64,000 nucleotides of DNA. Origin: Marinactinospora thermotolerans DSM 45154. GTDB taxonomy: Bacteria > Actinomycetota > Actinomycetes > Streptosporangiales > Streptosporangiaceae. The notes beneath the pieces were generated by a model. That model ran no database searches. It was not told the DNA's origin and saw only the letters and a list, made by a program, of their open reading frames with translations. Positions within the stretch are counted from its first letter, which is position 1, and each line of letters starts with the position of its first letter. Both the position numbers and the translations under genes were made by a program. Shown here one piece after another: positions 1 through 64,000 of this stretch. Location: contig NZ_FUWS01000002.1 in assembly GCF_900167435.1 (NCBI RefSeq), positions 111,924 to 175,923 of the forward strand. Reading direction: 5' to 3'.

Positions 1-230
1 AGGCCCCGTCCTTCAGCAGGGAGCGGACTCCCGTCGATCGTGATGACTCCGCTGTCGATCGTCTCCAACCGGTTGATCGTGCGGCACAGGGTGGATTTGC
101 CAGAACCGGACGGGCCGATGACGACCACCACCTCGCCGCGCTGGACGGAGAGATTGATGTCGCGAAGCACGTGGAGGTCGCCGAAGTGCTTGTCGACGTT
201 CTCCAGGACGACGAGAGGAGTTGCCTTCAT
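1..230 (-). CDS. Amino-acid ABC transporter ATP-binding protein (5' part only)
   Basis: Only the first 76 codons lie in the window; the rest continues past the left edge. The start ATG is at 230. The translated N-terminus shows the ABC ATPase fold entry with an intact Walker A, GPSGSGKST, at residues 39-47, followed by CRTINRLE, a sequence typical of the polar amino-acid family (GluA/GlnQ/HisP-like). The family powers uptake of glutamate, glutamine or similar amino acids at the cytoplasmic membrane with a binding protein and two permeases, which would lie to the left. It is divergent from miaB. Substrate cannot be decided from this fragment. Confidence 0.85.
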   Translation of the reverse strand, partial: MKATPLVVLENVDKHFGDLHVLRDINLSVQRGEVVVVIGPSGSGKSTLCRTINRLETIDSGVITIDGSPLPAEGRG

Positions 231-302
231 GAGCCGGAACCTAGCGGCCGGAGGGAGTGGTTGTCATCACCACAGACCCCCCGGAAGATGGGAGTAGCAG
301 AC

Positions 303-333
303 TTGTTATGGGCCAATCTGTACAAATGTTATG
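303..333. promoter_or_regulatory. Direct repeat TGTTATG in the ABC ATPase/miaB divergent region
   Basis: The heptamer TGTTATG occurs at 304-310 and again at 327-333, 23 bp apart, in the AT-rich part of the 226-bp divergent intergenic region. This could be a regulator site or part of the ABC operon promoter; no known consensus was recognised. Confidence 0.25.
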
Positions 334-456
334 AATCAGGACGTTTGGTTGGCCGGCTTGGTAGTTGATGGCCCTGGCAACTATGCTTTGCGGCCCTCCG
401 AAAGCGGGGCGCCTGGACCGGTCGGCCCAGGTGCGAGCAGCGACTAGCCTGGGACC

Positions 457-1941
457 GTGAGCCAGAGTCGTACCTACGAAGTGCGCACCTACGGCTGCCA
501 GATGAACGTCCACGACTCCGAGCGCCTGTCCGGTCTGCTGGAGGACGCGGGGTACAAGCGCGCAGCCGAGGACAGCACACCAGACGTCGTCGTGTTCAAC
601 ACGTGCGCGGTCCGGGAGAACGCCGACAACCGCCTCTACGGCAACCTCGGGCACCTGCGCCCCGTCAAGGACTCCCATCCCGGCATGCAGATCGCCGTGG
701 GCGGGTGCCTCGCGCAGAAGGACCGGGGCGAGATCGTCCGCCGGGCGCCGTGGGTGGACGTGGTGTTCGGGACCCACAACATCGGCTCCCTCCCGGCGCT
801 GCTGGAACGATCCCGCGTGCAACGCGAGGCCCAGGTCGAGATCCAGGAGTCGCTGGAGACGTTCCCCTCCACGCTGCCGACCCGGCGCGAGTCCGTCTAC
901 GCCGCCTGGGTCTCCATCTCGGTGGGATGCAACAACATCTGCACCTTCTGCATCGTCCCCTCCCTGCGGGGCAAGGAGAAGGACCGCAGGCCCGGTGACA
1001 TCCTCGCCGAGATCCGGGCGCTCGTCGCCGAAGGGGCGATCGAGGTCACCCTGCTCGGTCAGAACGTCAACGCCTACGGCTCGGAGTTCGGCGACCGGCA
1101 GGCGTTCTCCAAGCTCCTGCGGGCCTGTGGCGAGATCGAGGGACTGGAGCGGGTCCGCTTCACCTCCCCGCACCCGCGCGACTTCACCGACGACGTCATC
1201 GCGGCGATGGCCGAGACCCCCAACGTCATGCCCCAGCTCCACATGCCGTTGCAGTCCGGATCCAGCCGGGTGCTCAAGGCGATGCGCCGTTCCTACCGGC
1301 AGGAGCGTTTCCTCGGCATCGTGGAGAAGGTCCGCGCGGCGATGCCCGAGGCCGCCATCACCACCGACATCATCGTCGGCTTCCCTGGTGAGACCGAGGA
1401 GGACTTCGAGGAGACGCTCAAGGTCGTGCGCGAGGCGCGCTTCGCCCAGGCGTTCACCTTCCAGTACTCCAAGCGGCCCGGGACCCCGGCGGCCACGATG
1501 GAGGGTCAGCTGCCCAAGGAGGTCGTGCAGGAGCGCTACGAGCGGCTGGTCGAGCTCCAAGACGCCATCTCCTGGGAGGAGAACCGCCGACTCGTGGGAC
1601 GCGACGTCGAGGTGCTCGTGGCGGAGGGAGAGGGCCGCAAGGACGGCGAGCGGCGTCGCCTCTCCGGCCGCGCCCCCGACAACCGGCTCGTCCACTTCGC
1701 GGTGGACGGGGAGGCCGTCCCGCGCCCCGGCGACCTGGTGACGGTCGGCGTCACCTACGCCGCCCCCCACCACCTCGTCGCCGACGCCGGGGTGCGCGCG
1801 GTGCGCCGTACCCGCGCGGGCGACGCCTGGGAGGCCCGCAACGCCGCTCCGCAGTCCGGCTCGGGGGTTCTGCTGGGCATGCCCAAGGTGGGCGTCCCCG
1901 ACCCGCTCCCCGCGGCCACCGGGGGCTGTAGCGCGCTGTAG
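457..1941 (+). CDS. miaB: tRNA-2-methylthio-N6-dimethylallyladenosine synthase MiaB
   Basis: Radical-SAM methylthiotransferase that converts i6A37 to ms2i6A37 in tRNAs reading UNN codons. The 494-residue protein has the N-terminal UPF0004 domain with three cluster cysteines ([22 protein letters not shown]), the radical-SAM CxxxCxxC motif in [16 protein letters not shown] near residue 157-165, and a C-terminal TRAM-like segment. The GTG at 457 gives the usual MiaB start ([14 protein letters not shown]). Its substrate is made by MiaA, encoded at 4924-5859. A strong hairpin follows the stop. Length and motifs match the family well. Confidence 0.97.
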
Positions 1942-1947
1942 ACCCGT

Positions 1948-1988
1948 CGCCGTGGCCCCGGGACCGACTCGGTCCCGGGGCCACGGCG
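1948..1988. terminator. Bidirectional hairpin between convergent miaB and P450
   Basis: Perfect 19-bp arms (1948-1966 and 1970-1988) around a 3-nt loop ACT, placed 7 bp after the miaB stop and 8 bp before the P450 stop on the other strand. No clear T run, as is common in high-GC actinomycetes. Confidence 0.85.
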
Positions 1989-1996
1989 TCTCGCGT

Positions 1997-3274
1997 TCAC
2001 CAGCGCACGGGCAGCCGTGCCAGGCGCCGGTTGGCCGGCAGCGGGATCCACTCCAGCTGCTCCGGCGCGATCGCGAGCGCGAGCCCTGGGAAGCGCCCCA
2101 GCAGGGCGCGCAGCGCCACGTCGGCCTCCTGGCGGGCCAGCGCGGCCCCCAGGCAGTAGTGGGCGCCGTGCCCGAAGCCGATGTGGCTCTCGCCGGGGCC
2201 TCCCGGATCGCGGGTGATGTCCAGCCGGTCGGGGTCGGGGAAGCGGCGGGGATCGCGGTTGGCCGAGACCAGGACGACCTGGACCGCATCGCCGGCCCGG
2301 ATCGCCGTCCCGGCCAGTTCGAGGTCCTCGGCCGCGTAGCGCAGCCGGGTCGCCTGCACCGGCCCGCACCAGCGCATCAGCTCGTTGACCGCGCGTGGCG
2401 TCAGATCGGGATCCGCGCGCAGGAGCGCGAGCTGGTCGGGATGGGTGAGCAGCGCCGCGACCCCGTTGCCGATGAGATGGGCGGTCGTCTCGTGGCCGGC
2501 GAAGACCAGGGTGAGCACCAATGAGACCATCTCGTGGTCGGTGAGGCGGTCGCCGTCCTCGTCGTGGGTGCGGATGAGCCCGCTGAGCAGATCGTCGGAG
2601 GGGGCGGCGCGCCGCGCGGCGATCAGGCCGTGGATGTAGTCGGCGACGGCCCGGACGGTCGCGGGGAAGGTCGCGGGATCCACCGACAGCAGGGATCGTC
2701 CCCAGTCGCGCCACAGGGGTCGGTCGGGTTCGGGGATGCCGACCAGTTCGCAGATGACGGTGATCGGCAGCGGATAGGCCAGGTGCTCGATCAGGTCGAC
2801 GACGCCGTTGTCCGCGGTGTCGGGCAGCCGGTCCAACAGCTCCTCGGTGATCGCCTCCACCCGGGGGCGCAGCTCGCCCACCCGGCGCACGGTGAAGGTC
2901 CGGGAGACGAGTTTGCGCAGCCGGGTGTGGTCGGGGGGATCGGTCTCCAGGATCGACCCGAGCAGGAGCGAGCTGAGCTCCCCGTCGAGCCCCATCATCC
3001 TCATCACCCCCGCGCGACCGCCCTTCGCCGCGTCTCCGGGAGCCGCATCGGCGTTGTTGAGGAAGCGGGGGTCGCTCAGGACGGCGCGGACGTCGTCGAA
3101 GCGCGTGACGAACCAGATCGGGGAGCCGTCCAGGTAGCGGCCGCGTATCACCGGGGCCTGCTCGCGCAGCCGGGCGTAGCCCCCGTAGGGGTCGGAGATC
3201 AGTTCGGGCGAGGCCAGGTGGGGTTCACCGGGGTGCTCGTCGACGGTCGCGGCGAAGGGGTTGGAGGTCGTCAT
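1997..3274 (-). CDS. Cytochrome P450
   Basis: Soluble bacterial haem monooxygenase of 425 residues. Visible motifs: I-helix oxygen-binding AGHETT, the K-helix ExxR as ELMR, and the haem-ligand loop FGHGAHYCLGAALAR with the cysteine thiolate. The ATG at 3274 is preceded by GAGGAG at good spacing. It lies 23 bp downstream of a TetR-family gene on the same strand, so the pair is probably one operon. No ferredoxin or ferredoxin reductase gene is adjacent, so redox partners must come from elsewhere. The substrate cannot be told; the sequence resembles CYP105/CYP107-type actinobacterial enzymes in style, which is an impression only. Confidence 0.93.
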   Translation of the reverse strand: MTTSNPFAATVDEHPGEPHLASPELISDPYGGYARLREQAPVIRGRYLDGSPIWFVTRFDDVRAVLSDPRFLNNADAAPGDAAKGGRAGVMRMMGLDGELSSLLLGSILETDPPDHTRLRKLVSRTFTVRRVGELRPRVEAITEELLDRLPDTADNGVVDLIEHLAYPLPITVICELVGIPEPDRPLWRDWGRSLLSVDPATFPATVRAVADYIHGLIAARRAAPSDDLLSGLIRTHDEDGDRLTDHEMVSLVLTLVFAGHETTAHLIGNGVAALLTHPDQLALLRADPDLTPRAVNELMRWCGPVQATRLRYAAEDLELAGTAIRAGDAVQVVLVSANRDPRRFPDPDRLDITRDPGGPGESHIGFGHGAHYCLGAALARQEADVALRALLGRFPGLALAIAPEQLEWIPLPANRRLARLPVRW

Positions 3275-3297
3275 TGTGAGAACTCCTCACGTATGTG

Positions 3298-4044
3298 TCA
3301 TTCCCTGAGCTGGCGCCGGATCTCCTCACGGCACAGCCTGTCCAGCCGCGCGTACAGCGCGGCGATCGGCGGTGCCGCGGCGGCGAGCGCCGCGGGATCG
3401 CCGGGTCGTTCGAGGGCGGCCCGGACCGTCGCCTCCAGCCCGTCGGCGCGTTCCTCGATCCCCATGGAGGCCTGGTCGGGAAGGAACGGGTCGAGCATGA
3501 GGAAACCGAGCGTGGTCGCCTTCAGGGCGTACTCCTGGTGCCGGACGTCGGAATCGACGCGGACCAGGCCGTGCTCGCGCAGTATCCCCAGATGGCGGTC
3601 GAGCGTGATCACGCCCTCGTCGGTCAGTCCGCGGAGCCGTTCGTTGGAGATACGGGACAATTGGCCCAGCAGCCGGGAGTCGCCGGTGTACAACGCCCGG
3701 GCGACCGGGTCCGCGTGCAGGTCCACATACATCGCCCGGACCATGCGGCTGGGCAGGGCCTCGCCGGGGTCGTGGCGCATGGCGTTCGCCCGCGCCCCCA
3801 CGATCCGCCTCTTCGCGCGCAGCAGGACGGCGAGGAAGAGCGCCTCCTTGGTCCTCCAGTGCAGGTAGACGGTTCCCTTGCCGACGTCGGCGTGCCGGGC
3901 GACCTCGTCGATGGTGACGCGCCGGTAGCCCCAGGCGACCAGCAGCTCGCTGGCGGAGTCCAGGATGCGCGCGGCCCTGCCGGCGCGCTCGGCCCCCTCG
4001 TGGACGTCCATGGCCGTCGGGCCGGTGGTCCCCACGTGCCCCAC
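3298..4044 (-). CDS. TetR-family transcriptional regulator
   Basis: The N-terminal helix-turn-helix region reads SASELLVAWGYRRVTIDEVARHADVG in two pieces and continues into KGTVYLHWRTKEALF, the classic TetR recognition helix signature. The rest is a divergent ligand-binding domain. Full frame is 248 residues from GTG 4044; GTG 4035 or ATG 4011 are alternative starts, and 4035 is better spaced from the GAGGGGG upstream. It sits directly upstream of the P450 and probably controls it and itself, by inference from the arrangement. The ligand is unknown. Confidence 0.9.
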   Translation of the reverse strand: MGHVGTTGPTAMDVHEGAERAGRAARILDSASELLVAWGYRRVTIDEVARHADVGKGTVYLHWRTKEALFLAVLLRAKRRIVGARANAMRHDPGEALPSRMVRAMYVDLHADPVARALYTGDSRLLGQLSRISNERLRGLTDEGVITLDRHLGILREHGLVRVDSDVRHQEYALKATTLGFLMLDPFLPDQASMGIEERADGLEATVRAALERPGDPAALAAAAPPIAALYARLDRLCREEIRRQLRE

Positions 4045-4230
4045 CCCCTCTGCCGTGTCCGGTGCTGACCCGATGACCAGACGCCGAAAACGGTCACACA
4101 GTCGACGCTAGGCCGGACGGCGGCACCGGACAACGCCCCCGCGGGTAAGGAAGCCGTCAAGTCCCGATAGGCCGCCCCGTCCCGTCCGCCACCCGTCACC
4201 AGGGCCGCGGACGGGCGATAACCTCGCCCT

Positions 4231-4914
4231 GTGCTGATCGCCGCCGCCGTGTGCCCCCACCCGCCCCTGCTCGTCCCCGAGGTCGCCCAGGGTGCCGCCG
4301 GCGAACTCGACACGGTGCGCGCCGCCTGCGACCGCGCGGTCGCAGGGCTGCTGGAGGCGGGCGCCGACCGGATCGTGGTGGTCGGCGCGGGGACGGCGAC
4401 CGGATGGCATGGGCCCGAGGCCGGCGGCGACCTCACGGCCTACGGGGTAGGGGTGCGGACGGGGGGCGTCCCGACGGTGCTACCGCTGTCACTGACCCTG
4501 GGACGCTGGCTCGCCGAGCGCGCGGGCGCCACCCCCGACGCCTACGCCGAGATCGCGGGGGACGCCGGCCCACAGGAGTGCCGGGAGATGGGAAGGCGGC
4601 TGGCCGCCCAGGCCCCGCGGGTGGCCGCGCTGGTCATGGGGGACGGCAGCGCCCGGCGCGACACGACCTCCCCCGGCTACCTCGACGAACGGGCGAGGCG
4701 GTACGACACCGAGGTGGCCGACGCGCTCGCACGCGCCGACACCCGCGCGCTGGCCGGGCTGGCCCCGGAGCCGGCGCGCGAGCTGCTCGTCGCCGGCCGG
4801 CCGGCCTGGCAGGTGCTCGCGGAGGCGGCACGCGGAGCCGGGCTCAGAGGCGAACTCCTCGCCCACGAGGCTCCCTACGGCGTCGGCTACTTCGTCGCCT
4901 CGTGGAGTCGGTGA
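4231..4914 (+). CDS. LigB-like (class III extradiol dioxygenase fold) protein of unknown function
   Basis: A 227-residue protein starting at GTG 4231 with AAAVCPHPPLLVPEV, a His-rich start typical of the class III extradiol dioxygenase/MEMO-like superfamily, followed by a Rossmann-like strand RIVVVGAG. Such proteins occur next to miaA and dapF in many actinomycetes without an assigned reaction. It is convergent with miaA, with only 9 bp between the stops. It probably binds a metal, but I cannot name a substrate; no aromatic-degradation genes are nearby. Confidence 0.7.
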   Translation: MLIAAAVCPHPPLLVPEVAQGAAGELDTVRAACDRAVAGLLEAGADRIVVVGAGTATGWHGPEAGGDLTAYGVGVRTGGVPTVLPLSLTLGRWLAERAGATPDAYAEIAGDAGPQECREMGRRLAAQAPRVAALVMGDGSARRDTTSPGYLDERARRYDTEVADALARADTRALAGLAPEPARELLVAGRPAWQVLAEAARGAGLRGELLAHEAPYGVGYFVASWSR

Positions 4915-4923
4915 GGGAACCGT

Positions 4924-5859
4924 TCAGTGGGGCGTGGCGCCGGTGGCGTCCAGCACGGCCGCCAACGCCTGCTCGGTGAGGTCGGGCGCGTCGTAGGCAA
5001 GCCACACGACACGCGGGTCGCGACGGAACCACGACTCCTGACGGCGGGCGAAGCGCCGGGTGGCACGCACCGTCTCGTCCTTGGCCTCCTGCTCGCCGCA
5101 CTCCCCGGACAGAAACCGCAGGATCTGGGCGTAGCCGAGGGCACGCGAGGCGGTGAACCCCTCACGCAGTCCGTGGGACTCCAACCCGCGGACCTCCTCG
5201 ACCAGTCCCGCCGCCCACATGCGCTCCACGCGCAGCGCGATGCGCTCGTCGAGTTCGGGGCGGGGGACCTCCAGTCCGATCTGCACGCACGGGTAGCGCG
5301 AGACGTGCTCGGGCATCGTCGCGGTGAAGGGCCGGCCGGTCAGTTCGATGACCTCCAGCGCGCGGACCAGCCGGCGGCCGTTGCTCGGCAGGATCGCCGC
5401 CGCGGCTGCGGGATCGAGCTCGCCGAGCCGGGCGTGCAGCGCGGCCGGCCCGACCTCGGCGAGCTCGGCCTCCAGACGGGCGCGGACGGCCGGATCGGTG
5501 CCGGGAAAGTCCAGCTCGTCCAGTGCGCCGCGCACGTACAGTCCCGAACCCCCGACCAGGATCGGCGTCCGTCCCGCGGCGCGCAGGTCGTCGATCGTCG
5601 CGCGGGCCATGCGCTGGTAGGAGGCCACGTTGGCGGTCTCGGTCACCTCCCATACGTCGAGCAGGTGGTGGGGGACGCCACGTCGTTCGGCCGGGGGCAG
5701 CTTCGCGGTGCCGATGTCCATGCCCCGGTACAGCTGCATGGAGTCGGCGTTGACGACCTCGCCGGGGGCACCGGTCGCGCCGAGCCGCAACGCCAGCTCG
5801 ACGCCGAGGTCGGATTTGCCCGCTGCGGTCGGCCCGACGACCGCGATCACCATCTTCAC
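4924..5859 (-). CDS. miaA: tRNA dimethylallyltransferase MiaA
   Basis: Transfers the dimethylallyl group from DMAPP to N6 of A37 in tRNA, making i6A, the substrate of MiaB encoded upstream. The 311-residue protein has the P-loop GPTAAGKS at residues 9-16, the catalytic region VVNADSMQLYRGMDIGTAKL, and the conserved LVGGSGLYVRG and SRALGYAQI elements. Start ATG at 5859; an ATG two codons downstream is also possible. It is divergent from dapF with about 100 bp between them, a gene pair often seen together in actinobacteria. Confidence 0.97.
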   Translation of the reverse strand: MKMVIAVVGPTAAGKSDLGVELALRLGATGAPGEVVNADSMQLYRGMDIGTAKLPPAERRGVPHHLLDVWEVTETANVASYQRMARATIDDLRAAGRTPILVGGSGLYVRGALDELDFPGTDPAVRARLEAELAEVGPAALHARLGELDPAAAAAILPSNGRRLVRALEVIELTGRPFTATMPEHVSRYPCVQIGLEVPRPELDERIALRVERMWAAGLVEEVRGLESHGLREGFTASRALGYAQILRFLSGECGEQEAKDETVRATRRFARRQESWFRRDPRVVWLAYDAPDLTEQALAAVLDATGATPH

Positions 5860-5963
5860 CTCTCCAGTGTGGCAGCGCGGACAGAGTGACCCGGTTCACC
5901 GAACATGTCGTCACATGGGCGGAGGGGCGGCCGGGACCACCGGCTCCTCCTAGGATGAGAGGC

Positions 5964-6782
5964 ATGCGATTCGCCAAGGGCCATGGCACCGAGAACGACT
6001 TCGTGATCCTTCCGGATCCCGACGGGACGCTGGAACTGACCCCCGAACGGGTCGCCGCGCTGTGCGACCGCCGGGCCGGCATCGGCGCGGACGGCGTGCT
6101 GCGGGTCGTACGCACCAAGGCGCTCGGCGAGCCCCTGGCCGAGGAGGCCCGCTCGGCCGAGAACTGCGAGTGGTTCATGGACTACCGCAACGCCGACGGC
6201 AGCGTCGCCGAGATGTGCGGCAACGGGGTGCGGGTCTTCGCCCGCTACCTGCTCTCCTCGGGACTGGTCGCCGCCGACTCCTTCGGGGTGGGCACCCGCT
6301 CCGGCGCGCGTCACGTCAGGATCGAGCCCAACGGCGACGTCACGGTCGACATGGGTAACGTGACCATGTTCGGCGAGGGGACGGCGCGCCTGGCCGACGG
6401 CCCGGTCCAGGGGCTGCGGATCTCCGTGGGCAACCCCCACCTGGCCTGCCGGGTCGACCGTCCGCTCGCCGGCATCGACCTCACCACGCAGCCGTCCCTG
6501 GACGCGGGGGAGTTCCCCCAGGGCGCCAACGTCGAGGTGTTCCGCGAGTCCGGGCCGGGCGTGCTGGAGATGCGGGTCTATGAGCGCGGGGCGGGCGAGA
6601 CCCGCTCGTGCGGGACCGGGATCGTCGCCGCGGCCGCCGCCGCGACGCCCGAGGGGCAGAGCGCCACGTGGCGGGTGCGGGTCCCCGGCGGCGAGTGCAC
6701 CGTGGTGCTGGAGTCCGGCCGGGCCTGGTTGAGCGGTCCCGCCGTCATCGTCGCCGAAGGCGACGTCCACCTGTCGTCCTGA
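5964..6782 (+). CDS. dapF: Diaminopimelate epimerase DapF
   Basis: Converts LL-diaminopimelate to the meso form for lysine and peptidoglycan synthesis. The 272-residue protein starts MRFAKGHGTENDF at ATG 5964; the frame is open further upstream but that extension has no family similarity. Both active-site cysteines are present, in EMCGNGVR and TRSCGTGI. The DAP-type peptidoglycan of most actinomycetes fits. The stop is 17 bp before the permease gene. Confidence 0.97.
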   Translation: MRFAKGHGTENDFVILPDPDGTLELTPERVAALCDRRAGIGADGVLRVVRTKALGEPLAEEARSAENCEWFMDYRNADGSVAEMCGNGVRVFARYLLSSGLVAADSFGVGTRSGARHVRIEPNGDVTVDMGNVTMFGEGTARLADGPVQGLRISVGNPHLACRVDRPLAGIDLTTQPSLDAGEFPQGANVEVFRESGPGVLEMRVYERGAGETRSCGTGIVAAAAAATPEGQSATWRVRVPGGECTVVLESGRAWLSGPAVIVAEGDVHLSS

Positions 6783-6799
6783 TCCGAACGAGGAGGGGC

Positions 6800-7783
6800 G
6801 TGGCCGGATTCCTGCTGCGCCGGCTGGGCGGCGGTCTGCTGCTCGTGGTGGTCGTGAGCAGTTGCGCCTACCTGCTCGCGGCCTCCGCGCTGGACCCCCG
6901 CGGTAACTACGAGGGGCGTCAGCCCCCGCTTCCCGAACACGTCGTCGACACGCTCCTGGAGCGCTACAACCTCAGCGACCGTGTTCCGCTGGCCGAGCGT
7001 TACGTGACGTGGGCCGGGAACGTGCTGACCGGGGACCTCGGCCGGACCTGGGACGGCCGGCCGATCGGCGAGGAGGTGGAGCGGCGCGCGGGGGTGACCC
7101 TGCGGCTGGTCGTTCCGGGCGTGCTCGTCGGCGGCGTCACCGGGGTGCTGGTGGGGGCCTGGGCGGGGGCACGGCGCTACGGCGCGGTCGACCGGCTGTC
7201 CACGGTCGGCGCGTTCCTGGTCATCTCCACACCGGCGATCGTCATCGCGGTCTGTCTGCAGAACACGGCGTTGTGGGTGAACGACGTCGCGGGCACCGAC
7301 CTGTTACGGGCGACGGGCGAGTACACCCACGCCCTGCCCGGTGACGCCTGGGACGCGGCGGTCGACCGCGCCCGCCACCTGGTGCTGCCGACCCTCACCA
7401 TCGCCCTGCCGCTGGCCGCCGTCTACAGCCGTTACCAGCGGGCGTTGATGGCCGACCAGGTGGGGGCCGACCACGTCCGGACCGCGCGGGCCAAGGGGCT
7501 CACCCGCCGTTCGGCGTTGCTGCGGCACGGGCTCCGTCCGACGCTGGGATCGGCGTTCGCCTACTTCGGCTACTCCTCGGCGGCGTTGTTCACCGGGGCG
7601 GTGTTCACCGAGAAGGTGTTCGGCTGGCACGGTCTGGGCGAGTTCCTCCTCGACTCGGTCGCCAAGGGGGACGTCAACGCGGTCGCGGCGGTGTGCGCGC
7701 TCGCGGCGGCGACGCTGGTGGCCGTGGGAATTCTCGCCGACGTGGCCCGTTTCCTACTCGACCCGAGGGCCAGGGAGGTGTGA
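6800..7783 (+). CDS. Oligopeptide/dipeptide-type ABC transporter permease (DppB/OppB-like)
   Basis: A 327-residue membrane protein starting at GTG 6800 just after AGGAGG. It begins with a hydrophobic segment (LLRRLGGGLLLVVVV), has further membrane spans near residues 100-150, and carries the EAA-type loop ARAKGLTRRSALLRHGLRP that contacts the ATPase. The C-terminal VFTEKVFGWHGLGEFL is characteristic of DppB/OppB. The second permease (DppC) and the ATPases that normally follow are absent; the next gene is a binding protein. It may work with subunits encoded elsewhere. Confidence 0.9.
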   Translation: MAGFLLRRLGGGLLLVVVVSSCAYLLAASALDPRGNYEGRQPPLPEHVVDTLLERYNLSDRVPLAERYVTWAGNVLTGDLGRTWDGRPIGEEVERRAGVTLRLVVPGVLVGGVTGVLVGAWAGARRYGAVDRLSTVGAFLVISTPAIVIAVCLQNTALWVNDVAGTDLLRATGEYTHALPGDAWDAAVDRARHLVLPTLTIALPLAAVYSRYQRALMADQVGADHVRTARAKGLTRRSALLRHGLRPTLGSAFAYFGYSSAALFTGAVFTEKVFGWHGLGEFLLDSVAKGDVNAVAAVCALAAATLVAVGILADVARFLLDPRAREV

Positions 7784-7926
7784 GGATCCCTGGGGGGAGG
7801 CTGGGGGATCAGCGAAGACCCCTTGACGGAGTAACATTTCCGAATTGTTCTATTAGTTACTTTAGGCCGTTCGGGTGCGGCGCGTTACCCTCGTGACGCC
7901 GGCGGCGCGACAGCGTTGGGGGACGG

Positions 7927-9639
7927 GTGCGAGCGGTGACGGTGCGCGGAGGCGCGGCGCTGGCGTCGGTTGTGACGCTGTTGGCGAGCCTCGTGGCCTG
8001 CGGGAACCGGCCCCAGGAACCGGAGATGGACCTCGACTCCCTCCCGGCCTCCGCGATCAACCCCCTACCGCGTGAAGAGCTCGCCGAAGGCGGAACGCTG
8101 CGCTGGGGGGTCAACGACTTCCCCGCCCAGTGGAACCCCCACCACGCCAACGGCAACCTCTCCACGGTGGCCACCGTCATGGACGGGCTGCTGCCCACCC
8201 CCTTCCGCACCGACGACAAGGGACGCGCCCATCCCGACCCCGACTACGTCGAGGAGGTCACCGTCACGACCGAACCCCGCCAGGTCGTGACGCTGAAGCT
8301 CAACCCGGAGGCCCGTTGGTCCACGGGCGATCCCATCACCTGGCGCGACTACGCGGCCATGGCCACGGCGCTGTCCGGCCGCGGCGAGGGGTACGAGATC
8401 CTGGGCGAGGCCGGATACGACCGGATCTCCGAGGTCCGCCGCGGCGCGGACGAGTTCGAGGTCGTCGTCGAGTTCGCCCGGCCGTTCGCCGAGTACGAGG
8501 CCCTCTTCTCCCACCTGCTGCCGCACGAGTACACCTCATCCCCGGCGAAGTTCAACGAGGGCTACCGCGAGACCATCCCGGTCACCGCGGGACCGTTCGA
8601 GTTCGAGGAGATCGATCCCACCGGCCAGACGATCACGGTCGTCCGCGACACGGACTGGTGGGGGGAGCCGGCCCTGCTCGACCGCATCGTCTACCGGGCC
8701 ATGGCCCCCGACGCGCTCGACGCGGCCTTCCTCGACGGCGGGATCGACGCCTACGCGCCGGCCCCCGAGTCCGGCAGCTACGCCCGGGTCAGGGACGCGC
8801 GGGACAGCGAGGTCCGGGCCGCGCTCGCCCCCGACTACCGCCACATCACCCTCAACGGCCAAAGCCCGATCCTCGCCGACGTCGACGTCCGCCACGCGCT
8901 CTTCCTGGCCATCGACCGGACCGCGCTCGCCGCCGCGGCGTTCAGCTCGATCGGCTGGGAGCCGGAACCGCTCGGCAACCACTTCCTCATGCCCACCCAG
9001 GACGGTTACGTCGACAACAGCGGAGAGTGGGCCGGCCCCGACCCGCAACGCGCCGCCGAACTCCTCGAACGGGCCGGCTGGACCCTGGGCAAGGACGGCG
9101 GACAGGTCCGCGTCAAGGACGGCCGAGAGCTACGGCTCACCTTCGTGGTACCCCAGGGGTACGCGACGGCCCAGAGCGAGGCCGAGCTCGTCCAGGCGAT
9201 GCTCGGCGAGGTCGGCATCGCCGTGGACATCGAGGCGGTCCCCGGCGACAGCCTGTTCTCCGAACACGTCCTTCCCGGCGACTACGACCTCGTCGCCTTC
9301 GTCAACTACGGCACCGGATTCCCGGTCTCCCCGTCCATGGCGCAGTGGAGCGACGCGGTCACCGACGACTCCGGATCACCGCTGTGGCGCTCCAACGTCG
9401 GACGGATCGGCTCGCCCGAGATCGACGCCGCCATGAACGCGGCGCTCGCGGAGTTCTCCCCCGAGGCGGCCCGGGAACGGATCAACGAGGCCGACCGGCT
9501 GTTGTGGGAGGCCGGTCACACCCTCCCGCTCTACCAGCGTCCCGAGCTGGTGGCCGTCCGCGAGGACATCGCCAACCTCGGCGCGGCCGGGTTCGCCGCA
9601 CTCGACCAGGCCGATATCGGCTTCGTCAAGAACGGCTGA
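7927..9639 (+). CDS. ABC transporter substrate-binding lipoprotein, SBP_bac_5 (oligopeptide) family
   Basis: A 570-residue predicted lipoprotein. The N-terminus has a charged start, a hydrophobic stretch and the lipobox LVAC with the lipidated Cys at about residue 25. The mature part shows the family 5 features ENPHHAN-like (QWNPHHANGN), LKLNPEARWSTGDPITWRDY, and the domain-hinge region ending LPLYQRPELVAV. It would bind peptides or similar ligands outside the membrane. It lies 143 bp after the DppB-like permease, the likely partner. GTG 7927 is used; a second in-frame GTG at codon 6 is possible. Its stop is 3 bp from the glcF stop on the other strand. Confidence 0.9.
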   Translation: MRAVTVRGGAALASVVTLLASLVACGNRPQEPEMDLDSLPASAINPLPREELAEGGTLRWGVNDFPAQWNPHHANGNLSTVATVMDGLLPTPFRTDDKGRAHPDPDYVEEVTVTTEPRQVVTLKLNPEARWSTGDPITWRDYAAMATALSGRGEGYEILGEAGYDRISEVRRGADEFEVVVEFARPFAEYEALFSHLLPHEYTSSPAKFNEGYRETIPVTAGPFEFEEIDPTGQTITVVRDTDWWGEPALLDRIVYRAMAPDALDAAFLDGGIDAYAPAPESGSYARVRDARDSEVRAALAPDYRHITLNGQSPILADVDVRHALFLAIDRTALAAAAFSSIGWEPEPLGNHFLMPTQDGYVDNSGEWAGPDPQRAAELLERAGWTLGKDGGQVRVKDGRELRLTFVVPQGYATAQSEAELVQAMLGEVGIAVDIEAVPGDSLFSEHVLPGDYDLVAFVNYGTGFPVSPSMAQWSDAVTDDSGSPLWRSNVGRIGSPEIDAAMNAALAEFSPEAARERINEADRLLWEAGHTLPLYQRPELVAVREDIANLGAAGFAALDQADIGFVKNG

Positions 9640-9642
9640 GCC

Positions 9643-10956
9643 TCACCCCGCGGCCCGGCCGACCAGCGCCGCGCGGCCCAGGCCGCGCAGCGAGGCGTCC
9701 AGCACCTGGACGGTGTGGGCCACCGAGATCGTCGCGCCGTCGCGCCGCACCGCCGAGGCGATCTGGAGCGAGCAGCCGGGGTTGCCCGCCACCAGCAGCT
9801 CGGCCCCGGTGGAGCGCACGTCCTCGCTCTTACGCCGGCCCAGGTCATCGGCTGCCTGCGGGCGCAGCAGGTTGTAGACGCCGGCCGACCCGCAGCAGAC
9901 GTCGGCGTTGGGCAGGTCGGCGACCTCCAGCTCGGGGATCGCGCGCAGCAGCCGGCGCGGCTGGTCGCGCACCCCCTGGCCGTGTGCCAGGTGGCAGGCG
10001 TCGTGATAGGCGGCGCGGACGGGCAACGGGTGGCGTTCGGCCACCGGTCCCAGATCCACCAGGAACTCCGCCAGGTCCACCACCCGCCGCCCCAGCGCCT
10101 CGGCCCGCCCCACCCACTCCTGCGTGGCCCCGGCGGTCCGCAGCACATCGGCGTAGTGCTTCATCGTGCTGCCACAGCCGGCGGAGTTGACGACGATCGC
10201 CTCGACGCCGCTCCGCTCGAACACGCGGATCACCTCGCGGGCGAACCGCGCGGCCTCGGCGGCGCGCCCCGAGTGCGCCGACAGCGCGCCACAGCACCCC
10301 TGACGGCGCGGGATCACCACGTCGCACCCCTCGGTGGCCAGGACACGCGCCGTCGCCGTGTTGACCTGGGGGAACAACGCGCCCTGAACGCACCCGGTGA
10401 GCATCCCGACCACGGCGCGGCGACGCCCCCGGGCCGGGACCAGCTCGGGCAGCCGGGGAGCGGGCCGCACGGGCGGGGCGATCCGCTCCATCGCGGCCAG
10501 CGAGGGGGAGAGCCGCTCCAGCAACCCGCTGCGCCGTAGCGGCGCCGACAGGCCGCTGGCCTGGTAGGCGCGGAGCGGGCCGCGCAGCAGTTCCAGCCGG
10601 GAACGGTGCGGGAACAGGGCGAAGATCGCCGCGCGCAGCAGCCGCTCGCCGGGTCCACGCCGGTGTTCCTGTTCCACCCGGGCGCGCGTGGTCTCGATGA
10701 GGGAGTCGTAGCGTACCCCCGAGGGACAGGCGCTCACACACGCCAGGCAGCCCAGGCAACGGTCGAAGTGCTCGACGGCGGCCTGGGAGAGGACGTCCTC
10801 CTCACGCATCTGCTCCATGAGGTGGATGCGCCCGCGCGGGGAGTCCATCTCCTCGCCCCACAGCACATAGGTCGGGCAGGTCGGCAGGCAGAAGCCGCAG
10901 TGAACGCAGTCGCCCAGCAGGTCCTCGAAGGAACGCGAGGAATCGGTGTCGGTCAT
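9643..10956 (-). CDS. glcF: Glycolate oxidase iron-sulfur subunit GlcF
   Basis: Electron-transfer subunit of membrane-associated glycolate dehydrogenase. Two 4Fe-4S ferredoxin motifs are visible near the start (CVHCGFCLPTCPTY and CLGCLACVSACPSG), followed by the two CCG-type cysteine-rich domains of the heterodisulfide-reductase family (QGCCGALSAHSGR and DVCCGSAGVYN). ATG 10956 lies 4 bp after the glcE stop; an in-frame ATG at 10971 overlapping glcE would add five residues. Last gene of the minus-strand aceB-glcD-glcE-glcF set. Confidence 0.93.
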   Translation of the reverse strand: MTDTDSSRSFEDLLGDCVHCGFCLPTCPTYVLWGEEMDSPRGRIHLMEQMREEDVLSQAAVEHFDRCLGCLACVSACPSGVRYDSLIETTRARVEQEHRRGPGERLLRAAIFALFPHRSRLELLRGPLRAYQASGLSAPLRRSGLLERLSPSLAAMERIAPPVRPAPRLPELVPARGRRRAVVGMLTGCVQGALFPQVNTATARVLATEGCDVVIPRRQGCCGALSAHSGRAAEAARFAREVIRVFERSGVEAIVVNSAGCGSTMKHYADVLRTAGATQEWVGRAEALGRRVVDLAEFLVDLGPVAERHPLPVRAAYHDACHLAHGQGVRDQPRRLLRAIPELEVADLPNADVCCGSAGVYNLLRPQAADDLGRRKSEDVRSTGAELLVAGNPGCSLQIASAVRRDGATISVAHTVQVLDASLRGLGRAALVGRAAG

Positions 10957-10960
10957 GATC

Positions 10961-12253
10961 TCAGATCCCATCGACGAAGCGGCCGGGTGACAGGAGGTTG
11001 CGGGGATCGAAGCGGTCCTTGACCGCGCGCATCAGAGGCAGTCCGGGAACCTCGCCCCACGGATCCAGGCCCGCGGCGAGCAGGTCCGCCCCCGCCCGCG
11101 GCACGGTCAGCCACCCCCGTGGAAGCGCCGCGCGCGCAGCGGAGACGGCCCCGTGGACGGCGACGGGATCGGCGTCCGCCGGAACCGCGGCGTGCACCAC
11201 GCCGGCGCCGGCGGAACCCCGCACCGCGACCGGGACGCCGGCCCGTTCGGTGGCCGTCCGCAGCGTCTGTACCGCGGCGACCAGATCAGGGGGCGCGCAG
11301 GTGAGCTTCAGCAACGTGTCGCCGGCCCGGCCCGGCAGGACGCCCCAGCCCGGTGGCGCCTCCTCCGCGGCCTCGGCACCCTCCAGCAGGTCCGCGACGT
11401 CCCGCGCCCGGGCGGCGATGCCGTCCTCGGCGCCTTCCAGCAGCACCTGCACCCAGATCGGTCCCTCGACGGGCCAGTCGACCTCGACGGCGGAGGGGAC
11501 GGTCTGGGAGTCCAGCAGGGCCAGGATCCAGCCCCGTGCCGTGGCGGGGTCGGTGGTGCGCGCCCACACATGGCGGGCCGCGGAGGGGACGGGGTGCAGC
11601 CGCAGCGTCACCGATGTGATCAGGCCGAGCGTGCCGAACGCTCCGGTGTGCAGCTTTCCCAGGTCATAGCCTGCGACGTTCTTCACCACGGCCCCACCGG
11701 ACCTCACGGTCACCCCGTCGGCGCGCACCACCGTCATCCCGATGATCAGGTCGCGCAGCGGCCCGTACAGCGCGCGCCGGGGCCCCGACAGGCCCGTCGC
11801 CACCACGCCGCCCAGGGACGACCCCGGCACGACCGGATCCACCACCAGACGCTGCCCGGCGCGCGCCAGGACCGCGTCGAGCTCGGCCAGGCCGGCTCCC
11901 GCCTCGGCGCGCACCACCAGGTCGCCGGAGGCGTGCTCGATCCGGTTCAGGGCACCGGTGTCGACCAGCAGGTCGCACCGTCGGGGTGGACGGCCCCAAT
12001 CGAGCTTGGTGCCGTTGCCGCGCGCCACCACCGTCAGCCCGTGCCGCGCCGACACGGCCAGCAGCTTGGCGACCGCCGCCGCGTCGGGCGGGGCCGCCAC
12101 CAGGGCGGGGACGACCCCTCCCACGGCGTCGTCCCCGGCACCGCTGCGCAGGGGGATGGCGTCGCGCACCTCCTCGAGAACGGCCCGCGGGTCGCCTCCC
12201 CGCCGGGAGGCCGACGCGCCGGGACCGGCCATGGCTCCTTGTTCGCCGCTCAC
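10961..12253 (-). CDS. glcE: Glycolate oxidase FAD-binding subunit GlcE
   Basis: FAD-linked subunit of glycolate dehydrogenase. The 430-residue protein has the PCMH-type FAD domain: ARGNGTKLDWG, VDPVVPGSSLGGVVATG, and GGAVVKNVAGYDLGKL, the last being characteristic of GlcE. It starts at GTG 12253 directly after GAGGAGGG and lies 14 bp downstream of glcD. The C-terminus ends RNLLSPGRFVDGI, as in the family. Works with GlcD (catalytic flavoprotein) and GlcF to oxidise glycolate to glyoxylate. Confidence 0.93.
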   Translation of the reverse strand: MSGEQGAMAGPGASASRRGGDPRAVLEEVRDAIPLRSGAGDDAVGGVVPALVAAPPDAAAVAKLLAVSARHGLTVVARGNGTKLDWGRPPRRCDLLVDTGALNRIEHASGDLVVRAEAGAGLAELDAVLARAGQRLVVDPVVPGSSLGGVVATGLSGPRRALYGPLRDLIIGMTVVRADGVTVRSGGAVVKNVAGYDLGKLHTGAFGTLGLITSVTLRLHPVPSAARHVWARTTDPATARGWILALLDSQTVPSAVEVDWPVEGPIWVQVLLEGAEDGIAARARDVADLLEGAEAAEEAPPGWGVLPGRAGDTLLKLTCAPPDLVAAVQTLRTATERAGVPVAVRGSAGAGVVHAAVPADADPVAVHGAVSAARAALPRGWLTVPRAGADLLAAGLDPWGEVPGLPLMRAVKDRFDPRNLLSPGRFVDGI

Positions 12254-12267
12254 GTCCCTCCTCGGGG

Positions 12268-13737
12268 TCAGAACAGTTCGGCCTTACCGGAGGCCACCAG
12301 CGGGTGGACTCCGGTGCGCACTCCGGGCCGCTCCCCGCACAGCCGAGGAGTGGGCAACAGCTTCTCCGGGTTGGCGATGCCGTCGGGGTCGAAGGCGGCG
12401 CGCAACCAGGCCATCGTCTCCAGGTCCTCGGGGGTGAACATCTCCGGCATGTGGCACGCCTTGTCCACGCCGACGCCATGCTCGCCGGTGATGGAACCAC
12501 CGTGCTCGATGCACAGGTCCAGGATCGCTCCGGACACCTCCGCGGCGCGCTCCGCCGCGCCCGGAAGGGAATCGTCGAACAGCACGAGCGGGTGCAGGTT
12601 GCCGTCCCCGGCGTGGAAGACGTTGGCCACCCGGATGCCCGAACGCGCCGAGAGTTCGGCGATGCGCGCCAGCACCTCGGGCAGCGCGGTGCGCGGGACG
12701 ACCCCGTCCTGGACGATGTAGGCCGGACTGATGCGGCCGACCGCGGCGAACGCCGACTTGCGCCCCTTCCAGATGCGGGCGCGCTCATCGGGATCACTCG
12801 CCGAACGCAGCTCGAACGCGCCCGCCGCCCGGCACAGCGCGGCGACCTCCTCGAACTGGGCGTCGACGTCGGCGGCCGGACCGTCCAGCTCGACGATGAG
12901 CACGGCCCCCGCCCCGGAGGGGTAGCCACAGCGCACGGCGGCCTCGGCGGCCTCGATGGCCAGCGCGTCCATCATCTCGATCGCGGAGGGCAGCACGCCG
13001 GCGGCGATGATGGCGGAGACCGCGCGGCCGCCGTCGTCCATGCCGGGGAACGCCGCGAGGAGGGTGCGGACCTTCTCGGGCGCCCGCAGCAGCCGCACGG
13101 TGATCTTCGTGGCGATGCCCAGGGTCCCCTCCGAGCCGATGAACGCGCCGATCAGGTCATATCCCGGGGCCTCGGAGGCTTTGCCGCCCAGCTCCACGAT
13201 CTCGCCGCGCGGGGTCACGATCTCCAGGCCGAGCACGTGGTTGACGGTGAAACCGTGCTTGAGACAGTGCGCGCCCCCGGAGTTCTCCGCGACGTTGCCC
13301 CCCACCGAGCAGACCTGCTGGCTGGAGGGGTCGGGGGCGTAGTAGTAGCCGTGCGGGGCGGCGGCCCGGGTGACGTCGAGGTTGATCACGCCGGGTTCCA
13401 CCACGGCGCAGCGGGCGGCGATGTCGACCTCCAGGATCCGGCGCATCCGCGACGTCACGATGAGGACGCCGTCGGGACGCGGCAGCGCGCCCCCGGACAG
13501 GCCGGTCCCCGAACCGCGCGGCACGAAGGGGACCCCGTGGGCGGCGCACAGCCGCACGACCTCGGCCACCTGGGCCGTGGTCGTGGGCAGGACCACGACA
13601 CCGGGGACGGCCGCGTGGTAGGTCAGACCGTCGCTCTCGTAGGTGCGGCGTTGGGCGATGTCGGTGATGACGCCGTCGTCGCCGCAGATGGCGCGTAACT
13701 GCGGGACGAGGGTGCCGGGATCGACTGGTGCTGACAT
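12268..13737 (-). CDS. glcD: Glycolate oxidase catalytic FAD subunit GlcD
   Basis: Catalytic flavoprotein that oxidises glycolate (or D-lactate-like 2-hydroxy acids) to glyoxylate. The 489-residue protein shows the FAD-binding PRGSGTGLSGGALP and the SVGGNVAENSGGAHC segment, and the C-terminal HAGDGNLHP and GSITGEHGVG motifs of the FAD-oxidase_C domain. Start ATG 13737. It follows aceB by 109 bp on the same strand, so glyoxylate formed here would feed malate synthase. D-lactate dehydrogenase activity is an alternative reading, but the GlcE/GlcF partners favour glycolate. Confidence 0.93.
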   Translation of the reverse strand: MSAPVDPGTLVPQLRAICGDDGVITDIAQRRTYESDGLTYHAAVPGVVVLPTTTAQVAEVVRLCAAHGVPFVPRGSGTGLSGGALPRPDGVLIVTSRMRRILEVDIAARCAVVEPGVINLDVTRAAAPHGYYYAPDPSSQQVCSVGGNVAENSGGAHCLKHGFTVNHVLGLEIVTPRGEIVELGGKASEAPGYDLIGAFIGSEGTLGIATKITVRLLRAPEKVRTLLAAFPGMDDGGRAVSAIIAAGVLPSAIEMMDALAIEAAEAAVRCGYPSGAGAVLIVELDGPAADVDAQFEEVAALCRAAGAFELRSASDPDERARIWKGRKSAFAAVGRISPAYIVQDGVVPRTALPEVLARIAELSARSGIRVANVFHAGDGNLHPLVLFDDSLPGAAERAAEVSGAILDLCIEHGGSITGEHGVGVDKACHMPEMFTPEDLETMAWLRAAFDPDGIANPEKLLPTPRLCGERPGVRTGVHPLVASGKAELF

Positions 13738-13846
13738 GGGTCCGCCTTCTCGTCGAGGTGCCGCGTGGCGACGGGCGGTGGCCGGCGGCAGGACGGTCCT
13801 TCCCGCCCGAGGGGCGGCGCTAACGGTCCCGCCGCCGGCCGGTCGG

Positions 13847-15451
13847 TCAGGGCATCTGCTCGTAGGCGGGCAGCGTCAGGAAGTCGGCGTAGTCCTCGGC
13901 CAGCGCGACCGTCGTGAACAGCTCCCTGGCCCGCTCGTAGAGGCCGGAGTCGAACGCCGCGCCGCTCGCCTCGCGGATCGCGGCCAGCTCCTCATCGATG
14001 ACCCGCTCGACCAGCTCCGGCGTGACCTTCGGGCCGTCGTCGAGGGTGACGTCGTTGTGCAGCCACTGCCAGATCTGGGAACGCGAGATCTCCGCGGTGG
14101 CGGCGTCCTCCATCAGATTGTGGATGGCCACCGCGCCGTTGCCGCCGATCCAGGCCGCGAGGTACTGCAGCGCGACGTTGACGTTCCCGCGCAGCCCGGC
14201 CTCGGTGATGCCGCCCTCGGCGCTGTCGACGGCGAGCAGGTCGCCGGCCTTCACCGTGACGTCCTCGCGGAGACGGTCGATCTGGTTGGGTCGTTCCCCC
14301 AGGACGCCGTCGAACACCTCGCGGGCGACGGGGACCAGGTCGGGGTGGGCGACCCAGGAGCCGTCGAAGCCGTCACCGGACTCGCGGGACTTGTCCTCGC
14401 GGACCTTCGCCAGCGCGCGCTCGTTGACCTCGGGGTCGCGGCGGCTGGGGATGAACGCCGCCATCCCGCCGATCGCGTGCGCGCCGCGCCGATGGCAGGT
14501 GCTCACCAGCAGCTCGGTGTAGGCGCGCATGAACGGCGCGGTCATGGTGACCGCGTTGCGCTCGGGCAGCAGGAAGCGGCGGCCACGGGTGCGGTGGGTC
14601 TTGATGATGCTGAAGAGGTAGTCCCAGCGTCCGGCGTTGAGGCCGGCGGAGTGCTCGCGCAGTTCGTAGAGGATCTCCTCCATCTCGAACGCGGCGGGGA
14701 TGGTCTCGATGAGGACCGTCGCGCGGATCGTGCCACGGGGGATGCCGAGGGCCTCCTGGGCGTGGACGAAGATGTCGTTCCACAGCCGGGCCTCAAGGTG
14801 GCTCTCCATCTTGGGCAGGTAGAAATAGGGTCCCTTGCCCTTGGCGAGCTGGCGGCGCGCGCAGTGGAAGAAGTACAGCGCGAAGTCGACGATGCCGCCG
14901 GAGGCGCGCTGGCCGTCGATGAGGATGTGCTTCTCGTCGAGGTGCCAGCCGCGTGGGCGCACGACGATCGTGGCGAGCTCGGAGTCGTCCTTCAGCGTGT
15001 AGCTCTTGCCCTGGGGCGTGGTGAAGTCGATGGCGCGGTCCAGCGCGTCCTTGAGGTTGAGCTGGCCGCCGATCATGTTCTCCCACAGCGGGGTGTTGGC
15101 GTCCTCGAAGTCGGCCAGCCAGACCTTGGCGCCGGAGTTGAGCGCGTTGATCGTCATCTTGCGGTCGGTGGGGCCGGTGATCTCCACCCGGCGGTCCACG
15201 ATGCCGGGGGCCGGCGGGGCGACCTTCCAGGTGGGGTCCTCGCGGATGCCCCGGGTCTCGGGCAGAAAGTCGAGGTCGGCTCCCGCGGCGATCTCCGCTT
15301 GGCGGCGCTTGCGCGCGGCGAGGAGCTCCTGGCGACGGCCCTCGAAGCGGCGGTGTAGGTCGGCGATGAGCGCGAGGGCGTCATCGGTGAGGATCTCGTC
15401 GTATCGCTCGTGCCGCGGGCCGGTGACCTCGACCCCGTTGGTGGCGCCCAT
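13847..15451 (-). CDS. aceB: Malate synthase A (AceB)
   Basis: Condenses glyoxylate with acetyl-CoA to malate. The 534-residue length and motifs fit form [12 protein letters not shown], the substrate loop [16 protein letters not shown], and [20 protein letters not shown] containing the catalytic Asp-type acid pair. ATG 15451 is chosen because the sequence from [12 protein letters not shown] on is family-like; the open frame extends further upstream without similarity. GGAAGG lies upstream. The promoter holds a pair of inverted TTCCACATA repeats matching sites near the purine genes, so an IclR-type regulator probably controls it. It heads the aceB-glcDEF set. Confidence 0.96.
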
Positions 15452-15464
15452 GACAGTCCATACC

Positions 15465-15499
15465 TTCCACATAGAGAAATTTGCTTCTGTTATGTGGAA
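15465..15499. promoter_or_regulatory. AllR/IclR-type double operator before aceB
   Basis: TTCCACATA at 15465-15473 and its exact inverse TATGTGGAA at 15491-15499. The right-hand site TTCCACATAGAGAAAT (15465-15480) is nearly identical to TTCCACATAGCGAAAT at 58944-58959 before hyi. Read on the minus strand, the far site gives TTCCACATAACAGAA. The position, 14-48 bp upstream of the aceB start, suits repression. Confidence 0.6.
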
Positions 15500-15752
15500 T
15501 ATGACGCTACTCTGCTCTTCGGGGGTGGTCAATGTTGTGACGGTGGTGGAGTGGCACCGAATTTCTTTTCAGGCGAAAGAAGATCGTTCTTTCCGCGAGA
15601 GCGGGCCGGGATATCCGTACTTCTCGCGATCCGCACAAGAGACTCGCGCCGGCGAGGGGGCTCGACCCCAGATGGAAAACCCGATGCTCGGGATTGGGTT
15701 GGCATGGGACCATCTCAGGGAAGAACTCGCGGTGGACCCGCGTTGACTCTGG

Positions 15753-17264
15753 ATGGATATGACTACTGCTTTCAACGAACACGATCCCTTCGACGGCGCT
15801 CGGACCTACGACCCGGCCGACTCCGTCGCTGACACGGAAGTCGACGCGACACTCGCCTCCCCGTCCCACCACGTCGACGGCATCCCCGAACAGGGGCAGC
15901 TCGAACTCGAGGAGCGCTACGCGCTACGCCGCGTGGCCGGGCTCTCCACCGAGCTCGAGGACATCACCGAGGTCGAGTACCGGTCCCTGCGGCTGGAACG
16001 CGTCGTGCTCATCGGCGTATGGAGCAGCGGCACCCAACTCGACGCCGACAATTCCCTCATCGAACTCAAACAGCTCGCCGAGACCGCCGGCGCGCTGGTC
16101 CTCGACGGACTCACCCAGCGCCGCTCCAAGCCCGACCCCGCCACCTACGTCGGCAGCGGCAAGGCGGCCGAACTGCGCGACATCGTCGAGAGCAGCGGCG
16201 CCGACACCGTCATCTGCGACGGCGAGCTGACCCCCGGACAGCTCCGGCAGCTCGAAGAGGTCGTCAAGGTCAAGGTCATCGACCGCACCGCGCTGATCCT
16301 CGACATCTTCGCCCAGCACGCCCGCAGCCGCGAGGGCAAGGCGCAGGTCGAGCTCGCCCAGCTCACCTACCTCCTGCCGCGGCTGCGCGGTTGGGGTGAA
16401 TCCCTGTCCCGGCAGGCCGGTGGCCGCGCCGGTGGCGGCAACGGCGGTGTGGGTCTGCGCGGCCCCGGTGAGACCAAGATCGAGACCGACCGCCGGCGCA
16501 TCAACAGCAAGATGGCCAAACTGCGCCGGCAACTCGCCCAGATGGCGACCTCCCGCGAGGTCAAACGCGACCAGCGCCGCACCCGCCAGGTGCCGGCCGT
16601 GGCGATCGCCGGCTACACCAACGCGGGCAAGTCGAGCCTGCTCAACCGGCTGACCGGCGCCGGCGTGCTCGTCGAGAACGCGCTGTTCGCGACGTTGGAC
16701 CCGACCGTGCGGCAGGCCCGCACCCCCGATGGCCGGGCCTTCACGCTCAGCGACACCGTCGGGTTCGTCCGCCACCTGCCCCACCAGCTGGTCGAGGCGT
16801 TCCGCTCCACCCTGGAGGAGGTCGCCGACGCCGACCTCATCCTGCACGTGGTCGACGGTTCCCACCCCGACCCCGAGCAGCAGCTGGCCGCGGTGCGCAC
16901 GGTCTTCGCCGAGATCGGGGCGCAGGACGTTCCCGAGCTCATCGTCATCAACAAGACCGACGCCGCCGATCCCATCGTCCTCAAGCAGCTGCGCACCCGG
17001 GTGCCCGGCGCGGTCGAGGTGTCGGCGCGCACCGGCGCGGGGGTCGGCGAGCTCGTCCGGGCCATCTCCGAGGCGCTTCCGACCTTGGAACGCGAGGTCC
17101 GTGTCCTCGTCCCCTACGACCGTGGCGACCTGGTGTCGCGGGTCTATGAGGAGGGGCGCATCCTCCACGAGGAGTACACCGGCGAGGGGACCGCGCTGCA
17201 CGCGATGGTGCCCGACGTGCTCGCCAACCTGCTGGAGGGCTTCGCCACCGCCGAGACCCGCTGA
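15753..17264 (+). CDS. hflX: Ribosome-associated GTPase HflX
   Basis: Translational GTPase of 503 residues that binds the large ribosomal subunit and splits or rescues stalled ribosomes. After a variable N-terminal tail of about 50 residues comes the HflX domain (GTQLDADNSLIELKQLAETAG, in two parts; RRSKPDPATYVGSGK), the glycine-rich linker GGRAGGGNGGVGLRGPGE, and the G domain: P-loop GYTNAGKSS near residue 285, switch DTVGFVRHLPHQLVEAF, and NKTD. Start ATG 15753, with a second ATG two codons on. A 15-bp terminator hairpin follows. Confidence 0.96.
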   Translation: MDMTTAFNEHDPFDGARTYDPADSVADTEVDATLASPSHHVDGIPEQGQLELEERYALRRVAGLSTELEDITEVEYRSLRLERVVLIGVWSSGTQLDADNSLIELKQLAETAGALVLDGLTQRRSKPDPATYVGSGKAAELRDIVESSGADTVICDGELTPGQLRQLEEVVKVKVIDRTALILDIFAQHARSREGKAQVELAQLTYLLPRLRGWGESLSRQAGGRAGGGNGGVGLRGPGETKIETDRRRINSKMAKLRRQLAQMATSREVKRDQRRTRQVPAVAIAGYTNAGKSSLLNRLTGAGVLVENALFATLDPTVRQARTPDGRAFTLSDTVGFVRHLPHQLVEAFRSTLEEVADADLILHVVDGSHPDPEQQLAAVRTVFAEIGAQDVPELIVINKTDAADPIVLKQLRTRVPGAVEVSARTGAGVGELVRAISEALPTLEREVRVLVPYDRGDLVSRVYEEGRILHEEYTGEGTALHAMVPDVLANLLEGFATAETR

Positions 17265-17274
17265 AATCCCCGGA

Positions 17275-17308
17275 GAACGGCGGAACACCACAGGGTGTTC
17301 CGCCGTTC
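17275..17308. terminator. Terminator after hflX
   Basis: Perfect 15-bp arms (17275-17289 and 17294-17308) with a 4-nt loop ACAG, 10 bp after the hflX stop. The 217 bp from here to the next start hold no recognisable gene. Confidence 0.8.
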
Positions 17309-17525
17309 ACTGTTTGGGACCAGAGCTATACATCCCCTTCGTCGATGAACTACGGTGTGCTTCACCGACGCGGGGGCCGTGCGCCGTGGGCCCCGGGCGT
17401 GGCGGGCACCCCCTCCGCCCGACCATCCAACGACGAGGTCATTGATGACTGTCCACGTGTTCCGGTGCGCCGGCCTGTCTGCGGCGCTCCGGCCGTAGCG
17501 GCGCGGGCGGGCGAGCGGTGAGACG

Positions 17526-18734
17526 ATGACGGTACAACTGCTGACGAACATCGGGCGGCTGTGGACAGGCATGGAGCTCCTCAGCAACGCCGCGGTGATT
17601 CTCCAGCACGACCGGGTCGCGTGGGTCGGCCCGGCCGCTGAGCTTCCCCAGAGCCTGCCCGGGGTCATCAACGACATCGTCGACGTCGACGAGGTCGAGA
17701 ACCTCGGCGGCGGACTGGTCACCCCCGGATTCATCGACGCCCACAGCCATCCGGTCTACGCCGGCAACCGCTACGCCGAGATCGCCATGCGCGCCAGCGG
17801 CGCCTCCATGTCCGAGATCACCTCCGCGGGCGGAGGCGTCGCCTCCACCGTCACCGTCACCCGCGGGACCGACCCCTGGACCCTGTGCAACGGCGTGCGC
17901 GAACGCCTGCGGCACTGGTTGCTGAGCGGCACCACCACGGTCGAGGCCAAGACCGGCTACCACCTCACCCGTGACGGAGAGCTCGCCGACGTCCGGCTGC
18001 TGCGCTCGCTGGAGGAGGAGCCGGGCATGCCCCGCCTGCACGTCACCTTCTTCGCCGCGCACGCCGTACCTCCCGAGTACTTCGGCCGGCCCCGCGACTA
18101 CGTCGACGCCGTGGCCTCCTGGCTGGGTGACGCGGCTCAGGCCGGAGCCGACGGGGTGGACGTCTTCTGCGACAGCCAGCAGTTCACCCCCGAGGACGCG
18201 CGTTGGCTGCTGTCCATCGGCCGCTCGGTCGGACTCCAGACCCGCATGCACGCCTGCTCCCGGCCCCGACACGGGGCCGTTCGCATGGCGGCCGACCTTC
18301 AGTGCTCATCGGTGGATCTGCTGCACGAGACCGACGAGGACGACGTCTTGGCGCTCGCCAAGACCGGCACCCCCGTGGTCATCTGTCCCACCACGTCACT
18401 GCACGAACGGCGCACGCCGCCCGTGCGCGCCCTGCTGGACCACGGCGTCCCGGTGGCCCTCGGCACCGATCACAATCCGGCCCAGTCCGGGTCCACCTCG
18501 CTGCCGCTCGCGGTGTGCATGGCCATCGCCATGTTCGACATGAGCGTTCTGGAGGCGCTGCGGGCGGCGACCGTCGGCGGCGCCATCGCGTTGGGGGCCG
18601 CGGACCGAGGGGTGCTCGCTCCCGGTCGCTACGCCGACATGGTCCAGTGGGACGCCGACCACGAGGGCGCCTTCGCGTGGGCCTACGGACTCAAGGCGCT
18701 GCGCGTGTGGCGCGGCGGCGAGTCCATCAGATAG
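17526..18734 (+). CDS. Imidazolonepropionase-like amidohydrolase
   Basis: A 402-residue metal-dependent hydrolase of the HutI-like branch of the amidohydrolase superfamily. Visible ligands: DAHSHPVYAGNR (HxH pair with the HutI-style F/YxGxR context), VEAKTGYHL, a His in FFAAHAVPP, and the late catalytic Asp in LGTDHNPAQSGST; the C-terminus has the usual composite-domain return (LAPGRYADMVQWD). HutI opens imidazolone propionate in histidine breakdown. No other hut gene is in the window and such stand-alone copies are common in actinomycetes, so the true substrate may differ. Start ATG 17526 has a weak ribosome site. Confidence 0.8.
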   Translation: MTVQLLTNIGRLWTGMELLSNAAVILQHDRVAWVGPAAELPQSLPGVINDIVDVDEVENLGGGLVTPGFIDAHSHPVYAGNRYAEIAMRASGASMSEITSAGGGVASTVTVTRGTDPWTLCNGVRERLRHWLLSGTTTVEAKTGYHLTRDGELADVRLLRSLEEEPGMPRLHVTFFAAHAVPPEYFGRPRDYVDAVASWLGDAAQAGADGVDVFCDSQQFTPEDARWLLSIGRSVGLQTRMHACSRPRHGAVRMAADLQCSSVDLLHETDEDDVLALAKTGTPVVICPTTSLHERRTPPVRALLDHGVPVALGTDHNPAQSGSTSLPLAVCMAIAMFDMSVLEALRAATVGGAIALGAADRGVLAPGRYADMVQWDADHEGAFAWAYGLKALRVWRGGESIR

Positions 18735-19505
18735 CCTCCCGTCCGCCTGACGCGGTGCCGCCCCTCCGGGGGCGGGGACACGGGCAGGCCCGGCGCGCTC
18801 GCCACGAGGACCACCGCCTGTCCGGACCGGCCTGTGGCCCGGCCTTGCTCAGACCGCTTCTGCCGCGCCCCGGGAGCGCGCTGGACGCGCCGTGCGACGG
18901 CGTCTCTCCCCGTGGCTCCCGGCACGGTCCGGATTCCGCCGGTGGTCGGGGACAACCCGGCGCAACGTGGCCCGCTTCTCCAACTCGCCGTCGGGGACGG
19001 CGACGGAAGCCGACCACAACCGGTGGATCGGTCCGGGACAGTCGGGGGCTCATACACCACAGGACAGGTTCGGCCGTGCCGCGTCACAGCCGCAGACCGC
19101 CGAGGCCATGGGGCGCCGCGGCGGAGGAGACCGGGGAGTCACCACGGCGTGGAGCGTCGGCCGCTCGCGGCGGGACCGTCACGACTTCGACCGCGGGCGA
19201 GGAAAACCGACGGGGCCCGCCGCCCGGTCAGCGCGTGGACCGGGCGGAGCGGATCGACGTCCTCGCCGATCCTCCCGCGCCCTCCGTCACCCGCCCGGTC
19301 CCAGCAGACTCCCAACGGCGCGACGCCCCCTTGTGGAAGGCGTGGTCGCCCCGTCCAGGGGGAGGCAGAGGGGGCGTGTGAGGACGGTGCGCCCGGGGCC
19401 GTCCGGCCTCAGGGACCTGGCGGGACGAGCGCGCGAAGAGGCCCCCTCGCCGGTCCTCGGACACGGGAGGGCCGGCGAACGGTAGCGGTACGCGGCGAAA
19501 CCGGC
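18735..19505. other. Intergenic region without a recognisable gene
   Basis: About 770 bp between the HutI-like gene and holA. Open frames exist on both strands, but all are Arg/Pro/Gly-rich compositional frames without domain motifs. No tRNA, hairpin array or repeat was recognised. It may be decayed coding sequence or hold holA 3' and regulatory elements. Confidence 0.5.
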
Positions 19506-20474
19506 TCAGCGCTGTGCCCGGGCCGTGGCGATCCCGATCACGGCGCGCTCCAGCGCATAGGCGGGGTCGCGGCCGGCGCCCTTGATCAGCGCGTCGGTCT
19601 CGGCGACCACCTCAAGCGCGCGTGCCACCCCCTGGGGGGTCCAGCCCCGTGCCTGCTGGCGCAGTGTCTTCAACTTCCACGGCGGCACCTTGGCGCGCTT
19701 GGCCAGTTCGGCGTCGTTCACGCCGCGCGGTGGCTGCGCCACGACGGCCAGCCCGCGCACGGCGCCGGCCAGCGCGCTGTTGATCAGCACGGGCGCGGTT
19801 CCGACCGACAAGGACCAGCGCAACTGCTCCAGGGCGTCGGAGAGGCGGCCCTCGACGGCCCGGTCGGCGACGGTGAAGCCCGAGGCCTCGGCCCGGCCGG
19901 TGTGGTAGCGGGCGACCGCCTTGACATCCACCCGGCCCTCGGTGTCGGCGACGAGCTGGGTGCAGGCCGCCGCGAGTTCACGCAGGTCGTTGCCGACCGC
20001 GTCGAGGAGGGCCTGCGCGGCGTCGGCGGTGATCTGACGTCCGGCCCGCGAGAACTCCCCCTTGACGAACTGGAGCCGTTCGGTGGCCTTGGTCGGTTTG
20101 GCGCAGGTGACGCGGGCCGCGCCGGCCTTGACCGCGGCCTCCAGCAGCGCCTTCCCCTTCGCGCCGCCCGCGTGCACCAGCACGAGGACGACGTCGTCGG
20201 CGGGGTCCTTCAGATAACCGGTGACCTCGCCGGCGAGGTCCTTGGTGAGGTCGTGGACCGAGCGGAGGATCACCACACGGCGCTCCCCGAACAGGGAGGG
20301 GGAGGTCACCTCGGCCAGTTTGCCCGGACCGACCTGGGAGGGCAGGAGGTCGTGGACAACCACCTCAGGGTCCTCGGCGCGGGCCATCGCCACGATCTCG
20401 GCGACGGCCCGGTCCACAAGAAGCTCCTCGTCGCCCACGACGACGGTCAGCGGGGAAACGGCGGCGGAGGTCAT
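19506..20474 (-). CDS. holA: DNA polymerase III delta subunit HolA (internal start within the comEC frame)
   Basis: The last 322 residues of the frame form a complete clamp-loader delta subunit: VVVGDEELLVDRAV at the N-terminus, the SPSLFGERRVVIL segment and the C-terminal PPWKLKTLRQQARGWT region. Delta opens the beta sliding clamp. ATG 20474 is the expected start for the family, but no strong ribosome site precedes it and no stop separates it from comEC. HolA is essential in bacteria, so either internal initiation or a functional fusion must supply it. Next downstream in the usual order is rpsT, here divergently displaced by comEC and comEA order on the same strand. Confidence 0.85.
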   Translation of the reverse strand: MTSAAVSPLTVVVGDEELLVDRAVAEIVAMARAEDPEVVVHDLLPSQVGPGKLAEVTSPSLFGERRVVILRSVHDLTKDLAGEVTGYLKDPADDVVLVLVHAGGAKGKALLEAAVKAGAARVTCAKPTKATERLQFVKGEFSRAGRQITADAAQALLDAVGNDLRELAAACTQLVADTEGRVDVKAVARYHTGRAEASGFTVADRAVEGRLSDALEQLRWSLSVGTAPVLINSALAGAVRGLAVVAQPPRGVNDAELAKRAKVPPWKLKTLRQQARGWTPQGVARALEVVAETDALIKGAGRDPAYALERAVIGIATARAQR

Positions 20475-22898
20475 ACAAGCAGCATGCCATGTCCGGCGAC
20501 GGTCCGGGCGGAGAGGCGGCGGATGCCGCGGGGGACGCGCGCGACGTTGCGCGGAGGAGGTGCGGTGGGCCACGGCGGGGCCGGGCAGGACCGCGATGTC
20601 ACCGTGCAGGTCGGTGCGGTAGGACGCGGGCGTCAGCGAGGTCAGCAGTCGCCAGGTCGCGGGATCGGGATGGCCATAGGGGTTGCCGGCCCCCACCGAG
20701 GTGAGGGTCAGCCGGGGAGCGGCAGCGGTCAGGAAGGCGGGTTCCTGAGTGCGCGCGCCGTGGTGCGGGGTCTTCAGCACGTCCACGCCACGGATCGCCG
20801 GATCGCCGAGCAGGGCGCGCTGGGCGGACTCCTCGATGTCGCCGGTGAGCAGCGCGCGCAGGGGAGTCCCGCTCCGACCGGGTGGGGACAGACGCGCCAG
20901 GAGCACCACACTCGCGTCGTTGGAGCCGACGGAACCGGCGTTCCCCCCGTCCCGCGAACGGGGCCACAGGACCTCCAGCGTCCAGCCGGCCTCGGTGAAG
21001 CGCCGGCCCGAGGTGACGGTGGTCAACGGGATGGAGGCCGCGGCGAGTGCGTCCGACGCGGCGTCGTTGTCGAAGCCCGGGGGGACGAGGGCCGTACCCA
21101 CCCGGCGTCCGTCCAGCACGCCGTCGAGCCCTCCGACGTGATCGGTGTCGCCGTGGGTGAGCACGAGCAGGGGGACTTCGCGTACGCGCAGGTCGCGAAG
21201 GCAGCGGTCGACCGCCGCGGGGTCGGCCCCGGCGTCGACGACGATGCCCCGTCCCGTTCCGGCGGACAGCACCAGGGCGTCCCCCTGCCCGACGTCGCAG
21301 GCGACCAGGGCCCAGCCCGCCGGCGGCCAGGCCGGGGCCAGGCACTGGAGCGGCAGCACGGTGACGGCCACCGTCGCCGCGGCGGCGGAGAGCAACCGGC
21401 GCGTCCGGCCCCGCGTCGACAGCAGCACCACGGTGACGCCGGCCAGCGCCAACGCGCCGTACAGGTCGTCGCGCCACGGCAGCGCACCGCCCGGGACGCG
21501 GGCGGCGGCGGTGGCGACCGCGTTGATCCAGGCCACGGCCATCCCCGGGAGCCACACCGCGACCGCGGCCAGGGGAGGGGCCGCCAACGCCAACGCGGCC
21601 ACCAGGAAACCGCCGACGGTGGCGACCGCCACCAGTGGCCCCACGGCCAGATTCGCCGGGACCGCGATCCAGCTCACCTCGGCGGACACCACGGCGAGCA
21701 GGGGGAGACAGGCCACGTGCGCGGCGAGGGTCACCGCCAGCGCGTCGGCCGACCACGCGGGCAACCGGTCCGACCAGCGTTCCCGCCACCGTGGCGCGAG
21801 CACCACGATGCCGCCCGTCGCCAGCACCGACAACGCGAATCCGGGGGAGCGCGCCAACGCCGGATCGAACAGGACGAGGCCGATCACCGCGGCCGCCAGC
21901 GCGCGGGCCCCGTCGCGCTCGCGCTCCAACGCCAGGGCCACCAGGGCGATCGCCCCCATGAACGCGGCGCGAAGGACGCTGGGTTCGGGCCGGGCCACCA
22001 GGACGAACACGGCGATCATGAGGGCGGAGGCGCCCACCGTGCACCAACGGGGCAGCCGCAGCGTCCGGGAGAGGGCCAGCGCGGCGCCGGTCAGCACCGC
22101 CAGGTTCGCGCCGGACACGGTGAGCAGGTGGGTCATCCCGGCGGCCTCGAAGTGCGCCCTGGTGGTGGGCGGCACCTGGGAGACGTCACCGACGACGAGA
22201 GCGGGCAGCAGCCCGCGCTCGGGCTCGGGCAGGACCGACGCCGCCGCGCGGAGCCGGGCGCGGGCGGAGGCCGCGACCTCCTGCGCGGAGGAGGGAGGAG
22301 CGACCTGACGGGGCGGGCCGTGCACCGCCATCAGGGCGGCGACCAGCTCGCCGCGGTCGGCCGGCAGGAAACGCGCCTGCGCCCGGACCCGCTGGCTCGG
22401 CACCAGACGGGCCCAACGCGGCCCCGAGACCAACAGGACGACCGGTACGCGGCTGGACACCCGCCGGCCCGCCACGCTCACCCAGGTGGTCCGGGCCTCG
22501 ACGACGTAGGACCCTCCCCGGACGGGGGGACCGCCGGTCCGGGGACGGGGATCGAGGGTGACCACGGCCTCGAACTCGGCCCTGCCCTCGCGGGCCGCCA
22601 GGGCCGTCACCGGACTGCCGCCGACCGCGCTGAGACGTCCGGCCACGGCGAGCGCCCCACCGGCCGAGCACAGCAGCGTGACGGCGACGAGGGCCGCGGG
22701 GGCCTCCACCGCCGGCCGGCGCAACGCGGGGACGCACGAGCCCACCGCCGCGATGAGGAGAAGACCGACGGACGCGGCCACGCCGGGGGAACAACCCGAC
22801 AGAAGCAGGGTGACCAGCCAGACCGCCGCGGCGGGGACGCACAGGCGCAGATCGGAGGGACCGGAGCGGTCGGGGGCGTCGGTACCGAGCGGGATCAC
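19506..22898 (-). CDS. comEC: ComEC/Rec2-type DNA uptake channel, reading in frame into HolA
   Basis: From GTG 22898, overlapping the comEA stop as GTGA, one frame runs 1130 codons without a stop to 19506. The first ~760 residues are ComEC: several hydrophobic spans, the competence-domain signature AAGMTHLLTVSGANLAVL, and a C-terminal metallo-beta-lactamase-like part with LTHGDTDHVGGLDGV and LKTPHHGA. The usual ComEC end (YRTDLHGDIAVLPGP) is followed by ~40 Arg/Pro-rich residues and then the normal HolA start MTSAAVSPLTVVVGDEE, with no stop between. ComEC transports single-stranded DNA through the membrane. The frame may encode a true fusion, or comEC may have lost its stop while holA starts internally. 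Confidence 0.8.
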   Translation of the reverse strand: MIPLGTDAPDRSGPSDLRLCVPAAAVWLVTLLLSGCSPGVAASVGLLLIAAVGSCVPALRRPAVEAPAALVAVTLLCSAGGALAVAGRLSAVGGSPVTALAAREGRAEFEAVVTLDPRPRTGGPPVRGGSYVVEARTTWVSVAGRRVSSRVPVVLLVSGPRWARLVPSQRVRAQARFLPADRGELVAALMAVHGPPRQVAPPSSAQEVAASARARLRAAASVLPEPERGLLPALVVGDVSQVPPTTRAHFEAAGMTHLLTVSGANLAVLTGAALALSRTLRLPRWCTVGASALMIAVFVLVARPEPSVLRAAFMGAIALVALALERERDGARALAAAVIGLVLFDPALARSPGFALSVLATGGIVVLAPRWRERWSDRLPAWSADALAVTLAAHVACLPLLAVVSAEVSWIAVPANLAVGPLVAVATVGGFLVAALALAAPPLAAVAVWLPGMAVAWINAVATAAARVPGGALPWRDDLYGALALAGVTVVLLSTRGRTRRLLSAAAATVAVTVLPLQCLAPAWPPAGWALVACDVGQGDALVLSAGTGRGIVVDAGADPAAVDRCLRDLRVREVPLLVLTHGDTDHVGGLDGVLDGRRVGTALVPPGFDNDAASDALAAASIPLTTVTSGRRFTEAGWTLEVLWPRSRDGGNAGSVGSNDASVVLLARLSPPGRSGTPLRALLTGDIEESAQRALLGDPAIRGVDVLKTPHHGARTQEPAFLTAAAPRLTLTSVGAGNPYGHPDPATWRLLTSLTPASYRTDLHGDIAVLPGPAVAHRTSSAQRRARPPRHPPPLRPDRRRTWHAACMTSAAVSPLTVVVGDEELLVDRAVAEIVAMARAEDPEVVVHDLLPSQVGPGKLAEVTSPSLFGERRVVILRSVHDLTKDLAGEVTGYLKDPADDVVLVLVHAGGAKGKALLEAAVKAGAARVTCAKPTKATERLQFVKGEFSRAGRQITADAAQALLDAVGNDLRELAAACTQLVADTEGRVDVKAVARYHTGRAEASGFTVADRAVEGRLSDALEQLRWSLSVGTAPVLINSALAGAVRGLAVVAQPPRGVNDAELAKRAKVPPWKLKTLRQQARGWTPQGVARALEVVAETDALIKGAGRDPAYALERAVIGIATARAQR

Positions 22899-23932
22899 GG
22901 TGGGCCGTCCACCCGCACGAGCGGACCGAGCTCGTCGAAGCGGCGCTCGCCGATGCCGGTGACCTCGCGTAGCTGTTCGACCGAGGTGAAGCCGCCGTTG
23001 GCGGCCCGGTACTCGGCGATGCGCCCGGCCAGGACGGGCCCCACGCCGGGGAGCGCGTCCAGTTGCTCGACGGTGGCGGTGTTCAGGTCGATGGGGGCGT
23101 CGGCGGGAGAGCCCGGGACCCCGGACACGGCGCCCACCCCGGAGGGGAGCGCGCCCGGGGAGGGGGTGACGCCGACCAGGACCTGTTCGCCGTCGGTGAG
23201 CGGCCGGGCGAGGTTCAGCAGTCCGGTGTCGGTGCCGGGCAGGGGGCCGCCCGCGGCCTCGATGGCGTCGGTGACCCGGGCACCGGAGGGCAGGGAGACG
23301 ACCCCCGGCTCGTTGACCTCGCCACCGACGTGGACGGTGACCCGGCCGGAGGGGTGAAGCGGGCCGGGGGAGTCGAGCCGGTCCCGGGTCGGGGAGGGGG
23401 CCGCGGGCTCGATCGAGGCCGCCGCGGGGACCGGATGGGGGTCGGCCCGCGCCTGGAGCATGAACCACCCGGTGACCAGCGCGGCGAGCACGCAGACCGC
23501 GGACACGGCCCAGACCCCGGGGCGGCCGAAGCGGGGTCCCTCGGTCGCCAAGGGGGAGAGGAGCCGGGCGAGCCGGTGGAAGACTCCGGTGAGTGAGGCG
23601 GGGGGAGGGGCCTCGGTGTAACCGGGAGGCGGATGCCCGAAGGGACGCCGCCACGACGGCAGGGTGTAGGGCGGGGCGGGGAGGAGGGGGACGGGCGGGG
23701 AGACGTCGGTGTCGCTCTCGCCGCCCTCGGCCGGGGCCCTCGTGCGTGGTGGGGGCGTGACGCCGGGGGAGCCGGGGACGGTCGGCGAGGCCGACGGAGC
23801 CTGGTGCGGGGAGGGGAGGGAGCCCGGCCCCCGCGAGTCGGGCGACCCGGTGAGGGCGCGCAACCGCTGTTCGGCGGTACCCGAGGTGTCGTGCCCCGAG
23901 GAGGAACGGAAGAACAGTGCCATGCCGATCAC
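22895..23932 (-). CDS. comEA: ComEA-like DNA-binding competence protein
   Basis: A 345-residue membrane-anchored DNA receptor. A Pro-rich cytoplasmic N-terminus of ~145 residues precedes one membrane span (VWAVSAVCVLAALVTGWFML), then a SLBB-type domain (VTVHVGGEVNEPGVVSLPSG) and a C-terminal helix-hairpin-helix pair (DLNTATVEQLDALPGVGPVL and FTSVEQLREVTGIGERRFDEL). Start is GTG 23932 or ATG 23923. The stop overlaps the comEC start by 4 bp, so both are co-translated. ComEA hands duplex DNA to the ComEC channel. Confidence 0.92.
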   Translation of the reverse strand: MIGMALFFRSSSGHDTSGTAEQRLRALTGSPDSRGPGSLPSPHQAPSASPTVPGSPGVTPPPRTRAPAEGGESDTDVSPPVPLLPAPPYTLPSWRRPFGHPPPGYTEAPPPASLTGVFHRLARLLSPLATEGPRFGRPGVWAVSAVCVLAALVTGWFMLQARADPHPVPAAASIEPAAPSPTRDRLDSPGPLHPSGRVTVHVGGEVNEPGVVSLPSGARVTDAIEAAGGPLPGTDTGLLNLARPLTDGEQVLVGVTPSPGALPSGVGAVSGVPGSPADAPIDLNTATVEQLDALPGVGPVLAGRIAEYRAANGGFTSVEQLREVTGIGERRFDELGPLVRVDGPP

Positions 23933-24001
23933 GCTAAGTGAGCGGCCGGCCCCCCGTCAGGCGGCGATATCCCCCTGTGGACAGAAGCCGTCCCGGAGAC
24001 G

Positions 24002-24035
24002 ACGGAAGGCCGCCCCGAAGGGGACGGCCTTCCGT
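24002..24035 (-). terminator. Terminator after rpsT
   Basis: Hairpin with arms 24002-24016 and 24020-24035, matching except for one small internal mismatch, about 15 bp downstream of the rpsT stop. Confidence 0.7.
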
Positions 24036-24049
24036 GGGATGACGCTGGG

Positions 24050-24319
24050 TCAGCCGGCCTGCACCTTGTTCAGGCGCGCGGCGATCGCGCTCTTGCGGTT
24101 CGCGGCCTGGTTCTTGTGGATGACGCCCTTGCTGACGGCCTTGTCGAGCTGGCGGGCGGCGGCCCGCTGGAGGACGACGGCCTCGTCGACGTTCCCGGCC
24201 TCGGCGGCTTCGCGGAACTTGCGGATGGCCGTCTTCAGGGACGACTTCACCGCCTTGTTGCGCAGACGGGCCTTCTCGTTCTGCCGGTTGCGCTTCTTCT
24301 GCGACTTGATGTTCGCCAT
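24050..24319 (-). CDS. rpsT: 30S ribosomal protein S20
   Basis: An 89-residue, Lys/Arg-rich protein starting [20 protein letters not shown], diagnostic of S20, which binds the 5' domain of 16S rRNA. ATG 24319 matches the family start and length (about 87-90 residues). The gene is monocistronic here, with a hairpin after it and 248 bp without another gene upstream. Confidence 0.98.
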
Positions 24320-24567
24320 GCGAAAACGTGCTCCAGTTACTTAAGATCATGCGCCGATCACGAGAGAGCGCGGACGCGTGGGCAGCCGTTCCACGGCCGG
24401 CTCAGCAACGCATCGACGTAGGTGTGTGAGTCCTAAGGGCTCATAACCGAACGTGGAACGTCCGAGACACGGACTTCCATTATGCCCGTCCGGCGGGACC
24501 ACTCCGTACCGGCCCACCGCGACACCGACATGGGGTACCCGCCCGCGCGCCCTGCGCCTCACCGACG

Positions 24568-25584
24568 TCACGGGGCGGCGGGCGTGAACCAGCCGTCACG
24601 GTAGGCGTCCCACTGCCGGTCGGTGGCCTCGAAGTCCACGTAGATGGCCACGCCGGCGCCCTCGCGCGGCTCCGTGAGGCGTTCGGACATCCCCAGGCGC
24701 ACGGCGCGCGTCGCGGTCTCCATGGTCTCGGCCTCGGGGTCGCGCATGACGTGCTCGTCGTCGTAGGCCGGCACCCCCATGAGCAGCCCGACGTCCTCGG
24801 GAACGGCGTCCAGGGCCATCCGCGTCTGGTGGACGACGTAACCACCGTAGAGCCGTTCCATCGGCATGCCGGTGTCGTAGGTCATGATCGCGACCTGGTC
24901 CACCAACTCGGCGACACGGGTCAGGTAGCCGGTGGACCAGTACTTGTCCCGGCCCACGACCGCCTTGGCGAGCAGCCGGAAGCCGGGAATGGGCTCGATC
25001 TGGGCGACCGCGCTGGACAGCCAGGCCTCCTCGCCGATCGCGGCCCGGGTCTCCTCCAGCAGGCTCAGGAAGTTCCAGTCGCCGCTCGACAGGGGCTCGA
25101 AGTTGTAGTGGACGCCGTCGAAGCCGATCTCCATCACGGTGCGGGCCGCGGCGACGACGTTGGCCCGGGTCTCCTCCTCGGCGAGTTCCAGCCGCCCCTC
25201 GCGGGCGCTGCGCTCCGGGACGAGCTGGCCCAGCCAGGCCGAGACCCGGACCTCGGGCAGCTCCTCGTGCACCCGGTCCACGAAGTCGGCCGCGGTCGGG
25301 TGGAGCTCCGGATCGAGGGTGCCGTCCTCGGCCAGGGGGCCGGTGTGCACGTAGAGATCCCTGATGCCGCTGTTGGAGACCCGTTCGGCGAGCGCCCGGA
25401 ACTCCGCCTCGCCGTTGCGGCCGTCGACCCAGGCGTGGCCCAGCCAGATCGCGTCGTCGCCGCCCGAGCGCGCCCACTCGGCGGGCTCGCCCTGGTACTG
25501 CATCCCCAGCAGGGCTCCCGCCCCCACCGCGACCACCACCAGCGTGGCCAGCGCGGCCAGGACTCGTTGCAGGAACCATTTCAC
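24568..25584 (-). CDS. GH18-like secreted or membrane-anchored TIM-barrel protein
   Basis: A 338-residue protein with an N-terminal hydrophobic anchor or signal (RVLAALATLVVVAVGAGALL). GTG 25584 is chosen because GGGAGG lies just upstream; the frame is open earlier. The barrel resembles glycoside hydrolase 18/YaaH-type domains: VSAWLGQLVP, GFDGVHYNFEPL, and VAIMTYDTGMP. In chitinases the motif is DGxDxDxE; here it reads DGVHYNFE, keeping the final Glu but with Asn instead of the preceding Asp, so classical chitinase activity is doubtful. It is divergent from lepA. The substrate is unknown. Confidence 0.7.
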   Translation of the reverse strand: MKWFLQRVLAALATLVVVAVGAGALLGMQYQGEPAEWARSGGDDAIWLGHAWVDGRNGEAEFRALAERVSNSGIRDLYVHTGPLAEDGTLDPELHPTAADFVDRVHEELPEVRVSAWLGQLVPERSAREGRLELAEEETRANVVAAARTVMEIGFDGVHYNFEPLSSGDWNFLSLLEETRAAIGEEAWLSSAVAQIEPIPGFRLLAKAVVGRDKYWSTGYLTRVAELVDQVAIMTYDTGMPMERLYGGYVVHQTRMALDAVPEDVGLLMGVPAYDDEHVMRDPEAETMETATRAVRLGMSERLTEPREGAGVAIYVDFEATDRQWDAYRDGWFTPAAP

Positions 25585-25766
25585 CGGGGGCCTCCCGAAG
25601 TGACATAGGCTGACGAGGGTCTCCACCATGGCACATCCGCGTGATCACCGGGGAAGTCCCCGGCGGCCCGCGCGCTGCCGCATGAGACCATGGAGAGACG
25701 ACGCCCCCGTCCGCGCCGACGGCGCGCCGCCAGCCCTGACCACCTCGAGAACGTGAACGGACCACG

Positions 25767-27602
25767 GTGCCACAGCCAACCCGGACCGATCCCGCGCTGA
25801 TCCGAAACTTCTGCATCATCGCGCACATCGACCATGGCAAGTCGACACTGGCCGACCGGATGCTGCAGTTGACCGGGGTCGTCGAGGATCGCCAGATGCG
25901 CGCGCAATACCTCGACCGCATGGACATCGAGCGCGAGCGCGGTATCACGATCAAGTCGCAGGCGGTACGGCTTCCCTTCACCGCCCTCGACGACGTGACC
26001 TACGTGCTCAACCTGATCGACACCCCCGGCCACGTCGACTTCAGCTACGAGGTCTCCCGTTCCCTCGCCGCCTGCGAGGGCGCCATCCTGCTGGTCGACG
26101 CCGCCCAGGGCATCGAGGCCCAGACGCTGGCCAACCTCTACCTGGCGCTGGAGAACGATCTCGCGATCATCCCGGTGCTCAACAAGATCGACCTTCCCGC
26201 GGCCCAGCCCGAGAAGTACGCCGCCGAGCTGGCCAACATCATCGGCTGCGACCCCTCCGAGGTCCTCAAGGTCAGCGCCAAGACCGGAGAGGGCGTCGAG
26301 GAGCTGCTCAACGAGATCGTCCGGCGCATCCCGCCGCCGGTCGGCGACCCCGACGCCCCGGCGCGCGCGCTCATCTTCGACTCGGTCTACGACACCTACC
26401 GGGGCGTCGTCACCTACGTGCGCGTCGTCGACGGCCGGCTCGACACCCGCGAGCGCATCGCGATGATGTCCACGCGCGCCACCCACGAGACGCTGGAGGT
26501 CGGCGTCATCTCCCCCGAGCCCACCAAGGTCGAGGGCCTGGGGGTGGGCGAGGTCGGTTACCTCATCACCGGGGTCAAGGACGTCCGCCAGTCGCGTGTC
26601 GGTGACACCGTCACCTCGGCGAGCAACGGGGCCGAGGAGATGCTGTCGGGTTACCGCGACCCCAAACCCATGGTGTTCTCCGGCCTGTACCCGATCGAGG
26701 GCACCGATTACCCCGTGCTGCGCGACGCCCTGGAGAAGCTCCAGCTCAACGACGCCGCGCTGGTGTTCGAGCCCGAGACGTCGGCGGCCCTGGGGTTCGG
26801 GTTCCGCTGTGGTTTCCTGGGGCTGCTGCACCTGGAGATCACCCGCGACCGGTTGGAGCGGGAGTTCAACCTCGACCTCATCTCCACCGCGCCCAACGTG
26901 GTCTACCAGGTGGTCATGGAGGACCGCACCGAGCACACGGTCACCAACCCCAGCGAGTTCCCCGAGGGCAAGATCGCCGAGGTCCGCGAACCGGTGGTCA
27001 AGGCGACCCTGCTGACCCCCTCCGACTACGTCGGTCAGATCATGGAGCTGTGCCAGGGCCGCCGCGGCGTCCTCCAGGGGATGGACTACCTGTCCGAGGA
27101 CCGCGTGGAGATGCGCTACACGCTGCCGCTCGCGGAGATCGTGTTCGACTTCTTCGACCAGCTCAAGTCGCGTACCAAGGGATATGCGTCGCTGGACTAC
27201 GAGCCCTCCGGCGAGCAGGCGGCCGACCTCGTCAAGGTCGACATCCTGCTCCAGGGCGAGACCGTGGACGCCTTCTCCGCCATCGTGCACAAGGACAAGG
27301 CCTACGCCTACGGCGTCGAGATGACCAAGAAGCTGCGCGAGCTCATCCCGCGGCAGCAGTTCGAGGTCCCGGTGCAGGCCGCGATCGGGTCGCGGGTCAT
27401 CGCCCGCGAGAACATCCGCGCCATCCGCAAGGACGTGCTCTCCAAGTGCTACGGCGGTGACATCAGCCGTAAGCGCAAGCTGCTGGAGAAGCAGAAGGAG
27501 GGCAAGAAGCGCATGAAGATGGTCGGACGGGTCGAGGTGCCGCAGGAGGCGTTCATCTCCGCGCTGTCCACCGAGAGCGGAGAGAAGGACAAGAAGAAGT
27601 AG
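25767..27602 (+). CDS. lepA: Elongation factor 4 (LepA)
   Basis: Ribosome-associated GTPase of 611 residues that acts during translation. G-domain motifs are all present: [21 protein letters not shown], with the switch sequence RERGITIK. The LepA-specific C-terminal domain ends [14 protein letters not shown], preceded by the Lys-rich [21 protein letters not shown] 25767 gives the usual start ([19 protein letters not shown], in pieces). Followed by a 14-bp hairpin. In related genomes hemW normally comes soon after; here a maltose locus intervenes. Confidence 0.98.
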
Positions 27603-27607
27603 CGAGA

Positions 27608-27640
27608 CGGCGGGGCGGCCTCGGGGAGGCCGCCCCGCCG
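27608..27640. terminator. Bidirectional terminator between lepA and malG
   Basis: Perfect 14-bp arms (27608-27621 and 27627-27640) with loop CGGGG, between two convergent stops. Confidence 0.85.
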
Positions 27641-27645
27641 TGGGT

Positions 27646-28518
27646 CTAGCCCTTGACGGCGCCGCTGGTCAGGCCCTCGACGATGAAGCGCTGGAGGAAC
27701 CAGAACACCGCCATCGTCGGCAGGGAGATGAGCAGGGTGCCCGCGGCGAAGATGCCGAAGTTGGCGTTGCGCTCGCCCGAGATCAGCCCGTACAGCCCCA
27801 GGGCGACCGTCTTGGACTCCGGGTCGCGCAGGAACACGCTGGCGATGAGGAACTCGTTGATGGTGCTGATGAACACCAGGAGTCCCACGATCGCGAGCAC
27901 CGGCGCCACCAACGGCAACATGATCCGGAAGAAGACCTGGGCGTGGGTGGCCCCGTCGACCCGCGCCGATTCGTCGAGCTCCCGGGGAACGGTGTCGAAG
28001 AACCCCTTCATCAGCCAGGTGTTCACGCTCAACGCGCCGCCGAGGTAGACCAGCATCAGTCCCCAGGGGGTGTCGAACCCCACCTCGGGCCAGTACTCGG
28101 TGATGTCGGTGAACATCAGGTAGATCGCCACGATCGCCAGGAACTGCGGGAACATCTGCACCAGCAGCAGACCGAACAGGCCGGTGCGCCGGCCGATGAA
28201 GCGGAACCGGCTGAAGGCGTAGGCGGCGAGCGCGCACAGGAACACCGTGCCCGCCGCGTTGGCCAGCGAGATCAGGATCGAGTTGAGGTACCAGGACCCG
28301 AACGGGGTATCGCTGAACAACCGTTCCAGGTTGGCCGTGCTGACCCCCTGGGGGACCAGGCTGCTGGAGCTGAGCGTGCCCAGGGGGTTCAGCGCGGCCG
28401 ACACCACGAACAGCACCGGGAAGAGCGCGAACACCAACGCGACCACCAGCAGCAGGTGACGCCATCCGGTCAGCCGCGCCCAGCGCGTCACCCGGGCGCC
28501 CATCGTCGTCGCGGTCAT
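27646..28518 (-). CDS. malG: Maltose/maltodextrin ABC transporter permease MalG
   Basis: Inner permease subunit of 290 residues with six predicted membrane spans; the first is HLLLVVALVFALFPVLFVVS and the binding-protein-dependent EAA loop reads DESARVDGATHAQVFFRIMLPL. MFPQFLAIVAIYLMF is typical of MalG. ATG 28518 overlaps the malF stop by one base (TGATG), implying translational coupling. The ATPase MalK is not encoded here; in streptomycetes a shared ATPase (MsiK) serves such systems, which is likely here too. Confidence 0.94.
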   Translation of the reverse strand: MTATTMGARVTRWARLTGWRHLLLVVALVFALFPVLFVVSAALNPLGTLSSSSLVPQGVSTANLERLFSDTPFGSWYLNSILISLANAAGTVFLCALAAYAFSRFRFIGRRTGLFGLLLVQMFPQFLAIVAIYLMFTDITEYWPEVGFDTPWGLMLVYLGGALSVNTWLMKGFFDTVPRELDESARVDGATHAQVFFRIMLPLVAPVLAIVGLLVFISTINEFLIASVFLRDPESKTVALGLYGLISGERNANFGIFAAGTLLISLPTMAVFWFLQRFIVEGLTSGAVKG

Positions 28519-30137
28519 CAGTGGGTCTCCTCCAAGCTCCTGCTCCGCCTCAGGCTCACCACGGAGATGACGGCCACGATGAGGAAGATGAAGACCGAGA
28601 TCGCCGAGGCGTAGCCGTACTGCGCGCCCTGGCCGCCGAAGGCGAGCCGATAGGTGTAGGTGATGAGCAGGTCGGTACCGCCCACCATCGGATTGTCGGG
28701 CGGGAACGGGCCGCCGCCCGTCATCAGGTAGACGGCGTTGAAGTTGTTGAAGTTGAACGAGAAGGTCGACACCAGGATCGGCGTCAGCGCCACCATCAAC
28801 AGCGGGAGCGTGACGTGCCGGAACGACTGCCAGGCGCCGGCGCCGTCCAGCCGGGCGGCCTGGGTGAGCTCGCGCGGAATCGACTGCAGCGCCCCGGTGG
28901 CGACGAGGAAGAGGTAGGGATAGCCCAGCCAGGCGTTGACCACCAGCAACGCCAGGCGCGCCGTCCACTCCCCGCCCAGCCAGTCGACGTCGAGGCCGAG
29001 CAGCCGGTTGACCAGGCCGAAGTCGGCGTTGAACATGTCGCGCCACAGCAGCAGCATCGCGAAGGAGGGCATCGCGTAGGGCAGGACCAGCAGGACGCGG
29101 TACACCCTGCGCCCACGCAACCGGTCGGTGTGCATGAGCAGGGCCAGCCCCAGTCCGAGGACGAACACGAGCAGGACCGTCCCCGCGGCGAAGGCGAGGT
29201 TCCACAGCAGGATGCCGAAGAAGGGGCCGCTCACCGACGGGTTGGTGAGCACCTTGGCGAAGTTGTCCCAGCCGACGTCGACACGCCAGCCCTGCGGGAG
29301 GCGTTCGCCGGACTCGTCGAGGAAGACGCCCCGCTCGTCGTCGGCGGTGAAGCGGGCGCCGGTGGCGGCGTCCACGATGCAGTCGCAGTCGGCGTCGTAG
29401 GCGCGGGTGGCGTCGCCTTCATAGGCGCTGGACAGGCCGCTGGAGCGGATGCCGGAGCCGTCGCCGCTGGGAACGGCGAAGGCGGTGATCTCGGCGCTGC
29501 GCGCGCTCACCTCCGCGGCACCGAGGAGGGTGTAGCCCTCGGCCTCGGTGATCCGGCCCGAGGGGTCGGTGGTGACGGCGTCCGGCGCGAGCTCGGTGAG
29601 CCCGTCGGCGTCGCCGGCCTGGACCCGGCCCTCGGGGTCGGTCAGCAGGAAGACCAGGTCGCCGGTCGCGGGGTCGCCCACGGCGGCGACGGTGAGGCGG
29701 TAGTCGACGGAGTCGGCGGCGCGCACCACCGATGACGCCTCGATCGAGGCGATGGCCTCCTCCTTGCTGCCGCGGTGCCCGTCGCCGAAGTTGGTGATCG
29801 AGGTGCTGACCGTGTACAGCACCGGCAGGATCTGGAAGGCGACCAGCAGCAGCGTGCCCGGGACGAGGTACTTGGCGGGGATGGCGCGGGGGGACAGGTA
29901 GACGTAGAACAGGAGCGTGGTGACCGCGGCCACCACGCCGATCCCGATCCAGTTGCCCGCGGAGTACAGCGGAAACGCGGCCCACACCGCCAGGGCGGTG
30001 GTGAGGCCGAGCATGCCGATCTTCACCATCTGCCCGGCCAGCGATCCGGAGCGGGGGGCCAGGGCGCCTCCGGGGAGCGGGGGGCGCGCGGGCGCCCCGC
30101 CTGGGGCGCCCGCGCCGTTACGTCGGTCGGCGAACAC
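28518..30137 (-). CDS. malF: Maltose/maltodextrin ABC transporter permease MalF
   Basis: A 539-residue permease. Three N-terminal membrane spans are followed by a large extracytoplasmic loop (roughly residues 125-290, rich in Asp, Ser and Thr), as in MalF P2, then five further spans with the EAA loop LTQAARLDGAGAWQSFRHVTLPL. SFNFNNFNAVYLMTGGGP is a signature of the MalF family. GTG 30137 is the start, 4 bp after the malE stop. It pairs with MalG. Confidence 0.94.
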   Translation of the reverse strand: MFADRRNGAGAPGGAPARPPLPGGALAPRSGSLAGQMVKIGMLGLTTALAVWAAFPLYSAGNWIGIGVVAAVTTLLFYVYLSPRAIPAKYLVPGTLLLVAFQILPVLYTVSTSITNFGDGHRGSKEEAIASIEASSVVRAADSVDYRLTVAAVGDPATGDLVFLLTDPEGRVQAGDADGLTELAPDAVTTDPSGRITEAEGYTLLGAAEVSARSAEITAFAVPSGDGSGIRSSGLSSAYEGDATRAYDADCDCIVDAATGARFTADDERGVFLDESGERLPQGWRVDVGWDNFAKVLTNPSVSGPFFGILLWNLAFAAGTVLLVFVLGLGLALLMHTDRLRGRRVYRVLLVLPYAMPSFAMLLLWRDMFNADFGLVNRLLGLDVDWLGGEWTARLALLVVNAWLGYPYLFLVATGALQSIPRELTQAARLDGAGAWQSFRHVTLPLLMVALTPILVSTFSFNFNNFNAVYLMTGGGPFPPDNPMVGGTDLLITYTYRLAFGGQGAQYGYASAISVFIFLIVAVISVVSLRRSRSLEETH

Positions 30138-30141
30138 GGAC

Positions 30142-31389
30142 TCAGCCGATCTGATCCGTAATGGCCTTGCCCGCGGCGGTGACGGCCTCTTCGGGGTCCT
30201 CCCCGCTGATGACCGCGGCCTCCGCCTTGCCGAACGGGTCCCAGATGGCCGCCATCTGCGGGATGGCGGGCAGCGGGTCGCCGTTGGCGCCGGCCTCCGT
30301 GACCTTGGCCAGATCCGGGTCGCTCTGGGAGACCTGCTCCAGCGCCGCGGTCAGCGCCGGAGGGCGCGGGTCCTCTTCGTACAGCGCGATGGCCAGCTCG
30401 GGGTCGGTGACGTAGTTGGTCACGAACTCCTGGGCGAGGACCTTGTTGGCGCCGCCCGCGGCGACGTAGAACGTCTGCACGCCGACGAACGGGCGGGCCT
30501 CCTCGCCGTCCTCGAAGCCGGGGATCGCGCTGATCTCGTAGTCGATCCCGGCCGTCTTGACGTCGGGGATCGACCACGGGCCGGTGATGAAGAAGGGCGT
30601 CTTGCCGTCCTGGAAGAGGGAGGCGACGTTCTGGCTGTCGATGGAGCGCTTCAGCGCGCCCTCGCCCTTCTCGCCGAGTTCGGCGATCCGTTCGAACGCC
30701 GCGACGGACTCCGGCGTGCCCACGCCGACGTCGGAGGGGTCGTAGTCGCCCTTGTCGTCCTGGCCGAACAGGTAGCCGCCGGCGGAGGTGTAGAAGGGGT
30801 AGATGTGGTAGGGGTCGCCCTCTTGGCCGACCTGGAGACCCAGGATCTCCTCGACCTCGCCCTCGTCCTTCAGCGCCGCGCCGGTCTCGACGAGCTCCTC
30901 GACGCTCGACGGCGCCTCGGGGGCGAGCTCGGTGTTGCGGATCAGCACCAGGTTCTCGGTGGCGTAGGGAACGCCGTAGAGCTGGCCGTTGTAGGTGACG
31001 GCCTCGATCGCGGTCTCGTTGAACGCGGCGACCTTGTCCTCGGGGAGCTGCACGGGGTCGATCGCGCCGTTCTGCACGAAGTTGCCCGTCCAGTCGTGCG
31101 CGCCGACGACGATGTCGGGGCCCGAGCCCGCCTGGTGGGCGGTGACGAAGTTGGACTCCAGGTCCTCGTTGGGGATGGTCTCGACCTCGACCTGGATGCC
31201 GTGTGCCTCGCCGAACTCCTCGGCGAAGGGAAGCAGCGCCTTGGTGCGGATGTCGTCGGCCCAGATGACCATCGTGCCGCTGGGTTCCTCCTGGGCGGCC
31301 TCGCCACTGTCGCCGCCACCGCCGCAGGCGGTGGCGACCAGGGTGAGGACCGTGGCGCTCGCGAACACGCCGGCGCTACGGATCTTCAT
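30142..31389 (-). CDS. malE: Maltose/maltodextrin-binding lipoprotein MalE
   Basis: A 415-residue extracytoplasmic solute-binding protein of family 1. The signal ends in a lipobox LVATAC with Cys22 as the lipidation site. The mature protein shows MVIWADDIRTKALLPFAEEF, GSGPDIVVGAHDWTG, GVPYATENLVLIRN, and FFITGPWSIP, all typical of maltodextrin-binding proteins. ATG 31389 is preceded by AAGGAG. The gene begins the malEFG operon; operator-like GCAA/TTGC repeats lie 85-135 bp upstream. Confidence 0.95.
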   Translation of the reverse strand: MKIRSAGVFASATVLTLVATACGGGGDSGEAAQEEPSGTMVIWADDIRTKALLPFAEEFGEAHGIQVEVETIPNEDLESNFVTAHQAGSGPDIVVGAHDWTGNFVQNGAIDPVQLPEDKVAAFNETAIEAVTYNGQLYGVPYATENLVLIRNTELAPEAPSSVEELVETGAALKDEGEVEEILGLQVGQEGDPYHIYPFYTSAGGYLFGQDDKGDYDPSDVGVGTPESVAAFERIAELGEKGEGALKRSIDSQNVASLFQDGKTPFFITGPWSIPDVKTAGIDYEISAIPGFEDGEEARPFVGVQTFYVAAGGANKVLAQEFVTNYVTDPELAIALYEEDPRPPALTAALEQVSQSDPDLAKVTEAGANGDPLPAIPQMAAIWDPFGKAEAAVISGEDPEEAVTAAGKAITDQIG

Positions 31390-31472
31390 GACTCTCCTTA
31401 GGGACACACAGCCGCGACGGGTCCCCCGGTGCCCGCTGTCACGGCTCTGCGGGGCTTGGTGCCGCGACGCTA

Positions 31473-31522
31473 GCAACTTCTTGCAAGGAATGGAAGCCTT
31501 TTCATAAATTTTCTGCAAGGAT
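31473..31522. promoter_or_regulatory. MalR-type operator region before malE
   Basis: Contains GCAACTTCTTGC (31473-31484, GCAA/TTGC inverted repeat), the overlapping palindrome CTTGCAAG (31480-31487), and another half-site TCTGCAAGG (31512-31520). CTTGCGCAAG, the related palindrome, lies before the LacI-family gene at 33293-33302. Such CTTGCAAG cores are the usual operators of LacI-family MalR proteins. Confidence 0.6.
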
Positions 31523-31555
31523 GCGGCAATCTCGGCGAAACATCGCCGTAACATG

Positions 31556-31591
31556 ACGGGCCCGGCCGTCCACCAGGACGTCCGGGCCCGT
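31556..31591 (-). terminator. Terminator after the GH13 gene
   Basis: Arms 31556-31571 and 31576-31591 (16 bp with one mismatch) around loop ACCA, 18 bp after the GH13 stop and upstream of the malE promoter, so malE is probably transcribed separately. Confidence 0.75.
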
Positions 31592-31608
31592 CGTCGCCTC
31601 ATGGGCGC

Positions 31609-33246
31609 CTAGGCGCGCTCCTCCAGCCACACGGCGGTGTAGGGCGGCAGCGTGACCCCGCCGTCACCGACCTCCACCGGACCGCTCGCCAACATCAGGG
31701 CACCCTCCAGGGCGACCCGCGCGGGCCGGGCCCCGAGGTTCACCGCGCAGGCGAAGCCGGGGCTCCTGCGGAAGGCCAGCACGTCGTCGGGGGACTCCAC
31801 CCAGGTCAGGGTGCCGTCGCCCAGGGCGGCGTGCTCCCGGCGCAGGCGCAGCGCCGAGGTGTACAGCGACAGCGTCGAGTCCGGATCGCCGGCCTGGGCC
31901 TCGCGGGTGAGCTCCCGCCAGGCCGCGGGCATCGGCAACCAGGGGGCGCTGCCGTCGGGGCCGAAGCCGAAGGGCGGCTCGCCGCCCTCCCACGGCAGCG
32001 GGACGCGGCAGCCGTCGCGACCGCGCTCGGTGTAGCCCGAACGCTTCCAGTTGGGGTCCTGCAGCGCCTCCTCGGGCAGGTCGGTCACCTCGGGAAGCCC
32101 CAGCTCCTCACCCTGGTAGAGGTAGACCGAGCCGGGCAGCGCGAGCATCAGCAGGGCCGCCGCGCGGGCCTTGCGCAGCCCCTCGGCGCCACCGCCGAAC
32201 CGGGTGACGTGCCTGGTCACATCATGGTTGGACAGCACCCACGTGCTGGGCGCGCCCACCGCGCCGTTGGCCTCCAGCGAGTCGTCGACCACCTTGCGCA
32301 GCGTGGCGGCGTCCCAGGGCGCGGTCAGGAACTCGAAGTTGAACGCCTGGTGCAGCTCGTCGGGGCGCAGGTAGCGGGCCACGCGCTCGGCGTTGGGAAC
32401 CCACGCCTCGGCGACCATGGCGCGGTCGTCGTAGCCGTCGACGATCCGGCGCCAGCGCCGGTAGATGTCGTGCACCCCGTCCTGGTCGAAGTAGGGCAGC
32501 CGGGTGCTGCCGTCGAGCAGCTCGGCGGTCTGGCCCTCGGCGAGGTCGGGGAGCGCCGGATCCTTGACCATGCCGTGGGCGACGTCGATGCGGAAGCCGT
32601 CCACCCCACGGTCCAGCCAGAACCGCAGCACGTCGTCGAACTCCTCGTGGACCTCGGGGTTGGTCCAGTCGAGGTCGGGCTGCTCGGCGTCGAACAGGTG
32701 CAGGTACCACTCCTCCGGGGTGCCGTCCGGACGCTTCAGACGGGTCCAGGCCGGGCCGCCGAAGATGGACTTCCAGTTGTTCGGCGGCTCCTCCCCGTCG
32801 GGCCCCTTGCCGGGCCGGAACACGTACCGGGCGCGTTCGGGGGAGCCGGGCTCGGCGGCGACCGCCTCGCGGAACCAGCGGTGCGCGGAGGAGGTGTGGT
32901 TGGGGACGATGTCGATGATCAGGCGGATGCCCAGGTCGTGGGCGGTCTCCAGGAGCGCGTCGAAGTCGGCGAGCGTGCCGAACCGGGAATCCACGTCGCG
33001 GTAGTCGGCGACGTCGTAGCCGCCGTCGGCGAGCGGCGAGACGTAGAACGGGGTCAGCCAGACCGCGTCCACGCCGAGAGCGGCCAACGCCGGCAGACGC
33101 CGGCGGATGCCGGGCAGGTCGCCGTCGCCGTCGCCGTTGGAGTCGGCGAAGCTGCGGACGTAGATCTGGTAGATGACGGCATCGCGCCACCAGCCCGGGC
33201 GGGAGCCGGGGGAGCGGGGGGCGGCCTGGTCGGCGGGCTGCTGCAT
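31609..33246 (-). CDS. aglA: GH13 alpha-glucosidase / oligo-1,6-glucosidase-like (AglA-type)
   Basis: A 545-residue cytoplasmic glycoside hydrolase family 13 enzyme. The catalytic triad regions are seen: DGFRIDVAHGM (nucleophile Asp), MVAEAWV (acid/base Glu) and VLSNHDVTRH (transition-state Asp), plus the start WWRDAVIYQIYVRSF and DIVPNHTS. No signal peptide. It would split imported maltose and maltodextrins to glucose, consistent with the adjacent malEFG. It is divergent from the LacI-family gene and shares its operator region. Exact linkage preference (alpha-1,4 versus 1,6) cannot be fixed by eye. Confidence 0.93.
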   Translation of the reverse strand: MQQPADQAAPRSPGSRPGWWRDAVIYQIYVRSFADSNGDGDGDLPGIRRRLPALAALGVDAVWLTPFYVSPLADGGYDVADYRDVDSRFGTLADFDALLETAHDLGIRLIIDIVPNHTSSAHRWFREAVAAEPGSPERARYVFRPGKGPDGEEPPNNWKSIFGGPAWTRLKRPDGTPEEWYLHLFDAEQPDLDWTNPEVHEEFDDVLRFWLDRGVDGFRIDVAHGMVKDPALPDLAEGQTAELLDGSTRLPYFDQDGVHDIYRRWRRIVDGYDDRAMVAEAWVPNAERVARYLRPDELHQAFNFEFLTAPWDAATLRKVVDDSLEANGAVGAPSTWVLSNHDVTRHVTRFGGGAEGLRKARAAALLMLALPGSVYLYQGEELGLPEVTDLPEEALQDPNWKRSGYTERGRDGCRVPLPWEGGEPPFGFGPDGSAPWLPMPAAWRELTREAQAGDPDSTLSLYTSALRLRREHAALGDGTLTWVESPDDVLAFRRSPGFACAVNLGARPARVALEGALMLASGPVEVGDGGVTLPPYTAVWLEERA

Positions 33247-33292
33247 GAGGGTCCCTCCGTATCGCCTCAGCGATCTCGGCTGGCTGAAATTA

Positions 33293-33302
33293 CTTGCGCA
33301 AG
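33293..33302. promoter_or_regulatory. LacI-type operator CTTGCGCAAG
   Basis: Perfect 10-bp palindrome in the 107-bp divergent region between the GH13 gene and malR, within an AT-rich stretch. Placed to control both directions; related cores occur before malE. Confidence 0.65.
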
Positions 33303-33353
33303 ATTACTCATTTATTTCAATGCGTGGTCGTTTTCGTCCATTAGAGTGCTCCC

Positions 33354-34385
33354 ATGGGTCCACGACTGTCCGATATCGCCCGGCAGGCCGGAGTGAGCGA
33401 GGCAACGGTCTCCCGAGTGCTCAACGACCGGCCCGGGGTGGGAAGCGACACCCGCAAGGCCGTGCTGACAGCGCTCGACGTGCTCGGATACGAGCGCCCG
33501 GCCCGGCTGCGCCAGCGCTCGGCCGGGCTGGTCGGGATGGTCGTTCCGGAGCTGGAGAACCCGGTCTTCCCCATGTTCGCCCAGGCCGCCGAAGGGGCGC
33601 TGGCCCAGCACGGGTACACGCCGGTGCTGTGCACCCAGACCCCGGGGGGCATCGCCGAGGACGAGTACGTCGAGCTCCTGCTCGAACGCAACGTCTCGGG
33701 GATCATCTTCGTCTCGGGGCTGCACGCCGACACCACCGTCGACCATGGCCGGTACCGGTCGCTCATCGCCCGACGGCTGCCCATCGTGCTCGTCAACGGT
33801 TTCGCCGAGGACATCCCCGCGGCGTTCGTCTCCTGTGACGATCGCACCGCCAGCCAGCTCGCCGTCAACCACCTCGCCGCGCTCGGTCACGTCCGGATCG
33901 GTTTCACCAGCGGGCCGCGGCGCTACGTCCCGGTACAGCGCAAACTGGCCGGCTACCGCGAGGCCATGGCCGCCAACGGCCTGGCCGTCGAGGACGAGCT
34001 CGTCGAGTTGTCCCTGTTCGGGGTCGAGGGCGGGCACGCGGCGGCCGGCCGTCTGCTGGACCGCGGCGTCACCGCGGTGGTCTGCGGATCCGACCTGATG
34101 GCCCTGGGGGCGATACGCGCCGCGCGGCAGCGGGGGCTGTCGGTCCCGGCCGACTTCTCCGTCGTGGGGTATGACGACTCCCAGCTCATCGCCTTCACCG
34201 ATCCGCCGTTGACAACGGTGCGCCAGCCGATCCCGGCCATGGCGCTGGCCGCGGTGCGGGCCCTGTGCGACGAGATCGCCGGGCACGCGGCGTCGCGCAC
34301 CGAGTACATGTTCGATCCCGAACTCGTCGTGCGGGGCTCGACCGGCGTGGTGCCCTCGGGCCTGTCCCACTCCACGTCGGCCTGA
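33354..34385 (+). CDS. malR: LacI-family maltose-locus repressor (MalR-like)
   Basis: A 343-residue repressor: N-terminal helix-turn-helix LSDIARQAGVSEATVSRVLN with hinge helix, then a periplasmic-binding-protein-like effector domain (GLVGMVVPELENPVFPMFAQ, DFSVVGYDDSQLIAF). ATG 33354. The CTTGCGCAAG palindrome just upstream and similar sites before malE make self-control and control of aglA and malEFG likely. Maltose or a maltodextrin is the probable effector by analogy with MalR of streptomycetes. Confidence 0.92.
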   Translation: MGPRLSDIARQAGVSEATVSRVLNDRPGVGSDTRKAVLTALDVLGYERPARLRQRSAGLVGMVVPELENPVFPMFAQAAEGALAQHGYTPVLCTQTPGGIAEDEYVELLLERNVSGIIFVSGLHADTTVDHGRYRSLIARRLPIVLVNGFAEDIPAAFVSCDDRTASQLAVNHLAALGHVRIGFTSGPRRYVPVQRKLAGYREAMAANGLAVEDELVELSLFGVEGGHAAAGRLLDRGVTAVVCGSDLMALGAIRAARQRGLSVPADFSVVGYDDSQLIAFTDPPLTTVRQPIPAMALAAVRALCDEIAGHAASRTEYMFDPELVVRGSTGVVPSGLSHSTSA

Positions 34386-34429
34386 TCCCGGAGTTCCCAC
34401 ACCGGCGGCGGGCGCACTAACGTTCCGGC

Positions 34430-35086
34430 ATGGACAGTGGACGGGTTGAATCGGTCAACGTCGGTGTCGCGGTGGCCGCCGAATGGGCCGGGAGACTGCG
34501 ACGGACCGCGATCGACAAACGCCCGGTGGACGGCGCGGTCGCGGTGGGCCGGCTGGGGCTGGCCGGTGACGAACAGGCCGACCGGGACAATCACGGTGGC
34601 CCCGACCAGGCGGTCTACGCCTACGCGCGCGAGGACCTCGCCGTGTGGGAGCGGCTGTTGGGGCGCCCCCTGCGGGGCGGGATGTTCGGCGAGAACCTGA
34701 CCACCCGCGGCGTCGAGGTCAGCCGCGCGCTCGTCGGCGAACGCTGGCGGATCGGTACCGCGTTGGTGGAGGTCACCCTGCCCCGGGTCCCGTGCGGGAC
34801 GTTTCGCAACTGGCTGGGCGAGGAGGGCTGGGTCCGGCGCTTCACCGAGGAGGCGCGTACCGGGGCCTACCTGAGGGTGCTGGAGGAAGGCGAGGTCGGC
34901 GCGGGAGACCGGATCGAGGTGGCGCACCGTCCCGATCACGGGATCGACCTGGCGACGGCCTTCCGGGCCTCGCGCCCCTCCCATGACGACATCGCCCTGA
35001 TCCGCCGTGTCCTGGAGATCCCCGGCCGGGCCGCGGAATGGGAGAGGGCCGCGGCCGCGGCGGAGCGGCGGCTCGCCCGCAGGTGA
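34430..35086 (+). CDS. MOSC-domain protein (YiiM-like)
   Basis: A 218-residue protein with the MOSC beta-barrel core: VGRLGLAGDEQADRDNHGGP, GGMFGENLTT, and the conserved cysteine in LPRVPCGTF. YiiM-type proteins are tied to molybdenum-cofactor-dependent N-oxide or hydroxylamine reduction. The C-terminal helical part (HDDIALIRRVLEIPG) is typical. ATG 34430. No molybdoenzyme gene is near, so the partner is unknown. Confidence 0.88.
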   Translation: MDSGRVESVNVGVAVAAEWAGRLRRTAIDKRPVDGAVAVGRLGLAGDEQADRDNHGGPDQAVYAYAREDLAVWERLLGRPLRGGMFGENLTTRGVEVSRALVGERWRIGTALVEVTLPRVPCGTFRNWLGEEGWVRRFTEEARTGAYLRVLEEGEVGAGDRIEVAHRPDHGIDLATAFRASRPSHDDIALIRRVLEIPGRAAEWERAAAAAERRLARR

Positions 35087-35146
35087 TCGTCCCCGGTGAG
35101 AGGGACGGGGGACCGGCCGGTCCCCTCGATGACCGACACTGGAAGC

Positions 35147-36379
35147 ATGCCTTCGGTACCTCTTGACGGGAACCCCGTGCCCGCTGATGGCGCGTTGCCG
35201 GCCGCCTCACTGGAGGGGGTGGGCGAGCGCCCGTTCGGCGTCTACGTCCATGTGCCGTTCTGCGTCACGCGGTGCGGATACTGCGACTTCAACACCTACA
35301 CCGCGAGCGAGCTGCGCTCCAGGGACGGATCGGTGACCGCCTCACGCGAGACCTACGCCGATCTCGCCATCGCGGAACTGCGTTTCGCGCGGCGGGTGCT
35401 CGGCACCGGCGACGTCCCGGTGAGCACCGTGTTCGTCGGCGGGGGCACCCCGACCCTCCTCGACCCGGCCGACCTCGGCCGCGTCCTCGCCGCGATCGAC
35501 GCCGAGTTCGGCCTGGCCCCCGGAGCCGAGGTGACCACCGAGGCCAACCCCGAGACCGTCGACCGCGACTCCCTGGGCCGGTTGCGCGAGGCGGGGTTCA
35601 CGCGGATCTCGTTCGGCATGCAAAGCGCCCGCCCGCACGTTCTCGCCGTCCTGGAACGCGCGCACAGCCCCGGACGACCGGAACGCTGCGTCGCCTGGGC
35701 CCGCGAGGCCGGGTTCGACCACGTCAACCTCGACCTCATCTACGGGACGCCGGGGGAGGACGACGCCGACTGGAAGGAGTCCCTCCAAGCCGCGATCGCG
35801 GCCGGCCCGGACCACGTCTCGGCCTACTCCCTGATCGTCGAGGAGGGCACCCGCCTGGCGGCCAGGGTCCGCCGCGGCGAGCTTGCGGCGCCCGACGACG
35901 ACGCGATGGCCGACCGCTATCTCATGGCCGACGAACTCCTCGCCGCGGCGGGCTACCACTGGTACGAGGTGTCCAACTGGGCGCGCTCGCGCTCCGCCCG
36001 CAGCCGGCACAACCTGCTCTACTGGACCGGCGGGGACTGGTGGGGGGTCGGCCCGGGCGCCCACAGCCACGTCGGCGGGACCCGTTGGTGGAACGTCAAG
36101 CATCCCGCGGCCTACGCGGCCCGGCTCGCCGAGGGGATCACCCCCGGCCAGGCGCGCGAGGTCCTGGACGAGGCCGACCGGCGCTTCGAACGGATCCTGC
36201 TGGAGCTGCGCATCATCGACGGATGCCCGCTGGACCTGCTCGACGCGGACGGGCGGAACGCCGCCGGACAGGCGGTGCGCGACGGACTGCTCGAAGCCGA
36301 CGCCCACGCGAACGGCCGCGCCGTGCTGACCCGACGTGGCAGGCTCCTCGCCGACGCGGTGGTACGCGATCTCACCTGA
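35147..36379 (+). CDS. hemW: Radical-SAM haem chaperone HemW
   Basis: A 410-residue radical-SAM protein. The cluster motif CxxxCxxC appears in VPFCVTRCGYCDFNTY, followed by FVGGGTPTLLDP and GMQSARPHVLAVLERAHSPG, and the C-terminal HemN-like domain (HNLLYWTGGDWWGVGPGAHS). HemW binds haem and delivers it; older annotations call it oxygen-independent coproporphyrinogen oxidase, but the extra HemN-specific N-terminus is absent. ATG 35147 is favoured; in-frame ATGs at 35129 and 35096 exist. hemW before hrcA is the usual actinobacterial order. Confidence 0.95.
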   Translation: MPSVPLDGNPVPADGALPAASLEGVGERPFGVYVHVPFCVTRCGYCDFNTYTASELRSRDGSVTASRETYADLAIAELRFARRVLGTGDVPVSTVFVGGGTPTLLDPADLGRVLAAIDAEFGLAPGAEVTTEANPETVDRDSLGRLREAGFTRISFGMQSARPHVLAVLERAHSPGRPERCVAWAREAGFDHVNLDLIYGTPGEDDADWKESLQAAIAAGPDHVSAYSLIVEEGTRLAARVRRGELAAPDDDAMADRYLMADELLAAAGYHWYEVSNWARSRSARSRHNLLYWTGGDWWGVGPGAHSHVGGTRWWNVKHPAAYAARLAEGITPGQAREVLDEADRRFERILLELRIIDGCPLDLLDADGRNAAGQAVRDGLLEADAHANGRAVLTRRGRLLADAVVRDLT

Positions 36380-36422
36380 GCCGTCCCCGCGCTCCGAGAG
36401 CGCCGTGGACCGCGGGGACGGC
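36380..36422. terminator. Bidirectional terminator between hemW and the DUF4870 gene
   Basis: Perfect 12-bp arms (36380-36391 and 36411-36422) with a 19-nt loop between two convergent stops. Confidence 0.7.
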
Positions 36423-36429
36423 GCCGTGG

Positions 36430-37380
36430 CTACTTCACCATCCGGATCGCGACCGGGTACCGGTACCACGTGCCCTTGGTCGCCGCCACCGCGGCGAGCA
36501 CCCCGAAGACGATCGAGAGCAGCCAGAACAGGCCGATCAGGGCCGAGCCGATCGGGGAGAGGTCCGGCGCGTAGACGCCGAGGCCGATGAACAGCGCCCA
36601 GCTGAGGACGAACGGGATGAGCAGGGTCAGCTGGAAGTTCAGCGCCTCGGCGGCGTGGTGGCGCACGTAGGGCGAGGCGTTCCGCTTCACCAGGTACACG
36701 ATCAGGGCGGGCAGCCATCCGGCGCAGGCCATGATCACCCCGACCAGGTGGGCCACCATGGCCCACGTGGTGTCGTCGGAGCCGGTCCCGCCCTGGTGGG
36801 CGCTTCCCTGCGGGGCCTGCCCCGGGTGTGCCTGCTGCCCGTAGGGCTGGGGACCGTAGCCGGGCTGGGCGTAACCGGGATGGCCGTAGGGGCCCTGCGC
36901 GTAGCCGGGTTGGGCGTAGCCGGACGGGCCGCCGTAGGGGGGCTGGCCCTGGGGGCCGGGCGGCTGCGCGTATCCCGGCTGCTGGTAGGCGGGCTGGTTC
37001 CCGGTGGGCTGGGCGTAACCGGGCTGTGCCCCTTGCGGGGGGTGGGGGGCATGGCCGGGCCGTCCGTACCCGGGAGGCCCCTGGGGCGGCTGCTGGTAGG
37101 CCGGCTGTCCGCTGGGCGGCCGCTGGTAGGCGGGCTGTCCTCCCGACGGCTGCCGGTAGGCCGGCTGGTTCCCCGAGGGACGGGCGTGACCGGGCTGTCC
37201 CCCCGTGGGCGGGGTGTGGGAGGGGCCGGCATGGCCGGGCTGCCCGCCGGCGGGGGTTCCCGGCCAGGAGGGGTGTTCCGGGGACGCCGGAGCGGGAGGG
37301 TCGCCGGCGGGCCGGCCGTGGGCGGGCTGCCCGCCCGCAGGGTCCTGGGGGTGCGGCTGGTTGGGCGGTGTCTCGCTCAT
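36430..37380 (-). CDS. DUF4870 membrane protein with long Pro/Gly/Gln/Tyr-rich N-terminus
   Basis: A 316-residue protein. Residues ~1-205 are low-complexity, with recurring GGQPAYxxP, QPGYAQP and GGQPGHA units; residues ~210-316 form a DUF4870 (Tic20-like) membrane domain: MVAHLVGVIMACAGWLPALI, the conserved SPYVRHHAAEALNFQLTL, and two further spans. ATG 37380 is preceded by AAGGGA. DUF4870 proteins have no assigned function; the Pro-rich arm is probably cytoplasmic and may act as an interaction tether. The repeat arm is degenerate at DNA level. Confidence 0.85.
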   Translation of the reverse strand: MSETPPNQPHPQDPAGGQPAHGRPAGDPPAPASPEHPSWPGTPAGGQPGHAGPSHTPPTGGQPGHARPSGNQPAYRQPSGGQPAYQRPPSGQPAYQQPPQGPPGYGRPGHAPHPPQGAQPGYAQPTGNQPAYQQPGYAQPPGPQGQPPYGGPSGYAQPGYAQGPYGHPGYAQPGYGPQPYGQQAHPGQAPQGSAHQGGTGSDDTTWAMVAHLVGVIMACAGWLPALIVYLVKRNASPYVRHHAAEALNFQLTLLIPFVLSWALFIGLGVYAPDLSPIGSALIGLFWLLSIVFGVLAAVAATKGTWYRYPVAIRMVK

Positions 37381-37472
37381 GGTGTCCCTTGGCTGTGCCG
37401 GTTGCGATGGCCGATCGGTGAGCCGGGCCCCGTGGGGCGCCGGAGGAGGTCGCTGCGCGTGCTGGGACGAGC

Positions 37473-38324
37473 CTAGTTGCTCTCCTCCTGGGGAGCGGTG
37501 ACGAAGTCGATGAGTTCCTCGACCCTGGCGAGAAGCCCGGGTTCCAGATCGGCGTAGGAGCGGACCGCCCCCAGGATCCGCCGCCACGCCTCGCCCGGCT
37601 CCTCCCGCCAGCCCAGCGCGCTTAAGACGCCCTCCTTCCAGGGGCGGCCGCGCGGCACCTCGGGCCAGGCGGGGATGCCGAGAACCGACGGCTTGACCGC
37701 CTGCCACACGTCGACGAAGGGGTGGCCGACGACGAGCACGTGCGGCGAGGTGAGGAGCCGGGCGATCCGGCTCTCCTTGGACCCGGGCACAAGGTGGTCG
37801 ACGAGCACCCCGAGCCGGCGGTGGGGGCCGGGGGCGAACCGTTCGACGACCTCCGGCAGGTGGTCGACGCCCTCCAGGCGTTCCACGACCACCCCCTCCA
37901 CCCGCAGGTCGTGTCCCCAGACACGCTCCACCAGCTCGGCGTCGTGGACGCCTTCGACGTAGATGCGGCTCTCCCGGGCGGTCCGCGCGCGCAGGCCGGG
38001 GACCGCGATCGACCCCGAGGCGCTGCGCGCCGGAGCCGAGGAGGACGAGGGGAGGGGGCGGACCACGGTCACCGGCTCCCCGTCGATGAGGAACGCGGCG
38101 GGGGCGAGGTCGAAGACGCGGCGGCGTCCGTGCCGGTCCTCAAGCGTGACCGTCTGCTTGTCCCACGCCACCACGGCACCGCAGAAACCCTCGTCCGCGG
38201 ATTCCACGACGAGCCCCGGCTCGGCCGGGACCTCGCGGATCCGGCCTCGGCGCGGGCGATGCCAGTCGCCGGCGAGGACGTCACCGTCGTACCTTCTGCC
38301 TGGTCTGCCGGAGTAAGTGGGCAC
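37473..38324 (-). CDS. DUF3097 family protein
   Basis: A 283-residue soluble actinobacterial protein starting at GTG 38324 (PTYSGRPGRRYDGDVLAGDW). The family's core is present: RESRIYVEGVHDAELVERVWG and LGVLVDHLVPGSKESRIA, resembling a Toprim-like fold with an acidic E...DH arrangement, then GHPFVDVWQAVKPSVLG. It may act on nucleic acid, but no function is established. The gene is divergent from hrcA, a neighbour relation common in actinomycetes. Confidence 0.88.
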   Translation of the reverse strand: MPTYSGRPGRRYDGDVLAGDWHRPRRGRIREVPAEPGLVVESADEGFCGAVVAWDKQTVTLEDRHGRRRVFDLAPAAFLIDGEPVTVVRPLPSSSSAPARSASGSIAVPGLRARTARESRIYVEGVHDAELVERVWGHDLRVEGVVVERLEGVDHLPEVVERFAPGPHRRLGVLVDHLVPGSKESRIARLLTSPHVLVVGHPFVDVWQAVKPSVLGIPAWPEVPRGRPWKEGVLSALGWREEPGEAWRRILGAVRSYADLEPGLLARVEELIDFVTAPQEESN

Positions 38325-38557
38325 GGGCCCGCATTGTAGTGGCGGCCTCGACGCCGCCCCGGACAGAGCCGACGGCGTGTCGACGCGGCCGGGACCCGTG
38401 CGCGCTCCCCGCCACATGGGTAGGAAACCGTTCGACGACGCCGGCGCGTCCTGGCCGGGGCGGGAGCGGACCGGTCGACGTCAGGATCGCGGCCGGCGGG
38501 GTGCGCCACCCCGACGCGATCACGTGGAGGGGAGCGACTTGGCGGAACGGCATAGAA

Positions 38558-38584
38558 TTAGCACTTAGGACCACGGAGTGCCAG
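38558..38584 (+). promoter_or_regulatory. CIRCE element before hrcA-dnaJ
   Basis: TTAGCACTT, 9-nt spacer, GAGTGCCAG; the consensus is TTAGCACTC-N9-GAGTGCTAA, so arms differ from consensus at three positions. It overlaps a likely -10 box TAGAAT (38553-38558) and ends 12 bp before the hrcA start. HrcA should bind here and repress its own operon. Confidence 0.85.
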
Positions 38585-38595
38585 GAGGTGAGCGC

Positions 38596-39609
38596 GTGCT
38601 CGACGATCGAAAGCTCGCGGTGCTACGTGCCATCGTCGAGGACTACGTGTCGACGAACGAGCCGGTGGGATCGAAGGCGCTCGCCGACCGGCACAGCCTG
38701 GGGGTCTCACCCGCGACGATCCGCAACGACATGGTGGCCCTGGAGGAGGAGGGGTACATCACCCAGCCGCACACCAGTGCCGGCCGGGTCCCCACCGACA
38801 AGGGGTACCGTCTGTTCGTCGACCGCCTGTCCACGGTCAAGCCCCTGTCGCAGGCCGAGCGGCGCGCGATCGAGACGTTCCTGTCCGGCGCCGTCGACCT
38901 CGACGAGATCATCGCCCGCACGGTCCGCCTCCTGGCGCAGCTCACGCGCCAGGTCGCGATCGTGCAATACCCTTCGCTGACCCGCTCGGCGGTGCAGCAC
39001 GTCGAACTCGTCCCGCTCAGCCCCCACCGCGTGATGATGGTTCTCATCACCGACACCGGGCGGGTGGAGCAGAAGGTCATCGACGGCCTCGACCGCGTCA
39101 CCGAGGCCTCCGTCGGCGACCTGCGGGCCGCGCTCAACCAGGCGGTGGCGGGCAAGTGGCTCAACGAGGTGCCCTCAGCGGTCTCCGACCTGCCGGCCCG
39201 GCTGCCCGCCGAGGAGCGGCCGTTGGCGGCCTCGGTCCTGTCGGTCCTGCTGGAGAGTCTCGTCGAGCGGCACGAGGAGCGGGTCGTCCTCGGCGGCACC
39301 GCCAACCTCGCCGGGATGGGCTTCTCCGCCGGGCTGCGCGACGTGCTGGAAGCACTGGAAGAAAACGTCGTCCTCATCCGTTTGCTCGGTGAGGCGGGTG
39401 ATCCGTCCATGCTGTCGGTCCGGATCGGCGCGGAGAACTCCCACGAGGGGCTGCAGACCACCTCGATCGTGACCGCGGGCTACGGCATTGGAGATCAGTC
39501 ACTGGCAAAGCTCGGTGTGGTGGGCCCGACCCGAATGGATTACCCCGGAACGATGGGAGCGGTACGCGCAGTGGCAAGATACGTCGGTCAGATCTTGGCG
39601 GGGCAGTAA
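38596..39609 (+). CDS. hrcA: Heat-inducible transcription repressor HrcA
   Basis: A 337-residue repressor that binds CIRCE elements and is released on heat shock. The N-terminal winged helix reads [21 protein letters not shown] and [19 protein letters not shown]; the conserved C-terminal [12 protein letters not shown] region is present. GTG 38596 is chosen because AGGAGG lies 8 bp upstream; a GTG at 38578 would overlap CIRCE. dnaJ follows immediately after the stop (TAAGTG), so the two are co-translated. Confidence 0.96.
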
Positions 39610-40749
39610 GTGGCCAGAGACTACTACGAGATCCTCGGGGTGCGCCGCGAGGCCACCAAGGACGAAATCAAGAAGGCGTACCGAAGGCTCGCGCGGGAAC
39701 TGCACCCCGACGTCAACCCCGACCCTCTCACCCAGGAACGCTTCAAAGAGGTCACCCAGGCCTACGAGGTCCTCTCCGACCCCGAGAAGCGCCGGATGTT
39801 CGACATGGGGGCGGACCCCTTCGCGCCCGGCGGCGGCGCCGGAGCCGGCGGATTCGGCGGGGCGGGGTTCCCCTTCGACGACATCATGAACGCCTTCTTC
39901 GGCGGCGGCCAGACGGCCGGCCGGGCCGCGCGCGAGCGCGCCCGCCGGGGCCGCAGCATCAAGGTCCGGGTCGAACTGGATCTCGCCGAGACCGCGTTCG
40001 GTGTCACCAAGGACATCACCTTCCCCACCGCGGTCCTGTGCGGTACCTGCCAGGGCGAGGGCACGGCCAAGGGGAGCCACCGCGAGACCTGCGACATGTG
40101 CGCCGGACGCGGTGAGGTCTCCCAGGTCACGCGCTCGTTCCTGGGTCAGGTCATGACGACGCGGCCGTGTCCGCAGTGCTCCGGTCAGGGCACCGTCATC
40201 CGCAACCCCTGCCCCGACTGCGCGGGCGAGGGGCGGGTGCGGGAGAAGGTCACCCGCACGGTGCAGATTCCGGCCGGTGTCGAGGACGGCACCCAGATCC
40301 AGCTCGCCGGCGAGGGCGAGATCGGCCCCAACGGCGGTCCGCGCGGCGATATCTTCCTGGAGATCGTGCAGCGGCCGCACCCGATCTTCGAGCGGCGCGG
40401 AGACGACCTCCACTGCACGGTGACCGTGCCGATGACGGCCGCCGCGCTGGGGGCCTCGCTCACCATCGAGACACTCGACGGAAACGAGACGATCGACCTG
40501 CGCCCGGGGACCAACTCCGGCCAGATCATCACGCTCGACGGGCGGGGCAGCCGGCACCTCAACGGTCCGGGGCGGGGCGACCTGATGATCCACGTCACCG
40601 TCGAGACGCCGAGCAAGCTCGACGAGGAGCAGGAGAACCTGCTGCGCAAGTTCGCCGAGCTGCGGGGCGAGGACCACCCGCCGGGCAAGTTCAGCCCGGG
40701 ACAGGGAGGCATCTTCTCCCGGTTGCGCGGCGCCTTCAACACACGCTGA
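39610..40749 (+). CDS. dnaJ: Chaperone DnaJ (type I)
   Basis: Hsp40 co-chaperone of 379 residues that activates DnaK. It has the J domain with HPD ([11 protein letters not shown]), a Gly/Phe-rich linker, four CxxCxGxG zinc repeats ([32 protein letters not shown]) and the C-terminal substrate-binding part. Start GTG 39610 directly follows the hrcA TAA. DnaK is not in the window; this is the second-DnaJ type usually linked to hrcA. Confidence 0.97.
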
Positions 40750-40763
40750 GCCGGCCGGCCGAT

Positions 40764-40802
40764 GGCCGGACCCGGGGCCGGTACCAGGCTCGGGGTCCGG
40801 CC
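40764..40802 (+). terminator. Hairpin after dnaJ
   Basis: Arms 40764-40773 and 40793-40802 (10 bp perfect), followed by GTTCTTCTT. It lies between dnaJ and rsmE and may terminate or attenuate transcription of the operon. Confidence 0.6.
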
Positions 40803-40823
40803 GTTCTTCTTGAGAGGGGACCT

Positions 40824-41561
40824 GTGACAGCTCCGGTTTTCCTGACCGAACCGGGAGGGCTCGCCCACGACACCGTCGTGCTTTCGGGGCCGGAGGGCAG
40901 GCACGCGGCGACCGTGCGCCGGCTGGTGGCCGGCGAGGCCGTGCACGTGGTCGACGGCGCGGGGACGCGGGCGCGGTGCGTGGTCGGCGCGGTCGGCAAG
41001 GACAGGGTGACCCTCGAAGTCCGCGACCGTGTCCACGAACCGTCGCCCACGCCGCGGATCACCGTGGTGCAGGCGTTGCCCAAGGGGGACCGTGGCGAAC
41101 TCGCGGTGGAGGTCATGACCGAGGCGGGGGTGGACGCCATCGTGCCGTGGGCCGCGCAACGCTGCGTCACCCGGTGGAAGGCCGAACGCGCCGAGAAGTC
41201 CCTGAACAAGTGGCGGGCGACCGCGCGGGAGGCGGCCAAGCAGGCGCGCCGGTCATGGGTCCCCGAGGTGGCCGGGCTCGCCTCGACCCGTGACGTCGTC
41301 GCCCTGCTGTCCTCGGCGGCACTGGGCGTGGTGCTGCACGAAGAGGCCGAGGAACGCCTGGCCGCGCTTGCCCTCCCCACCGATCCAGCCGGCGGGATCG
41401 TCGTGGTCGTGGGGCCCGAAGGAGGGATCAGCGACCCGGAGCTGGCGGCGTTCACACAGGCCGGAGCGGTGCCGGCGCTGCTCGGCCGCACCGTGCTGCG
41501 CACCTCCACCGCGGGTGTGGCGGCCTTGGCGGTGCTTCAGGCGCGTTGCGGACGCTGGTAG
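40824..41561 (+). CDS. rsmE: 16S rRNA (uracil-1498-N3)-methyltransferase RsmE
   Basis: A 245-residue SPOUT-class methyltransferase that modifies U1498 of 16S rRNA. The RsmE signatures are present: LPKGDRGELAVEVMTEAGVD, the SPOUT knot IVVVVGPEGGISDPELAAF and the end LGRTVLRTSTAGVAALAVLQ. GTG 40824 follows GAGAGGGG. It sits downstream of dnaJ in the conserved order and is followed by a hairpin. Confidence 0.96.
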   Translation: MTAPVFLTEPGGLAHDTVVLSGPEGRHAATVRRLVAGEAVHVVDGAGTRARCVVGAVGKDRVTLEVRDRVHEPSPTPRITVVQALPKGDRGELAVEVMTEAGVDAIVPWAAQRCVTRWKAERAEKSLNKWRATAREAAKQARRSWVPEVAGLASTRDVVALLSSAALGVVLHEEAEERLAALALPTDPAGGIVVVVGPEGGISDPELAAFTQAGAVPALLGRTVLRTSTAGVAALAVLQARCGRW

Positions 41562-41574
41562 GTCCGGACGGAGC

Positions 41575-41605
41575 GTGGCCCCGCTCGGGGGACGGGCGGG
41601 GCCAC
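41575..41605. terminator. Bidirectional terminator after rsmE
   Basis: Perfect 10-bp arms (41575-41584 and 41596-41605) with an 11-nt loop, between the convergent stops of rsmE and the sigma-partner gene. Confidence 0.7.
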
Positions 41606-41626
41606 AACGCGAAGAGCCGGACCGGG

Positions 41627-42322
41627 CTACTCGAGCGCGGAGCCGGCGGGCGAGGGAGGGAGAGGGATCGCGGGAGCCGAGGGCTCGGGTGTCTCCGGAG
41701 GAGGAGAGGCCCCGCCCTCGCCGGGATCCTCGCCGTCCGGATCGGGCTCCGGCTCGGGAGCGGGCGCGGGGGTGGTGGGGGCGGGAGTCGGAGAGGGGTC
41801 GTCCGAGGCCGGGCAGGACTGACGCTTGGGCTCGCCCTCACGGGCGGTGGCGGTGGGCGCCTCGTCCTCAGAAGCGCACGGGACGGACGGGCCCCTGTGG
41901 TCGGTGTCGCCATCGGGACCGCTCGGGGACGGCGAGGGAGCGGGGGGCCGGGGAGCGACGGGTTCGGTACCGGGGGTGGGGCCGTCGGGAGGGACCGAGG
42001 GGGTCTCGCTCGTGGTGTCGCTGAGCCCCTGGCCGTCATGGGGGGTCCCACGGGAGTCCGAGGCGGAGTCCCAGCCCCCCGAGAAGACCTGGTCGCGGAT
42101 CTGGGGGGTACCGAGCAGCACCGATCCGCCGATGAGCGCCGCGGCCGCGACGGCCGCCGCCGGGCGCAGCCAGGTCAGCGCGGCCCAGGGGGAGAGACGG
42201 CGTTGGGCGGTGCGCGTGCGGATCAGGTCGAGGGCCTCGGGGGAGGGGCGTACGGAGTCGGCCTCCGCACGCAGCGCCTCGCGCAGCCGCTGCTCGAATC
42301 CATCGTCAAAGGGGTCGGTCAT
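41627..42322 (-). CDS. Membrane protein partner of SigE-type sigma factor, Pro-rich outer tail
   Basis: A 231-residue protein: ~45 cytoplasmic residues (FEQRLREALRAEADSVRPSP, similar to anti-sigma N-termini), one membrane span (AAAVAAAALIGGSVLL) and an extracytoplasmic tail dominated by Pro, Glu, Asp and Ser with two cysteines. Its ATG overlaps the sigma stop (ATGA), the usual layout of sigma/anti-sigma pairs. No zinc-binding HxxxCxxC motif is seen, so an anti-sigma role is inferred from context only. It could be an unrelated secreted-domain protein. Confidence 0.7.
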   Translation of the reverse strand: MTDPFDDGFEQRLREALRAEADSVRPSPEALDLIRTRTAQRRLSPWAALTWLRPAAAVAAAALIGGSVLLGTPQIRDQVFSGGWDSASDSRGTPHDGQGLSDTTSETPSVPPDGPTPGTEPVAPRPPAPSPSPSGPDGDTDHRGPSVPCASEDEAPTATAREGEPKRQSCPASDDPSPTPAPTTPAPAPEPEPDPDGEDPGEGGASPPPETPEPSAPAIPLPPSPAGSALE

Positions 42323-42906
42323 GTCGTCCGCTCCAGGACCGATCGGAGCGCGGCGATTCCGCGCGCCGTGTGGCTCTTGACCGCGCCACGGCTGATTCCC
42401 ATGGCATCGGCGATCTGTGCCTCGGAGAGGTCTCCGTAGTACCGCAGGACGATGGCCTCACGTTGTCGGGTGGGGAGCCTGCGCAGCGCGGCGACGACCT
42501 CGGCTCGTTCGAGCTCGCCCAGGGCGCCGTGCTCGGCGCTGGGGGCGTCGGGAAGCCCCTTGGGGGCGTGCTTCTCGACGACGGCGCGGTGGCGCAGCAC
42601 CGAACGGGCCCGGTTCACCACCGACTGCCTCAGGTAGGACAGGGCCTTGTTGGGGTCTCGTAGGCGCCTCCAGGCGCCGTGCATGGCGACGAAGGCGTCC
42701 TGTACCACTTCCTCGGCGGTCGCGAAGTCGCGGACGAGAAGCGTCGCGAGCCGGACCAACGGCCGGTAGTGAGCACTGTAGAGCTGCGTCACCGCCTGGT
42801 CGGCGTCCCACTCGACCGCTACCGTCGCCGCGGGCGCGCCCGCCACCATGGTCTCAGTCACGTCATTGGGACGCGCGCCCTTGTCGCGGGGTTTACGAAA
42901 GGGCAT
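42319..42906 (-). CDS. ECF sigma factor, SigE family
   Basis: A 195-residue RNA polymerase sigma factor. Region 2 (LYSAHYRPLVRLATLLVRDF, DAFVAMHGAWRRL) and region 4 (RLPTRQREAIVLRYYGDLSE, GISRGAVKSHTARGIAALR) are clear, and the alignment style matches actinobacterial SigE-family (SigE70-like) factors. ATG 42906. It is co-translated with the membrane protein downstream. The pair lies inverted between rsmE and the HIT gene, which are usually neighbours. Its target promoters and signal are unknown. Confidence 0.92.
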   Translation of the reverse strand: MPFRKPRDKGARPNDVTETMVAGAPAATVAVEWDADQAVTQLYSAHYRPLVRLATLLVRDFATAEEVVQDAFVAMHGAWRRLRDPNKALSYLRQSVVNRARSVLRHRAVVEKHAPKGLPDAPSAEHGALGELERAEVVAALRRLPTRQREAIVLRYYGDLSEAQIADAMGISRGAVKSHTARGIAALRSVLERTT

Positions 42907-43309
42907 GCCTTCTTCTCGCTCAGTTCCCGGGTCTGTCGCGGAGTCCGTGGGCGGACGTCACCGACGTGCCCGGGCCGGCGACCGGTCCCCTTGTCTCGGC
43001 CATGCGCGCTGTTCCCCCTTCTTCCCCGAGAGCGTGACAGCGTGGGAGAAGTCACGCAAAGCACCAGAATAGCCCGCGACGGCGAGGTTTTCCGGCTATT
43101 CACCACCGAAGGCGCGTTGGGGGAGCACGCGGTGGCGCGCTTCGCCCCACCGTAGGAGAATCCCGGTCCCGGCGCGGCCATAACGGCATGCCGATAACGG
43201 CATGCCGCCCGTCCCCGGGTGAGGGCCTCGCCCACCCGCGAGGCGTGATGGGATGGCCGTGATCACCCCGGTGCGGGGAACCGAGGAGAAAGAGGAGAGG
43301 AGGGCAGCG
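42907..43309. other. Intergenic region between sigma gene and HIT gene
   Basis: About 400 bp holding the divergent promoters. It includes a 37-codon open frame ending at 43155 (with the sequence ARDGEVFRLFTTEGALG) that I do not consider a supported gene, and the 14-bp tandem repeat at 43180-43207. Confidence 0.5.
43180..43207. repeat. Exact 14-bp tandem repeat with palindromic core
   Basis: ATAACGGCATGCCG occurs at 43180-43193 and 43194-43207. Each copy holds the palindrome CGGCATGCCG. The spacing of 14 bp is not a whole helical turn. It may be a dimeric regulator site for the HIT gene or the sigma gene. Confidence 0.7.
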
Positions 43310-43666
43310 GTGGCGTTGACCGAGCCCGACTGCCTGTTCTGCAAGATCGTCGCGGGAGAGGTGCCGGCCAACATCGTCCGTGAGGGCGAGCGGACCCTCG
43401 CGTTCCGCGACATCAACCCACAGGCACCCACCCACGTGCTGATCATCCCGAAGGAGCACCACCCCGACGCCGCGGCGGCCGGACGGGCCGGCCAGGGCCT
43501 CCTCGACGAGATCGCCCGAGAGGCTCAGGCGGTGGCCGAGGCCGACGGCGTCGCGGAGAGCGGCTACCGGCTGGTCTTCAACACCGGCCCCGGAGCCGGG
43601 CAGACCGTGTTCCACCTGCACGGCCACGTGCTCGGTGGACGGGGCCTGGAGTGGCCACCCGGATAA
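43310..43666 (+). CDS. HIT-family nucleotide-binding hydrolase
   Basis: A 118-residue HINT-type protein with the active-site motif HLHGHVLGG near the C-terminus and the N-terminal zinc-like CLFCKIVAGEVPA. Such proteins hydrolyse adenosine phosphoramidates. GTG 43310 is favoured as GGAGGG precedes it; ATG 43253 in the same frame would add 19 residues without similarity. First gene of the HIT-phoH-ybeY-corC-CDA-era set, though a hairpin separates it from phoH. Confidence 0.92.
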   Translation: MALTEPDCLFCKIVAGEVPANIVREGERTLAFRDINPQAPTHVLIIPKEHHPDAAAAGRAGQGLLDEIAREAQAVAEADGVAESGYRLVFNTGPGAGQTVFHLHGHVLGGRGLEWPPG

Positions 43667-43687
43667 CGGTCACGGCGCGCGGAAACA

Positions 43688-43722
43688 GCGGCCGGGACGG
43701 GGGAGGCCCCTTTCCCGGCCGC
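43688..43722 (+). terminator. Hairpin after the HIT gene
   Basis: Perfect 10-bp arms (43688-43697 and 43713-43722), 21 bp after the stop. A likely -10 box TAGAAT for phoH follows at about 43754. Confidence 0.6.
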
Positions 43723-43842
43723 GCGAGCGCAGAGGGTGACCAGGGGCAACTTGATAGAATTTCGTCATAACAGCCGACGCTGTTACCCCACCGATCCCAG
43801 CGGACGCGAAAGGCAGGGGCGAGACGGCCGCGAGGCCACATT

Positions 43843-44889
<1,047 letters not shown>

Positions 44890-44954
44890 TATCCCGCGTG
44901 GCCCGCACCGGGCCACGCGGACCGATGAACACAGAGATTGAGGCGCGTTCAGCA

Positions 44955-45449
44955 ATGAGTATCGACGTCGCGAACGAGTCCGGCGTCCCCACCGACGAGA
45001 CGCGGCTGGCCCGGCTGGCCCGTTACGTGCTCGACTCCATGCGGGTCCACCCGCTCGCGGAGTTGTCCATCGTGCTCGTCGACGAGGAGCCGATGGCCGA
45101 GTTGCACGTCCGCTGGATGGACGAACCCGGACCGACCGACGTGCTGTCGTTCCCGATGGACGAACTGCGCCCAGGGGGACCCGGGCGCACCTCCGACCCC
45201 GGTGTCCTCGGCGACGTGATCATCTGTCCGCAGGTGGCCGCCCGCCAGGCCGAGAAGGCCGGTCACCCGACCCAGGACGAGATCGACCTGCTGTGCACCC
45301 ACGGCATCTTGCACCTGCTCGGTTACGACCACGCCGAGCCCGAGGAGCACAAGGAGATGTTCGGGCTCCAGGGTGAACTGCTCGCCGGATGGCGGCACAG
45401 CCTGGAGCAGTCCGTGGCCCAGACGGGGACGGAGGACGGTCCGCGATGA
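44955..45449 (+). CDS. ybeY: Endoribonuclease YbeY
   Basis: A 164-residue zinc metalloprotein for 16S rRNA 3' maturation and ribosome quality control. The metal motif HGILHLLGYDH is intact, preceded by TDVLSFPMDE and LGDVIICP. ATG 44955 (SIDVANESG) is preferred over upstream in-frame starts, which lack similarity. It follows phoH and its stop overlaps the corC start (ATGA). Confidence 0.95.
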   Translation: MSIDVANESGVPTDETRLARLARYVLDSMRVHPLAELSIVLVDEEPMAELHVRWMDEPGPTDVLSFPMDELRPGGPGRTSDPGVLGDVIICPQVAARQAEKAGHPTQDEIDLLCTHGILHLLGYDHAEPEEHKEMFGLQGELLAGWRHSLEQSVAQTGTEDGPR

Positions 45450-46861
45450 CCTCTGGCCATACCGGCCAGGCCGGCCTCGGACCGGCCCTGTCGGCGGCGG
45501 AGCCCGTGACACTCCTGGCCGTCACCGGTCAGGAGGCCGCGGAGCTGGGGCTCGCGTTCGGATGCGCGATCCTGCTGTCGCTGGCCGCCGCCTTCTTCGT
45601 CAGCGTCGAGGTCGCCCTGACCCGGGCGGCGCGCATGGGGGTGGGCGAACTCGTCGGCACCCGTACGGGCCGAGGGGTACGCCGCCTGGAGGACGTCGCG
45701 GCCGATCCGGCGCGCCACCTCAACATGGTGCTGCTGCTGCGGGTGTCCTGCGAGGTGCTGGCGACGCTGGCCCTGGCCGTCGGCTTCGTCGACTGGCTGG
45801 GCCTGGACTGGCTCGCGGTGCTCCTCGCCGCCGTGGTGATGATCCTGGTCAACTACGTGCTGATCAGCGTCACCCCGCGGATCCTGGGCCGGCAGTTCCC
45901 CGCGGCGGTCGCGCTGACCGGTGCCGCCATCGTCCGTCCGGTCACCCGGGTGCTGGGGCCGCTCGCCCAGGCGCTGGTCCTGTTGGGGCAGGCGTTCACC
46001 CCGCGCGGCAAGGGCGAGCGCGAGGGGCCGTTCACCAGCGAGGACGAGCTGCGCAGGCTGGTCGACCTGGCCGAGCGGGGGCACGTGATCGACCCCGAGG
46101 AACGCCAGATGATCCACTCGGTGTTCAAACTCGACGACACGACGGTGCGCGAGGTCATGGTGCCGCGCACCGACATCGTGTTCATCGACCACGACGCCAG
46201 CGTGGACGACGCGCTCTCGCTCGCGCTGCGCAGCGGCTTCTCGCGCATCCCCGTCGCCGGCGAGGACATGGACGACGTGGTCGGCATCGTCTACCTCAAG
46301 GACGTCGTGGCCCGGCTGCGCGACCAGTGGAACGCCGGGCCCGGCGCGCCCGACCAGCACCGGACCGTCCGCGACATCATGCGCGCGGCGACCTACGTGC
46401 CCGACTCCAAGCCGATCGACGAGCTGCTGCGCGACATGCAGCGGCAGCGCATCCACGTCGCGGTCGTCATCGACGAGTACGGCGGGACCGCGGGCCTGGT
46501 GACCATCGAGGACATCGTGGAGGAGATCGTCGGGGAGATCACCGACGAGTACGACGACGAGGTCCCGCCCATCGAACGGCTGGGCGAGGACAAGGCGCGT
46601 GTCACCGCGCGCCTGCCGCTGGGCGAGCTCACCGAGTTGTTCGGGGCCGAGGTGGACGCCCCCGACGTCGAGACGGTGGGAGGACTGCTCGCCTACGTGC
46701 TGGGCCGTGTGCCCATCAGCGGCTCCCAGGCCGTGTACGCCGGTCTGCGGCTCACCGCGGAGGATCCCTCCGGCCGACGCAACCAGACCGCCACGATCCT
46801 GGTCGAGAGGGTGGCCGCGGCCGAGCAGGAGCAGGAGCCGACCCCCAGGGCCGACGCCTGA
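45446..46861 (+). CDS. CorC/HlyC-family membrane protein (CNNM + CBS domains)
   Basis: A 471-residue membrane protein: an N-terminal DUF21/CNNM domain with three to four spans (AELGLAFGCAILLSLAAAFF, LDWLAVLLAAVVMILVNYVL), a CBS pair with REVMVPRTDIVFIDHDAS and HVAVVIDEYGGTAGLVTIED, and a C-terminal CorC_HlyC domain (TVGGLLAYVLGRVPISG). The family takes part in magnesium or divalent-cation efflux; older names call it hemolysin-like. ATG 45446 overlaps the ybeY stop. Confidence 0.94.
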   Translation: MTSGHTGQAGLGPALSAAEPVTLLAVTGQEAAELGLAFGCAILLSLAAAFFVSVEVALTRAARMGVGELVGTRTGRGVRRLEDVAADPARHLNMVLLLRVSCEVLATLALAVGFVDWLGLDWLAVLLAAVVMILVNYVLISVTPRILGRQFPAAVALTGAAIVRPVTRVLGPLAQALVLLGQAFTPRGKGEREGPFTSEDELRRLVDLAERGHVIDPEERQMIHSVFKLDDTTVREVMVPRTDIVFIDHDASVDDALSLALRSGFSRIPVAGEDMDDVVGIVYLKDVVARLRDQWNAGPGAPDQHRTVRDIMRAATYVPDSKPIDELLRDMQRQRIHVAVVIDEYGGTAGLVTIEDIVEEIVGEITDEYDDEVPPIERLGEDKARVTARLPLGELTELFGAEVDAPDVETVGGLLAYVLGRVPISGSQAVYAGLRLTAEDPSGRRNQTATILVERVAAAEQEQEPTPRADA

Positions 46862-46910
46862 GACACCGCGCGACAGCGCGGTGACCGTTTGCGCAGGAGA
46901 CGAGGAAGAC

Positions 46911-47267
46911 GTGACCGAACCGACCCCCACCGCGGCCGAACTCGACCCCGAGGACGCCAAGCTCATCACGCTGGCCCGCTCCTCACGCGCCCGCAACGCC
47001 ACGGCCGAGGGCGCCGCCGTGCGCGACGAGACGGGACGCACCTATGTGGCCACGACCGTGGACCTGCCCTCACTGAAGCTGTCGGCACTACAGGCCGCGG
47101 TCGCCGCCGCCGTCTCCAGCGGCGCGGAGGTGCTTGAGGCCGCCGTCGTGGTGGGCGCGGCCACGGAGCTGTCGCCGGCCGACGCCGCGGTGACCCGTGA
47201 CCTGAAAACCGCGACCGTGGTGCTCAGCGGGCCGGACGGCACGCCCGCGAGCATCACGCGCGCCTGA
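46911..47267 (+). CDS. Cytidine-deaminase-like protein lacking catalytic residues
   Basis: A 118-residue protein from GTG 46911 with GAGGAAGA upstream. Overall it aligns in style with small cytidine deaminases (ARSSRARNATAEGAAVRDETGRTYVATTVD). The catalytic motifs are absent: where the CAE zinc/proton-shuttle box is expected the sequence is LSALQAAV, and no PCxxC follows. It is therefore probably not a deaminase. Its position between corC and era is conserved in actinobacteria; its role is unknown. Confidence 0.75.
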   Translation: MTEPTPTAAELDPEDAKLITLARSSRARNATAEGAAVRDETGRTYVATTVDLPSLKLSALQAAVAAAVSSGAEVLEAAVVVGAATELSPADAAVTRDLKTATVVLSGPDGTPASITRA

Positions 47268-47283
47268 CGAACAGACTGGACTC

Positions 47284-48240
47284 ATGGACGACCTCGACCT
47301 GGAAAAGCTGCGGGTACCGCTGCCCATGCCCTCCTACCCGGAGGGCTTCCGCAGTGGGTTCGCCTGCTTCGTCGGGCGGCCCAACGTGGGCAAATCGACA
47401 CTGATGAACGCGCTGGTCGGCCAGAAGGTGGCCATCACCAGCAACCGGCCGCAGACCACGCGGCGCACCGTGCGTGGGATCGTGCATCGAGACGACGCGC
47501 AGTTGATCATCGTCGACACCCCCGGCCTGCACAAACCGCGCACGCTGCTGGGGGAGCGGCTGGACAGCCTGGTCCGCTCGACACTGGTCGAGGTCGACGT
47601 GATCGCCTTCTGCATCCCCGCCGGTGAGCCCATCGGACGCGGCGACACCTACATCGCCCGCGAACTGGCCGCCCAGCGCGACACCCCGGTCGTCGCGCTG
47701 GTGACCAAGACCGACACCGTCGACCGGGCCCGGGTGAGCGAGCAGCTCCTGGCGGTCTCGCGGCTGGGCGAGTGGGCCGACATCGTCCCGGTGTCGGCCG
47801 CGGCCGGTTTCCAGCTCGACACGGTCGCCGACGTGCTGTGCGGCCACCTGCCGGAGGGACCGCCCCTCTACCCCGACGGTGAGCTGACCGACGAGCCGGA
47901 CGAGATGCTGGTGGCCGAGCTGATTCGCGAGGCGTCCCTGGAGGGGGTGCGCGACGAGCTGCCGCATTCGATCGCGGTGGTGGTCGAGGAGATGGCGCCC
48001 CGCGAGGGCAGGGACCTCATCGACATCTACGCCTCGTTGTACGTCGAGCGCCCGAGCCAGAAGGCGATCGTCATCGGCTCCAAGGGGGCGCGGCTGCGCG
48101 AGGTGGGCTCGCGGGCGCGCGCGCAGATCGAGGCGCTGCTGGGCAGCCGGGTCTACCTCGACCTGAGGGTGCGGGTCGCCAAGGACTGGCAGCGCGATCC
48201 CAAGCAGCTGCGCCGTCTGGGCTTCGACCAGCAGGTGTGA
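47284..48240 (+). CDS. era: GTPase Era
   Basis: A 318-residue GTPase for 30S assembly. Motifs: GRPNVGKSTLMNAL near residues 35-48, DTPGLHKPRTLLGERLD, VTKTD, and the C-terminal KH domain AIVIGSKGARLREVGSRAR. ATG 47284, 16 bp after the deaminase-like gene. Followed by a hairpin facing the convergent regulator gene. Confidence 0.97.
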   Translation: MDDLDLEKLRVPLPMPSYPEGFRSGFACFVGRPNVGKSTLMNALVGQKVAITSNRPQTTRRTVRGIVHRDDAQLIIVDTPGLHKPRTLLGERLDSLVRSTLVEVDVIAFCIPAGEPIGRGDTYIARELAAQRDTPVVALVTKTDTVDRARVSEQLLAVSRLGEWADIVPVSAAAGFQLDTVADVLCGHLPEGPPLYPDGELTDEPDEMLVAELIREASLEGVRDELPHSIAVVVEEMAPREGRDLIDIYASLYVERPSQKAIVIGSKGARLREVGSRARAQIEALLGSRVYLDLRVRVAKDWQRDPKQLRRLGFDQQV

Positions 48241-48250
48241 GGCCACGGGT

Positions 48251-48283
48251 GTGGGGGCGTCGGGCGAGACCCGGCGCCCCCAC
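48251..48283. terminator. Bidirectional terminator between era and allR
   Basis: Arms 48251-48264 and 48270-48283 (14 bp, one mismatch) with a 5-nt loop, between convergent stops. Confidence 0.75.
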
Positions 48284-48285
48284 GC

Positions 48286-49107
48286 TCAATTCTGGTGGTT
48301 GAGGTCGCCGGCCAGGCTGACCGCGGCGCGCTGCACGATCGGCGCGGCCCGGTCCACGAACTCCCAGTTCATCCGCGATTCGGGGCCGGAGATCGAGACC
48401 GCCATCATCGCCGGTCCGCCGAGCACCGGCACGGCCAGGCACCGGACGCCGATCTCCTGTTCGCCGTCATCGATGGCGTACCCGCGTTCCCGGATGCGGG
48501 CGAGCTCCGCCGCGAACGCCTCGGGGGTGGTGATGGTGCGGTCGGTGGCCGCGGGCATACCGGTGCGGCGCACGGTCGCCAGCGCCTCGGCCTCGGGGAG
48601 CTGGGCCAGCAGGGCCTTGCCCACGCCCGCCGAGTGGGGGAGCACCCGCCGGCCCACCTCGGTGAACATCCGCATGGCGTGGGGAGAGGGGACCTGGGCC
48701 ACGTAGACGACCTTGTCGCCGTCGAGCATGGCCAGGTTGGCGGTCTCGCCGAGTTCGTCCACCAGCTGGGCGAGGTGGGGGCGCGCCCAGGTGCCGAGCA
48801 TGCGGGACGCGCTCTCACCGAGCCCGATGAGGCGGGGACCCAGGGCGTAGCGTCGCGACGGGAGCTGGCGGACGTAGCCGTTGCCCAGCAGGGTGCGGAT
48901 GATGCGGTGGATCGTGGGGAGGGGAAGACCGGAGGAGCCGGCGAGCTGGCTCAGTGAGATCTCGCCGCCCGCGTCGGCCATGATCTCCAGCAGGGCGAAG
49001 GCCCGGTCGAGCGACTGGACGCCGCCCGACCGGTTCCTCGACTCGCTCTCCGCACCGGTCCCGCCGGTCGTCGTCTGTGGTGGCGTTGTCAAAGGTGTAG
49101 CTCCCAT
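48286..49107 (-). CDS. allR: IclR-family regulator of purine/allantoin genes (AllR-type)
   Basis: A 273-residue repressor. The N-terminal winged helix begins VQSLDRAFALLEIMADAGG with ISLSQLAGSSGLPLPTIHRI, and the C-terminal IclR effector domain contains HSAGVGKALLAQLPE, EEIG-like DDGEQEIGVRCLAVPV and the end SISGPESRMNWE. ATG 49107. It is divergent from the CitE-like/allB pair. In Streptomyces the allantoin genes are controlled by the IclR-family repressor AllR whose effector is a pathway intermediate; the neighbours and repeated operator sites support the same role here. Confidence 0.88.
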   Translation of the reverse strand: MGATPLTTPPQTTTGGTGAESESRNRSGGVQSLDRAFALLEIMADAGGEISLSQLAGSSGLPLPTIHRIIRTLLGNGYVRQLPSRRYALGPRLIGLGESASRMLGTWARPHLAQLVDELGETANLAMLDGDKVVYVAQVPSPHAMRMFTEVGRRVLPHSAGVGKALLAQLPEAEALATVRRTGMPAATDRTITTPEAFAAELARIRERGYAIDDGEQEIGVRCLAVPVLGGPAMMAVSISGPESRMNWEFVDRAAPIVQRAAVSLAGDLNHQN

Positions 49108-49287
49108 CGCGTGACCACTCCGACCGGCCGTTCCGGCTCACGGCCACTCGGTTCGGAGTTCTCATTCTGCGATACGGAAGCCGAGCCCGCTAATCCCGAT
49201 CGTGGCTCGGTACCGACCGCTGCCATCTGCGGAAGTCCCCTGTGGCGCCCCTTGTTTCGGGAGGCTCCGCCGTACTGCCTCTTGTTG

Positions 49288-49323
49288 TTCCGAATTGTAG
49301 AAGTTAATGTCCGCTATATAGAA
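49288..49323. promoter_or_regulatory. Tandem AllR-type operator, 21-bp phasing
   Basis: TTCCGAATTGTAGAAGTTA at 49288-49306 and GTCCGCTATATAGAAGTTA at 49309-49327 are direct repeats exactly 21 bp apart (two helical turns), 60-100 bp upstream of the CitE-like start. They share the TTCC-N8-GAA pattern with sites before aceB and in the uraD/hyi region. Confidence 0.6.
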
Positions 49324-49385
49324 GTTATCGGTGCCGGGTTCTCTTCGCCCCCGGGCGCCGGTCCACAGCGGAAGGGACATAGACC

Positions 49386-50684
49386 GTGGTTGAGCAGGAC
49401 TCCCTGGCCGGCGCGGCCGACGTGGCCGGTATCGGCCTGTCCGAACTCGGCGACGCCCTCGACACGAGGCTCGCCGACGCCGACGCCCGCCTCCTTCGCG
49501 GCTATCCCGGCGACCGGGGCCGCCGCCAACCGGTCCACACCGTCTACGTCCCCGCCGACGCGATCCGCCCCGGACTCGCCGCCGAATGGGGACGTCGGGC
49601 GCTGGCCTGCCTGGACGAGCACGCCCCCGACACCGCGACCCTCGCCGCGGCCACCGGCCTGGACGAGGCGGCCGTCGCCGACTGCCTGCCCCGGGTCCGG
49701 GCCAAACTCCAGACCGAACCCGTCGAGGACCTGCGCATCGACCTGGAGGACGGTTATGGCGCCCGGCCCGACGAGGAAGAGGACGCCCACGTGACCGCGG
49801 CGGCCGAAGCCCTGTGCGCCGACCTGGCCGAGGGCACGGCCCCGCCCTACTGGGGCATCCGCATGAAGGGGATGGAGTCCGCCGGCCGCAGGCGGGGCCT
49901 GCGCAGCCTCGGACTGTTCCTGCGCACCGTGCTGGAGCGGGCCGGGGGGCTGCCCGACGGGTTGACGCTCACCCTGCCCAAGATCACCGCGGTCGAGCAG
50001 GTCGAGGCGATGGCCTGGCTCACCGCGGAGCTGGAGAAGCGGTTCGGCCTGGCGGAAGGCGACCTCACCTTCGAGCTGCAGATCGAGACGCCGCAGTCCA
50101 TCCTCTCCCACGACGGCGTGGCCGCCGTCGCCCGCATGGTGCACGCGGCGCCCGGCCGGGTCACGGCCCTGCACTACGGCACCTACGACTACAGCGCCGC
50201 CTGCGGGGTCACCGCGGCCTTCCAGAGCATGGCCCATCCGGCCGCCGACCACGCCAAGGCCGTCATGCAGCTCGCCGCCGCCGGAACCGGCGTGTGGCTG
50301 TCCGACGGTTCCACCAACGTGCTCCCGGTCGGTGACACGGCCCAGGTGCACGCCGCCTGGCGGCTGCACGCCGGGCTCGTCCGCCGGTCCCTGGAACGGG
50401 CCTACTACCAGGGCTGGGACCTGCACCCGCATCAGCTGCCGACACGCTACCTGGCCACCTACGCCTTCTACCGCGAGGCGTTCGAGCCCGCCGCCGAACG
50501 CCTCAAGGCCTACCTGGGCGCGGCCGGCGGCGCCATCATGGACGAGCCCGCCACGGCCCAGGCGCTGGCCTCGGCCCTGGTCCGGGGCCTGCACTGCGGG
50601 GCGTTGGGCGACGACGAGGTCGCCGCGGCGGCGGGGGTGTCACGCTCGGAGCTGGAGGGCTTCGCCAACCGCAGGGTGGGCTGA
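49386..50684 (+). CDS. CitE/HpcH-HpaI-like lyase family protein (DUF6986-type) in allantoin operon
   Basis: A 432-residue protein from GTG 49386, 38 bp upstream of allB and apparently in its operon. It shows the CitE-superfamily barrel landmarks: [10 protein letters not shown] (metal-binding acid pair), [23 protein letters not shown] and [14 protein letters not shown]. These enzymes catalyse Mg-dependent C-C bond cleavage or formation, such as malyl-CoA lyase, citrate lyase beta and malate synthase. The protein is distinct from these and its reaction is not established. Homologues are found next to allantoinase in streptomycetes. A role in the ureidoglycolate/glyoxylate step is possible. Confidence 0.8.
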
Positions 50685-50722
50685 CCGTCAACGAAGGCAA
50701 CCGGACGAGAAAGGCGAGGAAC

Positions 50723-52075
50723 ATGCCGGAGCAGGCCCACGACCTGGTGATACGGGCCCGACGCGCGATCACCCCCGAAGGAGAGCGCGCGATCGCCGTG
50801 GCCGTGCGCGACGGGCGCATCACCGCGATCACCGACTACGACACCCCGCCTGCGGCGGCGCGCACCGTGGAGGTCGCCGCCGACGAGGTGCTGCTTCCCG
50901 GCCTGGTGGACAGCCACGTCCACGTCAACGACCCCGGACGCAGCGAGTGGGAGGGGTTCGCCACCGCCACCCGCGCCGCGGCGGCCGGCGGGGTCACCAC
51001 GATCATCGACATGCCGCTCAACAGCATCCCGCCCACGACAACGGTCGACGGGCTGGAGGCCAAGCGCGCGGTCGCGCGCGGCAACGTCCTCATCGACGTG
51101 GGGTTTTGGGGCGGTGCCGTGCCCGAGAACAGCGGGCCGGCCACGACCAAGGAGCTGCGCGCGTTGCACGAGCAGGGGGTCTACGGCTTCAAGTCGTTCC
51201 TCTCGCCCTCGGGCGTGGATGAGTTCGGTCACCTGTCCCCCGAGGAGTTCCGCGTCGCGGCCGAGGCGATCGGCGAGTTCGGCGGCGTGCTCATCGTGCA
51301 CGCCGAGGATCCCCGCGTGCTCGACGCCGCGCCGCCGGCGTACGGTCGCGACTACGCCTCCTTCCTCGCCTCGCGCCCCGACGAGGCCGAACACGCGGCG
51401 ATCCGGCTGGTCATCGACACCGCGCGGGCCACCGGTACCCGTTGTCACATCCTGCACCTGTCCAGCGCGACGGCGTTGCCGATGATCCGCGCGGCGCGAG
51501 AGGAGGGGGTCCCCCTCACGGTCGAGACGTGCCCGCACTACCTGACGATCGCCGCGGAGGAGGTGCCGGAGGGAGCGACCCAGTTCAAGTGCTGTCCGCC
51601 CATCCGGGGAAGCGCCAACCGCGATCAACTCTGGGAGGCGCTGCGCGAAGGGGTGATCGACTGCATCGTCAGCGACCACTCGCCGAGCACGGTCGACCTG
51701 AAGAACCTCGACACCGGTGACTTCGGGACGGCCTGGGGCGGCATCTCCGGGGTGCAGGTGGGCTTCTCCACGGTGTGGACGGAAGCGTCGGCGCGCGGAT
51801 TCCCCCTCGCCGAGGTCGTCGAGTGGATGGCGCGGCGGCCGGCCGAGATCGCCGGTGTCGACGGCAAGGGCGGGCTGGTCGTCGGCAACGACGCCGACTT
51901 CGCGGTCGTCGCCCCCGACGAGGTGGTGCGTCTGGACGTCGCCGAGCTGCACCACAGGAACCCGATCAGCGCCTACGACGGCCGTCAGGTGCGCGGGGTC
52001 GTGCGCGCCACCTGGTTGCGCGGCGAGCTGGTCGACCCGGCCGAGCCGAAGGGGCGCCTGCTGAGCCGGGGGTGA
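50723..52075 (+). CDS. allB: Allantoinase AllB
   Basis: Hydrolyses allantoin to allantoate. The 450-residue amidohydrolase has [17 protein letters not shown] (metal HxH), [17 protein letters not shown], the carboxylated-Lys segment [22 protein letters not shown], and [10 protein letters not shown] with the catalytic Asp. ATG 50723 with GAGGAA upstream. It follows the CitE-like gene and is opposite in strand to the uricase operon. Dihydropyrimidinase is an alternative of the same fold, but the motifs and neighbours fit allantoinase. Confidence 0.95.
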
Positions 52076-52169
52076 CGACGGCCCGAGCGGGCCGGAGTTC
52101 CCGGGGGAGGGCCGCCCGGGGAGCGTCCGGCGGGCCGCCGTGTCCCCGGGCCGGAGCCGTGGCGTGGAA

Positions 52170-53020
52170 CGGGCCGGCCGGAGCGGGGCGGGCAACCGGG
52201 AGCGGGCCGGCTCGCGCGGGTGTCCCCGCGGCACCACGGGCCGGCGCCCCGGCGGCGGCCCGGACCACGAGTCGCCGCCCAGGGCGCGGGCGCGCACCTC
52301 GACGGTGCGCTCCGCGCCGTCCGGCCCGTCGAAGGGCTCCGGGAGACCGTCCCCGGCAGGAGTTCGCGCTGTTCTAGGCGGCAGCGCCTCGCGCACGCCC
52401 ACCCTCGCCCCGCCGCCCGTGGTCGCCGGGGCGACCGCCCCGGCGCCACCTCACCGATCCACACGCGACCCCGGTCGGCCTCCGCGCCGACCGGGGCCGT
52501 ACCCCGCTCCACGGCGGTGCCCAAAGCGGAATCCCGCGACCGCGAGGTCTGGTCGGCCTCGCCGACCGCGATGCGGCCGGATCCCGTTCGCGCCTCGATC
52601 GGACGTGGCACAGCTCGGTTCGGATGTCGCCGGAGGCGGTCCTTAGCCGCGTCGGTCCGCCGGTCTCGCCGGTCCGGATGTCGCCGGAGGCGGTGGTGAC
52701 GTGGGCGCGCTGCCCGGACGTGGCCGGCCCCGACCTCACCGCGGGTGCTCCGCGTGCCGGCAGGCGCCGTGGTCGATCCGCGTCCCGCCATCGCGGGGAC
52801 CAGGCGCACCCCAGCCGAGCCGCTCCGCGCGGTCGAGGCCGGCCGGGACGAGGCGCCGAGGCCGGGCCGGTCCCTCCGGCAGGTCGATGGGGACATCGGT
52901 GGCGGATCCGCCGCCCCGGCCCGCGCCGCGCACGGGCGAGGCCCCGACCGTCACGTCCTGGATTCCAGGAGCCGGTGCACCACCACGGTGCCCGGGGCGA
53001 TGGACTGCGACATCCGGCAG
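52170..53020 (-). pseudogene. Frameshifted DUF4097 (beta-strand repeat adhesin-like) gene
   Basis: On the minus strand, pieces of one DUF4097 protein appear in three frames in order: SATDVPIDLPEG (frame 1), then HVTTASGDIRTGETGGPTRL and RTASGDIRTE, then IEARTGSGRIAVGEADQTS and AEADRGRVWIGEVAPG after a shift near 52610, then AERTVEVRARALGGD after another shift near 52410. A normal gene of this family has these parts in one frame of about 270 codons. Stops and shifts mark it as decayed, or as affected by several sequence errors. Limits are approximate. The 1.2 kb between allB and the permease holds nothing else I recognise. Confidence 0.65.
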
Positions 53021-53316
53021 AACGGAAAAGGCGCGGGGCCTGAGCAGCGTGGCTCCGCCGAGGACGCCGGCGATCCGCCGCAGCGACACCGCCTCCCTCA
53101 AGGGCATCGACCTGTCCACCCACAACGGTCAGGACCTCGACGCCGTATCCGCCGAACCCGACAGCCGCCCACGCGAAACGCTCGACCGGGAAACCCCGGC
53201 CGAGCGTTTCGCCTGAACCGCTCGCGGCCTGATCAACACGGCCACGCGGTGCAGCGCCCCGGGCAATCGCCCGGGACCTCGCCGCAGGGACCGGCACGCG
53301 GAAGGCAGCGCGGTCC

Positions 53317-54828
53317 TCAGGTGCGTGAAGGCGCCTCGTCCGACGGGGTCGGCGGGGACCCGGCCCCGTCGGAGAGGTCCCCGGACGTGGCGTCGCGCGC
53401 CTGCGGGGCCTCCTCGCGCGCGTCCTCCTCCGGGTACTCCTTGTCCAGGGTCGGGGCCGCGGCGAACACCGACGGACCCTCCTCGTACTGGCCGCCGCCG
53501 ATGATGTTGAAACAGATGTTGAGCACGATCGCGACGACCGCCGCGCCCACGATGCCCGAGTGCAGGATGAGCGCCAACCAGTCGGGGAAGCCGTCGTAGA
53601 ACTGCGGCACCGCCATCGGGATGATGCCGAAGCCGAGCGAGGTGGCGACGATGATCAGGTTCAGGTTGTTGTCGAAGTCCACCTTGCCGAGCGTCCGGAT
53701 GCCGCTGGCCGCGACGGTGCCGAACAGGACGAGCCCGGCGCCCCCCAGGACCGGCATGGGGATCGCCGCCACCACGCGGCCCAGGATCGGGAACAGGCCC
53801 AGCAGGATCAGCATCAGCGCGCCGGTCGCCACGACGTAGCGGCTCCTGATCCTGGTCAGCGCGATCAGACCGATGTTCTGGGCGAAGGAGCTGCCCGGGG
53901 TGCTGTTGAAGAGCGGGCCGATGATGGAGGCGCTCACGTCGGCGCGCAGCCCGGCCGCGATCCGCTTGCTGTCGATGCGGGTGCCGATGATCTCCCCCAC
54001 CGCGATGATGTGCGAGGCGCCCTCGGTGAGGACGACCAGCATGATCACGCACATGGTCAGGATCGCCGCGAGGTCGAAGACCGGGAGACCGAAGTACAGG
54101 GGCGAGCCGAGGGAGAACACCGCGCCATCACCGACCTGGCTGAAGTCGGCCTTGCCGAAGGGGACCGCGATGAGCGTCCCGGCGAGCAGGCCCAGCAGGA
54201 TCGAGATACGGCTGAGCAGCCCGGGAAGGACCCGCGAGAACAGCAGGACCAGGCCCAACGTGGCACCGGCCAGGGCCAGGTCGGACAGCGCCGGCATGCC
54301 GTCCGCGGCGCCGTTGACGACCCAGTTGGCCGCCACGGGCATCAGCGACAGGCCGATGACGGTGATGAGGCTGCCGGTCACCACCGGTGGGAAGAACCGT
54401 ACGAGCTGCCCGAAGAAGGGGGTCAGGCAGAACGCGAACAGGCCGCCCACCAACGACGCGCCGAACACGACGGGGAGCCCCTGGTCGGCGTCCGCGGCGA
54501 TGGCCGTCATCGCGCTGACCGGGACGAAGGAGGAACCGACGACGATCGGCATCTGCGCGCCGATACGCAGCACCCCCGTCGTCTGCAACAGGGTGGCGAT
54601 GCCGGCGACCAGGAGCGCGCCACTGACCAGGACGCCCAGTTCGGGACCGTCCAGACCGGCCGCGGCGCCGATGACCAGGGCGGGGGCGACCGCGCCGGCG
54701 TACATGGTGAGGATGTGCTGCAAGCCGTAGAGGACGAGCAACCGGGGTGGAAGCCTCTCGTCCTCCGGGCGGGAGGAGGGGGTGGCGGCCGAGGCCGGGG
54801 GGACGTGCGCGTTCTTGCGGAATCTCAT
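53317..54828 (-). CDS. NCS2-family purine/xanthine/urate permease, copy 1
   Basis: A 503-residue nucleobase symporter with about 14 membrane spans. The NAT signature region reads QNIGLIALTRIRSR; other marks are SSFVPVSAM, FFPPVVTGSLITVIGLSL and PMPVLGGAGLVLFGT. The C-terminus (~50 residues) is acidic and cytoplasmic. ATG 54828. It imports xanthine, urate or a related purine with protons. It lies 134 bp downstream of a close paralogue and at the end of the uraD-hiuH-uricase-permease row. Confidence 0.92.
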   Translation of the reverse strand: MRFRKNAHVPPASAATPSSRPEDERLPPRLLVLYGLQHILTMYAGAVAPALVIGAAAGLDGPELGVLVSGALLVAGIATLLQTTGVLRIGAQMPIVVGSSFVPVSAMTAIAADADQGLPVVFGASLVGGLFAFCLTPFFGQLVRFFPPVVTGSLITVIGLSLMPVAANWVVNGAADGMPALSDLALAGATLGLVLLFSRVLPGLLSRISILLGLLAGTLIAVPFGKADFSQVGDGAVFSLGSPLYFGLPVFDLAAILTMCVIMLVVLTEGASHIIAVGEIIGTRIDSKRIAAGLRADVSASIIGPLFNSTPGSSFAQNIGLIALTRIRSRYVVATGALMLILLGLFPILGRVVAAIPMPVLGGAGLVLFGTVAASGIRTLGKVDFDNNLNLIIVATSLGFGIIPMAVPQFYDGFPDWLALILHSGIVGAAVVAIVLNICFNIIGGGQYEEGPSVFAAAPTLDKEYPEEDAREEAPQARDATSGDLSDGAGSPPTPSDEAPSRT

Positions 54829-54962
54829 GGCCAGTACCAGCCTTTTGAGTCATCGGCCGGACCGCGTCTCCGATGGTCCTGCGGTGGTGCCCCGGACCGG
54901 CCGTCTCCGTCTCCTGTCATGGGTGCGGCCCCTTCGCGCCGTTCAGGGACCGCCTCGCGGTG

Positions 54963-56408
54963 TCAGCTCGGTGGGGCCGACGGTGCTTCGGCGGGTCGGG
55001 GACCCGCCTCACCGCCGAGGGGGAGGTCCCCGGCGGTCGCCTGGTGGGGGACGATCGGGGCCGGCGTCGCGCGCGGGCCGATCACGTTGAACACGATGTT
55101 GAGCAGGACGGCGACGACACTGGCGCCGATGATGCCCGAGCCGAGGATGGTGGCGGCCCAGCCGGGGAAGGCGTCGTAGAAGCCGGGCACGGCCACGGGG
55201 ACGATGCCGACCCCGATCGAACAGGCCGCGATGATCAGGTTGAGCCCGTTACCGCCGAAGTCGACCGTGCCGAGCGTGCGCACCCCGCTGATCGCGATCG
55301 TGCCGAACAACAGCAGGGCCGCACCGCCCAGCACCGGCATGGGGATGATCGCGATGACCCGGCCCAGCACGGGGAACAGGCCGAGCAGCACGAGCGTGGC
55401 GCCTCCGGTGGCCACGACGAAGCGGCTGCGCACACCGGTCAGCGCGATGACACCGATGTTCTGGGCCAGCACACCACAGGGAAAGGAGTTGAACAGCGGG
55501 GCGAACAGGGCCGAACCCGCGTCGGCGCGCAGGCCGTCGGCGATGCGCCGCCGGTCGATGGGGGTCCCGATGACCTGGCCCACCGCGAGGGTGTCGGCCG
55601 TTCCCTCGGTGAGGATGACCAACATGACCACGCACATGGTCACGATCGGCACCAGGTCGAACTCCGGCAGGCCGAAGTAGAGCGGCTGGCCGAAGGAGAA
55701 CACCGGCCCTTCCAGGACCGAGCCGAAGTCGACCCGGCCGAAGGGGACCGCGATCACGGTGCCCAACACCAGACCGAGCAGGACCGACATGCCGGCCAGG
55801 GAGGGCGGCAACAGCCGGTACAGCACCAGCATGATCAGCAGGGTGATGCCGCCCAGGGCGAGGTTGGACAACGAGGGATGCCCCGAAGCCTCCCCGTCGA
55901 TGATCCAGTTCGCGGCGACGGGCAGCAGCGACAGGCCGATGACGGTGATGACGCTTCCGGTCACCACCGGGGGGAAGAAACGCAGCAGGGCGGCGAAGAA
56001 GGGGGCGATGAGCACCCCGAACACGCCGGCCGCGAACGTCGCGCCGAAGACCACGGGCAGGCCGCGCTCCTCGGCGAAGGTGGCCATGATGCCCAGGGGG
56101 ACGACGGAGATGCCCACGACCATGGGCAGCCGCGCGCCGAAACGCCACACGCCCAGCGTCTGGAGCAGCGTGGCCAGTCCGCACACGAGGAGCGCGCCGC
56201 TGACGAGGACCCCCAGCGCTGCCGTGTCGAGTCCGGCCGCGGCCCCGATGACCAGGGGAGGGGTGGCGACCCCCGCGTACATCGTGACGATGTGCTGGAG
56301 GCCATAGGCGAACAGAAGCCGGGGCGCGAGCCGTTCGTCCTCGGGACGGTCCGTCGGGGACGCCGGGGGACGGTCGGCCTTCACGGGGGTGCGGGTCTTC
56401 CTGAACAA
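54963..56408 (-). CDS. NCS2-family purine/xanthine/urate permease, copy 2
   Basis: A 481-residue paralogue of the neighbour, sharing RPEDERL.PRLL, YGLQHI.TMYAG and the same order of spans. The NAT signature differs: QNIGVIALTGVRSR, with Gly where copy 1 has Arg, at a position that varies between specificity groups. Start is taken as TTG 56408, which follows AAGGGG and makes the N-terminus (FRKTRTP) match copy 1 (RFRKNAH); GTG 56384 is the alternative. It lies 223 bp downstream of the uricase gene. Confidence 0.91.
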   Translation of the reverse strand: MFRKTRTPVKADRPPASPTDRPEDERLAPRLLFAYGLQHIVTMYAGVATPPLVIGAAAGLDTAALGVLVSGALLVCGLATLLQTLGVWRFGARLPMVVGISVVPLGIMATFAEERGLPVVFGATFAAGVFGVLIAPFFAALLRFFPPVVTGSVITVIGLSLLPVAANWIIDGEASGHPSLSNLALGGITLLIMLVLYRLLPPSLAGMSVLLGLVLGTVIAVPFGRVDFGSVLEGPVFSFGQPLYFGLPEFDLVPIVTMCVVMLVILTEGTADTLAVGQVIGTPIDRRRIADGLRADAGSALFAPLFNSFPCGVLAQNIGVIALTGVRSRFVVATGGATLVLLGLFPVLGRVIAIIPMPVLGGAALLLFGTIAISGVRTLGTVDFGGNGLNLIIAACSIGVGIVPVAVPGFYDAFPGWAATILGSGIIGASVVAVLLNIVFNVIGPRATPAPIVPHQATAGDLPLGGEAGPRPAEAPSAPPS

Positions 56409-56631
56409 TTCAGCCCCTTGGGATCGTGAGCGGCGGTGATACGGAGCACGGGATCCGTTGTCGCTCGCCGTCACCGAGAAATCGCTGTGAGTGATCGTCG
56501 GAGGGTGTGGGCGGGACGCGCACGGACGACAGCGGGGCCGGTGCGCGGCCGGACGGACGGGGCGTGGGGGCGGCCGATCACCGCCCGCCGGAGGGGGCGC
56601 GGTCCCGGGGGCCGGGACCGCGCCGGACCGG

Positions 56632-57525
56632 TCAGATGAAGCCGGGAACGGTCTCCCAGACGCGACCGGCCGCGGGGGCGTCGTCGCGTTCGATGGTGGC
56701 CTCGATCTTTCCGTAGGAGCGGTCGGAGGCGAAGAACACCTCGTTCGGGTTGTCCAGGCCGAACGGCGACAGGTCAACCACGAAGTGGTGCTTGTTCGGG
56801 CAGGAGAACTTGATCTCGGCGACCTCGGGGTGGGCCTCCAAGACGGCCTTGCCCATCTCCCACAGCGTCTGCTGGAGGGCGAGGCTGTGGTGGTTGGCGA
56901 AGGTCTCGATCAGGATCGCGCGGATGGACGCATAGGTCTTGTCCCAGTCGATGTCGGTGCCGATGTAGCGCCAGCGGGCCTTGACGTCGGTGGCCATGAC
57001 CCGGTCGGTCGTCTCGGCCAGGGTCGTGTATTCGGTCCGGGGGAAACCGTGGAACTCCGAGTCGGTCGTCTTGAGGACGGTGAGCCCCTCCAGGCCGGAG
57101 ATGACGGTCTCCTCGGCACCGTCCTTGACGACGACGGTGGTGCGGGTCTCGCGGCCGTCCCGGACGAAGGAGTGGTTGTGCGGACCCTCGGCGGTCGCGG
57201 CCCGGGTCCAGGTGTACTCCTCGATCTCCTGCCGCGCCCCGTGTACCTGCTCGAAGGTGTCCACGTGGTAACGGGCCAGGCGGAGCGCGAAGTCCTCGAT
57301 CGCGCCGACCCCGTACTTGCGGGCGAAGGCGTAGACGGTGTTCTTCTGCGTGTCGGTGGCGACACAGTGGGCGTTGTCGCCCTTGGTGTGCACCGCTTCG
57401 AAGTCGCCGCGCAGCTGGGAGGTGACGTTGACGTCCTTGATCGTGTGGACGTCGGTGTCCCGGTTGATGTGGACCAGGCGCACCTCGGCCTTGCCGTACT
57501 GGTTGTCTCCGAGACGGATTGCCAT
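56632..57525 (-). CDS. uox: Urate oxidase (uricase)
   Basis: Cofactor-free oxidase of 297 residues that converts urate to 5-hydroxyisourate. The active-site parts are present: YGKAEVRLVHI with the catalytic Lys, VATDTQKNTVYAFAR with the Thr-Asp pair, GFPRTEYTTL, and FSCPNKHHFVVDLSPFG near the C-terminus. ATG 57525; AAGGAG lies 11 bp upstream. Downstream of hiuH and uraD on the same strand, whose products finish the ring opening. Confidence 0.97.
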   Translation of the reverse strand: MAIRLGDNQYGKAEVRLVHINRDTDVHTIKDVNVTSQLRGDFEAVHTKGDNAHCVATDTQKNTVYAFARKYGVGAIEDFALRLARYHVDTFEQVHGARQEIEEYTWTRAATAEGPHNHSFVRDGRETRTTVVVKDGAEETVISGLEGLTVLKTTDSEFHGFPRTEYTTLAETTDRVMATDVKARWRYIGTDIDWDKTYASIRAILIETFANHHSLALQQTLWEMGKAVLEAHPEVAEIKFSCPNKHHFVVDLSPFGLDNPNEVFFASDRSYGKIEATIERDDAPAAGRVWETVPGFI

Positions 57526-57677
57526 GTTCGGGTCAACTCCTTGAGGTGGTGGAAGGGGGGAACTGCGGAGTTTTTCCGTCCGGGGCCGGCAGCGACCCCG
57601 GACGGGTGCGCCCGAGGGAGGACCGCTGAACGCGGAAGGACCTATCACGCACTCGAAGGAGGTTCGGGAGGGGCGGC

Positions 57678-58037
57678 CTAGCTGCCCCGGTAGGTGGAGA
57701 AGGAGAACGGGCTCAACAGCAACGGCACGTGGTAGTGCGCGTCCTCGTCGGTGAGCTCGAAGGTCACCGTCACCTCGGGATAGAACCCGCGCTGGCCGCT
57801 GGCGGCGAAGTAGGCGGCGGTGTCGAAGGTGATGCGGTAGCGGCCCGTGGCCAGGCGCTGCGGGCCGAGGTCGGCGACACGCCCGTCGGCGTCGGTGTCT
57901 CCCGTGGCGACCGTCGACCAGGCGCCGCGTCCGGCGTCGTCGGCGGCTTCCAGGCGCACCGGGACACCGCCGGCCGGCCGGCCGAGGGCGGCGTCGAGGA
58001 CGTGGGTGGTCACGTGGCTGCGAGTTCGGGCGTTCAC
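57678..58037 (-). CDS. hiuH: 5-hydroxyisourate hydrolase
   Basis: A 119-residue transthyretin-like enzyme that hydrolyses 5-hydroxyisourate to OHCU. Catalytic elements: SHVTTHVLDAALGRPAGG near the N-terminus, GRYRITFDT, and the diagnostic C-terminal YRGS. GTG 58037 overlaps the uraD stop as GTGA. Works between uricase and UraD. Confidence 0.96.
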   Translation of the reverse strand: MNARTRSHVTTHVLDAALGRPAGGVPVRLEAADDAGRGAWSTVATGDTDADGRVADLGPQRLATGRYRITFDTAAYFAASGQRGFYPEVTVTFELTDEDAHYHVPLLLSPFSFSTYRGS

Positions 58038-58561
58038 TGGTCGAGCACCTTTTCCACGCGCACGAGCGCGATCTTGCGGAGTTCGTCGGCGACGACCCTG
58101 GCCTCGGTGGCCGGGTCGTTGCCGAGCCGGTCGGTGAGGTCGGCGAGCAGCTCCTCGCCGGAGCGCCCGCTGGCACACACCAGGTAGATCTGTCCGAACC
58201 GGCGCTCGTATTCGGCGTTGGCGGCCTGGAAGGCGTCTCGGACATCGCTCCGTCCGGTGTCGACCCCCGCTTGTTCGCCGCGTGACCAGGCGGACTCGGT
58301 GTCGCGGCCCGTGGCGCGCTCGCCGATGCGGGGGTGGCGGGCCAGGGCCTTGGCGACCTCGTCGTCGGTGATGGTGCGGGCATGGGCGTCGGCGGCGGCG
58401 AAGAGCGCGGTCCGGTCGTTGAACGGCCGTTCGCGTTCCAGCGCCGTCACCCAGCGGTCGATGTCGAGGCAGCGGGCGAACTCGGTCTGGAACTCCTCGG
58501 CCGACAGCGCGTTGACGCGCGACAGTCCGGAGTCGACCCCCGTGTCGGTGCTCTCGGGCAT
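58034..58561 (-). CDS. uraD: OHCU decarboxylase
   Basis: A 175-residue helical enzyme that decarboxylates 2-oxo-4-hydroxy-4-carboxy-5-ureidoimidazoline to S-allantoin. The family marks ARHPRIGERA (catalytic His) and SRGEQAGV (Glu) are present, with the N-terminal FARCLDIDRWVTAL. ATG 58561 follows GGAGAG. First gene of the minus-strand urate operon; it faces the large operator region shared with hyi. Confidence 0.95.
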   Translation of the reverse strand: MPESTDTGVDSGLSRVNALSAEEFQTEFARCLDIDRWVTALERERPFNDRTALFAAADAHARTITDDEVAKALARHPRIGERATGRDTESAWSRGEQAGVDTGRSDVRDAFQAANAEYERRFGQIYLVCASGRSGEELLADLTDRLGNDPATEARVVADELRKIALVRVEKVLDQ

Positions 58562-58692
58562 GTGCTCTCCAGAGAAGGCGTCCGTCGGGGTGATCTCCCC
58601 GTTGACCTTGGCGAGGGCCGTCGTGGCCGGCCGGAACGCTCACAGTGTGGCGATCCCGTGTTTCCACGGCGTATCCCGACGTGACAACCAGA

Positions 58693-58823
58693 TTTCGTAG
58701 TGCAGAAACTTCGTTTTGTATGACGGACTGTAGACCGGGCGGTCTGCGGGCTGTCAACACTTGAAGTGAGATGAATTGCGGTTCATGGCGACTTTGTTCA
58801 CAATGACGAAACTTCTGCGTACT
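58693..58823. promoter_or_regulatory. Divergent operator region between uraD and hyi
   Basis: The 418-bp gap (58562-58979) is AT-richer than its surroundings. It holds AGTGCAGAAACTTCGT at 58699-58714 and an inverted relative ACGAAACTTCTGCGTACT at 58806-58823. TTTCGTAGTGCAGAAA (58693-58708) fits the TTYC-N8-GAA pattern of the other sites. ATGAA/TTCAT arms at 58771-58786 form a further inverted repeat. Likely controls both operons. Confidence 0.5.
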
Positions 58824-58912
58824 TCATCCATTGATGTCGCTTTTGCGGCTTTAAGGGGGTGAGGAGGTGTTTACGGCGAGGGTGTTGACAAGGAGGGTGG
58901 GGGAGCGCACAC

Positions 58913-58930
58913 TCAAGGAGGATTCCTTGA
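58913..58930. repeat. Inverted repeat before the hyi operator
   Basis: TCAAGGA (58913-58919) and TCCTTGA (58924-58930) around GGAT, about 13 bp upstream of the hyi operator. Confidence 0.5.
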
Positions 58931-58942
58931 AGTGAAAATTAC

Positions 58943-58959
58943 ATTCCACATAGCGAAAT
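58943..58959. promoter_or_regulatory. AllR-type operator before hyi
   Basis: ATTCCACATAGCGAAAT, an imperfect palindrome; TTCCACATAGNGAAAT is shared with the aceB promoter (15465-15480). It lies 20 bp upstream of the hyi start and just before GGAGG. Confidence 0.65.
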
Positions 58960-58979
58960 AACTCCGGAGGGCTGAGCCC

Positions 58980-59780
58980 ATGAGCCACACGCTGCGCTAC
59001 ACGGCGAACTGCTCGCTGCTGTTCACCGAGCTGCCCGTGAACGAGCGGCCGGCCGCCGCTGCCGCCGCCGGGTTCGACGCGGTGGAGTTCTGGTGGCCCT
59101 TCGCCCGGCCTGTTCCCGGCGACGCCGAGGTCGACGCCTTCGTCACCGCGATCACCGACGCGGGAGTCCGGCTCACCGGCCTGAACTTCTACGCCGGTGA
59201 GATGCCCGGCCCCGATCGGGGGGTGCTCTCCCTGCCGGATCGGGCCCAGGAGTTCCGGGACAACGTCGACGTCGTCGTCGACATCGCCCGGCGCACCGGG
59301 GTGGCCGCCTTCAACGCGCTGTACGGTCTGCGCCAGGACGGGATCGACCCGGCGGAACAGGACCGGATCGCCCTGGAGAGCATCGGCATCGCGGCGGCGG
59401 GGGTCGCCGCCGTGGGCGGCACCGTCCTCATCGAGCCCATCAGCGGCGCCGACGCCTACCCGTTGTCGACCGCGGCCGACGCGCTGCGGGTCGTCGCCGC
59501 CGCGCACGCCGCCGGCGCGCCCAACGTCGCCCTGCTCGCCGACTTCTTCCACCTCGCCGCCAACGGGGACGACGTCGCCGCCGTGGTGGACGCCCACGCC
59601 GCGGAGTTCGGCCACATCCAGATCGCCGACTTCCCCGGACGGGGCGAGCCCGGAACCGGCACGCTCCCCCTCGACGAGCTCCTCGGCGCCGCCCAGACCA
59701 AGGGGTACGACGGGTACGTCGGGCTGGAGTACAAGCCGACCGTGTCCAGCGCCGAAAGCCTCGGTTGGCTCAAGCGCTGA
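58980..59780 (+). CDS. hyi: Hydroxypyruvate isomerase
   Basis: A 266-residue xylose-isomerase-like TIM barrel that interconverts hydroxypyruvate and tartronate semialdehyde. It starts RYTANCSLLFTELPVNERPAA in family style; active-site glutamates lie in GGTVLIEPISGADAYPL and YVGLEYKP, and NFYAGEMPGPDRG is characteristic. ATG 58980 with GGAGG upstream. First gene of the plus-strand hyi-glxR-gcl-alc operon. Confidence 0.93.
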   Translation: MSHTLRYTANCSLLFTELPVNERPAAAAAAGFDAVEFWWPFARPVPGDAEVDAFVTAITDAGVRLTGLNFYAGEMPGPDRGVLSLPDRAQEFRDNVDVVVDIARRTGVAAFNALYGLRQDGIDPAEQDRIALESIGIAAAGVAAVGGTVLIEPISGADAYPLSTAADALRVVAAAHAAGAPNVALLADFFHLAANGDDVAAVVDAHAAEFGHIQIADFPGRGEPGTGTLPLDELLGAAQTKGYDGYVGLEYKPTVSSAESLGWLKR

Positions 59781-59812
59781 ACAGGACCGCATCCGTCAGG
59801 AAGGAAACGTCA

Positions 59813-60718
59813 ATGCCCCAGGCGCACAAGGTCGCCTTCATCGGACTCGGCATCATGGGCCTGCCGATGGCGGTCAACCTGGTCAAGGCCGGTTTCGCCG
59901 TCACCGGTTACAACCGCTCGCCCCACAAGGCCGAACAGCTCGCGCAGCAGGGCGGGAAGGCCGCGAGCTCCGTCGCCGAGGCGGTGCGCGACGCCGACGT
60001 CGTCATCACGATGGTGCCCGACTCGCCCGACGTCGAAGAGGTGCTCCTCGGCGAGGACGGCGTGTTCGCCAACGCCGCCCCCGGGACCCTCGTCATCGAC
60101 ATGAGCACCATCCGCCCCGACGTCTCCCGCGAGCTGGCCCGGGCCGGAGCCCAGCGGGGGCTGCGCGTCCTGGACGCGCCGGTGAGCGGCGGCGAGGCGG
60201 GCGCCATCGAGGCGAAGCTGTCCATCATGGTCGGAGGGGAGGAGGCCGACTTCGCCGCGGCCGAGCCGGTCTTCTCCGCCCTGGGCACCACCTGTGTCCA
60301 CGTCGGCCCCGCGGGCTCCGGCCAGACCGTCAAGGCGGCCAACCAGCTCATCGTCGCCGGCAACATCCAACTGGTCGCCGAGGCACTGGTGTTCCTGGAG
60401 GCCCACGGCGTCGACACGGAGGCCGGCCTGAGGGTCCTCAACGGAGGACTGGCCGGCAGCACGGTGCTGACCCGTAAGGGCGAGGCGATGCGCAACCGCG
60501 AGTTCCAGCCGGGGTTTCGCGTCGAACTGCACGACAAGGACATGAAGATCGTGACGACCGCCGCGCGTGAGGCGGGGGTGAGCATCCCCGTGGGGGCGCT
60601 GGTCGCCCAGTTCGTGGGCGCCCTCAAGGCACAGGGCCACGGCGGGCTCGACCACTCCGCGCTGCTCAAGCTCGTCGAACAGCTCTCCGGATCCGAGCGC
60701 GGCCGACCGCGCGGATGA
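59813..60718 (+). CDS. glxR: Tartronate semialdehyde reductase (2-hydroxy-3-oxopropionate reductase)
   Basis: A 301-residue beta-hydroxyacid dehydrogenase that reduces tartronate semialdehyde to glycerate with NAD(P)H. It has the dinucleotide fold AFIGLGIMGLPMAVNLVKAG, the substrate loop DAPVSGGEAGAIEA, the catalytic Lys in VKAANQLIVAGN and HDKDMKIV. ATG 59813 after AGGAAGGAAA; 32 bp downstream of hyi. Its substrate is made by the glyoxylate carboligase downstream. Confidence 0.94.
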   Translation: MPQAHKVAFIGLGIMGLPMAVNLVKAGFAVTGYNRSPHKAEQLAQQGGKAASSVAEAVRDADVVITMVPDSPDVEEVLLGEDGVFANAAPGTLVIDMSTIRPDVSRELARAGAQRGLRVLDAPVSGGEAGAIEAKLSIMVGGEEADFAAAEPVFSALGTTCVHVGPAGSGQTVKAANQLIVAGNIQLVAEALVFLEAHGVDTEAGLRVLNGGLAGSTVLTRKGEAMRNREFQPGFRVELHDKDMKIVTTAAREAGVSIPVGALVAQFVGALKAQGHGGLDHSALLKLVEQLSGSERGRPRG

Positions 60719-60859
60719 GACGGGTCGCCGCCGGCGGGACTGGCGGGACGGTCTCGCGTCTTACGTGTGCTCCGCGCGAGATCCGGCCGCCTGGGTGTTG
60801 GCCGCACCACGGTTCCGCCGGCGGAACCCCAACCCCCTAGCACTGAAGGGTTTGCCACC

Positions 60860-62584
60860 ATGGTACAGATGCCCGCGATGAACGCCGTCGTCGAGGTGAT
60901 GAAGTCCGAGGGCGTCGACACGGCGTTCGGATGCCCCGGCGCGGCGATCCTCCCCCTCTACAAGGCGCTTGAGGAGGTCGGCGGAATCGAGCACCTGATC
61001 GTCCGCCACGAGGAGGGCGCCACCCATATGGCCGACGGCTGGGCGCGCACCAGCGGCCGGGTCGGCGTCGCCATCGGAACCTCGGGTCCGGCCGGGACGA
61101 ACATGATCACCGGCCTGTACACCGCGTTCGCCGACTCCATCCCGATCGTCTGCATCACCGGCCAGGCGGTCTCGACCAAGCTGCACCAGGAGGCCTTCCA
61201 GGCCGTCGACATCGTCGAGATCGCCAAACCGGTCACCAAGTGGGCGGTGCAGATCAAGGAGGCCGCCCAGGCCCCGTGGATCTTCCGCGAGGCCTTCAGG
61301 ACCGCCCGCGAGGGACGTCCCGGTCCGGTCCTCATCGACATCCCGCTCGACGTCGCCCAGCAGATCATCACCTATGACCCGAAGATCGACGCCCCGCTCC
61401 CGGTCGCCGCGGTCCAGCCCCACCAGCCCAGGGTCGAACGCGCCCTCGACATGCTGCTGGCCGCCCAACGGCCCCTGATCCTGGCGGGCGGCGGTGTGAT
61501 CATCGCCGACGCGGCCGAGGAACTGCGCGAACTCGCCGAATACCTCAACATCCCGGTCCAGGTCACCCTCATGGGCAAGGGCGCCATCGACGAGAACAGC
61601 CCGCTGTTCTCCGGTATCACCGGCATCCAGACCTCGCAGCGCTACGGCAACGCCTCCTTCCTGGAGTCCGACCTGGTCCTGGCCGTGGGGGCGAGGTTCG
61701 GCGACCGCCACACCGGTCGGCTCGACGTCTACCGAGGCGACCGGGCCTTCATCCACGTCGACATCGAGCCGACCCAGATCGGCAAGGTCTTCGAACCGGA
61801 CCTGGGCGTCGTCTCCGACGCGCGACTGTTCCTGCGCGCCCTCCTCGACCTGGCGAGGAAGCGCGGCGCGGGCCGGCCGGCCGGAGCCTGGGTCGAGCGC
61901 GTCGGGGAACTCAAGCGGACGCTGGGCCGCCGTGAGGACTTCGACACCACCCCGATCAAGGCGCCTCGCGTCTACAAGGAGATCAACGAGGTCTTCGGCG
62001 CCGACACCTACTTCGTCACCGCCATCGGCCTCTACCAGATCTGGGGCGGGCAGCACCAGAAGGCGTTCAAACCGCGCCACTACCAGATCTGCGGCCAGGC
62101 GGGCCCGCTGGGCTGGGAGATCCCGGCCGCGATCGGGGTGAAGAAGGCCCTGAAGAACACCGAACCCGACGCCGAGGTGGTCGGGATCGTCGGAGACTAC
62201 GGCTTCCAGTACATGGTCGAGGAGCTCGCCGTCGGCGCCCAGTACAACGTGCCGTTCGTCCTCGTCATGCTCAACAACGAGTACCTCGGGCTGATCCGCC
62301 AGGCCGAGATCCCGTTCGAGATGAACTACCAGGTCGACATCCACTACGACGAGTTCGGCACCGACAACGTCAAGATCATGGAGGCCTACGGCTGCTCGGG
62401 GCGGCGCGTCGCCGATCCGGCCGAGATCAGGCAGGCCCTGGAGTGGGCGCGCAAGGAGGCCGAGGCGACCTCCCGGCCGGTGCTGGTCGAGATCATGATC
62501 GAGCGCGAGGCCAACACCCCGCACGGCCCGTCGATCGACGCGGTCAAGGAGTTCGAACCGCTGCCCGACGAGGCCGCGCTCTAG
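60860..62584 (+). CDS. gcl: Glyoxylate carboligase-like ThDP enzyme
   Basis: A 574-residue thiamin diphosphate enzyme that should join two glyoxylates to tartronate semialdehyde and CO2. The order is as in Gcl: GCPGAAILPLYKALEE, IGTSGPAGTNMITGLYTA, VHVDIEPTQIGKVF, NCGQ-like ICGQAGPLGWEIPAAIGV, and the ThDP/Mg motif VGDYGFQYMVEELAVGAQYN then NNEYLGLIRQAE. ATG 60860. An oddity is RHEEGATHMADGW: residue 51 is Glu, whereas E. coli Gcl is noted for having Val51 (RHVEGASH) instead of the usual ThDP-activating Glu. Acetolactate-synthase-like activity is therefore possible, but operon and overall sequence favour Gcl. Confidence 0.88.
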   Translation: MVQMPAMNAVVEVMKSEGVDTAFGCPGAAILPLYKALEEVGGIEHLIVRHEEGATHMADGWARTSGRVGVAIGTSGPAGTNMITGLYTAFADSIPIVCITGQAVSTKLHQEAFQAVDIVEIAKPVTKWAVQIKEAAQAPWIFREAFRTAREGRPGPVLIDIPLDVAQQIITYDPKIDAPLPVAAVQPHQPRVERALDMLLAAQRPLILAGGGVIIADAAEELRELAEYLNIPVQVTLMGKGAIDENSPLFSGITGIQTSQRYGNASFLESDLVLAVGARFGDRHTGRLDVYRGDRAFIHVDIEPTQIGKVFEPDLGVVSDARLFLRALLDLARKRGAGRPAGAWVERVGELKRTLGRREDFDTTPIKAPRVYKEINEVFGADTYFVTAIGLYQIWGGQHQKAFKPRHYQICGQAGPLGWEIPAAIGVKKALKNTEPDAEVVGIVGDYGFQYMVEELAVGAQYNVPFVLVMLNNEYLGLIRQAEIPFEMNYQVDIHYDEFGTDNVKIMEAYGCSGRRVADPAEIRQALEWARKEAEATSRPVLVEIMIEREANTPHGPSIDAVKEFEPLPDEAAL

Positions 62585-62656
62585 ACGACCGCGCCCTCGG
62601 GCGCGGCTCGCGATCCGGGGGCAGCCGGCCCCCGGACCCACTTCCACAGGAGAGAG

Positions 62657-63811
62657 ATGTCATTGAGTGACCAGGAGTTCCTCCGGTACCCCGACCTCGC
62701 CCTCCGCTCCTTTGGCGGCGCCGTCGTCTACGCCAACGACGAGTCCTTCGCCGAGCGGGAGAACCTCATCAAGCCCACGGCGCCCTTGTTCGACGAGACG
62801 GACTTCGGCCACAAGGGCAAGGTGTACGACGGGTGGGAGACCCGACGGCGGAGGACTCCCGGGCACGACTGGGCCATCGTCAGACTGGGCGCGCCCGGCG
62901 TGATCCACGGCGTGGTGGTCGACACCGCCTGGTTCAAGGGCAACTACCCGCCCGAGGTCTCGGTCGAGGCGGCGGGTTTCGAGGGGTACCCCACCGTCGA
63001 GGAGCTCAACGCCGCCGAGTGGACCACGATCGTGCCACGGTCGCCGGTCCAGGGGCACCACGCCAACGTGTTCACGGTCACCGACGACCGCCGCTACACC
63101 CACGTCCGGCTCACCATGCACCCCGACGGCGGGATCGCCCGGTTGCGGGTGCACGGCGAGGCCATCACCGATCCGCGGCTGCTCGTCGCCGGAGGGCTGG
63201 ACCTCGTCGCCCTGGAGAACGGCGGCCGGGTCACCGGGTGCAGCAACGAGTTCTACTCCTCGCCCACCAACCTCATCGCCCCTGGACTGACCCGCACCAT
63301 GGGGGAGGGGTGGGAGAACGCGCGCCGCCGCGACGACGGCAACGACTGGGTGGAGTTCCAGCTCGCCGGCTGTGGCGAGGTGCGGCTGCTCGAACTGGAC
63401 ACCAGCTACTTCCTGTTCAACGCGCCCGGGGCGGCCCGGGTCACCGGATGCGACGAGACCGTCTCCGACCCGGCCGACCCGGACTCCTGGTTCACCGTGC
63501 TGGAACGCACCGAGCTGCTCCCCGACACCCGCCACCGTTTCGTGGTGGCCGATCCCCGTCCCGCGACCCGGCTGCGCCTGGACGTCTACCCCGACGGCGG
63601 GCTGGCCCGGTTCCGGGCGGTGGGCGAGCTGTCGGCGGAGGGTCGCTCCGCGCTGTGGCTGCGCTGGGCCAACGCCCTGCCCGAGGCGCAGCTGCGCGCC
63701 GCCTTGAACGCGGCGGGCCTCACGGGGGACCAGGCCGAGCAGGCGCTCGCGAGCCGCCCCTTCGACAAGGCGGACGCGATTCCCGCCGAACTGACCGGGG
63801 GCGCGTTCTGA
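62657..63811 (+). CDS. alc: Allantoicase
   Basis: A 384-residue enzyme that hydrolyses allantoate to ureidoglycolate and urea. It has the two allantoicase repeats, each with a WETRRRR/WENARRR and TAWFKGNYPPE/TSYFLFNAPGA pair, plus VRLTMHPDGGIARLRVHG and RLDVYPDGGLARFRAVG. ATG 62657 follows AGGAGAG. A C-terminal ~50-residue helical tail (LPEAQLRAALNAAGLTGD) extends the core. Last gene of the hyi operon, followed by a strong terminator. The product ureidoglycolate has no identified enzyme in the window. Confidence 0.95.
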   Translation: MSLSDQEFLRYPDLALRSFGGAVVYANDESFAERENLIKPTAPLFDETDFGHKGKVYDGWETRRRRTPGHDWAIVRLGAPGVIHGVVVDTAWFKGNYPPEVSVEAAGFEGYPTVEELNAAEWTTIVPRSPVQGHHANVFTVTDDRRYTHVRLTMHPDGGIARLRVHGEAITDPRLLVAGGLDLVALENGGRVTGCSNEFYSSPTNLIAPGLTRTMGEGWENARRRDDGNDWVEFQLAGCGEVRLLELDTSYFLFNAPGAARVTGCDETVSDPADPDSWFTVLERTELLPDTRHRFVVADPRPATRLRLDVYPDGGLARFRAVGELSAEGRSALWLRWANALPEAQLRAALNAAGLTGDQAEQALASRPFDKADAIPAELTGGAF

Positions 63812-63850
63812 TCCCGCGTCCCGGTTGATGGCTCCCAGCCGCAGGGAGCC

Positions 63851-63894
63851 GGGGCGCCACGGTGGCCGACTTGGCCGGGTCACCGTGGCGCCCC
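63851..63894 (+). terminator. Terminator after alc
   Basis: Perfect 14-bp arms (63851-63864 and 63881-63894) with a 16-nt loop, followed by TTCG, 39 bp after the allantoicase stop. Confidence 0.85.
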
Positions 63895-63964
63895 TTCGCG
63901 GTGGGACCGGATTCGAGGGTCCGCCCCATCCCGCTCGCGGGGATCTGCTAACGTGATCGTCGTT

Positions 63965-64000
63965 ATGCTGCGCGAGCTGCTCCTCCTTAGCGGCCGCGGC
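63965..64000 (+). other. Leu-codon-rich leader-like ORF, cut by window edge
   Basis: ATG at 63965 opens a frame reading MLRELLLLSGRG to the last base, with five Leu in 12 codons and four in a row (CTG CTC CTC CTT). A candidate -10 TAACGT lies just upstream, so the transcript would be almost leaderless. Such peptides attenuate branched-chain amino-acid genes, for example leuA; the gene it would control lies beyond the edge. Confidence 0.4.

Follow-up and report, generated by a model that had tools for sequence, protein, structure and literature searches.

A DUF6986 protein with a predicted malyl-CoA-lyase-type fold as candidate ureidoglycolate-cleaving enzyme of actinobacterial allantoin catabolism

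Allantoin breakdown in M. smegmatis has been described as far as ureidoglycolate and urea, and the part of that account available to us leaves the next enzyme unnamed (PMC4617892). The protein discussed here resembles CitE-like enzymes. For the R. sphaeroides malyl-CoA lyase, the sections of the report available to us list D42, E44, D45, R76, E141, D168 and D299 in the active site and supply the roles used below for these residues; they also place an alanine before the metal-binding aspartate in malyl-CoA lyases and describe the characterised CitE-like enzymes as users of CoA or ACP thioesters (PMC3832036). The family of our protein, DUF6986, is named in no paper found in a literature search that left most subscription papers outside its scope, and searches combining ureidoglycolate or allantoin with actinobacterial or citrate-lyase terms gave no enzyme assignment among the matches listed. 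The AllR regulon of Streptomyces coelicolor, reportedly studied in 2015, may already include the DUF6986 gene.

The DNA analysed, referred to as the window, is a stretch of 64,000 nucleotides from Marinactinospora thermotolerans DSM 45154. A preliminary description held that it encodes the steps from urate to ureidoglycolate and from glyoxylate to glycerate, that no known ureidoglycolate enzyme is present, and that a CitE-like enzyme in the allantoinase operon might act on ureidoglycolate or glyoxylate. Protein family models find all the genes of these two routes, Hyi falling below its curated cut-off, and the CitE-like gene does lie in an operon with allantoinase, allB beginning 38 bp past its stop codon. 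The genes are as follows.

13847 to 15532, minus strand: canonical malate synthase A, true start probably further in (PF01274, 373 bits; PF20659; PF20656)
48286 to 49107, minus strand: IclR-type regulator, divergent from the DUF6986 gene (nearest NCBIfam models BhcR and IclR, both below cut-off)
49386 to 50684, plus strand: DUF6986 (PF22484) gene, predicted ureidoglycolate lyase of CitE/malyl-CoA-lyase fold, 432 residues, GTG start
50723 to 52075, plus strand: allantoinase AllB, operon partner of DUF6986 (TIGR03178, 561 bits)
53317 to 54828, minus strand: xanthine/uracil-type permease (PF00860, 297 bits)
54963 to 56777, minus strand: xanthine permease, the open reading frame exceeding the gene (TIGR03173, 453 bits)
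56632 to 57525, minus strand: urate oxidase, start set at the methionine of MAIRLGDNQYG (TIGR03383, 350 bits)
57678 to 58040, minus strand: 5-hydroxyisourate hydrolase, HIUH (TIGR02962, PF00576)
58034 to 58561, minus strand: OHCU decarboxylase (PF09349, 152 bits)
58980 to 59780, plus strand: hydroxypyruvate isomerase-like Hyi (TIGR03234, 255 bits, under the curated cut-off of 353)
59810 to 60718, plus strand: tartronate semialdehyde reductase GlxR (TIGR01505, 390 bits)
60767 to 62584, plus strand: glyoxylate carboligase Gcl (NF008431, 908 bits)
62657 to 63811, plus strand: allantoicase Alc, with ureidoglycolate and urea as products (TIGR02961, 379 bits; PF03561)

The malate synthase, absent from the preliminary description, carries three Pfam malate synthase domains, so the window also covers the conversion of glyoxylate to malate.

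We propose, with a probability of roughly two in three, that DUF6986 is the ureidoglycolate-cleaving enzyme of actinobacterial urate and allantoin catabolism and yields glyoxylate and urea. The reaction is deduced from the family, the predicted fold, the conservation of the Mg site, the operator, the operon partners, the phylogenetic profile and the absence of those known enzymes that were searched for; a role at ureidoglycolate is well supported by context.

The open reading frame has a GC3 of 0.94. Its product belongs to PF22484, which it matches with 617.8 bits (cut-off 27) over profile positions 1–407 of 408, and it is 53–76% identical to 56 aligned relatives. The general HpcH/HpaI model of Pfam reaches just 25 bits, neither the malate synthase A/G barrel (PF01274) nor AllA (PF04115) matches at E ≤ 0.01, and the NCBIfam model of haloarchaeal malyl-CoA lyase, NF041626, scores 24.1 bits, below its cut-off of 500. 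Of two sequence searches against solved structures in the PDB, one returned a single chance-level match and the other none. Relatives lie on five plasmid records, three of which label the protein 'aldolase/citrate lyase family protein', a name silent on purines, while two have no feature there. Elsewhere in the genome (G000:C36:1272-1967, L001) is a CitE/malyl-CoA-lyase-like paralogue with CitE motifs.

An AlphaFold2 model made from 57 sequences (pLDDT 87.8) predicts the TIM barrel and C-terminal lid of the CitE-like superfamily. The top match in VIA-align 2 is 4l9y, the Mg- and glyoxylate-containing structure of R. sphaeroides malyl-CoA lyase (Z 26.8, rmsd 2.6, 290 aligned positions, 19% identity), followed by other malyl-CoA lyases, human CLYBL, haloarchaeal malate synthase (24.4) and malate synthase A (3cv2, 23.8); several matches fall within 1 of the top Z and are hence tied. 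The CitE-type active site of the preliminary description is borne out: the LEDGYG and QIETPQ motifs are found, and D119, E121, D122, R159, E234, D268 and D386 are invariant in 111 of 111 sequences, a set that includes the window protein twice, as are G123 and T235. The relative in locus L155, from another class, retains the seven site residues. By shared motifs the seven correspond in order to those of the R. sphaeroides lyase, the alignment having used six CoA lyases and CitE relatives other than that protein itself. On this correspondence E234 and D268 would be the Mg ligands, the D-x-E-D acids would hold waters and the arginine, R159 would be catalytic and D386 would belong to the lid.

The predicted structure also has features of its own. 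Some 58 residues with three predicted helices link strands 1 and 2, as opposed to one short helix in CoA lyases, and the residue before the metal-binding aspartate is mostly tyrosine (Y267). In the alignment the loop after strand 1, which in CoA lyases has a motif of the type VPG-x-N-P-R, is remodelled by an insertion, yet hhalign sets part of this loop in DUF6986, 'LPRVRAKL', against the CoA-lyase helix 'NPRFIEKA', so CoA binding may be either kept or lost.

That characterised relatives act on thioesters counts against a lyase for ureidoglycolate, and it is possible, if unlikely, that DUF6986 instead consumes glyoxylate in a CoA-dependent condensation with acetyl-CoA or another acyl-CoA, in the manner of malyl-CoA lyase or malate synthase H, and feeds malic enzyme. 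In predicted fold and in catalytic residues the protein agrees with both malyl-CoA lyases and haloarchaeal malate synthase, and its length is near that of the latter, 433 residues according to the part of the report available (PMC3112382). Against such a condensation stands the remodelled loop; moreover, it would leave the ureidoglycolate step unfilled. Context cannot fully separate the making of glyoxylate from its use, because the same genomes make it, and gene content and gene order, considered below, bear on the choice.

A profile scan of the window finds a 15-bp IclR-type palindrome with the consensus TTCCGTATAGCAGAA, located as follows.

15465 to 15499, no strand assigned: two operator sites, at 15465 and 15485, at the 5' end of the malate synthase open reading frame (profile scores 10.4 and 10.8)
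49165 to 49179, minus strand: operator site TTCCGTATCGCAGAA, between iclR and DUF6986 (profile and strict pattern)
49288 to 49302, plus strand: operator site TTCCGAATTGTAGAA, 83 bp upstream of the DUF6986 start codon (profile and strict pattern)
58693 to 58707, no strand assigned: operator-like site upstream of the OHCU decarboxylase, HIUH and uricase genes (profile score 16.6; missed by the strict pattern)
58944 to 58958, plus strand: operator site TTCCACATAGCGAAA, upstream of hyi-glxR-gcl-alc (profile and strict pattern)

The shared operator of the preliminary description is found as IclR-type 15-mers at 49165, 49288, 58693 and 58944, and the two malate synthase sites are an addition to it. 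The site at 58693 fits the strict pattern, TTCCRNATNRNRRAA, most poorly of these four. Six matches to this pattern occur in the 5.66-Mb genome, of which five are window sites and are not independent, the pattern having been derived from five of the six; a reversed control pattern has no match in the whole genome. No canonical ureidoglycolate enzyme, which under the same operator was to have counted against the proposal, is among the six matches genome-wide. The sixth (G000:C33:610864-610878, L162) lies on another contig, away from purine genes, and has no recognised target. Four profile matches in the window score at least 11, against 0, 0, 1, 0 and 1 in five mononucleotide shuffles.

The consensus was drawn after viewing the window and some of the loci. 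Two tests come close to being independent: the single additional match counted genome-wide, and the unlinked DUF6986 genes of Streptomyces-like loci. Twenty-four such loci (genus g31) have no allantoin gene within roughly 4 kb, and two Streptomyces loci (L058, L065) are alike. A site with three mismatches or fewer lies within 250 bp upstream of DUF6986 in 16 of the 24, where dinucleotide shuffles, the source of all expected operator counts here, predict 0.10. The same holds for 16 of 20 Nocardiopsaceae loci (0.10 expected), and over all DUF6986 loci, the window's own included, such a site is present in 46 of 110 and lacking in 64 (0.48 expected). In six Streptomyces-like allantoin clusters an operator-type site lies between allB and an orthologous regulator (65–69% identical) in every case. 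A further site lies close to the start of the malate synthase gene in all six, 595–621 bp ahead of where the barrel model matches.

Absence of linkage in these loci, together with an electron-transfer-flavoprotein gene in 16 of the 24 (checked by model in L017), would suit a CitE paralogue that merely hitch-hikes near purine genes in other genomes by chance and has no part in purine breakdown. We regard this as very improbable and already contradicted, given that 16 of the 24 unlinked copies keep the operator and that the phylogenetic profile holds inside and outside the class. Judged from the sites, a small regulon seems to take in the steps from allantoin down to glyoxylate together with the two routes that consume glyoxylate, and the urate genes probably belong to it as well. 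Within this regulon DUF6986 is the enzyme that lacks an assigned role, and ureidoglycolate cleavage is the step that lacks an enzyme.

The statement that no known ureidoglycolate enzyme is encoded extends from the window to the genome for AllA, AllD and AllE, since profile searches of the whole genome give no match to PF04115 (AllA type), to TIGR03175 (AllD) or to AllE. Oxidation of ureidoglycolate by AllD was rejected on this ground. A single M20 carbamoylase-type amidase passes the cut-off of TIGR01879; its best NCBIfam match is a model for allantoate amidohydrolase (644 bits). It is flanked by hutH and hutF/hutI (G000:C13, L161, about 4452-11790), and because of this location it probably serves histidine catabolism; it was set aside as a ureidoglycolate amidohydrolase, and an annotation that places it in purine breakdown may mislead. 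Another ureido-cleaving enzyme, either the M20 protein or a distant amidohydrolase, may exist in the genome.

The phylogenetic profile was drawn from 296 genomes of the class, a strong DUF6986 match being one with E ≤ 1e-20, a threshold picked after a gap was seen above the weak matches of CitE paralogues (about 1e-4 to 1e-14). DUF6986 occurs in 120 genomes, allantoicase in 104, AllE in 22 (over cut-off only, with weak cupin matches in 49 further genomes), the last two together in none, and malate synthase in 198, omitting two matches under the family cut-off. Of the 126 genomes that encode allantoicase or AllE, 118 have strong DUF6986, and of the remaining 170, 2 do; by route, it accompanies allantoicase in 96 of 104 genomes and AllE in 22 of 22. 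The two extras are a genome with a broken fragment that was counted as strong (G134) and one in about 850 contigs (G133). Thus 118 of the 120 class genomes with DUF6986 make ureidoglycolate by one route or the other. AllA-type enzymes are rare there: PF04115 matches in 5 of 296, once strongly, in a genome without DUF6986 (G099), and four times weakly, in genomes that carry it.

The association persists when genomes are stratified by family. Twelve families contain both matched states and 14 genera vary internally; in the stratified count, which covers the 265 labelled genomes of the 296 and skips single-genome families (5 of the 118), 113 co-occurrences are observed where 86.3 would be expected (z 11.2). 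The unstratified Fisher value ignores kinship. Families f4 and f17 hold both routes and DUF6986 accompanies each. Among 181 genomes outside the class, strong DUF6986 is found in 7 of 8 with allantoicase and in none of 173 others; one incomplete genome with two small pieces (G307, 86% complete, 1.9e-14) was scored as lacking it, and the eighth allantoicase genome, with that gene on a 4.5-kb contig (G373), has no strong match. A ureidoglycolate lyase should be present where ureidoglycolate is made, and this is what is seen inside and outside the class. The allantoicase and AllE routes are unrelated and share only ureidoglycolate onward. The profile therefore indicates a role in the conversion of this compound or further down the pathway.

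Eight class genomes with allantoicase have no strong DUF6986, six of them from one genus, so some organisms manage without it, and we count this against the lyase reading. No DUF6986 match occurs in nine stretches taken from such genomes. Two of the genomes, in about 190 and 1200 contigs (G015, G253), have AllB-Alc-HIUH clusters. In the genus concerned a relative of the PuuE allantoinase is present in four of seven stretches, identified by model in one. Loci L127-L129 and L131 (G003, G043, G140 and G267) have a PuuE-type allantoinase and an NCS1 permease nearby, the models having been run on L129, and some of them have a gene that by eye resembles hydantoin racemase.

Ureidoglycolate decays without an enzyme. 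DUF6986 might therefore act on another compound of the pathway, racemising ureidoglycolate or clearing adducts of glyoxylate with urea or amines, with ureidoglycolate left to spontaneous decay or to an unrecognised enzyme. The six allantoicase genomes of one genus, which lack PF04115 as well as strong DUF6986, fit such an accessory role, yet for such a role DUF6986 is a remarkably constant partner of the pathway (118 of 126), and no other unassigned enzyme, as judged by eye, recurs to the same degree in the neighbourhoods viewed. We think an accessory role improbable, rather more so than a CoA-dependent condensation, and return to DUF6986 as the cleaving enzyme.

Neighbouring genes, named by eye and confirmed by model on representatives (malate synthase A, AllE, malic enzyme, glycerate kinase, 8-oxoguanine deaminase, an HTH protein and electron transfer flavoprotein alpha), were counted by tblastn in 80 named loci with flanks up to 6 kb. 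IclR is found in 50 loci, AllB in 41, uricase in 37, HIUH in 31, OHCU decarboxylase in 30, AllE in 29 (directly downstream of DUF6986 in 24), Hyi in 21, Alc in 17 and Gcl in 13. Genes of the upper pathway occur without malate synthase or Gcl in 52 loci, both kinds in 19, only the latter in 4 and neither in 5, and AllB with Alc or AllE and DUF6986, again with neither malate synthase nor Gcl in these flanks, in 30. Such short flanks can miss gcl, which in the window itself lies about 10 kb from DUF6986.

Of seven loci from outside the class, L152, L153 and L154 have allB, alc, OHCU decarboxylase, HIUH, uricase and DUF6986, with no match to malate synthase, Gcl, Hyi or GlxR in the fetched DNA, and read like a complete pathway from urate to glyoxylate with DUF6986 as its last enzyme. 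L151 and L155 have the same set minus a uricase match, L156 has DUF6986, OHCU decarboxylase and AllB, and L157 has DUF6986, a regulator, GlxR and uricase.

Some loci have unusual genes. In L070 a hydroxypyruvate-isomerase-like domain is fused to AllB in one open reading frame of 715 residues (8093-10240; both domains matched by model), with similar frames in L073, L075 and L094, and a second CitE/RipC-like lyase gene, under the models' cut-offs, follows the purine cluster (10323-11168), with equivalents in the same three Arthrobacter loci. The AllE-type gene beside DUF6986 in L088 (7146-8102) passes the NCBIfam model of a bifunctional allantoicase/(S)-ureidoglycine aminohydrolase, so clusters of this type may need no separate AllC.

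Gene order also bears on a CoA-dependent use of glyoxylate. Malic enzyme is found in 22 of the 80 loci, directly upstream of DUF6986 in 15 (for example L063, checked by model, L078 and L083), which would fit an enzyme that makes malate and suggests that glyoxylate is routed via malate to pyruvate. However, malate synthase is itself in 15 loci, directly upstream of DUF6986 in all of them, and in this genome the canonical enzyme has the same operator. It is present in 119 of the 120 class genomes with DUF6986 and in all ten genomes examined, which represent 10 of the 15 loci where malic enzyme occurs without malate synthase, and of 73 genomes with malate synthase and neither allantoicase nor AllE just two carry DUF6986. 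Replacement of malate synthase, which the size of the haloarchaeal enzyme might have suggested, was rejected as the main reading, since DUF6986 accompanies the canonical enzyme. Of the two roles offered by the preliminary description, then, the ureidoglycolate step is favoured by the profile, and carbon–carbon chemistry at glyoxylate is disfavoured by the operator of malate synthase and by its presence in nearly all DUF6986 genomes.

How might such a site cleave ureidoglycolate? Mg2+ would be bound by E234 and D268, with its waters and R159 ordered by D119, E121 and D122. In malyl-CoA lyase a site of this type holds glyoxylate, or the hydroxy-acid portion of malyl-CoA, at its Mg, and ureidoglycolate is an alpha-hydroxy acid, so we infer that the metal would chelate its alpha-hydroxyl and carboxylate in the same way. 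Deprotonation of the hydroxyl towards R159 would allow the C-N bond to break in a retro-aldol-like step, the leaving urea being protonated by the lid aspartate D386 or by another invariant residue. CoA would not be required, and the glyoxylate would pass to Gcl-Hyi-GlxR and to malate synthase under the same operator. (S)-Malyl-CoA corresponds in shape to (R)-ureidoglycolate, and allantoicase and AllE yield the (S) form. The leaving group would therefore have to be placed differently or the acid flipped, and the placement in malyl-CoA lyase cannot simply be copied.

We judge it probable, with slightly less assurance than for the role itself, that DUF6986 constitutes a further, unrelated ureidoglycolate-cleaving family in which a malyl-CoA-lyase-type site carries out CoA-free C-N cleavage and serves both the allantoicase and the AllE routes. 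If true, a Pfam domain of unknown function, found across genera such as Streptomyces, Nocardiopsis, Arthrobacter and Kribbella, gains a precise function, a pathway gap closes in many actinobacteria, and a C-N lyase joins a superfamily hitherto associated with C-C chemistry on acyl-CoA.

Among known systems, the malyl-CoA lyases of R. sphaeroides (4l9y) and C. aurantiacus (4l80) have in common with the DUF6986 model the TIM barrel and C-terminal lid, and their DLED, Arg, Glu, Asp and lid-Asp site is kept. DUF6986 differs in being about 100 residues longer, with additional helices predicted between strands 1 and 2, in having Y267 in place of alanine, and in its allantoin context. The haloarchaeal malate synthase H (3oyz, 3oyx) is similar in length, in predicted fold and in the kind of Mg/glyoxylate site, whereas there is no significant sequence match to DUF6986 in the PDB searches and almost every DUF6986 genome already owns a PF01274 malate synthase. 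The malate synthase A of the window shares with DUF6986 the operator type and a related barrel, but is of a separate family and present besides it. The reaction proposed for DUF6986 is that of AllA, which is of another Pfam family that is rare in the class.
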